Shown piece after piece: positions 1 to 44,381 of a stretch of DNA of 44,381 nt. This DNA comes from Chloroflexota bacterium. GTDB lineage: Bacteria; Chloroflexota; Anaerolineae; UBA4142. The stretch is taken from contig VGOB01000008.1 of NCBI GenBank assembly GCA_016865935.1, forward strand, positions 1 through 44,381, given 5' to 3'. Below the pieces are notes generated by a model, which did not search any database, had not been told where the DNA came from, and saw only the letters and a list, made by a program, of their open reading frames with translations. Made by a program: the position numbers and the translations under genes. Position 1 is the first letter of the stretch, and each line of letters starts with the position of its first letter.

Positions 1-134
1 GGCGGCGTCGCAAGTCTGCGCAAGTTTCTGGGTAGCGGAGCGCGAAATCTCCGCGCGGGCAGCCGAGATTTCTCGTCGGCACAAATCGCCTCCTCGCAAT
101 GACAAAACCCTATCGGGCAAAACCCTATCGGGCG
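1..134. repeat. Dispersed repeat copy plus short direct repeat
   Basis: This stretch resembles the repeat at about 11,044-11,215: both contain 'gagatttctcgtc', then a 'gcacaaat' segment and an end of the type 'cctcctcgcaatgaca'. It is followed by two direct copies of 'aaaaccctatcgggc' at about 104-134. No coding potential is recognisable. It is one of several unrelated dispersed repeat families in the intergenic spaces of this window. The left end may be cut by the window edge. Confidence 0.6.
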
Positions 135-154
135 GTTGTCACGCGGAGTGGAAT

Positions 155-580
155 GTGATAGAATCACTGCCAGAATCAGAAGGGAAACCCATTGTGCAAA
201 ATTCACAGGCGCGCAAGGAATGGATAGTTTTGATCGGGGCGATGGCGGCGAATGTCGTCCTGGCAAGTGTGCTCGTTGGGCTGTTCAATCTGGCGTTCCA
301 TCAGCCCAGCGCGCCGGAGTTTGCGCCGACGGAAGAGATCACCGCGCCGAGCGCGCCGACGGCAACGGCAACCGTGTTTTGGGAAGAGACGATGACGCCG
401 ACGATCACACCGGTTCCGACGGCGACGGATCCGCCCTTGCCCACGCCCTTGCCGACGCTCACGCCTGCGCCGACGCGCCGCGAATTTTTCGAGCCGACCA
501 AGCCGCCGTACGTTTTTCCAACGCCGATTCAGATTGCGCCCGTGCCGCGTGCGCCGCCAACCGCAACGCGCGCGCGCTAG
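155..580 (+). CDS. Small Pro/Thr-rich single-pass membrane protein
   Basis: This is a 141-residue hypothetical protein. Residues about 23-46 form one hydrophobic transmembrane segment (WIVLIGAMAANVVLASVLVG). They are followed by an extracytoplasmic tail of about 90 residues dominated by Pro, Thr and Ala (TPTITPVPTATDPP type). Tails of this kind are common linker or wall-spanning regions in Chloroflexota proteins. The GTG start at 155 is used; an in-frame GTG at 194 would trim 13 residues and is equally possible. No enzymatic domain is visible, and the next gene starts about 200 bases downstream behind its own candidate promoter. The function is unknown. The low-complexity tail also gives long open frames on other strands, which I treat as shadows. 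Confidence 0.55.
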   Translation: MIESLPESEGKPIVQNSQARKEWIVLIGAMAANVVLASVLVGLFNLAFHQPSAPEFAPTEEITAPSAPTATATVFWEETMTPTITPVPTATDPPLPTPLPTLTPAPTRREFFEPTKPPYVFPTPIQIAPVPRAPPTATRAR

Positions 581-605
581 GCGCGGCTGGACGCGTGGAT
601 CGCGT

Positions 606-634
606 TTGGTGTTCCCTGACGGATCGAGTATAAT
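606..634 (+). promoter_or_regulatory. Candidate promoter for the acyl-CoA dehydrogenase gene
   Basis: A perfect TATAAT lies at 629-634, and a TTGGTG hexamer lies 17 bases upstream at 606-611. A transcript would start near 641 and carry a leader of about 140 bases to the ATG at 784. Motif matching only. Confidence 0.4.
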
Positions 635-718
635 TGGATTGCAAGTGGTTCTTCGGCAATGTCGCCGAAACGCGCGCGCGCGCGACGGGCATTGTCGTGA
701 GCGCGCGTCTTGTTTATG

Positions 719-762
719 TGACGGTAGACCGCCGACCGACGACCGCAGTACTTTGCGGCGGT
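719..762. repeat. GC-rich dispersed inverted repeat (gaccg/cggtc family)
   Basis: This is a short imperfect palindrome built from 'gaccgccgaccgacgaccg' and a returning 'gcggcggtc' arm. Related copies lie at 2,484-2,553, 7,871-7,912 and 8,538-8,607, always between genes. On the transcript it would form a hairpin in the leader of the downstream gene. Confidence 0.5.
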
Positions 763-783
763 CAATTCTCCAAGGAGCCAAAG

Positions 784-2481
784 ATGATTCTGCTCAACCC
801 CAAACAGCCCACCCGCAAGTACCCCGACGCGCGTTCGCGCGACATTATGCTCAAGACGATTGATTTTTTTGAGCGTAAGGGCAAAGCGCACATCAAAGAA
901 GATGATCGCAATCGTACCTGGTACGCCGACCTGCTCGAATTTCAAAAGTGCGAAAAACTTTTCGCGACCTTGTTGACGCCGACGGGATACGGCGACGCCG
1001 ACGCGCGCTGGGATACCTGGCGCAACATCGAGTTCAACGAGATTCTCGCGTTCTACGGACTAGCGTATTGGTACACCTGGCAAGTTTCGATCCTGGGTCT
1101 GGGTCCGATTTGGCAGAGCGCGAACGAGTCGCTGAAACAAAAAGCCGCGCAACTCTTGCGCGACGGCGAGGTGTTCGCGTTTGGCTTGTCGGAGCGCAAA
1201 CACGGCGCGGACGTGTACGCGACGGAAATGTCACTCACGCCGTTGCCCGACGGCACGTACCGCGCGAACGGCGAAAAATATTACATCGGCAACGGCAACA
1301 TCGCGCCGATGGTTTCGACGTTCGGAAAAATGGCGAACACAGGCGAGTACGTTTTCTTCGCCGCCGATTATCGCAATCGCAATTTCGATCTGATTCAAAA
1401 CGTCTGCAACAGCCAGTCGTACGTCGCGAATTTCGCGCTGCGCGATTACCCGATCACCGAAGCCGACATCCTGTCGAAAGGGCAAGCCGCGTGGGACGCC
1501 GCGCTTAACACGGTGAACATCGGCAAGTACAACCTGGGTTGGGCATCCATCGGCATTTGCACGCACGCGTTCTACGAAGCGATCAACCACGCGGCGAATC
1601 GCAAATTGTACGGTATGCTCGTCACCGATTTTCCGCACGCCAAGCAAATGTTCACCGACGCGTACGCGCGGCTCGTCGCGATGAAACTCTTCGCACTGCG
1701 CGCCGCCGATTATATGCGAACCGCGTCCGCGCAGGATCGGCGGTATCTACTGTTCAATCCGATGGTCAAGATGAAAGTGACGACGCAGGGTGAAGAGGTC
1801 ATCAATTTGCTGTGGGATGTGATCGCGGCAAGGGGATTTGAAAAGGACACGTACTTTGAGATGGCGGCGCGCGATATTCGCGCGTTGCCGAAACTCGAAG
1901 GGACGGTGCACGTCAACCTCGCGCTGATTCTCAAATTCATGCCCAACTATTTCTTCTTCCCTGCCGAGTATCCCGAAATTCCGCTGTGCGATTTTGCGCG
2001 CAACGACGATTTCCTGTTCGATCAGGGACCCGCGAAGGGACTGGGCAAAATCCAGTTCCACGATTACAACTTGGCGTACGACGCGTACGAGACGCCGAAC
2101 CTTGCCGTGTTCCGCGAACAGATCGCGATGTTCCGAGATTTTCTCGCGATGGCGACGCCTGACGAGGCGCAACAAAAGGACACGGACTTTTTGCTCGCGT
2201 TGGGTGAAATGTTCGCGCTCGTTGTCTACGGGCAACTCATCCTCGAAAACGTCAAGCATTGCGATGTGGACGCCGACACGCTCGATCAGATTTTTGATTT
2301 CATCGTGCGCGATTTTAGCAAGTTCGCGCTGCAACTCTACAGCAAGCCGAGCAGTACGTCCGAGCAAATGGATTTCTGCCTGAAGATGATCCGCAAGCCG
2401 ATGGTGGACGCGGCGCGCTATGATCGCGTGTGGAAGAATTCGGTGTACGCGTTGAATGGCGCGTATGAGATGAACCCATAA
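784..2481 (+). CDS. Acyl-CoA dehydrogenase family flavoprotein
   Basis: This 565-residue protein belongs to the FAD-dependent acyl-CoA dehydrogenase family, whose members oxidise an acyl-CoA at the alpha-beta bond and pass electrons to ETF or a related carrier. The FAD/substrate core shows 'FGLSERKHGADVYATEMSL', then 'GEKYYIGNGNIAPMVSTFGKM', and the C-terminal helical domain carries 'LPKLEGTVHVNL'. The Glu of the LEGT motif sits where many family members have the catalytic base. It is longer than typical short-chain members (about 380 residues) and has a C-terminal extension of about 150 residues. The ATG at 784 is chosen because 'aaggag' lies just upstream at about 772-777; longer upstream frames are repeat DNA. 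The substrate cannot be told. It lies outside the sulfur genes and shares no obvious operon with them. Confidence 0.85.
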   Translation: MILLNPKQPTRKYPDARSRDIMLKTIDFFERKGKAHIKEDDRNRTWYADLLEFQKCEKLFATLLTPTGYGDADARWDTWRNIEFNEILAFYGLAYWYTWQVSILGLGPIWQSANESLKQKAAQLLRDGEVFAFGLSERKHGADVYATEMSLTPLPDGTYRANGEKYYIGNGNIAPMVSTFGKMANTGEYVFFAADYRNRNFDLIQNVCNSQSYVANFALRDYPITEADILSKGQAAWDAALNTVNIGKYNLGWASIGICTHAFYEAINHAANRKLYGMLVTDFPHAKQMFTDAYARLVAMKLFALRAADYMRTASAQDRRYLLFNPMVKMKVTTQGEEVINLLWDVIAARGFEKDTYFEMAARDIRALPKLEGTVHVNLALILKFMPNYFFFPAEYPEIPLCDFARNDDFLFDQGPAKGLGKIQFHDYNLAYDAYETPNLAVFREQIAMFRDFLAMATPDEAQQKDTDFLLALGEMFALVVYGQLILENVKHCDVDADTLDQIFDFIVRDFSKFALQLYSKPSSTSEQMDFCLKMIRKPMVDAARYDRVWKNSVYALNGAYEMNP

Positions 2482-2483
2482 AA

Positions 2484-2553
2484 GCGACCGAGGACGGAAG
2501 ACCGACGACGGAAGAAATCTTTCGGTCGTCGGTCGTCCGCCGTCCGCGGTCTT
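2484..2553. repeat. Inverted repeat between convergent genes
   Basis: The left arm is a series of gaccg/gacgg units and the right arm is cggtcgtcggtcgtccgcc. They form a long imperfect hairpin between the ends of the acyl-CoA dehydrogenase gene (plus) and the ABC permease gene (minus). It could act as a bidirectional terminator or transcript stabiliser, although no T-run follows. It belongs to the same family as 719-762 and 8,538-8,607. Confidence 0.55.
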
Positions 2554-2557
2554 TGAT

Positions 2558-3328
2558 TTATATCAACCCCCACCGTTCGCGTACGCGCGTTTCAATCGGC
2601 GCGAAGATGACGCGATCCACGACGAGCCCGATCGCGATGATGACGAGCATCACCGCGACGACCTGGCTCATATCGTTCAACTCGCGTCCCATCATCAACA
2701 GGTGCCCGAGCCCGAGCGAGACGTACAGCAACTCCGCCGCCATCAGCGACCGCCACGCGAACGACCAGCCCAGTTTCATCCCCGTGATGATTTCGGGGAG
2801 CGCGGCGGGAAAAATCACGAGCGCGTACAGTTTCCAGCCGCGCGCGCCCAAGTTGCGCGCCGCGCGCAAGTAGAGCGGCGGCGTGTTTTTTACGCCTGCC
2901 TCCGTCGCCGTCGTGATCGCGAGCAGCGCGCCCATCACCACGACGAAGAGCATCGCGGTCTCGCTCAAGCCGAACCACAAGAGCGCGAGCGGCAGCCAGC
3001 AAATCGAAGGCAGTGTTTGCAGCCCCAACACGAGTGAGCCGATGGTCTCATCGAGCACTTTGCTCCGTCCGATTGCCAGCCCGCTCAGGATGCCGATGAT
3101 CGCCGAAATGCCAAAGCCGATCAGCAACCGTTGCATCGAAGTCGCGATCCCGACGACGAACGTGCCGTTCTGAAAGCCGCGCGCGAGCGTTTGTGCGACG
3201 CCAAGCGGCGATGGGAAAATGTACTCCGCCCACCATCCTGACCACGCGAGCGTTTGCCACACCGCGATCAGCGCAGCGAAGAAAATGAGTTTACGCGCCA
3301 ACGTATTCTGGAAAACCCGACTAACCAT
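2558..3328 (-). CDS. ABC transporter permease, SsuC/TauC/NrtB type
   Basis: This 256-residue inner-membrane permease belongs to the sulfonate/taurine/nitrate importer family, with about six hydrophobic segments. The EAA-type coupling loop that contacts the ATPase is seen at 'RAARNLGARGWKLYALVIFP' followed by 'AALPEIITGMKLGWSFAWR', about residues 150-190. It is the last gene of a minus-strand group: binding protein, ATPase, permease. The gap to the ATPase gene is 42 bases. The family imports alkanesulfonates, taurine, nitrate, bicarbonate or aromatic compounds. With siroheme genes upstream and a dsr cluster nearby, an organosulfonate or other sulfur oxyanion is the reasonable guess, but the sequence alone does not fix the substrate. 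Confidence 0.85.
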   Translation of the reverse strand: MVSRVFQNTLARKLIFFAALIAVWQTLAWSGWWAEYIFPSPLGVAQTLARGFQNGTFVVGIATSMQRLLIGFGISAIIGILSGLAIGRSKVLDETIGSLVLGLQTLPSICWLPLALLWFGLSETAMLFVVVMGALLAITTATEAGVKNTPPLYLRAARNLGARGWKLYALVIFPAALPEIITGMKLGWSFAWRSLMAAELLYVSLGLGHLLMMGRELNDMSQVVAVMLVIIAIGLVVDRVIFAPIETRVRERWGLI

Positions 3329-3370
3329 CTCTACCTCTGTCGACTGTCGACTGTTTACTGGCGACTGCTT

Positions 3371-4192
3371 TCACAGTACATCGTCCCCAACCCTCTGCGC
3401 TTCCATTCCCTGCAGCCAACTGACTTGCGGATCGTGGACACTTGCCAGCACATCTTCCTTCAACTCCGCCATAATCTCGCGCGCGAGGTCAACGACGGCG
3501 TAACTTTCGATCTGGCGCGGACGCGGCAAATCAATCGTAAAGATTTTTTTGATGCGCCCGGGTCGCGCGGAAAAAACAACGACGCGATCACCCAACACGA
3601 CGGCTTCGCGCACGTTGTGCGTGACGAACACGATCGTCTTGCGCGTCTCCGTCCAAATCGTCTGCAATTCGTCGTGCAGCAGATCGCGCGTCTGCGCGTC
3701 GAGCGCGCCGAACGGCTCGTCCATTAGCAGCACATCGGGATCGGCGGCGAGCGCGCGCGCAATCGCGACGCGCTGTTTCATCCCGCCTGAAAGTTCGTGC
3801 ACGGACGCGCGTTCGAAATCGGCAAGATGCACCATTTGCAAATATTTGCGCGCGATCACTTGGCGCGCGGGTTTCGGCACGCCGATCATATTCAAACCGA
3901 ATTTCACATTGTCGAAAACGGAGAGCCAGGGGAAGAGCGCGGCGCTTTGAAAGATCATCACGCGATCCGGTCCAGGGCGCGTGACGATTTTACCCTCCAC
4001 GCGCACTTGTCCGCGTGTCGGCGCGTCGAGCCCTGCGATGATGTTGAGCAGCGTGGACTTGCCGCATCCCGACGGACCCAGCAAGCACACAAATTCGCCC
4101 GGTTGCACGTCGAGATCGATCGCGTCGAGCGCGGTGAGCGCGCCGTTTTTGCTTTGGAACGTTTTGGTGACGCCGCGAATTTCCAATTTCAC
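3371..4192 (-). CDS. ABC transporter ATP-binding protein, SsuB/TauB type
   Basis: This is a 273-residue cytoplasmic ATPase of the sulfonate/taurine/nitrate importer family. Visible motifs are Walker A GPSGCGKST (residues 39-47), the Q-loop near Phe81-Gln82, the signature LSGGMKQ (134-140), Walker B VLLMDE (154-159), the D-loop GALD and the switch histidine in FVTHNVREA. Such subunits form a dimer that drives the SsuC-type permease encoded immediately downstream. The start at 4,192 precedes the conserved N-terminus (MKLEIRGVTKTF). The C-terminal segment, about 50 residues after the H-loop, is typical of this subfamily. The intergenic space to the binding-protein gene (about 115 bases) is filled by a dispersed repeat, so co-transcription is likely but not certain. 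Confidence 0.9.
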   Translation of the reverse strand: MKLEIRGVTKTFQSKNGALTALDAIDLDVQPGEFVCLLGPSGCGKSTLLNIIAGLDAPTRGQVRVEGKIVTRPGPDRVMIFQSAALFPWLSVFDNVKFGLNMIGVPKPARQVIARKYLQMVHLADFERASVHELSGGMKQRVAIARALAADPDVLLMDEPFGALDAQTRDLLHDELQTIWTETRKTIVFVTHNVREAVVLGDRVVVFSARPGRIKKIFTIDLPRPRQIESYAVVDLAREIMAELKEDVLASVHDPQVSWLQGMEAQRVGDDVL

Positions 4193-4207
4193 GTTGTGCC
4201 TCTCGGT

Positions 4208-4298
4208 GCAGTGTTCAGTATTCGGTATTCAGTCTCCAGTTGGCAAGCGCGCATCTGAACACTGAACACTGAACACTGAATACTGAATACTGAATACC
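4208..4298. repeat. Dispersed repeat, ctgaa(ca/ta) family, with inverted arms
   Basis: Tandem copies of 'actgaacactgaatactga' face a partial inverse arm ('gtgttcagtattcggtattc') about 40 bases away, giving a cruciform-capable element between two ABC genes. The same satellite appears at 40,596-40,678 ahead of hemA. It has no spacers and is not a CRISPR. Confidence 0.7.
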
Positions 4299-4307
4299 GC
4301 ATTCTGT

Positions 4308-5336
4308 TCACTGAACTACAGTCAGTCCCTTTTCTTTCAACACCTGATTGAGCAATGTCAAATCATAAATATTGTCCAGGTTGGGCATCGTGTCGCCAAG
4401 AAAACCGAGTTTGAACGCGGCGTCGGCGGAACCATAGAGCGACGCGCGAATCGGATCGTAGGTGATCGTTTGGCGCGACCACGCGTCGTCGAGAATCGCG
4501 GTCGGCAGCGCCGCGCCGGTGAGCCGTTGAATTTCGGTGTTCAACTTTAGTTTTGCCGATGTGGGCTCGGCGTTGATGCGCTGCGTCAATTCGACATGCG
4601 CGACGAGAAATTTTTTGACGAGTTCTGGATTCGCCTTCAAGAACTTTGTACTGACGATGACGTGCGCGACGACGAATTCGCCGCGCGTAGCGTGCCACAA
4701 CTCGCGCTCGTCGAGAAAAATCTTTCCGTTCGCTTCGCGCACGAGTCGCGCGCCCCAGGGTTCGGGCACCCACGCCGCGTCAATTTCCTTTTTCTGAAAC
4801 AAGGTGAGAATGTCGGGATTGGCAATCGGGATGACTTGCGTGTCGCCGCCTTGTTCTTTGAGTTTGAATCCTTGGTTCATCAACCACGCGCGCGCGGCAA
4901 CGTCTTGCGTGTTGCCGAGCTGCGGCGTCGCGATTTTCTTGCCGCGAAAATCGGCAGGCGAAGTGATCCCCGCATCGCTGCGGACGACGAGCACTGCGCC
5001 GCCGCTCGTCGCGCCCGCGATGATTCGCAGCGCCTCGCCTTTCGATTTGACATAGCCGTTGATCGCGGGGTTCGGTCCGATGTAGGTGAGGTCAAGTTGC
5101 CCTGCGAACAGCGCTTCAATCGCGGAGGGACCCGCGTTGAAAATCTTGGGATCGATCTTCACGTTGTCGCCCAGCGCGCGCGCGAACGTGCCATCAGCAA
5201 TGCCGATGACCGCTTGCGCGTGCGTGATATTCGGAAAGTAGCCGAAGCGGACGACGCCCGGCTGAGTTGCGCTCGCGCAACTGCACAGGACGACGACGAG
5301 CGCGCCAAGCAAAAACATTTTCCAGTGGTGCGTCAT
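4308..5336 (-). CDS. ABC transporter substrate-binding lipoprotein, SsuA-like
   Basis: This 342-residue periplasmic-type binding protein belongs to the sulfonate/nitrate/taurine family. A lipoprotein signal is seen at residues 1-20, with lipobox L-C-S-C and Cys20 as the lipidated residue. The mature part begins 'VVRFGYFPNITHAQAVIG' and contains the family segments 'AGPSAIEALFAGQLDLTYIG', 'GKKIATPQLGNTQDVAARAW' and 'EIDAAWVPEPWGARLV'. The ATG at 5,336 overlaps the stop of cobA-hemD in an ATGA arrangement, so translation is probably coupled to siroheme synthesis. That link favours a ligand whose use needs siroheme, such as an organosulfonate, sulfite or nitrite source, but this is inference. 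Aliphatic sulfonates, taurine and nitrate remain possible. Confidence 0.88.
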   Translation of the reverse strand: MTHHWKMFLLGALVVVLCSCASATQPGVVRFGYFPNITHAQAVIGIADGTFARALGDNVKIDPKIFNAGPSAIEALFAGQLDLTYIGPNPAINGYVKSKGEALRIIAGATSGGAVLVVRSDAGITSPADFRGKKIATPQLGNTQDVAARAWLMNQGFKLKEQGGDTQVIPIANPDILTLFQKKEIDAAWVPEPWGARLVREANGKIFLDERELWHATRGEFVVAHVIVSTKFLKANPELVKKFLVAHVELTQRINAEPTSAKLKLNTEIQRLTGAALPTAILDDAWSRQTITYDPIRASLYGSADAAFKLGFLGDTMPNLDNIYDLTLLNQVLKEKGLTVVQ

Positions 5337-6832
5337 TTTTCTCCTTGATAGAATTCAACCAACGCGGCAATCAGCCCTGCGATCGTGTACTCTGCCGCGA
5401 CAATGTCCACGCGCAAACCCAGATCGCGTGCGGTTTGCGCGGTGACGGGACCGATGCAAGCAATTGTCAATTGAGAATTGTCAATTGACAATTCTGCGTT
5501 CATAAAACCGCGTACCGTCGAAGAGCTGGTGAACGCGATCGCATCTATTTCGCCGCGTGCGATCCGCGCGCGAATTTCTTGCGCGCGGGGAGCGTTTGCG
5601 TCCGTTGTGACGGTGCGGTACGCGGCAACGTCGTCAACGCTTGCGCCGCGGGCGCGCAGACCTTGCGTCAACGCTTCGCGCGCGCTATCGGCGCGCGGCA
5701 ACAGGACGCGCTGTCCCGCCACATCGCCGATTTGTTCGATAATTGCTTCCGCGACGTACTCGCGCGGCACGAAATCGGCGCGCACACCGTGTCGCGCGAG
5801 TTCGTCGGCTGTCGCCGGACCAATCGCGCCGATGCGCGTGTGTGCGAACGCGCGCGCATCGCGTCCCAGTGCGGTCAGGCGTTCCCAGACAAAATTGACG
5901 CCGTTGACGCTCGTGAAGATCACCCAATCGTATTTTTGCGCGAGCGCGGCGTCGAGTTCCGCGTAATCGGCGAGTGGCTGAATTTGAATCGTCGGAAATT
6001 CAAGCGGCTCCGCGCCCAGTTCGGCAAGTTGTCGCGCCAGTGCACCGGCTTGTTCGCGCGCGCGCGTCACGAGAATTCGTTTGCCAAACAACGGACGATT
6101 TTCGAACCACTGCAATTTCTCGCGCAGATTCACCACCTCGCCGACGATCAGCACGGCAGGCGGTTTCAAGTCGCGGCTACGCGCGATGATGTTTCCCAGA
6201 TTGCCGACAATCGTTTGTTGTTGCGTCGTCGTGCCCCAGCGCACGAGCGCGGCGGGCGTCGCTGCATCGCGTCCCGTTTCCAACAACGATGCGACGATGC
6301 CTTGCAAGTTTTCGATACCCATTAGGAAGATTTGCGTCTCGGCAAGGGAATTTTGAATTACGAATTTTGAATTTTGAATTCCGTCATCGCGCAAATGCCC
6401 GCTAGTCACAGTGAACGACGCCGCGACGCCGCGATGCGTCACGGGAATTCCCGCGTACGCCGGCGCGGCAATCGCGCTGGAAATACCCGGCACGATTTCA
6501 AACGCGATGCCCGCCTCCGCGAGTGCGAGCGCTTCCTCGCCGCCGCGTCCAAAGACGAACGGATCGCCGCCTTTGAGCCGCACGACGATTTTTCCCGCGC
6601 GCGCTTGTTCGATCAGCAGCGCGTTGATCTCGTTTTGCGGCATCGTGTGATCGCTGCTCGCTTTGCCGACGTAGATTTTTTCAGCGGAGGCGGGCGCGTA
6701 ATCGAGTAGCGCGGGTGCGACGAGCCGGTCGTACACGACGACATCTGCGCGGCGCAAACATTCCGCGCCTTTGATCGTGATGAGACCCGGATCGCCCGGT
6801 CCCGCGCCGACGAGGAAAACTTGGGGATTCAT
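5333..6832 (-). CDS. cobA-hemD: Fused uroporphyrinogen-III C-methyltransferase / uroporphyrinogen-III synthase
   Basis: This is a 499-residue fusion. Residues about 1-255 are the SAM-dependent methyltransferase (SUMT) that makes precorrin-2, with GAGPGDP near the N-terminus, VRLKGGDPFVFGRG near 85-98 and VPGISS. Residues about 256-499 resemble HemD, which cyclises hydroxymethylbilane ('GKRILVTRAREQAGALARQL'). Together with the neighbouring hemC and siroheme dehydrogenase it supplies siroheme. Two short dispersed repeats sit in frame inside the coding region: one at 6,348-6,382 within SUMT (protein GIQNSKFVIQNSL) and one at 5,460-5,495 within HemD (ELSIDNSQLTI). The frame stays open through both. 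The stop overlaps the start of the ABC binding-protein gene by four bases. Confidence 0.92.
   Translation of the reverse strand: MNPQVFLVGAGPGDPGLITIKGAECLRRADVVVYDRLVAPALLDYAPASAEKIYVGKASSDHTMPQNEINALLIEQARAGKIVVRLKGGDPFVFGRGGEEALALAEAGIAFEIVPGISSAIAAPAYAGIPVTHRGVAASFTVTSGHLRDDGIQNSKFVIQNSLAETQIFLMGIENLQGIVASLLETGRDAATPAALVRWGTTTQQQTIVGNLGNIIARSRDLKPPAVLIVGEVVNLREKLQWFENRPLFGKRILVTRAREQAGALARQLAELGAEPLEFPTIQIQPLADYAELDAALAQKYDWVIFTSVNGVNFVWERLTALGRDARAFAHTRIGAIGPATADELARHGVRADFVPREYVAEAIIEQIGDVAGQRVLLPRADSAREALTQGLRARGASVDDVAAYRTVTTDANAPRAQEIRARIARGEIDAIAFTSSSTVRGFMNAELSIDNSQLTIACIGPVTAQTARDLGLRVDIVAAEYTIAGLIAALVEFYQGEK
5460..5495. repeat. In-frame dispersed repeat inside hemD domain
   Basis: Palindromic units of 'caattgtcaattgagaattg' lie inside the HemD coding sequence. 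They translate to a short Asn/Ser/Leu-rich segment just before the conserved 'ACIGPVTAQTARDLGL' motif. The unit type matches the intergenic 'caattcgcaattgacaat' repeats. Confidence 0.7.
6348..6382. repeat. In-frame dispersed repeat inside SUMT domain
   Basis: Units of the type 'gaattttgaattacgaattt' encode the minus-strand peptide IQNSKFVIQNS between 'VTSGHL' and 'ETQIFLMG' of the methyltransferase. In SUMT homologues these two conserved segments are normally close together, so the peptide looks like an insertion in a surface loop. Confidence 0.7.
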
Positions 6833-6834
6833 AG

Positions 6835-6896
6835 TTCAAGGTTCAAAGTTCAAGGTTACAGGTTACAAGTTTCATGCATCACGTTTCACGTTTCAG
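6835..6896. repeat. Dispersed repeat (aaggttcaaagttcaagg family) overlapping hemC end
   Basis: Direct units of 'gttcaaggttcaaagttc' are followed by 'tcacgtttcacgtttcag'. The second part overlaps the last codons of hemC, so the C-terminal residues of HemC are repeat-encoded. A related copy lies at 28,209-28,290. Confidence 0.6.
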
Positions 6897-7868
6897 CATT
6901 GCCGCCAATTTCTCCCCCACCGCTTCCGCCTGCGCGATGTTCCCGCGCGTTTCACCGCGTACGATGCGCGTACCGTCCGCGCTGGCGATGAGACCGCGCA
7001 AATGCAAAACGCCGTCGCGCGATTCCGCGTACGCGGCAATCGGGACCTGGCACCCGCCGCCGAGCGCGCGCAAGAACGCTCGTTCCGCCGTCGTCGCCGC
7101 GCGCGTGGGCGTGTGATCGAGCGGCGCGAGCAATTGCAACGTCGCCGCGTCGTCTGCGCGCGTTTGCACCGCGAGCGCGCCTTGTCCCGGTGCGGGCAAC
7201 ATCACGTCGAACGACAAAAATTCGGTGATGCGATCCGCCAGACCCAAGCGCGCGATTCCGGCGGCGGCAAGTACAATCGCGTCGTACTCCGCGCTCGCCG
7301 ATTTTCGCAGACGCGTGTCCACGTTGCCGCGCAAGTTCACGATTTGTAAATCGGGACGATGTGTGCGCAGTTGCGCGGCGCGCCGCAATGAACTCGTGCC
7401 GATGCGTGCGCTGTGCGGCAAGCGATCCAATCCCAGATTCAAGCGCGAGATCAGTACATCGCGCGCGTCTGCGCGTTCGGGAATCGCGGCGAGGGTCAAG
7501 GAATGTGTCATTGCGAGGAGCGGTTTGCGCGACGAAGCAATCTCCGTACTGAGAATTGGAGATTGCTTCGCTCCGCTCGCAATGACACCAGCGGGTTCAG
7601 TTGGCAAATCTTTGAGCGAGTGAACCGCGCAGTGAATTTCACCCGCGACGAGCGCCGCTTCGATCTCGCGCGTGAACAACCCCTTGTCGCCGATCTGCGG
7701 CAGGGGCGTTTCGGTTTGGGTGTCACCTTTCGTCGTGATCGTGCGGATGACGATTTCGATCTGCGGATGGTGCGCGCGCAATTGCCGCGCGACCCAGTTC
7801 GTTTGCCACAGCGCGAGTTGGCTCGCGCGGGTGCCGATGATGAGTCTAGTCAAGGTGTGTACTCTCAA
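6879..7868 (-). CDS. hemC: Hydroxymethylbilane synthase (porphobilinogen deaminase)
   Basis: HemC polymerises four porphobilinogen units into hydroxymethylbilane, the substrate of HemD. Family motifs are visible: IIGTRASQLALWQ at the N-terminus, HSLKDLPTE, RIGTSSLRRAAQL, and LGGGCQVPIAAYAE, whose Cys carries the dipyrromethane cofactor. Length is about 329 residues against a usual figure near 310. The extra length is explained by an in-frame insertion of about 28-32 residues (7,505-7,588) between 'LPTEPAG' and 'LTLAAIPERADARD', two blocks that are normally nearly adjacent. The start is a TTG at 7,868; a second TTG at 7,853 directly before RLIIGTRAS is as good. The gene lies between the siroheme dehydrogenase and cobA-hemD in a tight minus-strand operon. 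Confidence 0.93.
   Translation of the reverse strand: MRVHTLTRLIIGTRASQLALWQTNWVARQLRAHHPQIEIVIRTITTKGDTQTETPLPQIGDKGLFTREIEAALVAGEIHCAVHSLKDLPTEPAGVIASGAKQSPILSTEIASSRKPLLAMTHSLTLAAIPERADARDVLISRLNLGLDRLPHSARIGTSSLRRAAQLRTHRPDLQIVNLRGNVDTRLRKSASAEYDAIVLAAAGIARLGLADRITEFLSFDVMLPAPGQGALAVQTRADDAATLQLLAPLDHTPTRAATTAERAFLRALGGGCQVPIAAYAESRDGVLHLRGLIASADGTRIVRGETRGNIAQAEAVGEKLAAMLKRET
7505..7588. repeat. In-frame dispersed palindrome (gtcattgcgagg family) inside hemC
   Basis: Left arm 'gtcattgcgaggagcgg', right arm 'cgctccgctcgcaatgac', with an inner 'gaagcaatctcc'/'ggagattgcttc' pair. Intergenic copies are at 19,382-19,467, 30,931-31,018 and 34,030-34,146, and another coding copy is in the radical SAM gene at 31,992-32,108. 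The reading frame of hemC is preserved across it. Confidence 0.85.
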
Positions 7869-7870
7869 TT

Positions 7871-7912
7871 GGCGGTCAGCCGTCAGCGGTCAGCGGTCAG
7901 CGGTCAGCCGTT
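7871..7912. repeat. Short tandem gtcagcg repeat
   Basis: Four to five near copies of 'ggtcagc' separate hemC from the siroheme dehydrogenase gene and overlap the last codons of the latter. It is related to the gaccg/cggtc family. Confidence 0.5.
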
Positions 7913-8532
7913 GCGTTTTCAATGAGTGCTTCCGCCGCGCGGCGCGCGTCCGCCTCGCGTCCGGCGCGCAACAACGGCAACGCGGCGTCAATCAATTCGC
8001 GCCATAATGCTTCGCGCTGTTCCTGCGGGACACGCGCTTGAACGCGTGGACGCAGTTCCGCCAAAAGTTGCGCGAGCCGTTCGTACTCTGCGCCAATCGT
8101 CTGTTCGATCTTGGCGCGCAAGTGCTTGGCAAGCGCGGGACTCGCGCCGCCGGTGCTGATTGCAATCGCGAGATTGCCGCGCCGAACGAGCGCGGGGACG
8201 TGAAACGTACAGTGCGCCGGATCGTCCACGACGTTGACGAGGATGCCGCGCGCGCGCGCGTCGGCGGAGACGGCGTGATTGACCTCGGCGTCGTCGGTCG
8301 CGGCGATCACGACGCGCGCCTCGCGCAGATCGCCGTTTTGGTACGCGCGGCGAATGACGGCGATGCGCGAATCGCGCGCCAGGTCTTCCAGTTCGCGCGT
8401 GAGTTGCGGCGCGATCACGGTGACGCGCGCGCCGGCGTCGAGCAAGCCGCGCACTTTGCGCGCCGCGACCGCGCCGCCGCCGACGACGATGGCGTGTTCG
8501 AGATCAACGAGTGAAATGGGGTAATGGCTCAT
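7897..8532 (-). CDS. Siroheme synthase N-domain: precorrin-2 dehydrogenase / ferrochelatase
   Basis: This 211-residue protein of the CysG N-terminal/Met8 family oxidises precorrin-2 to sirohydrochlorin with NAD and may insert iron to give siroheme. It begins 'MSHYPISLVDLEHAIVVGGG', with the nucleotide-binding glycine motif GGGAVAARKV, then 'AATDDAEVNHAVSADARARG', 'VNVVDDPAHCTFHVPALVRR' and 'ISTGGASPALAKHLR', all typical of the family. I chose ATG 8,532; a longer frame upstream to 8,679 is encoded by repeat DNA. It is the first gene of the minus-strand siroheme/ABC operon and is divergent from the heme-motif sensor kinase. Siroheme is the cofactor of the DsrAB encoded 7 kb away. Confidence 0.9.
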   Translation of the reverse strand: MSHYPISLVDLEHAIVVGGGAVAARKVRGLLDAGARVTVIAPQLTRELEDLARDSRIAVIRRAYQNGDLREARVVIAATDDAEVNHAVSADARARGILVNVVDDPAHCTFHVPALVRRGNLAIAISTGGASPALAKHLRAKIEQTIGAEYERLAQLLAELRPRVQARVPQEQREALWRELIDAALPLLRAGREADARRAAEALIENATADR

Positions 8533-8537
8533 GTGGA

Positions 8538-8607
8538 GATGACCGCTGACGGCAGACCGTTGACCGCGCTTGCGCGCGACGGTCGGCGGTCGTTCGTCGG
8601 CGGTCAT
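8538..8607. repeat. Inverted repeat in divergent intergenic region
   Basis: The arms are 'gaccgctgacggcagacc' and 'ggtcggcggtcgttcgtcgg'. It lies in the leader of the siroheme operon, just downstream of its candidate -10 box on the minus strand. Confidence 0.5.
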
Positions 8608-8634
8608 TATACTACAGAATTGCATTACGTCTAA
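8606..8634 (-). promoter_or_regulatory. Candidate promoter of the siroheme/ABC operon
   Basis: On the minus strand a perfect TATAAT covers 8,611 to 8,606, with a weak TTAGAC 17 bases upstream. The transcript would run into the inverted repeat at 8,538-8,607 and then into the siroheme dehydrogenase gene. It is back to back with the kinase promoter. Confidence 0.4.
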
Positions 8635-8651
8635 AACGCGGCGTGATGCGT

Positions 8652-8678
8652 TTGACTTATCGGCAAAAAATCTATACA
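8652..8678 (+). promoter_or_regulatory. Candidate promoter of the sensor kinase gene
   Basis: TTGACT lies at 8,652-8,657 and TATACA at 8,673-8,678, spaced by 15 bases (somewhat short). A ribosome site 'gaggtg' at about 8,687-8,692 precedes the ATG at 8,699. Confidence 0.35.
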
Positions 8679-8698
8679 CTGGCGCTGAGGTGATTTGA

Positions 8699-11035
8699 AT
8701 GTTGCAACGATTCAGCGCCGCGCGTGTCGCTTGGCGTCAACTCTTCTCGCGGTCGTTTTGGTTGAACCTGGGACTCAAGACCAAGATGACGTTGATGGTG
8801 TGGGTGGGCTTGACCACGCTGGTCGTTTTTTTTGGTTTTTTGAGCGTGAGCGCGGCGCAACAGACGACGGCGCGCGCGTTGCAAGAGCGCGTCATTCTCG
8901 CGCAACTCGCGGCAAATCACAGCGATTACGTCCTGGGACACGCGCAAGCATTGTTGGAAGCGGCGGCAACGCACGCAACCTTTTCGTTTGCTTCGTCGCC
9001 GAACGAGCAACAAAATGTGTTGCGCGAAACGCGCGCGCAATCGGGCTCATTGTTTCACCAAATTTTTCTTGTCGATGCGACGGGCGCGGTGCGCGCGGCG
9101 GATCCGCCACTGACGCAAGCCCTCTCGTTTGCGCCGGTCCTGTCCGAATTCCGCGCGGACACACGCTTAAATGTTTCGAGTCTCCAGCCGGGGGATGCCG
9201 ATCCGATGATCGTCGCGGCGACGCCGGTGCGCGCGGCGTCCGGACAAATCAGCGGCGCGTTGATCGCGCGACTCGATCTGTCCGGTTCCGAGATCAGTGT
9301 CCCGGTTCAAGCGGTGACGCTGGGGCAGACCGGTTATCTCGAAGTCGTAGATTCGCAGGGCTTGATCGTTCTGAGCACGCGCACGCAGCGTTTGCTGAGT
9401 GAGGCAGACCATCGCGCGAGTTTGAGCGCGATGATCCGCGACGGCAAGAGCGTGGTCGCGAATTGCACGAGTTGTCACCGCGCCAACTTTGGAACCGATC
9501 GCGAACCCGAAGTGATCGCGTTTGCGCCGATGAAACGCGCGCCCTGGGGCGTCGTCGTGCGCCAGACCGAAGCGGAAGCGTTCGCGTCGGCGCGGCAACT
9601 GCAAGGACAAATCGTCGCGATTGGCGTATTGTCCGTGCTGGGCGCGATGATGCTGGTGTGGTTGACGACGCGCAGTATGATCGCGCCGATCCAAAATTTG
9701 ACGCGCGCGGCAAAACGGATCGCGCGCGGCGATCTGGAGACGCCGATTCAGCGCACGCGCGGCGACGAAATCGGCGCGCTCGCGCAATCGTTCGACGAGA
9801 TGCGCGCGCGGCTGCAGACGAGCATCGCCGAGATTCAATCGTTGAATCGCGATCTCGATTTGCGCGTGCAGGAACGGACGCGCGAACTCGCCGCGTTGAA
9901 CGCCGTCGCGATGGTCGTCGCCCAGCCGTTGCATTTGGACGAGTTGTTGGAGCAAGCGCTTGCCCAGGTGTTGCGCGTGACCGGCGTGCAAGCCGGAGCG
10001 ATCTTTTTGCTGGACGCGGAGACGCGCGCGCTGACGCTGCAGGCGCGGCGCGGCGTCTCGGAGCAAGCGGCGCAATCCATGATGACGCTCCACCTGGACG
10101 ATAGCGCGTGCGGCGGCGTGATCGAAAAAGGGCATCCGGTCGTCGTGCCGGATCTCGGGTATTATCGTTCGAGCGCGGGGCGCGCGTTGTGGTCAGCCGG
10201 TTTGCAAGGATTGGTGCACGTGCCGTTGATCAGTCGCCGGATCGCGCTGGGGACGTTGTGCGTGGCGACGGCGCGACCGCACGATTATCAAACGGAAGAA
10301 CTGGAATTGCTGATGGCGATAGGAAGCCAGATCGCGGTCGGGATCGAAAATGCGCGCTTGTACGACGAACTGGCGCGGCGCGAGCAGCTGCGCGGCGAGT
10401 TGCTCGATCAAGTGATCGCGGCGCAAGAGGACGAGCGCAAACGGATCGCGCGTGATCTGCACGACGATACGAGTCAGTCGCTTTCGGCGTTAATCTATTC
10501 GCTGGAAGCAGTGGAAGCGAGTTGCCCCGGTTCGCCGGTGCGCGATGCGCTTGTGACGATGCGTCAGCGCGTGACGCAGATTCTCGACGGGATTCACAAA
10601 CTGATTTTCGATCTGCGTCCCAGTATGCTCGATCACTTGGGCTTGTTCGTCGCGTTGCGCTGGTACGCCGAAACGCATTTGCAGCCGCTCGGCGTGCGGG
10701 TGCATTTGGAAGAGCGCGGCGCGCCGCGCCGGCTGCCGTCGAAAGTGGAGACGGCGTTGTTCCGCGTCGTGCAAGAGGCGATCAACAATATCGCGAAACA
10801 TTCCGGCGCGCGTAATGTGCATCTGAACTTGGATTGTTCCGACGGCGTCGTCGCGATCCAAGTGGCGGACGACGGGATCGGCTTCGATCTGAACGAAGTC
10901 GCGCGCGCGGGGGATCGGCGGCGCGGGCTGGGCTTGGTCGGGATGCAAGAGCGCGTCGGGTTGCTCGGCGGGAAGATTTCGCTCATCTCCGATCCGGGAC
11001 AGGGTACGCAGATTTCGATTTACGTGCCAGTCTAA
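8699..11035 (+). CDS. Membrane histidine kinase with c-type heme motif in the sensor domain (NarX/DegS-like output)
   Basis: This is a 778-residue kinase. Transmembrane helices at about residues 30-51 and 304-323 bracket an outer domain of about 250 residues that looks Cache-like ('QIFLVDATGAVRAADPPL', 'GYLEVVDSQGLIVLSTRTQR'). That domain ends with NCTSCHRANFG: Cys256, Cys259 and His260 form a CxxCH heme-c motif. Then come a HAMP domain (about 324-378), a coiled coil, a GAF domain (about 405-555), a HisKA_3 domain with phospho-acceptor His588 in ARDLHDDTSQ, and an HATPase with Asn-box QEAINNIAKHSGA and G-boxes DDGIGFD and GLGLVGMQERV. The output half is like NarX, NreB and DegS, which pair with LuxR-type regulators such as the one downstream. 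It probably senses redox state or a ligand outside the membrane. Heme attachment is inferred from the motif only. Confidence 0.9.
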   Translation: MLQRFSAARVAWRQLFSRSFWLNLGLKTKMTLMVWVGLTTLVVFFGFLSVSAAQQTTARALQERVILAQLAANHSDYVLGHAQALLEAAATHATFSFASSPNEQQNVLRETRAQSGSLFHQIFLVDATGAVRAADPPLTQALSFAPVLSEFRADTRLNVSSLQPGDADPMIVAATPVRAASGQISGALIARLDLSGSEISVPVQAVTLGQTGYLEVVDSQGLIVLSTRTQRLLSEADHRASLSAMIRDGKSVVANCTSCHRANFGTDREPEVIAFAPMKRAPWGVVVRQTEAEAFASARQLQGQIVAIGVLSVLGAMMLVWLTTRSMIAPIQNLTRAAKRIARGDLETPIQRTRGDEIGALAQSFDEMRARLQTSIAEIQSLNRDLDLRVQERTRELAALNAVAMVVAQPLHLDELLEQALAQVLRVTGVQAGAIFLLDAETRALTLQARRGVSEQAAQSMMTLHLDDSACGGVIEKGHPVVVPDLGYYRSSAGRALWSAGLQGLVHVPLISRRIALGTLCVATARPHDYQTEELELLMAIGSQIAVGIENARLYDELARREQLRGELLDQVIAAQEDERKRIARDLHDDTSQSLSALIYSLEAVEASCPGSPVRDALVTMRQRVTQILDGIHKLIFDLRPSMLDHLGLFVALRWYAETHLQPLGVRVHLEERGAPRRLPSKVETALFRVVQEAINNIAKHSGARNVHLNLDCSDGVVAIQVADDGIGFDLNEVARAGDRRRGLGLVGMQERVGLLGGKISLISDPGQGTQISIYVPV

Positions 11036-11340
11036 ACGGGTTGCTGTCATTTCAAGGCGCGCAGTTTGCGATGAGGAATCAAGTTGTCGGCGCGAATGAG
11101 ATTTCTCGCTGCGCTACCCGGAACATGTCATTTCGACGAGCGTAGTTTGCGAGGAGAAATCTCCTGCCCGGTCTGAGATTTCTCGTCAGCACAAATTGCC
11201 TCCTCGAAATGACAGTGCTTGGCTCAAACATAGCGCGGCAAAGCCGCAACCAAACTCATTGGACACTGACCAACACTGAAGAACACTGATTTTTTCTTTA
11301 TCTGTGTTTGTCTGTGTTCATCTGTGTCCAAAAAATCCTC
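11036..11340. repeat. Intergenic dispersed repeats between kinase and regulator genes
   Basis: There are two elements. At 11,044-11,215 are copies of the 'gtcatttc...gcgaggagaaatctc' family with inverse arms, similar to window start 1-110. At 11,260-11,335 is an 'aacactgaagaacactgat' / 'tctgtgttcatctgtgtcc' inverted pair. No open reading frame with recognisable content is present. They separate the kinase from its presumed regulator, which therefore may use its own promoter. Confidence 0.6.
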
Positions 11341-11344
11341 GCGG

Positions 11345-11373
11345 TTGTGATAGTTTTTGTAGAGGAATACTAT
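11345..11373 (+). promoter_or_regulatory. Weak candidate promoter for the response regulator
   Basis: TTGTGA at 11,345-11,350 and TACTAT at 11,368-11,373, spaced 17 bases. Each box matches four of six consensus positions. A small dyad 'ataccgcgcggcggtat' follows. Confidence 0.3.
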
Positions 11374-11443
11374 ACCGCGCGGCGGTATGCGCGAAGCGGT
11401 TCGAAATGACAGCAGGGCATAGTCACCAACTTGGAGAAAATTG

Positions 11444-12088
11444 ATGGCAAAAATTCGCGTGGTGCTGGTGGACGATCATACGATTTTGCGCGAAGGGTTG
11501 CGTTCGCTCTTGGTGATGCAAGAGGATATCGAAGTGGTGGGCGAGGCGGGCGACGGCGCGGCGGCGTTGGAATTGATCCGGCAAGTCAAGCCGGACATCG
11601 TCGTGATGGATGTGGCGATGCCGGGAATGGACGGCTTGGAAGCGACGCGGCGCGTCAAAAAAGATTTTCCCGAAACGCGCGTGTTGATTTTGACGCAACA
11701 CGATCATCGCGAATATGTGTTTTCGTTGTTGCAAGCCGGCGCGGTCGGTTACATTCTGAAAAAGTCGGGCGGCGCGGAAGTGATCAACGCGATTCGCAGT
11801 ACGGCGGCGGAAGGCGCATTTCTGCCGCCGGGCATCGCGCGCGAGGTGATGGATCGATACATCCAGCGCCCGCAAGCGGAGACGGGGCGCCCGCATTTGA
11901 CGGAGCGCGAAAAACAAGTGTTGCGTTTGATCGCGGAAGGCAAGACGAACAAGGAAATCGCGGAAATGTTGTACTTGAGCGTCAAGACGGTGATGGTGCA
12001 TCGCACGAACATTATGGAGAAATTGGACATTCACAGTCGCACCGAGTTGGTCAAGTACGCGATTCGGCAGGGGATGATTAGCGTGTAA
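11444..12088 (+). CDS. NarL/LuxR-family response regulator
   Basis: This 214-residue two-domain regulator has a receiver domain (residues about 1-122) with the acidic pair Asp10-Asp11, phospho-acceptor Asp56 in VVMDVAMPGMDG, and the conserved Lys in GYILKKSG. A LuxR-type helix-turn-helix follows (about 147-210: 'LTEREKQVLRLIAEGKTNKE', then 'IAEMLYLSVKTVMVHRTNIM'). ATG 11,444 is preferred to the TTG three bases earlier because 'ggag' sits eight bases upstream. The kinase encoded upstream has the HisKA_3 architecture that normally partners this regulator family. Likely targets are the dsr and exporter promoters downstream; this is inference from position, since no operator has been proved. Confidence 0.93.
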   Translation: MAKIRVVLVDDHTILREGLRSLLVMQEDIEVVGEAGDGAAALELIRQVKPDIVVMDVAMPGMDGLEATRRVKKDFPETRVLILTQHDHREYVFSLLQAGAVGYILKKSGGAEVINAIRSTAAEGAFLPPGIAREVMDRYIQRPQAETGRPHLTEREKQVLRLIAEGKTNKEIAEMLYLSVKTVMVHRTNIMEKLDIHSRTELVKYAIRQGMISV

Positions 12089-12090
12089 AG

Positions 12091-12164
12091 GATTAAGGAT
12101 GAGGGATGAAGGATGAAAGACAGCCCTCGAAGTTTCATCCTTCATCCTTCTGCCTTCATCCTTG
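12091..12164. repeat. Dispersed palindrome, ggatgaagg/ccttcatcc family
   Basis: The arms are 'aaggatgagggatgaaggat' and 'catccttcatccttctgcct'. It lies between the response regulator and Ser/Thr kinase genes; further copies are at 13,065-13,151, 20,941-21,002, 33,060-33,122 and 40,499-40,530. Each follows closely on a stop codon, which suggests a role in transcript 3' ends. Confidence 0.75.
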
Positions 12165-12175
12165 CTGAGGCGGCA

Positions 12176-13063
12176 ATGTATCTCTTCGCAGGCGCGTCGT
12201 TGCGGGGCAATCAGGTTGAATATAAAATCGTGCGCGAGGTGGCGCGCGGCGGGATGGGCGCAATCTATCGCGCGGACGATCGCGTGAACAATCGCGTCGT
12301 CGCGATCAAGGAAGCGTGTCTCGATCCGGCGTGCGGCGGCAATATCGCGCAGATCCGCGCGCGCTTGGTGCACGAGATGCAAGTGCTGATGCCGCTCGAT
12401 CATCCGAATATTCCCAGGGTGTACGAACAATTTTCGCGTTACGAAAACGCGTACCTGGTGATGGAATTTGTCGAAGGGCAAACGCTGCGCAAGATTCAAG
12501 AGCAGACGCCGGGCGTGAAACGCCAAATCGAAGCGAGCCGCGTCCTGGGTTGGGCGATCCAGGTATTGGACGCGCTGGAGTATTTGCACACGCAACCCAA
12601 GCCGATCATTCATCGCGACATCAAGCCGGAAAATTTGATTCTCGCGCCGGATGGACGCGTGGTGCTGGTGGATTTCGGTTTGATGAAGCAGGTGGAGCGG
12701 CAGCTGGAGAGCGGTCCGCTGATTCACGCGATCGGCACGATTGAATTCGCGCCGCCGGAGCAGCACGCCGAAAGTGGCGCGCACACGGATCCGCGCAGTG
12801 ACATTTACTCGCTCGGCGCGACGATGTACTCCTTGCTGGCGGGGCATTTGCCGCCGCGCGCGGTGGATCGAATGTTGCCGATGTCAATGAGCGTGCCGCT
12901 CAAGCGCGGCGCGTTGACGCGCATCAACCTGTCGGTCGCGCCGCGCATCGAGCGGATCATTTTCAAGGCGATGGAGATCGAACCGGACAAGCGATACCAG
13001 TCCGCGCGCGCGCTGCGCGAGGCGATTTGTCCGTGGCGCCGGTTTGTTCCGTTGCCGTTCTGA
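12176..13063 (+). CDS. Soluble Ser/Thr protein kinase (Hanks type)
   Basis: This 295-residue protein consists of little more than a kinase domain. It shows the glycine loop (VARGGMGAIY), the lysine in VVAIKEAC, the catalytic loop HRDIKPENLIL, the DFGLM metal loop and the APE-like 'FAPPEQ'. The C-terminal helix includes 'RYQSARALREAICPW'. There is no transmembrane segment or PASTA/sensor tail, unlike PknB-type kinases. ATG 12,176 has 'gagg' upstream; the longer frame from 12,113 is encoded by the repeat and is unlikely to be translated. It follows the response regulator by 87 bases. Its substrates are unknown; the two-component proteins next to it are one possibility. Confidence 0.9.
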   Translation: MYLFAGASLRGNQVEYKIVREVARGGMGAIYRADDRVNNRVVAIKEACLDPACGGNIAQIRARLVHEMQVLMPLDHPNIPRVYEQFSRYENAYLVMEFVEGQTLRKIQEQTPGVKRQIEASRVLGWAIQVLDALEYLHTQPKPIIHRDIKPENLILAPDGRVVLVDFGLMKQVERQLESGPLIHAIGTIEFAPPEQHAESGAHTDPRSDIYSLGATMYSLLAGHLPPRAVDRMLPMSMSVPLKRGALTRINLSVAPRIERIIFKAMEIEPDKRYQSARALREAICPWRRFVPLPF

Positions 13064-13064
13064 A

Positions 13065-13151
13065 AGGATGAAAGATGAGGGATGAAGGATGAATCCCTCG
13101 ACTTTGCTTGGATTTCATTCTTCATCCCGCGGAGCGCGCCCTCATCCTTCG
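13065..13151. repeat. Dispersed palindrome, ggatgaagg family
   Basis: The arms are 'aaggatgaaagatgagggat' and 'tcatcccgcggagcgcgccctcatcc', immediately after the kinase stop codon. Same family as 12,091-12,164. Confidence 0.7.
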
Positions 13152-13166
13152 TAAGATACAGCAAAC

Positions 13167-13226
13167 ACCCTACTCAAAAATAGGGTACTCGCCCTAATTG
13201 CGTGGCGCCGGAAAACCTCGTATAAT
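13167..13226 (+). promoter_or_regulatory. Promoter with CCCTA/TAGGG dyads ahead of the exporter leader
   Basis: A perfect TATAAT at 13,221-13,226 has TTGCGT exactly 17 bases upstream (13,198-13,203). Just upstream of the -35 box lie three related units, 'accctac', 'tagggta' and 'cgcccta', at about 13,167-13,196. They form inverted repeats that could be an operator for the nearby LuxR-type regulator or an unlinked one. This is the best-looking promoter in the window. Confidence 0.6.
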
Positions 13227-13620
13227 CAAAGCCGGGTTAAAGCCATTCAATCGAATACTCGGCGTTATCCCCTGAACACGCGGTTGTGTTGGGGGATGCC
13301 GTTTTTGCGATTTCCAAGTCGGCGGAAATAAAACGATAGTCTTGCAGGAGGGCTACTGGCGATTTCGGATGATTCCTGACGAACGAACACGCCGGATAGG
13401 CGTCTAGCATGCAAGTCGAACGTCGGTGCGCGCTGGGCTGGGGTGTTGTCGCGCCACAGCTCGGGGTAAGGCGCCGCGAGGATGGAGAGACGCTGCCGGA
13501 GAAGGAGGCAATGCGACAGAAAACAAAGACGTTGTTTGATCGTGCTTTGCCCAATGCCCTATCACTCTTCTCGACGGGGCAAATTTATCAAACATGATTG
13601 ATGTTCGTAGGAGGCAACAA
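13227..13620 (+). ncRNA. Long structured 5' leader of the exporter gene
   Basis: About 390 bases separate the promoter from the exporter ATG and hold no convincing gene. The segment begins with a terminator-like hairpin (13,260-13,306) and continues with GC-rich dyads. At 13,408-13,422 it contains 'catgcaagtcgaacg', identical to a hallmark near the 5' end of bacterial 16S rRNA, but the flanks do not continue as a recognisable 16S gene. I recognise no known riboswitch class. It may be an attenuated leader or an unrecognised regulatory RNA. Confidence 0.4.
13260..13306 (+). terminator. Terminator-like hairpin inside the exporter leader
   Basis: The stem pairs 'cggc..atcccc' with 'ggggatgccg', with an inner 'aacac'/'gtgtt' pair and a short loop, followed at once by five T residues (13,302-13,306). 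It lies 30-80 bases after the candidate transcription start. It is either an attenuator for the exporter gene or an end for transcripts from upstream. Confidence 0.6.
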
Positions 13621-15150
13621 ATGAAAGGGATTGACTGGTCTAGTCTGTGGAAAAAGGAAGACTGGCTGGCGGTCTGGCTGGGCTTTCTCATTATGGCGCT
13701 GGTCGTGTTTGGCATTTGGGTAGTCCAAACTCCAACCTATCGCTGGACGACCGATGCCGAGTTCACCAATTTCGTGCAAAGCAAGGCGCCCGAGTTGGAT
13801 CAACTGCTCAAAGGGGCTGAGGCGAAAGGCGAGAAAGGGCTGGCCACCGAGACGACGGCGTTGCTGGCGGCGATCCAGAAGGGCGATCGCGCGGCGATTG
13901 CATCGGCGGCGGGCAAACTGGATACGGCATCCAAAGACGCCAAAGACAAAGCCCTCAAGACGTTATCCAGCACCTTGGCGCGAGACTTGCGCACGCAATC
14001 CCGCGCTCTGTTAGATAACGTCCTAACGTGGGACAACATCCAAAAGATCCTCATCATCGGGGTGATCTATCTGGTGCTGGCATCCATCGGCATCTTTCTC
14101 AAAGGCGGCAACATCCGCAAGTTCGCGCTGGGTTTCCCGGTGGTCTTCTTCATGGCGGTCTTGGCGCAATTCCTCGCCGGCAACTACACCTCGAGTACCT
14201 GGGGCTTGGAGTTCGTGCTGTGGGCGTTGATCCTGGGTCTCTTGGTGAGTAATCTCATCAAGCTTCCCGCGTGGCTGAAAGAAGCGGTCCAAACCGAGTA
14301 CTTTATCAAGACCGGTTTGGTGATCTTTGGCGCCTCGATTCTGTTCAGCGAGATCGTTTCCGCTGGCGCCCTGGGCTTGGTGCAGGGGCTGATCGTCATC
14401 AGCACCGTCTGGTATGGCGCGTACTGGCTCTTGCGCAAGGTCTTCAAACTGGACGATGGTTTTGCGGCGGTGATGTCCAGCGCGGTTGCCATCTGCGGTG
14501 TGTCGGCGGCAATCGCCGCGCATGGCGCGGTCAAGGGTGACTCGAAGAAACTGAGTTACGTCACCTCGTTGGTGCTGTTGATCGCGATGCCGATGATGAT
14601 CCTGCAGCCCTTCTTCGCCAAGCTGGTGAATTTGCCCGAAGCGGTTGCCGGTGCGTGGATGGCAGGCACCATCGACACGACCGCGGCGGTGGTGGTCGCC
14701 GGCGCGATGGTGGGCGAGACGGCGATGAAGTATGCGTCGATCCTCAAACTGACGCAGAATGCGCTGATCGGGGTCGTGGCATTCATCTTGGCAGTGGCGT
14801 GGACGTTCAAAGACAAAGCCCCCGGCGCGGAACGCCCGAGCGTGATGGAAGTCTGGTACCGCTTCCCCAAGTTCGTGTTGGGGTTCATCGTCGCGTCCGT
14901 CATCTTCTCGCTCGTCATCGATCCGGCAGTGGTTACTGCGACCAAGAGCATGTTGGGGCACTTGCGCGTGGTCTGGTTCGCCCTGGCGTTCGTCTGCATC
15001 GGTTTGGACACGCGCTTTGCCGATCTGATCGCGACCGGCGGTGGTAAACCGGCGTTGGGCTTTGTCACCGCACAACTCTTCAACATCGTGTGGGTCCTGT
15101 TGCTGGCGTATCTCCTCTTCGGCGGAGTCTTCTTCCCACCACCGTTCTAA
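13621..15150 (+). CDS. YeiH-family putative sulfate/sulfite exporter
   Basis: This 509-residue inner-membrane protein belongs to the putative sulfate exporter (YeiH/PSE) family. An N-terminal helix (about 19-38) is followed by a soluble helical segment of about 100 residues rich in Lys/Asp/Ala, then about ten membrane helices. Family segments include 'EYFIKTGLVIFGASILFSEI', 'VAICGVSAAIAAHGAVKGD' and 'AGTIDTTAAVVVAGAMVGE'. ATG 13,621 is preceded by a strong 'aggagg' at 13,609-13,614. Homologues are associated with export of sulfite or sulfate during sulfonate breakdown. Here it lies immediately upstream of dsrA, where it could relieve sulfite stress or move sulfur oxyanions. Direction and substrate are inferred from the family. 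Confidence 0.85.
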   Translation: MKGIDWSSLWKKEDWLAVWLGFLIMALVVFGIWVVQTPTYRWTTDAEFTNFVQSKAPELDQLLKGAEAKGEKGLATETTALLAAIQKGDRAAIASAAGKLDTASKDAKDKALKTLSSTLARDLRTQSRALLDNVLTWDNIQKILIIGVIYLVLASIGIFLKGGNIRKFALGFPVVFFMAVLAQFLAGNYTSSTWGLEFVLWALILGLLVSNLIKLPAWLKEAVQTEYFIKTGLVIFGASILFSEIVSAGALGLVQGLIVISTVWYGAYWLLRKVFKLDDGFAAVMSSAVAICGVSAAIAAHGAVKGDSKKLSYVTSLVLLIAMPMMILQPFFAKLVNLPEAVAGAWMAGTIDTTAAVVVAGAMVGETAMKYASILKLTQNALIGVVAFILAVAWTFKDKAPGAERPSVMEVWYRFPKFVLGFIVASVIFSLVIDPAVVTATKSMLGHLRVVWFALAFVCIGLDTRFADLIATGGGKPALGFVTAQLFNIVWVLLLAYLLFGGVFFPPPF

Positions 15151-15204
15151 GACGCCGCGCGTTCAACAGTTTTGGAGGTAGGTCGTAAGACGTTTGGTTC
15201 TTGA

Positions 15205-15254
15205 TGCCCTCTGCCTCTCCCAGTAATTGTGCGAGAGGTGGAGGGCAAGTTTTA
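15205..15254 (+). terminator. Rho-independent terminator after the exporter gene
   Basis: A near-perfect 15-base stem pairs 'tgccctctgcctctc' with 'gagaggtggagggca', with a loop of about 13 bases, followed by 'agtttta'. It separates the exporter transcript from the dsr operon, so dsrA should have its own promoter. Confidence 0.75.
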
Positions 15255-15371
15255 GAGTGTAAATCAGGAGATTCGGACACGACATAAATATTTCACGCTT
15301 GGCTTGAACGCGTAACGGCAAGTAGCCAACTCGAATGTGACCCGAACAAGCGCAGATTGAGCGTGAGATTA

Positions 15372-15380
15372 TGTTATACT
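15372..15380 (+). promoter_or_regulatory. Extended -10 promoter ahead of dsrA
   Basis: TGTTATACT fits an extended -10 element (TGnTATAAT-like) at 15,372-15,380. No good -35 lies at the standard distance; TTGAGC at 15,357 is too close. That fits a regulator-dependent promoter. The start point would be near 15,387, at the foot of the leader stem. Confidence 0.45.
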
Positions 15381-15383
15381 CTA

Positions 15384-15484
15384 AACGGGTGAGAATTTAA
15401 CTTTTGGCGAAACGCAAAAACTCCTTGTTTTCAGGGCATTTCGCCGGGTTTTGGGCGCTCCAAAAAGTTAAAAACCTGCCCGTT
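15384..15484 (+). ncRNA. Large stem-loop in the dsrA leader
   Basis: The outer arms 'aacggg' (15,384) and 'cccgtt' (15,479-15,484) enclose a second helix: 'tttaactttt' (15,396-15,405) pairs with 'aaaagttaaa' (15,463-15,472). Inside, 'ggcgaaa' (15,406-15,412) pairs with 'tttcgcc' (15,439-15,445). The 'ggcg' at 15,406 can also pair with the 3' arm 'cgctcc', so two alternative folds are possible. The structure ends about 30 bases before the dsrA ribosome site. It matches no riboswitch class I recognise. Confidence 0.5.
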
Positions 15485-15525
15485 CGGAGTATATGTCCGA
15501 CCCTCTTAAATCAGGAGATGAATCT

Positions 15526-16695
15526 ATGGCTAACTCGGAAACTCCTCTGCTGGATGATCTGGAAAAAGGTCCTTGGCCCTCGTTTGTCAAAGATATGAAG
15601 CAAGCGGCGGTCAAGAAAGAAAGCGCGCGCGCGCTGTTGGGTCAACTTGAGCAGTCCTTCGTGGACAACATCGGACACTGGAAACACGGCGGCATCGTCG
15701 GCGTGAAAGGGTATGGCGCGGGCGTCATCGGTCGCTATTCCGATATTCCCGATAAATTTCCCGGCGTCGAGCATTTTCACACGATGCGCGTGAATATGCC
15801 GGCGGGCTGGTTCTACACGACGAAAGCGCTGCGCGCAGTGTGCGACGTGTGGGACAAGCACGGCAGCGGCTTGACGAATTTTCACGGCGCGACCGGCGAC
15901 ATCATTTTGCTCGGCACGTCCACCGATCACTTGCAACCCTGCTTCGACGATCTCGCGGAGATCGGGTTCGATCTGGGCGGCTCGGGTTCCGCGATGCGGA
16001 CGCCGAGCGCGTGCGTCGGTCCGGCGCGCTGCGAGTGGGCGTGCTTCGATTCGCTCAACCTGTTGCGGACGGTGACGCGCACGTTCCAGGGTCAAATGCA
16101 TCGTCCGATGTTTCCGTACAAGATCAAGATCAAGATCAGCGCGTGCCCCAACGATTGCGTCGCGTCGATCGCGCGCGCCGACATTTCGGTGATTGGCACG
16201 TGGCGCGGCAACATTCAGATCGATCAGACAGAAGTGTTGGCGTGCGCCAAGACGATGAACATTCAAACTGAAGTCGTTGATCTCTGCCCGACGAAATGTA
16301 TGTCCTGGGATGGCAAGGCACTCACGATTGACGACAAGGAATGTAACCGCTGTATGCACTGCATCAACTTGATGCCGAAAGCGTTGCGGCAAGCCAAGGA
16401 ACGCGGCGCGACGATTCTCGTCGGCAGTAAGGCGCCGATCGTGCATGGCGCGTTGCTCTCTTCGGTCGTCATTCCGTTTATGAAAATGGATCCGCCGTAC
16501 GACGAGTTCATCGAGTTTGTCAACAAAACATTCGAATATTGGGACGAAAACGGTAAGATGCGCGAACGCTTGGGTGAGTTGATCAATCGGTTGGGGATGG
16601 GCAAGTTCCTCAAAGCCGTCGGCTTGAAGCCACTGCCGCAGATGATCAAACGACCGCGCGCGAATCCGTACTACTTTTGGCGTGAGGGAATATAG
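15526..16695 (+). CDS. dsrA: Dissimilatory sulfite reductase alpha subunit
   Basis: DsrA (389 residues) forms the alpha2beta2 sulfite reductase with DsrB and reduces sulfite with six electrons, in concert with DsrC, in the cytoplasm. The siroheme-[4Fe-4S] cysteines are Cys153-x5-Cys159 (with Cys163 nearby) and Cys197-x3-Cys201 in [11 protein letters not shown]. The inserted ferredoxin domain has Cys244, Cys263, Cys266 and Cys269 ([16 protein letters not shown]). It is slightly shorter than the roughly 400-440 residues of well-known DsrA proteins. ATG 15,526 is preferred because 'aggag' lies at 15,513-15,517; an upstream ATG at 15,493 would overlap the leader. The gene heads the dsrABDC-MK group, and dsrB begins two bases after its stop. 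Confidence 0.97.
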
Positions 16696-16697
16696 CC

Positions 16698-17759
16698 ATG
16701 GCTACTCGAACCGATTTTGGTCCTCCGGATTACGAGACGATGCTTCCGCCGATCATCAAGAAGAACTATGGGATGTGGAAGTATCACGAACGCGTCAAAC
16801 CCGGCTTGTTGAAACACGTCGCGGAATCCGGCGACGAACTGTACACGATCCGCGTTGGCTCGGCGCGGCTCCTCAGCACGGATCACGTGCGCGAGATCTG
16901 CGATGTGGCGGAAAAATTCTGCGGCGGCTATGTGCGCTTTACCAGTCGCCACAACATCGAGTTCCTCGTCTCCGAAAAGAAAAACGTCGATCCGCTGATC
17001 GCCGATCTGAACAAGCGCGGTTGGCCCATCGGCGGCACGGGACACTCGATCACGAACATCGTCCACACGCAAGGGTGGATTCACTGTCACACGCCCGCGA
17101 CCGACGCGTCCGGCATCGTCAAGGCGGTGATGGACGAACTGTACGATTACTTTGGGTCGTGGAAATTGCCGGGCTATTGCCGCATCTCGCTGGCGTGCTG
17201 TTTGAATATGTGCGGCGCGGTGCATTGCTCCGACATTGCGATCCTGGGGATTCATCGCACGGTGCCCAAACTGAATCACGAAATCATCCGCACCAAGTGC
17301 GAAATTCCGAACGTGATCGCCGCGTGCCCCACCGGCGCGATTCGTCCTGATCCGGCGAACAAAAGCGTCATCGTGAACGAAGACCGCTGTATGTACTGCG
17401 GCAACTGTTACACGATGTGTCCCGGGATGCCGGTGGCTGATCCCGTCGGCGGTGGCGTCTCGATCTGGGTCGGCGGCAAAGTGTCGAACACGCGCAGTGG
17501 TCCCGCGTTCTCGCGCCTGGTCATCCCGTTCCTGCCGAACACGCCGCCGCGCTGGCCCGAGACGGTCGCCGCGGTCAAGAACATTGTTGAGGTGTGGGCG
17601 AAGCACGCGCGCAAGCACGAGCGGATGGGCGAATGGATCGAGCGCATCGGCTGGGAACGCTTCTTCGAGATCGCAGGCATCCCGTTCGCCGAACAGATCA
17701 TTGACGACTTTACGCTCGCGTCCGAAACGTATCGCACGACCGCGGCGTTCAAGTGGTAG
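16698..17759 (+). CDS. dsrB: Dissimilatory sulfite reductase beta subunit
   Basis: DsrB (353 residues) carries the catalytically active siroheme in known enzymes. The hallmark '[17 protein letters not shown]' contains Cys130. The cluster ligands follow in [12 protein letters not shown] (Cys167, Cys168, Cys172). The ferredoxin domain shows Cys210, Cys231, Cys234, Cys237 and Cys241 ([21 protein letters not shown]). Length and motifs agree with the reductive-type family, and nothing looks broken. It is translated right after dsrA (two-base gap) with a weak 'gaggg' site inside the dsrA end. The intergenic space after it (17,760-17,847) holds a tandem repeat, then dsrD. Confidence 0.97.
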
Positions 17760-17764
17760 AAAAG

Positions 17765-17838
17765 AATTTCAGATTTCAGATTGTAGATTGCAGATTGAAA
17801 AATCTGAAATCGAAAATCTGAAATCTGAAATCTGAAAT
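17765..17838. repeat. Dispersed repeat, aaatctgaaatc family
   Basis: The left arm 'atttcagatttcagattg' and the right tandem 'aaaatctgaaatctgaaatc' form a cruciform-capable palindrome between dsrB and dsrD. Confidence 0.7.
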
Positions 17839-17847
17839 GGGGTAGCG

Positions 17848-18063
17848 ATGGCTGACGAAGTCACCGAGGAACTCTTGACCAAAATTCTAGAGTTCTTCAA
17901 AAAGAAGAACAAGATGTTGACCAGTCGCGATGTGGCGGCGGGCGTGGGCATTGAGAACGCGTTCGCCAAAAAGGCGATCACGGTTTTGGTGAACGACGGA
18001 CGCCTGGAATTCACCTCCTACGGCGGCGCGACGTTCATCAAATTGCCGGATAGTAATGCGTGA
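17848..18063 (+). CDS. dsrD: DsrD, activator of DsrAB
   Basis: This 71-residue winged-helix protein (MADEVTEELLTKILEFFKKK, then 'LTSRDVAAGVGIENAFAKKA') matches DsrD in size, sequence pattern and position after dsrAB. DsrD has been shown in other organisms to stimulate sulfite reduction by DsrAB. It is found mostly in organisms running the pathway reductively, which supports sulfite reduction rather than sulfur oxidation here. The start ATG follows 'ggggtagcg'. The winged-helix fold suggested DNA binding historically, but a direct effect on DsrAB is the better-supported role. Confidence 0.93.
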   Translation: MADEVTEELLTKILEFFKKKNKMLTSRDVAAGVGIENAFAKKAITVLVNDGRLEFTSYGGATFIKLPDSNA

Positions 18064-18100
18064 TGCGTAAAACGTGATCACGCATCACGTTTCACGACCA
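18058..18100. repeat. Small palindrome between dsrD and dsrC
   Basis: 'gcgtgatgcgtaaaacgtg' and 'atcacgcatcacgtttcacg' are inverse copies. The element overlaps the dsrD stop codon, so the last bases of dsrD belong to it. Confidence 0.55.
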
Positions 18101-18126
18101 GCAATCATACACAAGGAGTTTGAACT

Positions 18127-18447
18127 ATGCCATTTCTGGATTACAAAGGGACGCAACTCGAAGTGGACGAGGACGGCTTCATCGCCGATCCCGCGCTCTG
18201 GAACGAAGACCTTGCCAAGTTTATTGCAGAGACGCAAGAAGACATCAAGGACCTCACCCCCGACCACTGGAAGCTGATTTACTACCTCAGCAAGTACTAC
18301 AAGGACTTTGGCATCGCGCCGATGATCCGCAAAGTCTGCAAAGACACCGGCTTTGAGTTAAAGTACATCTACGAACTCTTTCCGAGCGGTCCTGCCAAAG
18401 GCGCGTGCAAAGTCGCGGGCTTGCCCAAGCCGACGGGGTGCGTCTAA
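18127..18447 (+). CDS. dsrC: DsrC, sulfur-carrier partner of DsrAB
   Basis: This 106-residue DsrC/TusE family protein has the full redox C-terminal arm: Cys94 and penultimate Cys105, separated by ten residues (GACKVAGLPKPTGCV). That pattern defines true DsrC as opposed to TusE or regulatory homologues lacking one Cys. DsrAB loads sulfite-derived sulfur between the two cysteines as a trisulfide, which the membrane DsrMK(JOP) complex then reduces. An 'aaggag' site at about 18,112-18,117 precedes the ATG. Its place between dsrD and dsrMK matches its biochemical position in the pathway. Confidence 0.96.
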   Translation: MPFLDYKGTQLEVDEDGFIADPALWNEDLAKFIAETQEDIKDLTPDHWKLIYYLSKYYKDFGIAPMIRKVCKDTGFELKYIYELFPSGPAKGACKVAGLPKPTGCV

Positions 18448-18449
18448 AT

Positions 18450-18602
18450 CGCAGTTGCATAGTTTGATAGTTGAATAGTGCGATAGTTCGGTAGTGCGAT
18501 AGTTCGATAGTTGGATCGTTGAACGCTCACTCTGGCTGTGTCAAGCAACTGTCGCACTATCCAACTGCCCAACTGTCGCACTGTTTTACTATCCAACTAT
18601 TG
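18450..18602. repeat. Dispersed repeat, agttggatagt family (large copy)
   Basis: About 60 bases of 'gatagttcgatagttggat' units face inverse 'ccaactgtcgcactatcc' units, making a large imperfect palindrome between dsrC and dsrM. Other copies are at 21,300-21,388, 22,262-22,341 and 24,737-24,861. Confidence 0.75.
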
Positions 18603-18617
18603 CGCTGGGAGAATTTT

Positions 18618-19370
18618 ATGACTGACGCCGCGATGATTTGGAATCTGCTTGCCGCGCTCATCATCGGCTTGGGGTATCTTGCCGCGTTCGTTTTCGTCGG
18701 CGGATTGTTGCTGCGGATCGCGCTGTACATCAAAACGCCCGTGCCGCTGAAAATCGTCCAGACGCCGGGACCCAAAAGCGCGCCAGGCGTCCTCGCGCGC
18801 ATCGCAGGCGATGTGCTGATTTTCCCGAATCTCTTCCAAGCCGACAAATTGCTGTGGCTCGGCGCGTGGATTTTTCACGCGTGCCTCTTTTTGATTCTCG
18901 TGCGGCACACGCGCTATTTTCTCTACCCCGTGCCGGAACTCGTGATTGATTGGCAAACGATCAGCGTCTACGCCGGCTTCTTCTTCCCGATTCCCGCGCT
19001 CTATCTTTTCTGGCGACGGCTCGCGTCGTCGCGCGTGCTGTACATTTCGGGCTTGCCCGATTACATCACGCTCATTCTGCTCACCGCGATCGCATCAACC
19101 GGAATGTTGGTGCATTATTTCGCGCGCGTCTATCTCGTTGACGTGAAAGCGTTCACGCTCGGACTCGTCACGTTCGCGCCCGTGCCGCCGCCGCAGCATC
19201 CGATTTTCATCGCGCATTTTCTTTTGGTCTGCGCGCTCTTGATTTGGTTCCCGTTCAGCAAATTGATGCACGCGGGTGGCATCTTCTTCTCGCCGACGCG
19301 CAACCAAATTGATAACGTGCTGTACCCGCGCTATGTGAACAAATGGAACGAGGAGGTTCGCGTTGACTGA
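18618..19370 (+). CDS. dsrM: DsrM-like membrane cytochrome b subunit
   Basis: This 250-residue integral membrane protein has about five hydrophobic segments and resembles NarI/DsrM/HmeC. Candidate heme-b histidines lie in helices (WIFHACLFLILVRHTRYF, LVHYFARVYL, FIAHFLLV). The C-terminal motif 'WFPFSKLMHAGGIFFSPTRN' is typical of DsrM-type subunits. DsrM takes electrons from menaquinol and passes them to DsrK. It is shorter than the longest DsrM proteins (over 300 residues) but similar to Chloroflexota and Gram-positive forms. ATG 18,618 has 'gggag' upstream. It pairs with the dsrK gene 116 bases downstream. Confidence 0.85.
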   Translation: MTDAAMIWNLLAALIIGLGYLAAFVFVGGLLLRIALYIKTPVPLKIVQTPGPKSAPGVLARIAGDVLIFPNLFQADKLLWLGAWIFHACLFLILVRHTRYFLYPVPELVIDWQTISVYAGFFFPIPALYLFWRRLASSRVLYISGLPDYITLILLTAIASTGMLVHYFARVYLVDVKAFTLGLVTFAPVPPPQHPIFIAHFLLVCALLIWFPFSKLMHAGGIFFSPTRNQIDNVLYPRYVNKWNEEVRVD

Positions 19371-19381
19371 TGTTACTCACT

Positions 19382-19467
19382 GTCATTGCGAGCGGAGCGA
19401 AGCAATCCCCAATTCGCAATTGGACGCTCTGCGGGCGGCTTCGTCGCAGAAAACGCTCCTCGCAATG
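19382..19467. repeat. Dispersed palindrome (gtcattgcgagc family) between dsrM and dsrK
   Basis: Left arm 'tgtcattgcgagcggagcg', right arm 'aaacgctcctcgcaatgaca', inner 'gaagcaatccccaattcgc'. This is the same element type that lies inside hemC (7,505-7,588) and the radical SAM gene (31,992-32,108). Confidence 0.85.
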
Positions 19468-19486
19468 ACAAAAGAGGAGCGCGCCT

Positions 19487-20938
19487 GTGCCTGAAAAATT
19501 CGCCGACTTTCCCGCGACCGCGCTCGCGTGGCGCAAAACGAACGGCGGCATCGCGATTCCCGTTCCCGAAATGGACGAAGGCATCGCCGCGGCGATGGTG
19601 TGTCATCCATCGAAAGCGAAAGATATGAAGCCGATCGCGCTGCCGACCGAACGCGTACCGCAGTGGCAAGCGCGCGCCGTCGAAAAATTGCGCGAGTTGC
19701 TGACTAAGTATCGCGGCTTGTCAGTCTACCTCGATATTTGCGCGCAGTGCGGCGCGTGCAGCGACAAATGCCAGTTCTATCTCGGCACTGGCGACCCGAA
19801 CAATATGCCCGTCGCGCGCGCGAACCTGCTCCGCAAAGTGTATCGCTATTATTTCAAGCGCGCGGAAAGATTCCTCGGCGGTGATGCCGAACCGTTCAAC
19901 GAGCAAGTTTTGAAAGAATGGTACACGTACTTTTATCAATGCTCCGAGTGTCGCCGCTGTTCCGTCTTTTGTCCGTACGGCATTGATACCGCGGAAATCA
20001 CGATGGCGGCGCGCGAAATTATGGCAGCCATCGGCGTCGCGACCAAGTACGTCACCGAAGTCGTCGCCAAGGTGTACGAGCGCGGCAACAACCTGGGTAT
20101 CCCCGCGCCCGCGTGGATTGACAACTGCCAGTTTCTCGAAGAGGAATTGAAAACCGAAACGGGCAAAGACATTCGAATGCCGGTGGACGAAGTGGGCGCG
20201 GACGTTTTGCTCGTGATGCCTTCTGCCGATAACTTTGCGAACACCGACACGATGATGGCGTACGGCAAACTCTTTTACGCGCTCGGCATGTCTTGGACGA
20301 CGAGCACCTACTGCAACGAGGGCGGCAACTTTGGCTTGTTCCTGAATTATCAGAACATGAAAAAAGTGAACAAGCGCATCCTCGACGCGGCGCGCGATCT
20401 CAAAGTCAAGCGCGTCATCTGGGGCGAGTGCGGTCACGCGTGGCGCGCCGCGATTTATACGAACACGCTCAACGGTCCGATGGATTTTCTCGATCCGCCG
20501 CATCCCGTTCACATCTGCCAATTCACCGCCGATTTGATCAAGCGCGGCGCGTTCAAGATTGACAAATCGGCAAACGACGATTTGCTGATCACGTACCACG
20601 ATCCGTGCAACGCGGCGCGCGCGGGCTCGCTCCTCGAAGAGCCGCGCGCGATGATTCGCGCGACCTGTAACAAGTTCGTCGAAATGCCGCGCAACACGAT
20701 TCGCGAAAAGACGTTTTGCTGCGGCGCGGGCGGCGGCTTGCTCACCGACGAGATTATGCCGATTCGGATGGCGGGCGGCAAACCGCGCGCGGAAGCGTGC
20801 CGCTCGACTGGCGCGAACTATCTCGCGGTCCCCTGCGCGATCTGCAAGGCGCAACTGCCCGAATTGATGAAGCATTGGAAAGTGGACGTCAAAGTCGGCG
20901 GCGTGCATGATTTGTTGTCGCGCGCGATGATTCTGTAG
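19487..20938 (+). CDS. dsrK: DsrK, iron-sulfur heterodisulfide-reductase-like subunit
   Basis: This 483-residue protein of the HdrD/DsrK family reduces the DsrC trisulfide or disulfide on the cytoplasmic side of the membrane. Two ferredoxin-type cluster motifs are seen: Cys85/88/91/95 (ICAQCGACSDKC) and Cys152/155/158/162 (CSECRRCSVFC). They are followed by the DsrK signature 'YLGTGDPNNMPVARANLLRK' and CCG-domain cysteines for the catalytic cluster (HDPCN, TFCCGAGGGLLTDE, VPCAICKAQLPE). The match to desulfovibrio-type DsrK is close, so this is the canonical copy; a second, more divergent one lies at 34,168. The start is a GTG at 19,487 with 'agaggag' upstream. Confidence 0.94.
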   Translation: MPEKFADFPATALAWRKTNGGIAIPVPEMDEGIAAAMVCHPSKAKDMKPIALPTERVPQWQARAVEKLRELLTKYRGLSVYLDICAQCGACSDKCQFYLGTGDPNNMPVARANLLRKVYRYYFKRAERFLGGDAEPFNEQVLKEWYTYFYQCSECRRCSVFCPYGIDTAEITMAAREIMAAIGVATKYVTEVVAKVYERGNNLGIPAPAWIDNCQFLEEELKTETGKDIRMPVDEVGADVLLVMPSADNFANTDTMMAYGKLFYALGMSWTTSTYCNEGGNFGLFLNYQNMKKVNKRILDAARDLKVKRVIWGECGHAWRAAIYTNTLNGPMDFLDPPHPVHICQFTADLIKRGAFKIDKSANDDLLITYHDPCNAARAGSLLEEPRAMIRATCNKFVEMPRNTIREKTFCCGAGGGLLTDEIMPIRMAGGKPRAEACRSTGANYLAVPCAICKAQLPELMKHWKVDVKVGGVHDLLSRAMIL

Positions 20939-20940
20939 TA

Positions 20941-21002
20941 AAGGATGAAGGCAGAAGGATGAAGGATGAAATTTCATCCTTCATCCCTCATCCTTCATCC
21001 TT
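20941..21002. repeat. Dispersed palindrome, ggatgaagg family
   Basis: 'aaggatgaaggatgaaattt' is followed by its inverse 'catccttcatccctcatcc', directly after the dsrK stop. It can form a long hairpin in the mRNA. Confidence 0.8.
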
Positions 21003-21014
21003 TGGATGACGACG

Positions 21015-21302
21015 ATGAACAAATTTCTCTTACTGATGCTTTTACTCGCGCTCGCCGCGCTCACAATCGCGTGCGTTCCCGAAAAACCCGTGAAGGACGG
21101 ACACGGTGAACTTGCCGTCGTGATTGATCGCGAGTTCACGTCGCCTGTCACGCACAGCCCGCTCGATTGGTGGCAGACGCGCCATTTCCAAGCCGTCAAC
21201 AACGGCGACATCAAAGAAAAAGATTGCCTCTACTGCCACAAGGTCGAACGCTCGTGCAATAATTGTCACGGGTATGTTGGAGTTCGGAAAATCGTCCCGT
21301 AG
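21015..21302 (+). CDS. Diheme lipoprotein cytochrome c (DsrJ-like position)
   Basis: This is a 95-residue exported protein. A lipoprotein signal ends at Cys20 (ALTIAC). There are two c-type heme motifs: Cys71-x2-Cys74-His75 (CLYCHK) and Cys81-x2-Cys84-His85 (CNNCHG). His46 and His57 (THSPLDWWQTRH) are possible distal ligands. It sits where dsrJ would be expected, but DsrJ proteins are triheme and this one shows only two motifs, so I do not name it. A membrane-anchored periplasmic electron carrier for the neighbouring Rieske/MopB/NrfD proteins or for DsrMK is the likely role. An alternative ATG at 21,006 adds three residues. Confidence 0.8.
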   Translation: MNKFLLLMLLLALAALTIACVPEKPVKDGHGELAVVIDREFTSPVTHSPLDWWQTRHFQAVNNGDIKEKDCLYCHKVERSCNNCHGYVGVRKIVP

Positions 21303-21388
21303 TTGGTTAGTTGGATAGTTTGTTAGTTTGATGGTTCGTAGAATGTGTCGCAAACATTCAACTACCCAACTATCAAACTATCAAACTT
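21300..21388. repeat. Dispersed repeat, agttggatagtttg family
   Basis: 'agttggttagttggatagtt' faces 'ctacccaactatcaaac'. It is a hairpin-capable element overlapping the stop codon of the diheme lipoprotein gene. Confidence 0.7.
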
Positions 21389-21400
21389 GGAATTTGAAAT

Positions 21401-21838
21401 ATGACACAAACCGCAACTGAATTCCCCTCCAAGTTACAAACGCGCCGCGCGTTCATTCAAACGATGCTGGGTCTTGTCGCGGCGGGCTGGGCGGGCTGGG
21501 CTACCCAAGGCGTTTTGTTCCCCGCGCCGCGCGCGCAAACGGGACAGGTGAAATTCGCGCTGGCGGAATTGCCTATCGGCGCGGTCAAAGCGATCACGTA
21601 CGAAGGCAAGCCCGCGCTCGTACTGCGCGACAAAGAAGGCGTCGTTGCCTTCTCGCTCGTTTGCACGCACCAAGGTTGCATCGTGCAGTGGCGCGAAGGT
21701 AAGCAAGAATTTTATTGCCCCTGCCACGACGGCTATTTCGATCGAAATGGGGATGTGGTCGCGGGTCCGCCGCCAATGCCGCTGGAACAAATCCAGGCGA
21801 AGATTATTGGCGATGAAATTGTAATTGGAGAAGCGTGA
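21401..21838 (+). CDS. Rieske [2Fe-2S] protein with Tat-type signal
   Basis: This 145-residue protein begins with a twin-arginine-like leader (TRRAFIQTM, then a hydrophobic stretch) that may remain as a membrane anchor. The Rieske domain ligands are Cys and His in CTHQGC and CPCHDG, the standard C-x-H-x2-C ... C-x2-H spacing. The C-terminal 'VVAGPPPMPLEQ' is the usual proline loop. Such proteins transfer electrons from quinol on the outer face of the membrane. A Rieske protein beside DsrMK, cytochromes and a MopB/NrfD set is unusual and suggests a bc1- or ACIII-like quinol oxidation step. No cytochrome b gene of the bc1 type is in the window. Confidence 0.93.
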   Translation: MTQTATEFPSKLQTRRAFIQTMLGLVAAGWAGWATQGVLFPAPRAQTGQVKFALAELPIGAVKAITYEGKPALVLRDKEGVVAFSLVCTHQGCIVQWREGKQEFYCPCHDGYFDRNGDVVAGPPPMPLEQIQAKIIGDEIVIGEA

Positions 21839-21882
21839 ACAGTCGACAGAAAATCTAGCGACTGGCGACTGAGGACTTGACA

Positions 21883-22263
21883 ATGAAAAAATTTTTCGCG
21901 ATAACGATTCTTCTCACCATCATCGTTCCATTCCTTCCCGCGACACCGACGGTCGCGCTACCCGAATATTCGACGCGCGTTGGCGAGCCGTGCGGCTCGT
22001 GCCACACGAGCGCGGCAGGCGGTGGTCTGCGTAGCCCGCGCGGTCAAGCGTGGGTCGCGCAAGGCAAACTGAACACCGTGCCGACGATGGACGAATCGCT
22101 GAAAATTCTCGGCGTGAAAGTGACGACCGACCCCGCCGATTACATCGCGCCGACCCCTTCGACTACCGCTCAGGGTGCGCCCGCGCCCGCCGCGCCGCTC
22201 GCCACGCGCTACGAACGCAAGATGATGTTGTTGATGCGGTTGTTGGAGTATGGTGGAAATTAG
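21883..22263 (+). CDS. Small exported monoheme cytochrome c
   Basis: This 126-residue protein has a signal peptide (residues 1-25, MKKFFAITILLTIIVPFLPA) and one c-heme motif, Cys37-x2-Cys40-His41 in EPCGSCHTS. A low-complexity Pro/Ala stretch follows and partly coincides with a repeat core at 22,154-22,173 ('cccttcgactaccgctcagg' type). The C-terminal helix 'YERKMMLLMRLLEYGGN' is conserved-looking and could carry the distal Met ligand. ATG 21,883 is used rather than the TTG at 21,877. Lying between the Rieske and MopB genes, it is probably a subunit or soluble partner of the same complex. Confidence 0.8.
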   Translation: MKKFFAITILLTIIVPFLPATPTVALPEYSTRVGEPCGSCHTSAAGGGLRSPRGQAWVAQGKLNTVPTMDESLKILGVKVTTDPADYIAPTPSTTAQGAPAPAAPLATRYERKMMLLMRLLEYGGN

Positions 22264-22341
22264 TCGCGTAGTCGTGTGGTCGAATAGTCAAACACGAGGC
22301 GACGCACTGACTACAAGACTATTGGACTACCCGACTATCTG
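22262..22341. repeat. Dispersed repeat, agtcg/gtagtc family
   Basis: 'tcgcgtagtcgtgtggtcga' faces 'actacccgactatctgac'. It lies between the monoheme cytochrome and MopB genes. Confidence 0.6.
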
Positions 22342-22355
22342 ACAAGGTTTTGCCA

Positions 22356-24737
22356 ATGAAACTTTCTCGTCGCGAATTTCTCAAAATCAGCGCAGGCGTT
22401 GCCGCCACGAGCGCGGCGCTGCCGCTCATTCAAACCGTCCAAAACGTCGCCGCGAGTGATGCGGCGCCGCGCGCGCCAGACCCTTCGACTCCGCTCAGGG
22501 CGCCCGCGCGCGCGACGTACGACGAAAAATATTTGCATACCGTCTGCTCGCTCTGTCCATCGGGCTGCGGGTTGGAAGTGCGCGTCGTAGATGGGCGCGC
22601 GGTCAAAGTCGAAGGCAATCCGCTACATCCGCTCAATCAGGGTGTCTGCTGTCCCAAAGGTCAAGCGTCGCTCGAAGTGTTGTACTCGCCCGAACGATTG
22701 CCCGCGCCATTACGCCGCAAAGTCGCGAAAGATGTCGCGGCGAACGATATCGCGCAGTGGGAAAAAATTTCGTGGGACGACGCGCAAAAAATCGTCGCCG
22801 ATAAATTGCGCGCGCTGCGCGAGCAAGGTCAAGCGCACACCGTCGCGCTGCTGCACGGCAACTTGCGCGGACAACTGCGCCCGCTGCTGCAGCGCTTCCT
22901 CAACGCGTACGGCTCGCCCAATTTGATTTCGATGGAAAACGACCTGGCGCGCCTCGCGCTGTTTCTGACGCAGGGTGTCAACGGCTATCCGATTTACGAT
23001 ATTGACAATGCGCGCTATGTGATGTGTTTCGGCGGCAGCATCCTGGAATCGTCCCAGCATCTGCAAAAATATTTGTCGGGCTATGGCTTTATGCATCGCG
23101 GACAATCGAACCGCGCGAAACTCGTCGTCGTGGATAGTCGTTTGAATGTGACCGCCGCGAAATGCGACGAGTGGGTGCCGATTCGACCTGGGACGCTCGG
23201 CGCGCTCGCGCTCGGAATGGCGCACGTGCTCATCAAGAGCGGCGCGGTCAACGAATCGTTCGTCAAAAATTGGACGTTCGGCTACGACGATTTCAAAGAC
23301 GACCAGGGCAAGACGCATCTCGGTTTCAAACGATTGGTGCTGGAGCAGTACACGCTCGAACGCGCGCAAGACATCACGGGTATTCCTGGCAGCACGATTG
23401 CGAAACTCGCGGGTGAATTCGGTTCCAACAAACCCGCGCTCGCGATTCTGCCGACGGGTCGCGGTGATTTGTTGAGCGGCAACGGCTTGTCCACCGCGCT
23501 GGCGATTTCTGCCCTCAACGCGCTCGTCGGTTCGATTGAAGTGCCTGGGGGCGTGCAGGTGCAACACTATGCCGATTACGCACCTTGGTCGGCATTGCCT
23601 AGCGATGCGGGCGCGGAGAAAGCGCGCGCGATGCCGCGACTCGATGGCGCGGGCGCGGATTATCCCGTCGCGTTGTCGTCGTATCAAACGCTCGCGGAAA
23701 ATTTGGCGAAGGCGAAACCGTACGCAGTCAACGCGCTCTTCTTGCTGAACACGAATCCCATTCTCGACGCGCCACAAGGTCAACGATTCGTTGACGCGCT
23801 GAAAAAGTCATTCGTCGTCAGTTTCAACCCGACGCTCGACGAAAGCGCGGCGTACGCGGATTTGATTTTGCCGTCGCTCACATTTTTCGAAATGTGGCAG
23901 GACGATGTCATCGAAGGGACGGGGTTCGCGGGTGTCGCGCTGCGTCAGCCCGTCGTCGCGCCCGTGCGCGATGGGCGCAATCCAGGCGACGTGATTTTGC
24001 ACATCGCGAAACAAATCGGCGGCGCGGTCGGTCAAGCGCTGCCGTGGCGCGATTTTCTCGAGGTCGTCAAGTTCCGCATCGGCGCGCTGGGAATTTCGTG
24101 GGATGATTTGGTCAAAAATGGCGCGTGGTCTGCGCTCGTCTACAATTTCGCGCAGCCAGGGAGCAAGGCGTGGAGCAAAGTCGTCGGACGCGATCGCGTC
24201 AACGCGCCGAAAGATGGTCGCTATGATTTCTTCTCGCGCGAATTGTTCGCCGCGCTTAACCCATCGGACGATGTTGCGTGCTTGCCGCATTTCGAATTGC
24301 CCGCCGAACCCGCGAACGCGGCGTATCCGTTCCTGTTGACGTGCCAGGAGACGATGACGCAGCCGCGCAGTTGCGTTGGCGTTGTGCCGTCGCTGCAAGA
24401 AATTTACGGACTGCAAGTCGGGTCGCGCTGGGACTCCTGGGTCGAGATTCATCCGAAAGCCGCGCGCGCGCTCGGCATCAAGAAAGACGATTTGGTGTGG
24501 GTTGAATCGGCGGCGGGAAAAATTCGCGCGCGCGCCAAACTCGTCGAAGGCATTTGGCAGAACGCGGTGAACATTCCGTACGGGCAGGGACAGTACACAG
24601 CGGCGCAATGGGGGCGCGAACCGAGTACTGCAAAACGCGTCGTCGGCGTGAATCCGCTGCAACTCGTTTCGACCAGCGCGGAAAAAATTTCTGGCTTGGC
24701 GATGATGTTGCCGACGAGAGTGAAGATTTACAAATAG
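22356..24737 (+). CDS. Tat-exported molybdopterin-oxidoreductase (CISM) catalytic-type subunit
   Basis: This 793-residue protein has a canonical twin-arginine signal (SRREFLKIS) and belongs to the complex iron-sulfur molybdoenzyme family (PsrA/PhsA/QrcB/ActB relatives). The N-terminal [4Fe-4S] motif is intact: Cys64-x2-Cys67-x3-Cys71-x27-Cys99. A C-terminal molybdopterin dinucleotide-binding domain is seen ('LLTCQETMTQPRSCVG', 'VWVESAAGKIRARAKLVEG'). At the usual Mo-ligand position, shortly after 'AYGSPNL' (about 174-180), the sequence runs ISMENDLARLAL with no Cys, Ser or SeCys. The metal may therefore be absent or bound differently, as in QrcB and ActB. It is followed by a ferredoxin subunit and an NrfD anchor. 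A role as a structural or electron-transfer subunit fits best. Confidence 0.85.
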   Translation: MKLSRREFLKISAGVAATSAALPLIQTVQNVAASDAAPRAPDPSTPLRAPARATYDEKYLHTVCSLCPSGCGLEVRVVDGRAVKVEGNPLHPLNQGVCCPKGQASLEVLYSPERLPAPLRRKVAKDVAANDIAQWEKISWDDAQKIVADKLRALREQGQAHTVALLHGNLRGQLRPLLQRFLNAYGSPNLISMENDLARLALFLTQGVNGYPIYDIDNARYVMCFGGSILESSQHLQKYLSGYGFMHRGQSNRAKLVVVDSRLNVTAAKCDEWVPIRPGTLGALALGMAHVLIKSGAVNESFVKNWTFGYDDFKDDQGKTHLGFKRLVLEQYTLERAQDITGIPGSTIAKLAGEFGSNKPALAILPTGRGDLLSGNGLSTALAISALNALVGSIEVPGGVQVQHYADYAPWSALPSDAGAEKARAMPRLDGAGADYPVALSSYQTLAENLAKAKPYAVNALFLLNTNPILDAPQGQRFVDALKKSFVVSFNPTLDESAAYADLILPSLTFFEMWQDDVIEGTGFAGVALRQPVVAPVRDGRNPGDVILHIAKQIGGAVGQALPWRDFLEVVKFRIGALGISWDDLVKNGAWSALVYNFAQPGSKAWSKVVGRDRVNAPKDGRYDFFSRELFAALNPSDDVACLPHFELPAEPANAAYPFLLTCQETMTQPRSCVGVVPSLQEIYGLQVGSRWDSWVEIHPKAARALGIKKDDLVWVESAAGKIRARAKLVEGIWQNAVNIPYGQGQYTAAQWGREPSTAKRVVGVNPLQLVSTSAEKISGLAMMLPTRVKIYK
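22481..22500. repeat. Short repeat core (cccttcgactccgctcaggg) in the MopB gene
   Basis: This 20-base unit is coded in frame as PSTPLRA just after the Tat signal. A near copy is at 22,154-22,173 in the cytochrome gene. The unit fits the 'gagcggagtcgaagg' core found inside larger repeats at 32,030 and 34,055 on the other strand. Confidence 0.55.
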
Positions 24738-24861
24738 TTTTGTTAGCTGGATAGTTTGCTGGTTTGGCAGTTTGATAGTTGCGTTGTCCGCCACAAAACA
24801 TCTTCAACTACTGAACCACTGAACTACCCAACTATCCAACCATCCAACTATCAAACTATTG
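24737..24861. repeat. Dispersed repeat, agtttgatagttg family
   Basis: 'agctggatagtttgctgg' and related units face 'caactatccaaccatccaac'. It fills the whole space between the MopB and ferredoxin-subunit genes. Confidence 0.75.
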
Positions 24862-24870
24862 AGGAAAAAT

Positions 24871-25551
24871 ATGGCGCGATGGACAATGGCAATTGATTTA
24901 GATAAATGTCTCGGCTGTCAGGCGTGCACGGTGGCGTGCCGCATGGAAAATAATACGCCGATTGCAGGACCCGAGCAGGCGGAAAAAGGGCGCGCGATTT
25001 TGTGGAACGAAGTGATTCCGTTCGTCGAAGGCGAGTACCCGAACGTCACCGCGCGCTACATTCCGCGTCCGTGTATGCACTGCGACGACCCGCTGTGCGT
25101 GAAAGTGTGTCCTGTCAAAGCGACTTACAAAAACGAGGAAGGCACGGTGCTTGTGGATTACGAGCGCTGCATCGGCTGTCGCTTTTGCACCGTCGCGTGC
25201 CCGTACACCGTGCGCTATTTCAACTGGCACGAGCCGTACTATCCCGAATCGCTCAAAGCGCACCTGAATCCCGACGTGCCGATTCGTCCGAAAGGTGTCG
25301 TCGAAAAATGTACGTTCTGCGTGCAGCGTTTGCAGCGCGCGCGCGCGAAAGCGGAAGCCGAGGGGCGCGTCTTTCTCGCGAGCGATTACGTTCCCGCGTG
25401 CGTGCAGACCTGCACGGGACGCGCGCGCTACTTTGGCGACCTTGACGACCCGACGAGTCTCGTCTCGCAACTGCTCAAAAGCCCGCGCGCGTTTCGTTTG
25501 CTGGAAGAGTTGGGCACGAAACCGAAGGTGTTTTATTTGCGCGAAGGATGA
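24871..25551 (+). CDS. Four-cluster ferredoxin subunit (PsrB/QrcC/DsrO type)
   Basis: This 226-residue electron-transfer subunit belongs to the CISM family. The cysteine motifs for four [4Fe-4S] clusters are present: CLGCQACTVAC, CMHCDDPLCVKVC, CIGCRFCTVAC and the later CTFC...CVQTC set. No Tat signal is seen, so it would be co-exported with the Tat-bearing MopB subunit, as is usual for PsrAB pairs. ATG 24,871 has 'gagg' upstream. It would wire the MopB subunit to the NrfD membrane subunit encoded at 26,879. The gene for a MOT1-type transporter now stands between these two partners. Confidence 0.92.
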   Translation: MARWTMAIDLDKCLGCQACTVACRMENNTPIAGPEQAEKGRAILWNEVIPFVEGEYPNVTARYIPRPCMHCDDPLCVKVCPVKATYKNEEGTVLVDYERCIGCRFCTVACPYTVRYFNWHEPYYPESLKAHLNPDVPIRPKGVVEKCTFCVQRLQRARAKAEAEGRVFLASDYVPACVQTCTGRARYFGDLDDPTSLVSQLLKSPRAFRLLEELGTKPKVFYLREG

Positions 25552-25633
25552 CGGAATTTCGATTGTTCGCCACGATGGTTTCCTAGTCCAAGCGTAGTCG
25601 CAAATCCGCAATCGTTTAGCTGGATAATGTGCT

Positions 25634-26779
25634 ATGAAGTTCAAGTCTTTTGAGTTTAATCTAAGGGAGCTTGCTGGGTCTATGGGCGACTTTGGCACGC
25701 TCTTTCCATTAGCCATTGGCTATATTGTTGTCAATGGTCTCAATCCTGCGGGGTTTCTGGTGATGATGGGACTGGCAAACATTATCACTGGCATAGTGTA
25801 CCGACTTCCTATGCCTATCGAACCGATGAAGGTACTTGCTGTGATGGCAATTGCCCAACATTGGTCACCCTCAATGGTCTATGCCTCTGGATTCGCAATG
25901 GGTGTCATTTGGTTAGTCTTTGCCGCCACAAACCTCATCGGTTGGATTGCAAAGATTACGCCCAAGTCCGTTATCTGGGGTATCCAAGTCACACTAGGTT
26001 TACTCCTCGCTATTGAAGCAATCAAAATGCTTTCGACTTGGTGGGCGCTGGGTGTTGTCTCCATTCTGCTGGTGCTGGCACTTCGGCAGAATCGCTATGC
26101 ACCTGCTGCAATCGTGCTAATGGTTCTTGGTATAGCAATTTGCCTTGTCAATGGAAACTTCCAGCAGGTTAGCCCTCTTGCTCTCAATTTGCCACCACTC
26201 ACAGGTTTTCGTCTTGAGGAAGTCTGGCAGACGTTGTTACTCGCAGGTTTCGCACAAATTCCGTTGACAGTTACCAATGCAACCATTGCCACTGCTGCCC
26301 TAATCAAGAAATATTGGCCCGACAAGCCTGTGAGCGAGAGACAACTTTCTCTAAATCAAGGCATCATGAACTTGGTTTTACCTTTCTTCGGCGGTATGCC
26401 AATGTGTCACGGTGCTGGCGGCTTGGCGGGACAATACTACTTTGGCGCGCGCACGGGTGGGACAAACATCATTGAGGGGTTAATCGAAGTTTCATTGGGG
26501 TTGTTCTTCGCCTCGTCGGTTGCTGGCTTGTTCGCCGTCTTTCCATCAGCCATCATCGGGGCAATGATGTTTCTCGTTGGGATAGAACTCACCAAGTTTG
26601 CAAGGAATATTCGCCCAAACAAAGATTTAGTGCCGATGGGCGCGACGATTATCGTCTCCCTGTTCAGCAATATGGCTTTGGGTTTTGCTGTTGGACTTGG
26701 AGTCTATCACTTGACCAGATTCATTGTCAGGCAGACAGGTCATTGCGCGTGCCATCAGCCAGTGAGGAACTACACCTAA
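25634..26779 (+). CDS. MOT1-type molybdate/sulfate transporter, atypical composition
   Basis: This 381-residue membrane protein has ten or more hydrophobic segments. The family signatures 'GSMGDFGTLFPLAIGY' near the N-terminus and 'YRLPMPIEPMKVLAVMAIAQ' match the MOT1 group of molybdate/sulfate transporters related to SulP. The codon use differs plainly from its neighbours: many A/T third positions (gct, ttt, att) against GC-rich codons elsewhere. No clear ribosome site precedes the ATG. Together these suggest recent transfer. It splits the ferredoxin subunit from its NrfD partner. Molybdate uptake would fit a molybdopterin subunit next door and sulfate uptake would fit dsr; the sequence does not decide. 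Confidence 0.85.
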   Translation: MKFKSFEFNLRELAGSMGDFGTLFPLAIGYIVVNGLNPAGFLVMMGLANIITGIVYRLPMPIEPMKVLAVMAIAQHWSPSMVYASGFAMGVIWLVFAATNLIGWIAKITPKSVIWGIQVTLGLLLAIEAIKMLSTWWALGVVSILLVLALRQNRYAPAAIVLMVLGIAICLVNGNFQQVSPLALNLPPLTGFRLEEVWQTLLLAGFAQIPLTVTNATIATAALIKKYWPDKPVSERQLSLNQGIMNLVLPFFGGMPMCHGAGGLAGQYYFGARTGGTNIIEGLIEVSLGLFFASSVAGLFAVFPSAIIGAMMFLVGIELTKFARNIRPNKDLVPMGATIIVSLFSNMALGFAVGLGVYHLTRFIVRQTGHCACHQPVRNYT

Positions 26780-26821
26780 AGTGGCGAACACGCAAAAGCG
26801 ATTAACCTACCTGTTGAGAAT

Positions 26822-26862
26822 TGCAGAGTCGCAAATCATAAATCGAAAATCATAAATCGCAC
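26822..26862. repeat. Short tandem aaatcataaatcg repeat
   Basis: Units 'aaatcataaatcgaaaatc' occur ahead of the NrfD-type gene. This is another small repeat family that occupies an intergenic joint. Confidence 0.5.
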
Positions 26863-26878
26863 CCGAGGTTGAACCATA

Positions 26879-28213
26879 ATGTCCCATCTGGAATCCACCG
26901 TCTTCGCAACCCTCCGCAAAACAGGCATCCGTTTCTACATCCTGTTCGGCGTGCTTGCCGCGCTCGTCGTGTGGGGCGTGTTCGCGTACATCTATCAATT
27001 GATTGAGGGCTTGGGCGTCACGGGTTTGAGCCGCCCCGTCTACTGGGGAATCTATCTCACCAACTTTGTCTTCTTCATCGGCATCAGTCACGCGGGCACG
27101 CTCATCTCCGCGATTCTGCGCGTCACGCAAGCGAACTGGCGCCGCTCGATTACGCGCATCGCCGAGGCGGTCACCGTGTTCGCGCTCTGCGTCGGCGGTT
27201 TGCAAATCCTGATTGATATGGGACGTCCCGACCGCATCCTCAACATGATTTTCTATGGACGATATCAAAGCGTGTTCCTGTGGGACTTGACCTGCATCGG
27301 CATTTATTTTATGAGTAGCATCACGTACCTCTACCTGCCGATGATTCCCGATTTTGCGCGGATGCGCGACAAACTCACCGACATCGCGCGCTGGCGCAAG
27401 TGGCTCTACACTCTCGCCGCGCTCGGTTGGAAAGGGAACCACGAACAACATCGCCGTTTGGAAATCGCGATCGCGATTATGGCGATTGCGATTATCCCGA
27501 TTGCCGTCTCAGTGCATACCGTCGTCTCGTGGATTTTTGGAATGACCGTGCAACCGATGTGGCACAGCACGATTTTCGGACCGTACTTTGTCGTCGGCGC
27601 GATCTTCAGCGGCATCGCGACCTTGTTTATCGCGATGGCGATTATGCGCAAGGTTTTGCGTTTGGAAGCTTGGTTGACCGACAAACAGTTCGACTATCTC
27701 GGCTTGCTGCTGCTGGTGATGAGCGCGTTCTGGTGCTACTTTACCTTCGCCGAATACCTCACGACGGTTTACAGCGCGCTCACGCACGAAATGCACGTCG
27801 CCGATGCGAAACTGTACGGCGAATACGCCTGGGCGTTCTGGCTGATGGTCTTCTGCAACGCCGTCGTGCCATTCGCGATTCTCACGCGCCGCGCCGGACG
27901 GACGGTGATGGGCACCGTCATCGCATCGGTTTTCATCAATATTGGAATGTGGCTGGAACGCTTTACGATTGTCGCGCCCACGCTCACGCGTCCCAGCTTG
28001 GCGTTCGAACACGCGATTTATCAACCCTCCTGGGTCGAAATATCCATCACCGTTGGATCGCTCGCGCTCTTCGCGCTCCTCTTCGTCATCTTCTTCAAAC
28101 TCTTCCCCAGTCTCGCGATTTGGGAAGTGGAAGAAGGCATCGAAATCGAAGAACGCAACCGCATCAACAAGCAACTGTCGCTGGAAGATTTGCGAGCGAT
28201 GGAAAAGGCATAA
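26879..28213 (+). CDS. NrfD/PsrC-family quinone-interacting membrane subunit
   Basis: This 444-residue integral membrane protein has about ten helices, long for a PsrC-type protein and closer in size to the ActC/QrcD/DsrP forms. Family features include 'YWGIYLTNFVFFIGISHAGT' and 'LSRPVYWG' near the first helices, 'WLERFTIVAPTLTRPSL' near the end, and a charged cytoplasmic tail rich in Glu and Arg. It should bind menaquinol near the outer face and exchange electrons with the ferredoxin subunit at 24,871. The ATG at 26,879 follows 'gaggtt'. Function as the membrane anchor of the MopB complex is strongly suggested by context. Confidence 0.92.
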   Translation: MSHLESTVFATLRKTGIRFYILFGVLAALVVWGVFAYIYQLIEGLGVTGLSRPVYWGIYLTNFVFFIGISHAGTLISAILRVTQANWRRSITRIAEAVTVFALCVGGLQILIDMGRPDRILNMIFYGRYQSVFLWDLTCIGIYFMSSITYLYLPMIPDFARMRDKLTDIARWRKWLYTLAALGWKGNHEQHRRLEIAIAIMAIAIIPIAVSVHTVVSWIFGMTVQPMWHSTIFGPYFVVGAIFSGIATLFIAMAIMRKVLRLEAWLTDKQFDYLGLLLLVMSAFWCYFTFAEYLTTVYSALTHEMHVADAKLYGEYAWAFWLMVFCNAVVPFAILTRRAGRTVMGTVIASVFINIGMWLERFTIVAPTLTRPSLAFEHAIYQPSWVEISITVGSLALFALLFVIFFKLFPSLAIWEVEEGIEIEERNRINKQLSLEDLRAMEKA

Positions 28214-28290
28214 TGCGTTTCAGGTTTCAGGTTACAAGTTTAACGTTGAACCTCGAACCTGAAACCTGAAACTTGAAACCTGGAACTTGA
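28209..28290. repeat. Dispersed repeat, gtttcaggttaca family
   Basis: 'gcgtttcaggtttcaggtta' faces 'cctgaaacctgaaacttg'. It overlaps the stop region of the NrfD gene and ends directly before the small membrane peptide gene. Confidence 0.7.
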
Positions 28291-28291
28291 T

Positions 28292-28438
28292 ATGGAAACA
28301 CTCTACTGGCTCATCAACACCCAAACCCTCGGCGGACTCGTCGTGGTGATAGTTTTCGGCGTCGTCGTCACGCTGTACTTTTTTATGCTGCGCTGGATTG
28401 TCGCGGGCGCGAATGTTGCAGACGATGGTGATACGTAG
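28292..28438 (+). CDS. 48-residue single-pass membrane peptide
   Basis: This is a small reading frame (METLYWLINTQ... to ...ADDGDT) with one strong hydrophobic helix at about residues 13-38 (LGGLVVVIVFGVVVTLYFFM) flanked by polar ends. It begins two bases after a repeat and ends inside the next one: its TAG stop belongs to 'gtaggggc'. Third-position base use is GC-rich, as in true genes nearby. Position right after the NrfD gene suggests a small accessory subunit of that complex, as known for several respiratory complexes. No family is recognised, so the call rests on composition, topology and context. Confidence 0.55.
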   Translation: METLYWLINTQTLGGLVVVIVFGVVVTLYFFMLRWIVAGANVADDGDT

Positions 28439-28541
28439 GGGCGAGGCATTTGCAGATTGTCATTCTGAGCGGAGCGAAGAATCTCTCAAGCAACTTGCGA
28501 GACGCTTCGCTACGCTCAGCGTGACAAATTGCCCCTACCGC
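28435..28541. repeat. Compound palindrome with gtaggggc outer arms
   Basis: The outer arms 'gtaggggcga' and 'ttgcccctac' enclose 'gtcattctgagcggagcgaa' and 'cgctacgctcagcgtgac' arms. The structure is a nested pair of palindromes between the small peptide gene and the solenoid protein gene. Confidence 0.75.
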
Positions 28542-28570
28542 GCATTGCAATTATTGGAGATTCCCGAAAG

Positions 28571-30922
28571 ATGAAAAATAGATTCCTGCCCCTCGTCGTA
28601 ATTCTCGGCGGCGCGCTGATGGTCGCGTTTGCCTTTGCCGCGTCAACGCCCGCCGCGCCATCCGCAATTCATAATTCGCAATCTGCAATTCCTAATTCGC
28701 AATTCGCAATTGGCAATTATTGCCTTGAATGCCACACCGCCGTCCCCGCGCAATCACTCGACGCGCTCCGCCCCGTCGAATGGGCGCGCGATATTCCGTG
28801 CGCGACGCTCCGTAAAGCGTACGAAGGCGTCTGGCAAACCGACACGCTCGTCGCCGCGTTCCAAAACGCGCAGAACGATGTGAGCGCGGTTGGCGTTGAC
28901 ACGCGCGCGCAAGCCAAGCGCATCAACGCGCAACGCGTCATCGCGGAACGATTCACGCGCGAGAATGACATTTCGCTTGCCGCGATGACGAATCGGTACC
29001 AGACCGCGCGCTTTCAAATGAACAAAGCGTACGCGGCGATGAACGACGCGCGCGCGGAACGCGACCGCGCGTTCATCTTGATTGCGGTTTCGCTCGCGAC
29101 GATTTTCGTCGTCAGCGGAATTTTCCTGGGTTGGCGCAACACGTTCAAGGGCAAACGCGTAGGGGCGATTGAAAAATCGCCCATTGAAAAATCGCCCATT
29201 GAAAAATCGCCCATTGAAAAATCGCCCATTGAAAAATCGCCCATTGAAAAATCGCCCATTGAAAAATCGCCCGTTGAAAAATCGCCCGTTGAAAAATCGC
29301 CCACCTCGCGCGCGGCATTCGCGCTCGCGGCAGTCGGAATGATTGTCGTCTTCGTTCTGTTTGCGAATCCGCTGTTCGCGTTCGCGCCGCCGTTGCCCAC
29401 GCCGACCGAAGAAGAGACCGAACGCCAGACCGCCGTTGACCAGGCGACGCGCGTGAGCGATGCCGTCGCGCGTTTTTCCGCGCAATCCTGGGTGCTGGGA
29501 CGCATCGGCGCGCAGTGGAACGCGACGGACAAGACGCAGGCGAACGCCGCGTACGCCGACGCGCTCACTGCCGCGCGCGACAAGAATGCGAACCTCGCCG
29601 CATACTGGGGACAACTCCAAGCCGTGCGCGAGAGCGCGGTGACGTGGAACGAAGCGACGCAAGACCTTGCCGCGTTCCGCGCCGACAAAATCGAAACTGC
29701 CGCGCAGCAATCCTGGCAATACCGCGCCATTGCGAACGAGTGGCTCGCGGTTGACAAAGCCAAAGCCGCCGACGCGCTCAACCTTGCACTCAATTCCAAT
29801 CTCCAATCTCCAGTCTCCAATCTCCGCGATTTTGAGTTGCGCGCCATCGCCGTCACCTACGCCAAACTCGACGCCGCCAAAGCGAACGAACTCGTCGCGC
29901 AAGTGCAAGACCCGTTCCTGCGCGCGTGGGGCTGGCGCGAGATGGGACAATTCGACAAAGCCACGCAAACCGCGCGCGAAGTGAAATCGCCGTACGACCG
30001 CGCGTGGGCATTGCGCGAAATCGCGCGCGCATCGGGCAACACCGCGCTGCTGAACGACGCACTCGACGCGGCGACGAAAATCGAGAACGCGGAATCGCGC
30101 GCGTACGCGCTCGCCGATATTGCGATTGTTTGGGCGGCGAAAGATAGCGCGAAAGCAAACGAGGTCATCGAAAAGATTCCCGTCGCGTATCCCGACGCGC
30201 GCGTGATGGCGCTGCGCGGCGCGGGCAAGGCGACGATCGACGCGAATCGCGCGAAAGAATTTTTCGCGCGCGCGCTGACCGACGCGAAAAAGGTGGACAG
30301 CGCGTACGCGATGGAAAAATATACCGCCGCGCTTGCCGCCGACCTTGCGCGCGTGGACGCGGCAAGCGCGCTCGATGTCGCGTCAAAATTGACGGACGCA
30401 GTTTTGCGCGACCAGGCGTACCGTGACATTGCTATCGCCGCGAACGCGAACGACGTTGCCGCGAAAATCGCGACGCCGACTTTCCGCGCGCAAGCGTTGA
30501 CCGCGCTCGGCGCGAAAGCAAACGACAAGACGCAAGCCGCGAAATATTTCCAGGACGCGTTCGCGCTCGCGGACAAGATGGAAGACCTGGCGGCGTTGCG
30601 CGATTTAGCAATCGCGTGGGCGGCGCTTGATCCCAAAGCCGCGCTCGCCGTCGTAGACAAGCTTGAAGATGCGGCGGACAAGGTTGCCGCGCTCCAAGCC
30701 ATCGCGCTCGAACTTGCCAAGGCGGACAAGCGACAATCGGCGGAAGTGTTCGACCGCGCGGTGAATCTCGCGAAATCGGTGCGCGTGCGCGGCGAAGCGT
30801 TTGCGTCGGCGCGCGCGCTTGCCGCGCTTGCATCATCGTACGCGGCGATTGACGCGGCACGCGCGAACCAAGCATTTGCCGCCGCGCTCGAATCGGCAAA
30901 GCGCGTCAATGTGAAATATTAA
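28571..30922 (+). CDS. Membrane-anchored monoheme protein with (I/V)EKSP array and alpha-solenoid domain
   Basis: This 783-residue protein belongs to no family I recognise. A signal anchor spans residues 1-24, followed by a repeat-encoded stretch (IHNSQSAIPNSQFAIGN) and one c-heme motif, Cys51-x2-Cys54-His55 (YCLECHTAVP). A helical region and a transmembrane helix (about 163-184) precede nine tandem five-residue units (I/V)EKSP at about 200-244. A further hydrophobic helix (about 248-270) is followed by about 500 residues of helical repeats rich in Ala ('AYALADIAIVWAAKDSAKAN', 'ALRDLAIAWAALDPKAA') that look like a TPR/alpha-solenoid scaffold. ATG 28,571 has 'ggag' upstream. It closes the MopB/NrfD gene group and may be an assembly or docking subunit with an electron-transfer heme. 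Function unknown. Confidence 0.75.
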   Translation: MKNRFLPLVVILGGALMVAFAFAASTPAAPSAIHNSQSAIPNSQFAIGNYCLECHTAVPAQSLDALRPVEWARDIPCATLRKAYEGVWQTDTLVAAFQNAQNDVSAVGVDTRAQAKRINAQRVIAERFTRENDISLAAMTNRYQTARFQMNKAYAAMNDARAERDRAFILIAVSLATIFVVSGIFLGWRNTFKGKRVGAIEKSPIEKSPIEKSPIEKSPIEKSPIEKSPIEKSPVEKSPVEKSPTSRAAFALAAVGMIVVFVLFANPLFAFAPPLPTPTEEETERQTAVDQATRVSDAVARFSAQSWVLGRIGAQWNATDKTQANAAYADALTAARDKNANLAAYWGQLQAVRESAVTWNEATQDLAAFRADKIETAAQQSWQYRAIANEWLAVDKAKAADALNLALNSNLQSPVSNLRDFELRAIAVTYAKLDAAKANELVAQVQDPFLRAWGWREMGQFDKATQTAREVKSPYDRAWALREIARASGNTALLNDALDAATKIENAESRAYALADIAIVWAAKDSAKANEVIEKIPVAYPDARVMALRGAGKATIDANRAKEFFARALTDAKKVDSAYAMEKYTAALAADLARVDAASALDVASKLTDAVLRDQAYRDIAIAANANDVAAKIATPTFRAQALTALGAKANDKTQAAKYFQDAFALADKMEDLAALRDLAIAWAALDPKAALAVVDKLEDAADKVAALQAIALELAKADKRQSAEVFDRAVNLAKSVRVRGEAFASARALAALASSYAAIDAARANQAFAAALESAKRVNVKY
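28664..28719. repeat. In-frame dispersed repeat in the solenoid gene
   Basis: Units 'caattcataattcgcaatc' and 'cctaattcgcaattcgcaat' are translated as IHNSQSAIPNSQFAIGN between the signal anchor and the heme motif. Confidence 0.75.
29168..29302. repeat. Nine-copy 15-base tandem repeat (coding, xEKSP)
   Basis: Nine units of the type 'attgaaaaatcgccc' (the last two start with g) are in frame as seven IEKSP and two VEKSP. With the preceding 'gggcgatt' the unit forms 'gggcgattgaaaaatcgccc', itself a palindrome, so the array looks like an expanded arm of a dispersed hairpin repeat. Copy number changes would never shift the frame. Confidence 0.95.
29791..29823. repeat. In-frame short repeat (ccaatctccaatctcc)
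   Basis: Tandem 'caatctccaatctccagtc' inside the solenoid gene is translated as SNLQSPVSNL, between two helical repeats. Confidence 0.6.
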
Positions 30923-30930
30923 TCGCGCGT

Positions 30931-31018
30931 GTCATTGCGAGGAGGCGGTTTTCGCCGACGAAGCAATCTCCAATTTGCAACGTGGAGATTGCTTCGCCGC
31001 TACGCGGCTCGCAATGAC
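30931..31018. repeat. Dispersed palindrome (gtcattgcgagg family)
   Basis: 'gtcattgcgaggaggcgg' and 'ctacgcggctcgcaatgac' arms with an inner 'gaagcaatctcc'/'ggagattgcttc' pair. It lies between the solenoid and DsrE-like genes. Confidence 0.85.
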
Positions 31019-31034
31019 ACGACCAAGGATCTCA

Positions 31035-31400
31035 ATGAGCCGAGTCTTGATCGTTTACACTCAATCGCTCGATGACCCCGCGCAATGCGGCGCGCCGTTT
31101 TTGTACGCGCAAGACGCGGCAGTCGCGGGACATCAAACCGAAATGTTCTTTACGACGCGCGGCACCGCGCTGCTGAAAAAAGGCGTCGCCGAAACGGTGT
31201 TTCCCAAAACGGGTGGCAGATCCGTTCGCCAATTCATCAACGATGCGGTTGCCAAAGGCGTGCGCTTGATCGTTTGCGCGCCCTCGCTCGCGCTGAACGA
31301 TATGACCGAAGACGATTTGATTGACGAAGCAGATACGCTCGTCGGCACGGCATACCTGATCACCGAAGGATTGAAAGCGGATTTGATCTTGACGTTTTAG
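31035..31400 (+). CDS. DsrE-family sulfur-transfer-type protein
   Basis: This 121-residue protein of the DsrE/TusD superfamily has the alternating alpha/beta pattern (VLIVYTQSLDDP, 'AAVAGHQTEMFFTTRGTALL', 'VRLIVCAPSLALND'). Two cysteines are present. Cys81 in VCAPS corresponds to the position of the functional Cys in many DsrE-like proteins; Cys18 is a second candidate. No dsrF or dsrH follows, so this is not the DsrEFH trimer of sulfur oxidisers. A role in persulfide transfer or signalling near DsrC is possible. ATG 31,035 is chosen because the upstream frame is repeat DNA. It probably starts the second half of the sulfur cluster. Confidence 0.85.
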   Translation: MSRVLIVYTQSLDDPAQCGAPFLYAQDAAVAGHQTEMFFTTRGTALLKKGVAETVFPKTGGRSVRQFINDAVAKGVRLIVCAPSLALNDMTEDDLIDEADTLVGTAYLITEGLKADLILTF

Positions 31401-31513
31401 AATCAGTGGAACGCGTTTACGACTTGATTTCCACTGGATTCGTACTTTTTTCTGGTAAAGTGAAACGCGAGATATTTGAATTTGCGAATATCTCGCGTAG
31501 CGAAAGGAGCCCC

Positions 31514-32716
31514 GTGTCCTGGCTCCGCCAGTTGTTCAAGCGCGATCAACCCACGACGGAACGTTGGCGCGTCCTGCAAATCGAAGTGACGAGCCGCTGT
31601 TCCTTGCGCTGTACGTTTTGTCCGAATAAATCGCTCGGCAAGAATTGGATTCACGGCGATTTGCCCTGGTCGGTTTTCTCCGATTGCATCGCGCCGCATC
31701 TCGCGCGTTTCGATTTGGCGTACTTGCAAGGGTGGGGCGAGCCGCTGCTGCATCCGCAGTTGTGGGAGATGATTCGCGCGACGAAAGACGCGGGTTGTCG
31801 CGTCGGTTTTACGACGTGCGGCAGCGCGCTCGACGAAACGAACGGCGCGCGCTTGCTCGACGAGTGCATTGACATTCTTTCGATTTCGTTCGCGGGCGCG
31901 ACGCCAAGCGTACACGAATCGTTGCGCGTCGGTTCCGATTTCCGGAAACTTGCCGCGAATGTCGAACGTATCGCGCGATTGAAAAAGAGCCGTGTCATTG
32001 CGAGGAGCGATCCTGAGCGGAGCGAAGCGGAGTCGAAGGATCGCGACGAAGCAATCTCCAAATCGCGAGGTGGGGATTGCTTCGCCGCTACGCGGCTCGC
32101 AATGACACTGCCCATCATCGAATTGCATTTCTTGATGATGCGGTCGAACATTCACGAATTGCCGGAGTTCGTGCGCTTGGCATCGTCAATCGGCGCAGAT
32201 GAAGTTGTGGCGACGAACGTCGCGTACGCGCCGACGCGCGAAATCGAAGCGTTGCGCGTCTTTGCCGAGTCACCCGACCCGCGGCATCTCGCGTTGATCG
32301 GCGAAGCCGAGCGCGAAGCCAAGCGCCGTGGCATTACGTTCCGCGCGTATCCGCTGGCGATGGATGCGAACATTCTGGAATGTGACGCGCAGCCAACTGA
32401 AACGGCGTACGTCAATCATTTGGGTCAAGTTGCGCCGTGCGTGTATTTGGGACTGCCGATCAGGGAGCGCGCGCCACGTTTCTTTCAAGGTCAGGAGCGT
32501 CCAGTGGCGCCAGTGAATTTTGGCAGTTCCTGTTTGGATCTGATCGCCGCGATGCAGGGGGCGGGACGCGCCCAGTTCAGCGGCGCGTTCCGTTCGCGCA
32601 AAGTGTCCGCGTATTCCGCGCTCGCGCTTTCGGCGGCGAGTGGCGCGTCAGAGCAAACGCGTTTGCCCGATCCGCCTTCGCCGTGCCGCTATTGCTACAA
32701 AATGTATGGGATCTGA
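31514..32716 (+). CDS. Radical SAM enzyme with SPASM-like C-terminal cysteines, carrying an in-frame repeat
   Basis: This is a 400-residue radical SAM protein. The cluster motif is Cys29-x3-Cys33-x2-Cys36 (SRCSLRCTFC), followed by the GGE-like 'GWGEPLLHP'. Late cysteines (ILECDAQP, VAPCVYLG, SSCLDL, CRYCYKM) suggest a SPASM/Twitch auxiliary cluster. Such enzymes often modify peptides or build cofactors. About 39 residues between 'RIARLKKS' and 'LPIIELHFLMM' are encoded by a dispersed palindrome (31,992-32,108), and the frame is kept. I use GTG 31,514, with 'aaaggag' at 31,503-31,509; an upstream start at 31,406 would add 36 residues that look non-conserved. The substrate is unknown; homologues occur in some dsr clusters. 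Confidence 0.85.
   Translation: MSWLRQLFKRDQPTTERWRVLQIEVTSRCSLRCTFCPNKSLGKNWIHGDLPWSVFSDCIAPHLARFDLAYLQGWGEPLLHPQLWEMIRATKDAGCRVGFTTCGSALDETNGARLLDECIDILSISFAGATPSVHESLRVGSDFRKLAANVERIARLKKSRVIARSDPERSEAESKDRDEAISKSRGGDCFAATRLAMTLPIIELHFLMMRSNIHELPEFVRLASSIGADEVVATNVAYAPTREIEALRVFAESPDPRHLALIGEAEREAKRRGITFRAYPLAMDANILECDAQPTETAYVNHLGQVAPCVYLGLPIRERAPRFFQGQERPVAPVNFGSSCLDLIAAMQGAGRAQFSGAFRSRKVSAYSALALSAASGASEQTRLPDPPSPCRYCYKMYGI
31992..32108. repeat. In-frame dispersed palindrome inside the radical SAM gene
   Basis: 'gtgtcattgcgaggagcgat' and 'tacgcggctcgcaatgacac' arms enclose 'gagcggagcgaagcggagtc' and 'gaagcaatctcc'/'ggggattgcttc' parts. The length of 117 bases is a multiple of three, giving a Ser/Arg/Glu-rich insert. 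Confidence 0.9.
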
Positions 32717-32732
32717 CAGAAACGAGGTTTCG

Positions 32733-33065
32733 ATGTCTCCACGTTCGATTTTCGATATGCAAGCCGAGTTGTGCAAAACGATGGGCAACGCCGCGCGCTT
32801 GCAGATCGTTCACACCTTGCGCGGAGGTCCGCATCGCGTTAGCGATATTGTTGAGGTGACTGGTCTCGCGCAAGCCAAAGTGTCGCAGCATCTCGGCGTC
32901 TTGCGCGCGTACGGCATCGTCGCGACCAAGCGGGAAGGCAAGGATGTGATCTACCGCATCGCAAATTCCAAACTGACGCGCGTCTGCGACTTGATGCGCG
33001 AGGTGCTGGCGGAACAAGCAAGCGAACGTTCGGAAGTATTTGAAGCGTTACAAAGAAAAGGATGA
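32733..33065 (+). CDS. ArsR-family transcriptional regulator
   Basis: This is a 110-residue winged-helix repressor (ELCKTMGNAARLQIVHTLRG, then 'AKVSQHLGVLRAYGIVATKR', 'GKDVIYRIAN'). The classical metal motif ELCVCDL is absent. Two cysteines are present, Cys14 near the N-terminus and Cys85 in the last helix (LTRVCDLMRE). Sulfide/persulfide sensors of this family (SqrR/BigR) also use two cysteines, but at other positions, so a thiol-switch role is only a possibility. It lies 16 bases after the radical SAM gene and ahead of the second DsrMK pair, which it may control. The ATG at 32,733 has 'cgagg' upstream. Confidence 0.88.
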   Translation: MSPRSIFDMQAELCKTMGNAARLQIVHTLRGGPHRVSDIVEVTGLAQAKVSQHLGVLRAYGIVATKREGKDVIYRIANSKLTRVCDLMREVLAEQASERSEVFEALQRKG

Positions 33066-33122
33066 AGGCGGAAGGATGAAGGATGAAAACCACGCGTTCT
33101 TTCATCCTTCATCTCTCATCCT
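33060..33122. repeat. Dispersed palindrome, ggatgaagg family
   Basis: 'aaggatgaaggcggaaggat' faces 'ctttcatccttcatctctcatcc', starting within the last codons of the ArsR gene. Confidence 0.75.
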
Positions 33123-33144
33123 TCTGCCTTTGAGGGAAGGCACA

Positions 33145-34023
33145 ATGGAATGGTTTCTGATTTTGTTCGGCTGGATTTCCGCCGCGCTGTTTGTGATCGT
33201 CTCGGCGTATAAGATTTATCGCGTCGCAACCGCGCCGCTCAATGTGCGTTGGGAAGTGTATCCCGTGCCGCACGAAGAAGGCGAACGGCGACATTACGGC
33301 GGCTCGTATATGGAAGAGGTGGACTGGGCGAAAAAGTCGCGCGCGGGTTCGCTCGTCGCCGAGTTCGTCGAGATGGGGCAAGAGATTTTCTTGTTGCAAC
33401 GCGTGCGCAAGTACAACGTTTACGGTATTTGGCTACTTTCGCTGGCGATGCACTGGGGGTTGTATCTCGGCGCGGGGTTGCTGGGTCTGCTGGTGATCGA
33501 AAACGCGTTGCCCGCGCTCGCGCCGTTGACGAACGTCGTCGGCGTCGTCGCGTTCGCGCTGGGCACGCTGGGCGCGTTCGGGTTGATCGCCAAGCGCGCG
33601 ACGGATCGCAATCTAAATCTCTACACCGCGCCGATTGACTATTTCAATCTGCTGTGGCTCGCCGCGATTTTCGTTTTGGGACTAGCGTCCTTCGCGACCG
33701 CAGGATCGTTTGCGGCGCATCGCGCGTACATCGGCAGCGTGTTGACGTTCCAGCCCGCGCCGATTGCGCCGCTCGTCGCGCTGACGTTCTTCGCATTCGA
33801 GTTGTTCGTCGTGTATATGCCATTCTCGAAACTGATTCACTACTTTGCGAAATATTTTACGTACCATAGTCAGTTGTGGGACGATGCGTTCAAGGTGAAA
33901 GGATCGCCGACGGACAAAAAAGTGGCGGAGCAGTTGGCATATACCGCCGCGTGGTCTGCGCCGCACATCGTGCCAGGGAAATCGTGGTTGGAGCAAGCGC
34001 AGAACCCGAACGTCGAAAAATAA
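33145..34023 (+). CDS. Second DsrM/HmeC-like membrane subunit
   Basis: This 292-residue membrane protein is a paralogue of the dsrM at 18,618. The first helix (residues 4-24) is followed by an extra cytoplasmic or outer segment of about 65 residues, then five helices with candidate heme histidines (LAMHWGLYLG, AAHRAYIG). It ends with the family motif 'YMPFSKLIHYFAKYFTYHSQ'. It pairs with the iron-sulfur protein gene 144 bases downstream, giving a complete second quinol:thiol-disulfide type module. ATG 33,145 has 'gaggga' upstream. Whether it serves DsrC or another disulfide substrate cannot be told. Confidence 0.85.
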   Translation: MEWFLILFGWISAALFVIVSAYKIYRVATAPLNVRWEVYPVPHEEGERRHYGGSYMEEVDWAKKSRAGSLVAEFVEMGQEIFLLQRVRKYNVYGIWLLSLAMHWGLYLGAGLLGLLVIENALPALAPLTNVVGVVAFALGTLGAFGLIAKRATDRNLNLYTAPIDYFNLLWLAAIFVLGLASFATAGSFAAHRAYIGSVLTFQPAPIAPLVALTFFAFELFVVYMPFSKLIHYFAKYFTYHSQLWDDAFKVKGSPTDKKVAEQLAYTAAWSAPHIVPGKSWLEQAQNPNVEK

Positions 34024-34029
34024 TCCCCG

Positions 34030-34146
34030 CGTGTCATTGCGAGGAGCATCCTGAGCGGAGCGCAGCGAAGTCGAAGGATGCGACGAAGCAATCCCCAACT
34101 TGCGACTTGGAGATTGCTTCGGGCAAAAATCGCCCTCGCAATGACA
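34030..34146. repeat. Dispersed palindrome (gtcattgcgagg family, long form)
   Basis: Left part 'gtgtcattgcgaggagcatc' with a 'cctgagcggagcgcagcgaa' segment, right part 'gccctcgcaatgacac', inner 'gaagcaatcc'/'ggagattgcttc'. It is nearly the same compound element as the one inside the radical SAM gene. Confidence 0.85.
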
Positions 34147-34167
34147 CAGGGTTGAAGGTGACAAGAA

Positions 34168-35787
34168 ATGAGCGAACCGAAAATCATTCGCTTTAAAGAT
34201 ATCGCGCGCGCGGGCGATGAACCGCTGGTCACGCTCACGCGCGACGATTTGATCGAGATTCCGCAACTGGGCGATGCGCCGGATGTGCAATCGCCGCAAG
34301 CGCGCTGGCTGGAACGTTACGATTTTTCGCTGGATGGTTTCAGCGATTTTGATTTGCCGAAACCGAAGACGAAAGAGGAAGAAGAGCGGCTGGTCAACGG
34401 GTTCTTGCGCGGCTTGGAAAAACTGTTCGATCCACAGAGCAACTGGCCCTTTGTCAAAATCTTTCGCCTCTCGCTGGACTATTGCGTGCGCTGCCAGACT
34501 TGTTCGGAGGCGTGCCACACCTACATCGGCAGTGGGCGGCAGGAAATTTATCGTCCCACCTATCGTTCCGAAGTTCTGCGCCGCATCTACCAAAAATATT
34601 TCACGCCCTCGGGTAAGTTGTTGGGCTCATTCGTCGGCGCGGATGTGGAGGTGAACGCCAAGACAGTCTGGCGTCTGCTCGAACTTTCGTATCGCTGCAA
34701 TGTGTGTCGGCGGTGCGCGCAAGTGTGTCCGGTCGGCGTGGACAACGCGTTGTTGGCGCGCGAGATTCGCAAACTGTTCAGCCAGGAAATGGGCATCGCG
34801 CCCGGCGAGTTGTTGAAGAAAGGAACGCGCCAACATCTCAAAGCCGGTTCCTCCACAGGGATGACCCCTGCCGCATTCAAGGATTTGGTCGAATTTATCG
34901 AGGACGATATTTTTGCCAAGACCGGCAAAAAGATCAAGATGCCGATCGATCAAAAAGGCGCGGACGTTTTGCTGATTCACAATGCCGGAGAATTTATGGC
35001 GTGGCCCGAAAATCCTGCGGCGTTCGCGATCCTGTTCGATGCCGCCGGGATTAGTTGGACGTTGAGCAGTGAAGCGCAAGGATACGACGGCGTGAACTAT
35101 GGCGCGTGGTTCGACGACGTGGAACTGGCGCGCGTCGCGTTACGCCAGATTTCGATTGCCAAAGAGTTGGGCGTCAAGAAGATCGTCGTCGGCGAGTGCG
35201 GACACGCGCACAAAGCGTTGTGCGTGCTGGCGGATCGCGTGCTCCCCGGCGATCTGTCGCTCGATCAAATTCCGCGCGAAAGTTGTCTGCCGCTGTTGTG
35301 GGAGATCGTCAAAAGCGGCGCGGTCAAGTTCGATCCGAACAAAAACGATTTTCCCGTCACGCTCCACGATTCGTGCAACGTCGTGCGTTTGATGGGCATC
35401 GTGTCACCGCAGCGCGAAATCGTCAAGGCGATCTGCAAACAGCCGGTGCGCGAGATGACCCCGAACGGCGTGTGGAATTATTGTTGCGGCGGCGGTAGCG
35501 GTTTTGCGATTATGAACTCGCTCAACTTTGATCAATGGCGCAAGAACGTGTCCGAGCGCATGAAAATCAAGCAAGTGCTCGACGTGTTCAACGACGTGCT
35601 CGATCCCAGCATCAACAAGTACGTCATCGCCGCGTGTTCCAATTGCAAAGGCGCGATGCGCGACGGGATCGATCATTACGGTTTGTGGGACAAGTTTCAC
35701 ATCACCTACGGCGGGCTGGTCGATCTGATGGTCAACGCGATGGCGGATTTGCCGCAGCCGTATATCGAGTTCGGCAAGCAAGGATAG
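34168..35787 (+). CDS. Second DsrK/HdrD-like iron-sulfur protein
   Basis: This 539-residue protein is related to DsrK but divergent. Two ferredoxin-type motifs (YCVRCQTCSEACH, CNVCRRCAQVCPVG) are followed by CCG-type cysteines (HDSCN, YCCGGGSGF, ACSNCKGAMRDG). The DsrK hallmark after the first cluster is changed to 'TYIGSGRQEIYRPTYRSEVL'. The N-terminal extension of about 85 residues is longer than in the canonical copy at 19,487. Such proteins reduce or oxidise thiol-disulfide substrates at a non-cubane cluster. With the membrane subunit upstream and two ferredoxin genes downstream, it may connect quinone, DsrC or another thiol carrier and ferredoxin. The exact partner is unknown. Confidence 0.88.
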   Translation: MSEPKIIRFKDIARAGDEPLVTLTRDDLIEIPQLGDAPDVQSPQARWLERYDFSLDGFSDFDLPKPKTKEEEERLVNGFLRGLEKLFDPQSNWPFVKIFRLSLDYCVRCQTCSEACHTYIGSGRQEIYRPTYRSEVLRRIYQKYFTPSGKLLGSFVGADVEVNAKTVWRLLELSYRCNVCRRCAQVCPVGVDNALLAREIRKLFSQEMGIAPGELLKKGTRQHLKAGSSTGMTPAAFKDLVEFIEDDIFAKTGKKIKMPIDQKGADVLLIHNAGEFMAWPENPAAFAILFDAAGISWTLSSEAQGYDGVNYGAWFDDVELARVALRQISIAKELGVKKIVVGECGHAHKALCVLADRVLPGDLSLDQIPRESCLPLLWEIVKSGAVKFDPNKNDFPVTLHDSCNVVRLMGIVSPQREIVKAICKQPVREMTPNGVWNYCCGGGSGFAIMNSLNFDQWRKNVSERMKIKQVLDVFNDVLDPSINKYVIAACSNCKGAMRDGIDHYGLWDKFHITYGGLVDLMVNAMADLPQPYIEFGKQG

Positions 35788-35838
35788 TGCGCCTGAACCA
35801 AGCGCACTCTTGAAAAAATCAACGGAGGAAGAATTTCG

Positions 35839-36819
35839 ATGAGTGTGGCAGAGATGACGGAACGCGAGTTGTGGATGTTCTTGGGATTCACAGTCGTCGT
35901 GGGGTTTATGCTCTACGTGGACTTGTTTTTGGTCAATCGTAAGGCGCGGGTGATCACGATCAAATCCGCGTTGATCTGGAGCGCGATCTGGATTGGCACG
36001 GCGCTCCTGTTCAACGTCTTTGTCTACTATGAATTAGGCACGGTCAAGGCATTGGAGTTCCTCACGGCGTATCTGATCGAAAAGGCGCTGAGCGTGGACA
36101 ACCTCTTCGTCTTTTTGGTGGTGTTCTCGTACTTTGGCATTCCGCCGATGTATCAGCCGCGCGTGCTCCGCTGGGGGATCATTGGCGCCATCATTATGCG
36201 CGCGATTCTCATCGTGATCGGCGTCGAGTTGGTGCATGCGTTCAACTGGATGCTGTACGTCTTCGGCATCATCTTGATCATCACTGCCGTCAAATTGGTG
36301 CAGGGCGGCGCGGAGAGCGTCGATCCGGGACAGAACCGGATGCTCAAACTCGTCTCCCGCTATATTCCAGTCACGACGCAGTTTCACGAAGAGAAATTCT
36401 TTACGCGCATCAAGGGAGTCCTCTACGCCACGCCGCTCTTCGCGACGCTGATCGTGATCGAAAGCACCGATCTGATGTTCGCGCTCGATTCGATTCCCGC
36501 CGTGTTGGGCATTTCGCACGATCTCTTCATCGTCTACACGTCCAACATTTTTGCGATCCTGGGTTTGCGCGCGCTCTATTTCGCGCTGGCGGGCGTGATG
36601 CAACTGTTCCACTATCTCAAATACGCGCTGGCGATCATTCTCGGTTTCATCGGCGTCAAGATGCTCGTCCACGATTTCTTCAAGATCCCGATCGAAATCG
36701 CCCTGGGCGTGGTCTTTGGCTTGCTGGTGCTTGCCGTCGTCGCGTCCCTTCTGTTCCCGGAAAAAAAGAAAGAAGAAGCGGCGCCGGGCAAAGACAACCC
36801 GGGTGAAAACAAGGAATAA
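35839..36819 (+). CDS. TerC-family membrane protein
   Basis: This 326-residue protein has about nine helices. The TerC signatures 'EKALSVDNLFVFLVVFSYFG' and 'VIESTDLMFALDSIPAVLGI' carry the conserved acidic residues thought to bind a metal ion. Family members (TerC, Alx, MeeF/MeeY) include manganese exporters that help load exported proteins. The C-terminus is a Lys/Glu-rich hydrophilic tail. The ribosome site 'ggagg' lies at about 35,823-35,827. Its presence inside the sulfur cluster is not explained by any known dsr function; metal supply to exported metalloproteins or simple co-location are both possible. Confidence 0.9.
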   Translation: MSVAEMTERELWMFLGFTVVVGFMLYVDLFLVNRKARVITIKSALIWSAIWIGTALLFNVFVYYELGTVKALEFLTAYLIEKALSVDNLFVFLVVFSYFGIPPMYQPRVLRWGIIGAIIMRAILIVIGVELVHAFNWMLYVFGIILIITAVKLVQGGAESVDPGQNRMLKLVSRYIPVTTQFHEEKFFTRIKGVLYATPLFATLIVIESTDLMFALDSIPAVLGISHDLFIVYTSNIFAILGLRALYFALAGVMQLFHYLKYALAIILGFIGVKMLVHDFFKIPIEIALGVVFGLLVLAVVASLLFPEKKKEEAAPGKDNPGENKE

Positions 36820-36939
36820 CCTGGCGGCGTAGCGCGGCGCCTGCGTGCGCGCGCTTGGCGCAGAGAAAAAACTCCGGCGCTGGGAAAACCGGCAAGAGTG
36901 CCACTCCCCCCAATCTACGGCATTCCAGGAGAGAAACGA

Positions 36940-37140
36940 ATGTATATCGTCGCGATTGATATTGACAAATGCAAGGGCTGCGAAGATTGCATCAACGCCT
37001 GCCCCAGTCAAATGCTCGCGCTCGTCGAAAAGGACGGCAAGAAATACGCGGTCTTCAACGGCAGTCCCGACGATTGCCTGGGTTGTATGGCGTGTCAGGA
37101 AGGATGTCCGGACGGCGCGATCAAAGTTACAGAATTATGA
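36940..37140 (+). CDS. 2[4Fe-4S] ferredoxin
   Basis: This 66-residue bacterial-type ferredoxin has two complete cluster motifs: Cys11/14/17/21 (CKGCEDCINACP) and Cys46/49/52/56 (CLGCMACQEGCP). ATG 36,940 is preceded by 'aggagag'. It probably provides low-potential electrons to, or accepts them from, cytoplasmic sulfur enzymes such as DsrAB or the second DsrK. A paralogue with one altered cluster follows 87 bases downstream. Confidence 0.93.
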   Translation: MYIVAIDIDKCKGCEDCINACPSQMLALVEKDGKKYAVFNGSPDDCLGCMACQEGCPDGAIKVTEL

Positions 37141-37166
37141 GGGGCGAGTGGCGAGGGGCGTTTGAC

Positions 37167-37194
37167 GTAGGGACGTTTAATTAAACGTCCCTAC
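37167..37194. repeat. Perfect 28-base palindrome
   Basis: 'gtagggacgtttaa' is followed directly by its exact inverse 'ttaaacgtccctac'. It lies between the two ferredoxin genes and could form a hairpin or bind a dimeric regulator. Its outer bases (gtaggg/ccctac) resemble the arms of the element at 28,435-28,541. Confidence 0.85.
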
Positions 37195-37227
37195 GCGCGA
37201 CGAAACAAAATCCAATGGGGAGCAAAA

Positions 37228-37416
37228 ATGTACAGCATTGCGATTGATACGAACAAATGTGAAGGCGACGGCGATTGCGTCGAGTCTTGCCCCGTCACAA
37301 TCCTGGCGATGGCGGACAACAAAGCCACCGTCAAAGGCGATCCCAACGATTGCCTGGGTTGTATGGCGTGCGTTACCACCTGCAAGACCGAGGCGATCAC
37401 CGTCCAGGAATTCTAA
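37228..37416 (+). CDS. Ferredoxin with Asp-substituted first cluster (CxxDxxC)
   Basis: This 62-residue ferredoxin has a standard second cluster (Cys42/45/48/52). In the first cluster the second Cys is replaced by Asp14: Cys11-x2-Asp14-x2-Cys17-x3-Cys21. The same substitution at the same spacing is known in Pyrococcus furiosus ferredoxin and Desulfovibrio africanus ferredoxin III, where the cluster is [3Fe-4S] or Asp-ligated [4Fe-4S] and interconverts. This changes redox potential and can allow hetero-metal uptake. The neighbouring paralogue keeps the Cys. A specialised electron-transfer or sensing role beside it is likely. Confidence 0.92.
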   Translation: MYSIAIDTNKCEGDGDCVESCPVTILAMADNKATVKGDPNDCLGCMACVTTCKTEAITVQEF

Positions 37417-37420
37417 ATGG

Positions 37421-37520
37421 AAATGAGCCAATGTGCCAATGAACCAATTTCCAAACAAGACCGTTTGGCTCATTGCGCAAAATTTGGCTCATTGGACAAT
37501 TGGCTCATTGGCTCATTTTC
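37421..37520. repeat. Dispersed repeat (gccaatgagcc / ggctcattgg family) at the start of the CbiA gene
   Basis: 'gagccaatgtgccaatgaac' faces 'attggctcattggctcattt'. The repeat overlaps the N-terminal codons of the CbiA-type gene, so its true start is obscured. Confidence 0.7.
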
Positions 37521-38962
37521 CGTTTCCTCCGCGCGTTGTCATCGCCGCGCCGCACGGGCGTTCCGGCAAAACGACCGTCGCGGTGGGTCTCTGCGCCGCG
37601 TTTGCCGCGCGCGGGCTGATCGTCCAGCCCTTTAAAAAAGGACCCGATTACATTGATCCCTCCTGGCTCACCGAAGCCGCGCGCCGTCCCTGCCGCAACC
37701 TCGATCCGTTTTTGATGGGCGAAGAGGTGGTAGTGGCGGCGTTTGCGCGTGGTAGCCAAGCCGCCGATCTCGCGCTGATCGAAGGCGCGATGGGTTTGTA
37801 CGACGGCGCCGATCTCGCCGGGACCGGCAGCACCGCCGCGCTCGCGCGCTGGCTGGACGCGCCGATCTTGCTCGTCGTCAACGCGCAACGCATTACGCGC
37901 TCCGTCGCCGCGCTCGTGCAGGGCTATCAACATTTTGAGCCGAACACGCGCATCGCGGGTGTCATTCTCAACAACGTCGCGCGCGCGCGTCAGCAAACGC
38001 TGATCACCCAAGCCATTGAAAAATACTGCGGCATCCCGGTCGTCGGCGTTTTGCCGCGCGATGACGCGCTCGCGATTCCGGATCGGCATCTCGGTTTGAT
38101 CCCGCGCGGCGAATATAGCCACATCCTTGAGGGCGTGGCTACGGTTCCCGCGATCGCCGCCGCGCGCGACGCGGTGCTGGCGCATTTTGATCTGGACGCG
38201 ATTTTCCGAATTGCTGGGGAGAGCGGGAGACAGGGAGACAGGGAGACAAGGAGACAAGGGAAGCAACTTGGAACCTTGAACCTTGAACCGCCTCTCGCCT
38301 CCCGCCCCTCACCTCTCGCAATTGGCATCCTCCGCGATCGCGCGTTCAGTTTCTACTATCCCGAAAATCTGGAAGCGCTGCAAGAGGCGGGCGCGGAGTT
38401 GATTTTCATTGACAGTTTGCGCGACGCGCATTTGCCCGCGCTCGACGCGCTCTACATCGGCGGCGGATTCCCGGAAGTGTTTCTGCGCGAACTGCAAGCG
38501 AACGCGTCGTTGCGCGCGGAAATTTGCGCGGCAATCGAAAATGGTTTGCCGGTCTACGCCGAGTGCGGCGGCTTGATGTACCTGGCGCGCGCGATCACCT
38601 GGCGCGACCAGCGCGGCGAGATGGTCGGCGCGCTGCCGTTCGATGTGACGGTGACGGACAAGCCGCAAGGTCACGGCTACGTCGAACTGGAAGTGATCGC
38701 CGAGAATCCGCTGTTCGCGCGCGGAACGATTGTGCGCGGACACGAGTTTCACAATTCGCGAATAAACCTGGAAGGTCTTGGAGACCTTCTAGGTTTGAAC
38801 TGCGCGTATCGCATCACGCGCGGGCACGGACTGGACGGCGCGCGCGATGGCATAGTTTACAAAAACGCGTTTGCAAGTTATACTCACCTACACGCTTTGG
38901 TCACGCCCGAGTGGGCAACAGCGTTCAGCGCCAAAGCGCGTGGGGCAAAATTAAATGGTTGA
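37433..38962 (+). CDS. dsrN: Cobyrinate a,c-diamide synthase family amidase (DsrN-like)
   Basis: This protein of up to 509 residues belongs to the CbiA/CobB family. The N-terminal ATP-binding part has 'VVIAAPHGRSGKTTVAVGLC' and 'KKGPDYIDPSWLTEA'. The C-terminal class-I glutamine amidotransferase domain has the nucleophilic Cys in YAECGGLMYLA and a late 'GHGYVELEV...HEFHNS' region. In dsr clusters this family is DsrN, proposed to amidate siroheme for DsrAB; free-standing CbiA makes cobyrinate diamide. No other cobalamin genes are present here, favouring DsrN. The GTG at 37,433 and ATG at 37,439 both lie in repeat DNA; homology starts near 'PPRVVIAAP' (about 37,520). Two in-frame repeats are at 38,218-38,318 and 38,766-38,797. 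Confidence 0.85.
   Translation: MPMNQFPNKTVWLIAQNLAHWTIGSLAHFPFPPRVVIAAPHGRSGKTTVAVGLCAAFAARGLIVQPFKKGPDYIDPSWLTEAARRPCRNLDPFLMGEEVVVAAFARGSQAADLALIEGAMGLYDGADLAGTGSTAALARWLDAPILLVVNAQRITRSVAALVQGYQHFEPNTRIAGVILNNVARARQQTLITQAIEKYCGIPVVGVLPRDDALAIPDRHLGLIPRGEYSHILEGVATVPAIAAARDAVLAHFDLDAIFRIAGESGRQGDRETRRQGKQLGTLNLEPPLASRPSPLAIGILRDRAFSFYYPENLEALQEAGAELIFIDSLRDAHLPALDALYIGGGFPEVFLRELQANASLRAEICAAIENGLPVYAECGGLMYLARAITWRDQRGEMVGALPFDVTVTDKPQGHGYVELEVIAENPLFARGTIVRGHEFHNSRINLEGLGDLLGLNCAYRITRGHGLDGARDGIVYKNAFASYTHLHALVTPEWATAFSAKARGAKLNG
38218..38318. repeat. In-frame dispersed repeats between the two CbiA domains
   Basis: 'gagacagggagacagggaga' tandem, then 'aaccttgaaccttgaacc', then 'ctctcgcctcccgcccctcacc'. 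They are translated as a linker rich in Gly, Arg and Gln between the synthetase and amidotransferase domains. Confidence 0.75.
38766..38797. repeat. In-frame short palindrome (aggtcttggagacct)
   Basis: 'cctggaaggtcttgg' and 'agaccttctagg' arms sit inside the amidotransferase domain and are translated as LEGLGDLLGL. The unit is a small perfect stem with a short loop. Confidence 0.6.
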
Positions 38963-39052
38963 TCACGAAAAACAAATCGAACAAACAATCTCAACGTCTA
39001 CAAAATTCTGCAAAATCTCGCCGCGCAAGAATCGGACGCGGCGCACGCGCGC

Positions 39053-40519
39053 GTGGTCGCCGCGCTCACCGCGCTGATCGGCGCGCTGATCGAACGCTAT
39101 CGTTTCTTCCTGGGGCGCGGCATTGCGTTGCTCTTCGACAAAGAGACGCGCGCGCAAATCGGCGCGAACACCGAATTTTTGCAGAGCATCGGCGCGTGGG
39201 AACAACTCCCGCCCGAAGTCCGCAATTTGAAAAATGGTTTTGAATCGGCGGAGCCGGTGCAAAGTCTTCCTACGACCGACATCACGTTGCGTTCCGGGCA
39301 GGACGAAATCACGTTTCGACCGACGGGGCAGTTGCTGGGCATTTTGATGCCGCAAGACGTGACCGCCGCGCCGAGTTTGACCGACGCGGTGCGCGCCGCG
39401 CTCGCGGCGCCGCTTGGCGCAAAGCGTTTGTCCGAATTGGCGGCGGGCGCGTCCAGCGTTGTGATCATCGTGGACGATCACACGCGCCCCACGCCGACGG
39501 CGCGCATTTTGCCCGAAGTGCTGGCGGAAATATTTCGCGCGCGCGTGCCGGAATCAGCGATCACGATTTTAGTCGCGAGCGGAATGCATCGCGCGCCCAC
39601 CGCCGAAGAATTGGCGCGGATCGTGCCGCCCGAAGTCGCCGCGCACATCCGCGTCATCGTTCACGATTGCAAAGACGAAACCGCGCTCGTCGAAATCGGG
39701 CGCGCGCGCAGCGGCGTGCCGCTCAAGATCAATCGCGCGGTCGCGGAAGCGGGCTTGGTCGTTGCGATCGGAATGATCGCGCCGCATCCGTACGCCGGGT
39801 TCACCGGCGGCGCGAAAAGTATTTCGCCCGGCGTCGCCGCGCTAGAAACGATTGTCGCGAATCACATTCTCAACGTCTTTCCTGCGACCGGTCCCGGCAA
39901 AGTGGCGGGCAATCCGGTGCAGGAAGATATCGCGTACGCGGGGCGCGCCGGGAAATTGGCGTTCGCAGTCAACGTCGTGTTGAGCGGCACGAATCAAGTC
40001 GTCAGCGCGCTGGCAGGCGATCCGTTCAAGATCACCGAAACCGGTTTCGATCGCGCGCGCAAAATTTATCGCGCCGCGTATCCGGCAAAGAGCGATGTCG
40101 CGATCGTTTCGTGCGGCGGTCATCCGCGCGACGCGAATCTGTATCTGGCGGTGCGCGCGGTCAAGACCGCGAACCTGGTCATTCGCCGCGGCGGCTATAT
40201 CGTGCTGGTGGCGGGGTGCGCGGAGGAAACCGGACCCGCGCGTTTCGCGCAGGTGATGCGCGAGATGCCGGTGATGTTCGAAGAAACGTTGCAGGAAGAA
40301 CCCGAGCACGTGATCGCCGCGCATGTTTTGAAAACGACCCAGACGATCGTCGTTTCGTGCGTGCGTCCCGAAGTGTTCGCGGAACTGGGTCTGCGTCACG
40401 CGTCAACCGTTGAAGGCGCATTACAACAAATCGCAATTGAACTTGGACGCGAGCCGAGCGTGCTGGTGATTACGAACGGGTGGACGGTAATACCGGAAAG
40501 GATGAAGGCGGAAGGATGA
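39053..40519 (+). CDS. LarA-family nickel-pincer racemase-like protein
   Basis: This 488-residue protein resembles LarA, the lactate racemase using a nickel-pincer nucleotide. All key residues appear conserved: Arg145 in DDHTRPTP, His179 in ASGMHRAP, His245 in APHPYAGF, Lys255 in GGAKSISPG (the cofactor-attachment Lys) and His271 in VANHIL. The first 85 or so residues are an extra helical extension. The open frame continues upstream of the GTG at 39,053 to the CbiA stop with coding-like sequence (LNVYKILQNLAAQESDAAHA) but no start codon; an ATG at 38,955 is out of frame. A small frameshift or a rare start is therefore possible. The larger LarA superfamily acts on many 2-hydroxyacids; the substrate here is unknown. 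No larB, larC or larE genes are in the window. Confidence 0.82.
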   Translation: MVAALTALIGALIERYRFFLGRGIALLFDKETRAQIGANTEFLQSIGAWEQLPPEVRNLKNGFESAEPVQSLPTTDITLRSGQDEITFRPTGQLLGILMPQDVTAAPSLTDAVRAALAAPLGAKRLSELAAGASSVVIIVDDHTRPTPTARILPEVLAEIFRARVPESAITILVASGMHRAPTAEELARIVPPEVAAHIRVIVHDCKDETALVEIGRARSGVPLKINRAVAEAGLVVAIGMIAPHPYAGFTGGAKSISPGVAALETIVANHILNVFPATGPGKVAGNPVQEDIAYAGRAGKLAFAVNVVLSGTNQVVSALAGDPFKITETGFDRARKIYRAAYPAKSDVAIVSCGGHPRDANLYLAVRAVKTANLVIRRGGYIVLVAGCAEETGPARFAQVMREMPVMFEETLQEEPEHVIAAHVLKTTQTIVVSCVRPEVFAELGLRHASTVEGALQQIAIELGREPSVLVITNGWTVIPERMKAEG

Positions 40520-40530
40520 AGGATGAAGAA
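40499..40530. repeat. Half-copy of the ggatgaagg repeat
   Basis: 'aggatgaaggcggaaggatg' overlaps the stop codon of the LarA-like gene, so the last residues (ERMKAEG) are repeat-encoded. Confidence 0.6.
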
Positions 40531-40595
40531 ATTACAAATGAGCAAATGAAAAATGACAAAATGGCGAATGACAAGCTTGTTTTTCAATTTCCAAC

Positions 40596-40678
40596 CTCTG
40601 ACCACTGAATACTGAATACTGAATACTGAATACTGAATACTGAATACTGAATACTGAATACTGAATACTATCCACTGA
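40596..40678. repeat. Tandem 10-base satellite (actgaatact)
   Basis: About eight near-identical 'gaatactgaatactgaata' phase copies lie directly upstream of hemA. The family is the same as at 4,208-4,298. There are no spacers, so it is not CRISPR. Confidence 0.9.
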
Positions 40679-40683
40679 CTATT

Positions 40684-41889
40684 GTGAATCTGCTACTACT
40701 CGGTCTCAATCATCACGCCGCGCCGGTGAATGTGCGCGAACGTTTGGCGGTGACGCCGAATCATTTGCCCGACGTGTTGCGCGCGTTGCGCGATGCGCCC
40801 GGCGTCGGCGAAGCGGCGATCGTTGCCACGTGCAATCGCTTTGAAGTGTACGCGGCGGTGGACGATGCGGCGGCGCGCCACGCGGCGATGGTCGAAGCGC
40901 TCGCGGCAGCGCGCGGTTTGAGCGCGTGCGATTTCGCGCAGTTCGCGTGCCACTTGACGACGCGCGCGGGTGCGGACGCGGCGCGGCATCTCTTCCGCGT
41001 CGCGGCAGGGCTCGATTCGTTGCTCGTCGGCGAACATCAAATCTTGGGGCAGGTGAAGGACGCGTTGCAAATCGCGCAAGACGCGGGAACGCTGGGCGAT
41101 GCGCTGGGCGGCTTGTTCCAGCGCGCGATCAGCGCGGGCAAACGCGCGCGCACCGAAACTGCCATCGGCGACGGCGCGCGCTCCCTGGGGCAGGTTGCGG
41201 TCTCGCTCGCGCGGGAAACGCTGGGCGATTTGAACGATCACACCGCGCTGTTGATCGGCGTCGGCAAAATCAACAAACTTGCGGGGCGCGCGCTCATCGA
41301 GAGCGGGTTGCGCTGGTTGCTCGTCGCGAATCGCACGTTCGAACGCGCGGTTGCAGTCGCGCAGTCGCTGGGCGGGCGCGCGGTGCATTTCGACGCGCTG
41401 GCGCAAGGGCTCGCCGATGCCGACGTGGTGATCGTGGCGACGGGCGCGCCGCACATCGTTTTGCGCGAAACGGATGTGCGGGCGGCGATGGCGCGGCGCG
41501 CGGCGCGTCCGCTCGTCATCATTGATCTGGCGGTGCCGCGCAATGTCGCGCCCAATGCGCGCGCAATCGAGAATGTGCGTGTGTACGATATGGACGATTT
41601 GAGCGCGGTCGTCGCGACGCATCATCCCGTTGCCGCGCCCGCGATCGCGGCGGCGGAGGCAATCGTCGCGCAAGAGGTGGCGGCGTTTTTGGAATGGCAG
41701 CGCGAGCGCGAGATCGCGCCGCGCATCATCGCGTTGCGCGCGCAGGCGGAGGAGATTCGCCAAGCCGAAGTGCAAAAGTGGTGCGCGCGCGTGGCGCTCA
41801 CGCCCGAACAGCAGCGCGCGCTGGATGCGCTCGCGGCGTCGCTGACGAACAAGTTGTTGTACGCCGCGGCAAATGCGCTTAGGAATTGA
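40684..41889 (+). CDS. hemA: Glutamyl-tRNA reductase
   Basis: HemA (401 residues) reduces glutamyl-tRNA to glutamate-1-semialdehyde, the first step of tetrapyrrole synthesis and thus of siroheme and heme c. Motifs: GLNHHAAPVNVRERLA at the N-terminus, nucleophile Cys50 in ATCNRFEVY, 'LLVGEHQILGQVKDAL', the NADPH domain 'TALLIGVGKINKLAGRALIE', and the C-terminal dimerisation helix region. The GTG start at 40,684 lies right after the satellite repeat with no strong ribosome site. It closes the sulfur/siroheme gene set and is followed by a terminator. hemB and hemL are not in the window. Confidence 0.95.
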   Translation: MNLLLLGLNHHAAPVNVRERLAVTPNHLPDVLRALRDAPGVGEAAIVATCNRFEVYAAVDDAAARHAAMVEALAAARGLSACDFAQFACHLTTRAGADAARHLFRVAAGLDSLLVGEHQILGQVKDALQIAQDAGTLGDALGGLFQRAISAGKRARTETAIGDGARSLGQVAVSLARETLGDLNDHTALLIGVGKINKLAGRALIESGLRWLLVANRTFERAVAVAQSLGGRAVHFDALAQGLADADVVIVATGAPHIVLRETDVRAAMARRAARPLVIIDLAVPRNVAPNARAIENVRVYDMDDLSAVVATHHPVAAPAIAAAEAIVAQEVAAFLEWQREREIAPRIIALRAQAEEIRQAEVQKWCARVALTPEQQRALDALAASLTNKLLYAAANALRN

Positions 41890-41922
41890 AAACGGACACC
41901 GATGCAGGTGTCCGTTTTTTGT
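41889..41922 (+). terminator. Rho-independent terminator after hemA
   Basis: 'aaaacggacacc' and 'ggtgtccgtttttt' form a 12-base stem around a short loop, directly after the hemA stop, with a T-run. It can also work on the minus strand, though with a shorter T-run. This is the last feature of GC-rich type before the AT-rich right end. Confidence 0.88.
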
Positions 41923-41929
41923 TTATGAA

Positions 41930-42689
41930 AAATGTTCGTCGTTTCTTCGCCGTCAACCAAATTCATGCCCGAAACACTTCCGATGGAGCAGGTCAGCGGG
42001 GTATAACTGGAGTTGTTGCAACCACACCACCATTGCCCGCCCGGGTTTAGGCAGGAGTGGACACCAAGCCCTCCGCCTGCTGGTGTTCTTATTCTCATAG
42101 GTTGGAACCACATATAAGGATAGTTGGGGTCAGTGCCATCGCGTGGCGTGCAAGAACTGTCAATTGTAGTTTGAGCGCAATATCCGCTATTAGCCCCATC
42201 GCAGGTTTTACAAGAGCGGCTAATATCTGCTATTTGACAACCATCAGGACACTCGTGAGTGGCAAAAAACCGACAGGGAAGACACGCTATTCCATATTTA
42301 TTACATTCACAACCACCTTCAGGCCCAGGCTCACAAGGACCCTTTTCAAGACAGACTTCGCGGTCTACACAAGCCCCGGTACATCCGGCTACGTAGCTGG
42401 GGTCAAAGGTGCACATTGGCGCTAGTGGTACACTGCCACCATCAGGTTCAGCTTCCCATTCAGGACATCTGTCATCATGGATACACCATTCAGGCGGGGC
42501 GACGACTTTGGGAGGGTCGCCTCCTGGTTCACATTCTGGACACGGGTCGCAAAGAAAATCAAGGCTAGATGCTTCCCAACCACAAGCCATAACCGATTGG
42601 TTGGTATACCTTGGCAGTTGGCAGTACAAAACACCAGCGATAAAAACAGAAATAACTACAATAAGCCCAGTTTTCAAAATGTTTTTCAT
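41930..42689 (-). CDS. Cys-rich secreted hypothetical protein, 3' end anomalous
   Basis: It starts at ATG 42,689 with a signal anchor (MKNILKTGLIVVISVFIAGV). The mature part of about 230 residues is packed with Cys, Pro and Gly (CDPCPECEPGG, CTGACVDREVCLEKGPC, CECNKYGIACLPC, CKTCDGANSGYC), suggesting many disulfides or metal sites, and no family is recognised. No stop codon occurs in its own AT-rich region: the frame runs through the hemA terminator and on antisense into hemA to 41,622. I mark the end at about 41,930, where the composition changes. The gene is therefore probably truncated by a junction, whether assembly or insertion. Its ATG overlaps the stop of the upstream gene, so the two are coupled. 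Confidence 0.5.
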
Positions 42690-43234
42690 GATGATAATAG
42701 ATAGACCAATCTAACAAGAAAATAATCGTTGTTTCTTTTTTCGGGCCAAAACAAAGCCACTCTCATCCTGTTGCCAGCTTTGACTTGAGATAAGCTGATT
42801 GCTTTGCCTTGGTTTGTTTTGTCTATGATTTTGTGGTTGGGCAACAGTTCTACCTTTATGGTATAGATGGTTTTATCTTTGGTTTTTGCCTCAAACTCCA
42901 GTCTGTTGGTGCCGCTTGTTTTTTTCACCTTGCCGATAAAAGAAAAAGGATAGACAGGGTTATTGTCATCTTTTTTGGCATAAAAGAAAAAGTCCGCTTC
43001 TTGCCAGGCAACATAACCTTTGTCAGTGTTTTCTTTGTCCAGCGTAACAAACTTGATGTCTGGCTTGTTTTGGGAAGAAAGAGGAAGAGAAACAGGAACA
43101 GGAGTGACAGAGGGAGCCAAAGAAACAGAAACAATAGAAGGGCGAGGATTATTTTTCTGCCAAAAAAATATACCCAGTTCAATAACAAAAATTATTCCCA
43201 AAAACCCAACAATTAAAAACAATAATTTCCGCAT
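42686..43234 (-). CDS. Hypothetical single-pass membrane/exported protein
   Basis: This 182-residue protein has an N-terminal hydrophobic helix (residues about 3-24, LLFLIVGFLGIIFVIELGIF), a Pro/Ser/Val linker and a soluble domain of mixed beta character ('DKENTDKGYVAWQEADFFFY', 'RLEFEAKTKDKTIYTIKVEL', 'NRMRVALFWPEKRNNDY'). No family is recognised. The codons are AT-rich (aaa, ttt, att), unlike the dsr region. The small linker-plus-domain layout is common in Patescibacteria-like proteins, but that is an impression. It lies upstream of the Cys-rich gene with a four-base ATGA overlap. Confidence 0.65.
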   Translation of the reverse strand: MRKLLFLIVGFLGIIFVIELGIFFWQKNNPRPSIVSVSLAPSVTPVPVSLPLSSQNKPDIKFVTLDKENTDKGYVAWQEADFFFYAKKDDNNPVYPFSFIGKVKKTSGTNRLEFEAKTKDKTIYTIKVELLPNHKIIDKTNQGKAISLSQVKAGNRMRVALFWPEKRNNDYFLVRLVYLLSS

Positions 43235-43242
43235 AGATTATT

Positions 43243-43335
43243 CATTGTCATCCCCTTGAAGAAGGGGATCCAGTCTATTAAATACATTTTATATGTGATT
43301 TTAGTCTGGATTCCCGCCTACGCGGGAATGACTCG
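43243..43335. repeat. Pair of hairpins (ccccttgaagaagggg / attcccgcctacgcgggaat)
   Basis: 'atccccttgaagaaggggat' and 'attcccgcctacgcgggaat' hairpins flank an AT-rich core, with 'ccagtct'/'agtctgg' linking arms. It differs from every repeat family in the left 41.9 kb and supports a foreign origin for this end. Confidence 0.75.
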
Positions 43336-43438
43336 CTAACAATTTAACAATATAACCACATAACCATTAGTCTATATCTCTTCTCTGATTATTCCGTATT
43401 TGCAAGAAAAATGCAAGGGCTAAAAAAACAAAGCAAGA

Positions 43439-44381
43439 TTATCGGAAAATCATTTCGCTGTCAGGCTTGAAAGAATAATCAATTCTTCTTTGTCTGTCTA
43501 TTGAAACACCCAAACCAGAAAAATCCTGGACAAAAGCATAAGCGCCAAAGCGTTCTACCATATATGTAAAATACGTAACGCTATTTATTCTTCCTGCGAT
43601 TGAAGCCTGATAAAGTTTGGAGTTTGTTTTTATTGCTTCACCAGCAATCAAAGAAAAATATTCTTTCAAAAAACCGCCATGCAATTCTGAAGGGTCGCGC
43701 ATCCACTTTAACGGCATATTTATAGGAGAGTTATTTAAACGACCGTTCCAATAAAATTGAGTAGTATTGTCGCTGATTTTTGGAAACTGTCCTGGATATT
43801 CTCTTCTTAATTTATCAGGATTACCAATCGCCAAAATCGCCAAAGACCGCTCTTGGTTTTTGATTGATGTTGTTTTTATAGCTTGCAACAGGTCATCAAA
43901 TTTTACTCCGGGATAATTGGTTTCAATCAGTCTTTTAAACTCTTCGGCGCGGGGGTAGGAGTAAAAATTGTCAACAAAGTTTGGCAGGTCAAGGATATAG
44001 GGCGCAACATTAGCCAGTGCCTCGCGCACTAATTTTTCATCCTGCGGTGTTTCTACTAAAATCTTGGGGAAGCTGGGCGTGATGTCTTTTTCACCTGTTT
44101 CAGGATTGATGTAGCTGTAAACCCCGCCATGTGAACCAACAACTATTCTTTTACCATTCTCGTCCCAGGTAACATTGGCTGGGGAGGGGATGGCTACTTT
44201 TTTCAAGCCGTCTTGTCCCCGTCCGAAATCTTTGGTAGCGATAGAGCCAGTTTCGGCTGAATAGAATGGCGGTGTGTCCCAGCACCATCCGTCAAGCCGT
44301 CCAATGAGGGCGGCTTTTGCATTTCTCCGGGAATCGTGTATCCTGAGCAACACCCTGGAGAAAGGAATAGCCCGACCCGAA
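43439..44381 (-). CDS. Hypothetical protein, 5' end cut by window edge
   Basis: The frame is open to the last base of the window (upstream residues read SGRAIPFSRV), so the N-terminus is missing; an internal GTG at 44,353 gives 304 residues. Visible parts include 'RLDGWCWDTPPFYSAETGS', 'VTWDENGKRIVVGSHGGVYS', 'YILDLPNFVDNFYSYPRAEE' and a C-terminal 'FGAYAFVQDFSGLGVSIDRQ'. The mix of aromatic, Gly and Asn residues suggests an exported or cell-surface protein, but I recognise no family. Base use is AT-rich like the two genes downstream. No function is assigned. Confidence 0.6.
   Translation of the reverse strand, partial: SGRAIPFSRVLLRIHDSRRNAKAALIGRLDGWCWDTPPFYSAETGSIATKDFGRGQDGLKKVAIPSPANVTWDENGKRIVVGSHGGVYSYINPETGEKDITPSFPKILVETPQDEKLVREALANVAPYILDLPNFVDNFYSYPRAEEFKRLIETNYPGVKFDDLLQAIKTTSIKNQERSLAILAIGNPDKLRREYPGQFPKISDNTTQFYWNGRLNNSPINMPLKWMRDPSELHGGFLKEYFSLIAGEAIKTNSKLYQASIAGRINSVTYFTYMVERFGAYAFVQDFSGLGVSIDRQRRIDYSFKPDSEMIFR

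Follow-up and report, generated by a model that had tools for sequence, protein, structure and literature searches.

A Rieske protein and a MopB-ferredoxin-NrfD set behind dsrMK in Chloroflexota: a candidate quinol module in place of DsrJOP

It has long been asked, for the respiration of sulfite and sulfate, how DsrJOP links DsrMK with the quinone pool and what form of energy conservation this entails. In the DsrMKJOP arrangement, DsrM and DsrK are accompanied behind dsrABDC by a small membrane-attached c-type cytochrome with three hemes (DsrJ), a four-cubane ferredoxin (DsrO) and an NrfD-family subunit (DsrP). Rieske centres, which are part of the bc1/b6f complexes, typically take part in oxidising quinol, with the electrons going to acceptors of high potential. 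Other systems combine a MopB protein with a ferredoxin and an NrfD subunit, such as alternative complex III (ACIII, ActABCDEF) and QrcABCD, in which QrcB carries no cofactor (PMC13059093). A published dsr operon of Electryoneota has petBCD (cytochrome b6f) in place of dsrJOP (PMC10439189). The Dsr pathway of Chloroflexota has been read as reductive, without dsrL (PMC10591310).

Here, we analysed a block of genes directly downstream of dsrK in a Chloroflexota genome (G000); the window is the whole 44,381-nucleotide stretch under analysis. The genes dsrABDC, dsrM and dsrK lie upstream. The dsrM gene (18618–19370, + strand; ATG start inferred) encodes a short heme-b membrane subunit, the presumed module partner, which matched PF02665 and scored 170 bits against the NCBIfam DsrM cut-off of 300, while dsrK (19487–20938, +) encodes the cytoplasmic FeS subunit acting on DsrC and scored 520 bits (cut-off 400). 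All eight genes of the original prediction were found on the + strand between positions 21006 and 30922, in the order first described: diheme cytochrome, Rieske protein, monoheme cytochrome, MopB, ferredoxin, NrfD, transmembrane (TM) peptide and solenoid protein. That list was incomplete, however, as it had left out a gene for a 381-residue MOT1-family molybdate/sulfate transporter (25634–26779, +; PF16983, 4e-54) in the gap between the ferredoxin and NrfD genes. In relatives, no MOT1-family gene was present at that place. The transporter was rejected as a member of the complex for this reason, and from the comparison of loci we infer that it is an insertion in G000, outside the conserved block. 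Radical SAM and TerC genes, like MOT1 unrelated in function, also occur in the region, and a DsrE-like gene lies downstream of the block. A terminator scan gave no excess over shuffled sequence, and promoter-like sites showed only a weak excess.

The block adjoins dsrK in about 10 further Chloroflexota genomes from several families, and more copies are truncated. Its place behind dsrK is constant across these families, although the inserted genes vary, and dsrM is conserved upstream of it. The expected conservation of gene order in other dsr-positive Chloroflexota was thus borne out by the loci beside dsrK. Among 396 genomes of the class, the block-type Rieske protein occurred in 13, all of them dsr-linked, and dsrB in 15, with 12 genomes common to both sets (hypergeometric 2e-19, uncorrected for kinship). 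In the thirteenth Rieske genome (G565), dsrK is directly upstream and the contig is cut. The presence of MOT1, radical SAM and TerC genes would fit a separate respiratory cluster that is a chance neighbour downstream of dsrK and has no functional link to DsrMK, but the position is kept across several families despite differing inserts, and the Rieske clade is confined to dsr-linked genomes, making this very improbable. Since many Chloroflexota genomes show the same order next to dsrK, it is not due to chance, and the block quite likely functions with DsrMK.

Compared to DsrMKJOP, the locus likewise has DsrK, a short DsrM-like protein, a small membrane-attached c-type cytochrome, a four-cubane ferredoxin and an NrfD-family subunit behind dsrABDC, but adds the Rieske protein, the monoheme cytochrome, MopB, the TM peptide and the solenoid protein. 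The cytochrome (21006–21302, +) has a lipobox-like TIAC motif and appears to be a shortened, DsrJ-like protein with two hemes (CLYCH and CNNCH) instead of three. It scored below the DsrJ cut-off. Alignment with DsrJ (hhalign) gave a probability of 96.4 and an E-value of 1.3e-9, compared to 27% and 22% for control cytochromes. DsrJ was also the only NCBIfam family matched by all seven diheme relatives, each match being weak, while the window copy alone, as a single sequence, reached an E-value of 0.26. A PDB sequence search with the diheme protein or DsrJ returned no relevant relative, and the predicted fold (pLDDT 59) was of too low confidence for use. A search of 11 dsr-linked genomes found no canonical DsrJ. 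DsrJ above the cut-off occurred in three other genomes (G138, G145 and G222), two of which had full DsrMKJOP loci. Judged from these comparisons, the diheme protein is very probably the DsrJ counterpart.

The Rieske [2Fe-2S] protein (21401–21838, +; PF00355, 9e-14) has an N-terminal RR/TM anchor, and both cluster motifs are conserved in its relatives. It is the component shared with bc1/b6f, which differ from the block in having a cytochrome b; none was found beside the Rieske gene inside the block. G000 encodes another cytochrome b on contig C7, with its own Rieske protein, and it is therefore unlikely that the block Rieske serves that cytochrome. The monoheme cytochrome (21877–22263, +; CGSCH) matched no Pfam or NCBIfam family, and its motif GEPCxSCHxSxxGGGxR was conserved in alignment A4.

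The MopB-like subunit (22350–24737, +; PF00384, 3e-38) has an RRxFLK Tat motif, consistent with export. The residue at the position of the Mo-ligating Cys of ArrA/PsrA was missing or varied in 15 of 15 dsr-linked sequences, whereas the FeS cysteines (CxxCxxxC...C) were kept. A role as a catalytic molybdoenzyme was rejected because the Mo ligand is lost. The protein differs in this respect from the Psr/Phs/Arr molybdoenzymes; the Qrc and ACIII MopB sequences that we compared likewise lack the ligand. In the trees, MopB and NrfD each formed a clade of their own outside the Psr/Arr, Qrc, DsrP and ACIII references, and also outside the Psr/Phs-like clade sampled, where a placement, with the other genes absent, would have spoken against a distinct complex. 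The ferredoxin (24859–25551, +) has four [4Fe-4S] sites, whose 16 cluster cysteines were conserved in 10 dsr-linked relatives, and its best solved match was the C-terminal domain of ActB. The NrfD-family subunit (26879–28213, +; PF03916, 1e-33) falls in the ActC superclade, with ActC as its best solved match (E = 3e-74). It keeps the quinone-site residues Asp113, Ser131 and Asp136, the roles of which are taken from PMC8076601. At the position of ActC His139 the dsr-linked NrfD proteins have Asp, and at that of Asp253 they have Ile, Val or Leu, whereas His139 and Asp253 were present in all ActC sequences used.

As in ACIII, a MopB without Mo ligand is thus combined with a ferredoxin and an ActC-type NrfD, but the block has no ActA pentaheme protein, ActD, ActE or ActF, contains a Rieske protein, and has four cubanes in its ferredoxin, where the examined ACIII sequence has a Cys-to-Thr change. 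The resemblance to QrcABCD (MopB without Mo ligand, four-cubane ferredoxin, NrfD and a c-type cytochrome) raises the alternative of a Qrc-like reductase, in which hydrogenase, formate dehydrogenase or extracellular donors would pass electrons via cytochromes to the quinone pool and on to DsrMK. QrcB and QrcC were the best equivalog models for MopB (306 bits, cut-off 440) and the ferredoxin (269 bits, cut-off 400), and the quinone-site Asp is as in QrcD. However, these scores are below the cut-offs, MopB is outside the Qrc clade, and NrfD is far from QrcD (49 bits, cut-off 570). Furthermore, the block has only di- and monoheme proteins in place of the multiheme QrcA, is linked to DsrMK, and includes a Rieske centre, which is thermodynamically unsuited to low-potential quinone reduction. 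We consider the Qrc-like alternative improbable. The Dsr models fared similarly, with the ferredoxin just under the DsrO cut-off (192 bits, cut-off 200) and NrfD outside the DsrP branch (118 bits, cut-off 350). Model scores, trees and gene content agree with the view put forward originally that parts of several known systems are combined here; they are of Qrc, ACIII, bc and Dsr type, and the set is identical to none of these systems.

The single-TM peptide of 48 residues (28292–28438, +) is at the same place in seven relatives. The last gene (28529–30922, +; likely ATG at 28568) encodes a predicted periplasmic protein with a heme site, a TM helix and a TPR-like α-solenoid (model pLDDT 78). One CxxCH was present in every relative whose N-terminus is included, and in one genome (G077) the heme and solenoid parts are two separate genes. 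A fold search with the solenoid returned only generic helical-repeat proteins and no functional clue. A second group of loci in Anaerolineae (group B: tetraheme, diheme, MopB, ferredoxin, NrfD, TorD-like protein and TM peptide) has a sister MopB clade and shares the TM peptide and the g3 cytochrome domain with the block, but lacks dsr genes and a Rieske protein, has a TorD-like chaperone, and has Asn at the Mo-ligand position.

G077, which belongs to another class, has cytochrome b6 and subunit IV exactly at the position of MopB, ferredoxin and NrfD. Its dsr-linked Rieske protein and the block Rieske formed one clade (97/91), and the diheme and solenoid proteins are also common to both. Two other genomes (G626 and G542) have DsrMK and the diheme protein alone. 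The loci behind dsrMK form a modular series: the diheme protein; the diheme protein with Rieske, cytochrome b6 and subunit IV; and the diheme protein with Rieske and MopB-ferredoxin-NrfD. The cytochrome b6 version occurs in one genome of our data set, with no further case among 29 genomes of G077's class. Its precedent is the petBCD operon of Electryoneota (PMC10439189), which likewise combines DsrMK and a Rieske protein with a quinol-reactive membrane subunit replacing dsrJOP; no published precedent was found for the MopB-ferredoxin-NrfD version. Given the swap in G077 and the diheme-only loci, the block is most likely a quinol module that can be exchanged for others on DsrMK and that takes over from DsrJOP.

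That the genes encode such a membrane module working with DsrMK is, on the whole, the favoured reading. NrfD would oxidise quinol on the periplasmic side, and electrons would pass through the ferredoxin cubanes and the FeS site retained by the non-catalytic MopB, reach the Rieske centre and the monoheme cytochrome, and go on via the diheme protein to the b hemes of DsrM and to DsrK, which would reduce the DsrC trisulfide produced by DsrAB. Release of the quinol protons on the outer side, together with proton consumption on the inner side, would make this a redox loop. The solenoid protein may be a scaffold in the periplasm that carries a single heme. In G077, cytochrome b6 and subunit IV would take the quinol step and feed the same Rieske and diheme proteins. 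That the Rieske protein relays electrons from the quinol module to the diheme protein is tentative, with the odds falling slightly against it. The combination of Rieske and ACIII-like parts without the usual cytochrome b probably represents a new wiring of the quinone pool to sulfite reduction. More specifically, it is possible, if doubtful, that an ActC-type NrfD stands in for cytochrome b beside the Rieske protein, in a new quinol-oxidising assembly that arose when the cytochrome b6/subunit IV of a dsr-linked Rieske complex was exchanged for MopB-ferredoxin-NrfD, or the other way round, and that wires quinol to DsrMK via the DsrJ-like cytochrome.

The net direction is somewhat more probably from quinol to DsrC. 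DsrD is present in G000 and aprA was not found there, in better agreement with the reduction of sulfite than of sulfate. The opposite, oxidative direction would make the block a quinol:cytochrome c oxidoreductase substituting for complex III, with sulfur or sulfide electrons passing from DsrMK to quinone, NrfD/Rieske, cytochrome c and finally a terminal oxidase or another acceptor of high potential. It would agree with the usual role of Rieske centres, with ActC as the nearest solved NrfD and with the DsrE-like gene after the block, and COX1, found in nine of the 11 dsr-linked genomes searched, makes an oxidative chain possible. However, COX1 was not found in G000 or G001, DsrD is present, and the Dsr of the phylum is held to be reductive and lacks dsrL (PMC10591310). 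G000 and others have a separate cytochrome b with Rieske, G086 has a separate ACIII-type locus, and the block-type Rieske occurs only in dsr-linked genomes. We regard the oxidative function as unlikely.

Several observations weigh against the proposed quinol module feeding DsrMK. Sulfite reduction runs at low potential, for which a Rieske centre of high potential would be an unusual relay; the cytochrome b6 version occurs in only that one genome of the data set; the single-sequence similarity to DsrJ is weak; and G000 has the other cytochrome b with its own Rieske. In addition, a search for menD did not find it in G000 or in most dsr-linked genomes, so that menaquinol, the quinone originally proposed, is unproven. 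In the comparative series, one DsrMK is joined by the diheme protein alone, by a cytochrome b6-type module or by a MopB-ferredoxin-NrfD module, so that each part's role becomes open to testing. The series also suggests that modules of the cytochrome b and NrfD kinds are interchangeable as partners of one Rieske protein. Further downstream, the window contains a second dsrM-like/dsrK-like pair (33040–35787, +; PF02665 for the dsrM-like gene), for which HMM matches were found at the equivalent relative place in relatives.

The window is contig C8 in its entirety (44,381 bases, from G000, a 4.8-Mb genome with a completeness of 94%). Its + strand carries a series that starts with dsrA, dsrB, dsrD, dsrC, dsrM and dsrK. 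Downstream (3') of dsrK, on the same strand, are genes for a diheme c-type protein, a Rieske protein, a monoheme c-type protein, MopB with a Tat motif and a ferredoxin, followed by a MOT1-type transporter, NrfD, a 48-residue membrane peptide and a heme-bearing solenoid protein. Beyond the solenoid gene lie DsrE-like and radical-SAM genes, a second dsrM/dsrK-like pair, TerC and a cbiA/dsrN-like gene. All genes named in the original prediction were correct, but it had overlooked the MOT1-type molybdate/sulfate transporter within the block (25634-26779, + strand). A protein with an N-terminus very like that of this transporter is encoded 3' of the diheme gene in another genome, G542 (L247:4322-5449), and the transporter may be a recurrent dsr neighbor.

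The block combination is real and conserved. The whole gene order from dsrK to the solenoid gene is kept in other dsr-positive Chloroflexota: among 60 relatives examined, it was found again in G001, G004, G008 and G050, while G007 has the same order spanning a contig break, and G002 and G013 retain part of it at contig ends. The MOT1-type transporter was absent from its window position in these seven relatives. Additional copies were read directly in G086, G578 and G684, and a search across 84,980 species-level genomes yielded further copies in Chloroflexota (e.g., L048, L049 and L050; contigs L044, L045, L050 and L052 are identical to members already found and were counted once). Of 396 genomes drawn from the class, 13 carry the block-type Rieske, 15 carry dsrB and 12 carry both (hypergeometric 2e-19, uncorrected for kinship); in the thirteenth Rieske-bearing genome, dsrK lies immediately upstream, on a cut contig. 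In G002 (L027:3404-8235), an insert of ≈3 kb with PIN-like and other genes separates the ferredoxin from NrfD, an interval that is a tolerated insertion site.

Single diheme sequences matched the DsrJ model weakly (best E 0.0034; window copy 0.26), DsrJ being the only family matched by the diheme proteins of all seven relatives. Comparison of the diheme and DsrJ profiles, both shallow, gave a probability of 96.4% (E 1.3e-9), with the W..HM stretch aligned as well as the two heme sites (CxxCH...CxxCHxYxGV), compared to 27% for a pentaheme and 22% for the monoheme family as controls. Canonical DsrJ was above cut-off in G138, G145 and G222, but no dsr-linked genome tested gave such a match. G077 belongs to a different class within the phylum. 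Its dsrABDCMK is followed by genes for the same diheme protein and a Rieske protein, for cytochrome b6 (220 residues) and for subunit IV (137 residues), then by heme/TM and solenoid proteins as two separate genes and by dsrM/K-like genes. The G077 and block Rieske proteins form one clade (97/91), adjoining cytochrome b-linked Rieske proteins. In G626 (a single contig) and G542, the diheme gene comes after dsrK, and neither a Rieske gene nor a quinol module lies downstream of it. Together with the block, these arrangements point to the diheme protein as the partner that DsrMK always keeps and to an exchangeable quinol module.

The closest solved relative of NrfD is ActC of alternative complex III (ACIII; E 3e-74), and PsrC was not matched in the search of solved structures. 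A 90-sequence tree unites most dsr-linked NrfD proteins in a single clade (100/99), which lies inside a wide ActC-containing superclade yet outside the ACIII ActC clade, and is distant from DsrP, QrcD and Psr-like sequences, although QrcD and one Psr-like sequence sit on long branches. ActC residues His139, Ser164, Asp169 and Asp253, with roles taken from PMC8076601, correspond to Asp113, Ser131, Asp136 and Ile219 in the window NrfD. His139 and Asp253 are invariant in all ACIII ActC sequences used, whereas dsr-linked NrfD proteins have Asp and Ile/Val/Leu. In L049 and L051, MopB falls inside the dsr-linked clade while NrfD groups with sequences outside it, which suggests displacement of NrfD within the operon.

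MopB retains its FeS cysteines, but the Mo-ligating Cys of ArrA/PsrA is missing in 15/15 dsr-linked sequences, and the Qrc and ACIII sequences compared lack it too; QrcB is described as having no cofactor (PMC13059093). By a quick tree method, dsr-linked MopB forms its own clade, with a non-dsr Anaerolineae group as sister. The ferredoxin keeps 16/16 cluster cysteines, whereas in the one ACIII ferredoxin compared, Thr replaces one of them. Since the Mo ligand is lost while the FeS cysteines are kept, MopB, ferredoxin and NrfD are read as likely electron-transfer parts, not as a catalytic molybdoenzyme.

In the proposed path, NrfD would oxidize quinol near the periplasm, and electrons would pass through the ferredoxin and MopB clusters to the Rieske and monoheme proteins, then via the DsrJ-like protein to DsrM and DsrK, ending in reduction of the DsrC trisulfide. 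The quinone type is putative, with menD above cut-off in G684 alone among the genomes searched. DsrD is present in the window and a search of G000 for aprA gave no match, both of which are consistent with sulfite reduction. An oxidative chain remains a rival because most dsr-linked genomes carry COX1, although none was found in G000 or G001. One study termed the Chloroflexi Dsr system chimeric (PMC10504309).

The Rieske/MopB/NrfD block is not mentioned in the open-licence papers searched on DsrMKJOP evolution or Chloroflexota dsr, and the combination as such has apparently not been filed previously. In Electryoneota dsr operons, petBCD reportedly replaces dsrJOP (PMC10439189). Since all parts have known relatives and this b6-type counterpart is published, the block is a new variant among DsrMK-linked quinol modules, not a new category.

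Related sets occur elsewhere. Loci L054-L075 and relatives, from Anaerolineae, hold a dsr-free set, for which no name was found, of tetraheme, diheme, MopB (Asn at the Mo-ligand site), ferredoxin, NrfD and TorD-like proteins and the same membrane peptide. Loci L085-L115, from Acidobacteriota, Methylomirabilota, Bacteroidota, Nitrospirota and others, combine a pentaheme protein with MopB, ferredoxin and an NrfD of the ActC superclade with an Asp-type quinone site; they represent a predicted ACIII-like minimal complex.

In the window, a 15-bp in-frame repeat, ATTGAAAAATCGCCC (29168-29303; IEKSP in the protein; 98% matching), occurs nine times in the linker that joins the TM helix of the solenoid protein to its solenoid. 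Genes for a sulfonate/nitrate-type ABC transporter lie 5' of the dsr genes, as do siroheme/heme genes and one for a PF03601 (YeiH-like) transporter (2558-8679 and 13594-15150); the position of the PF03601 gene upstream of dsrA is conserved in relatives.
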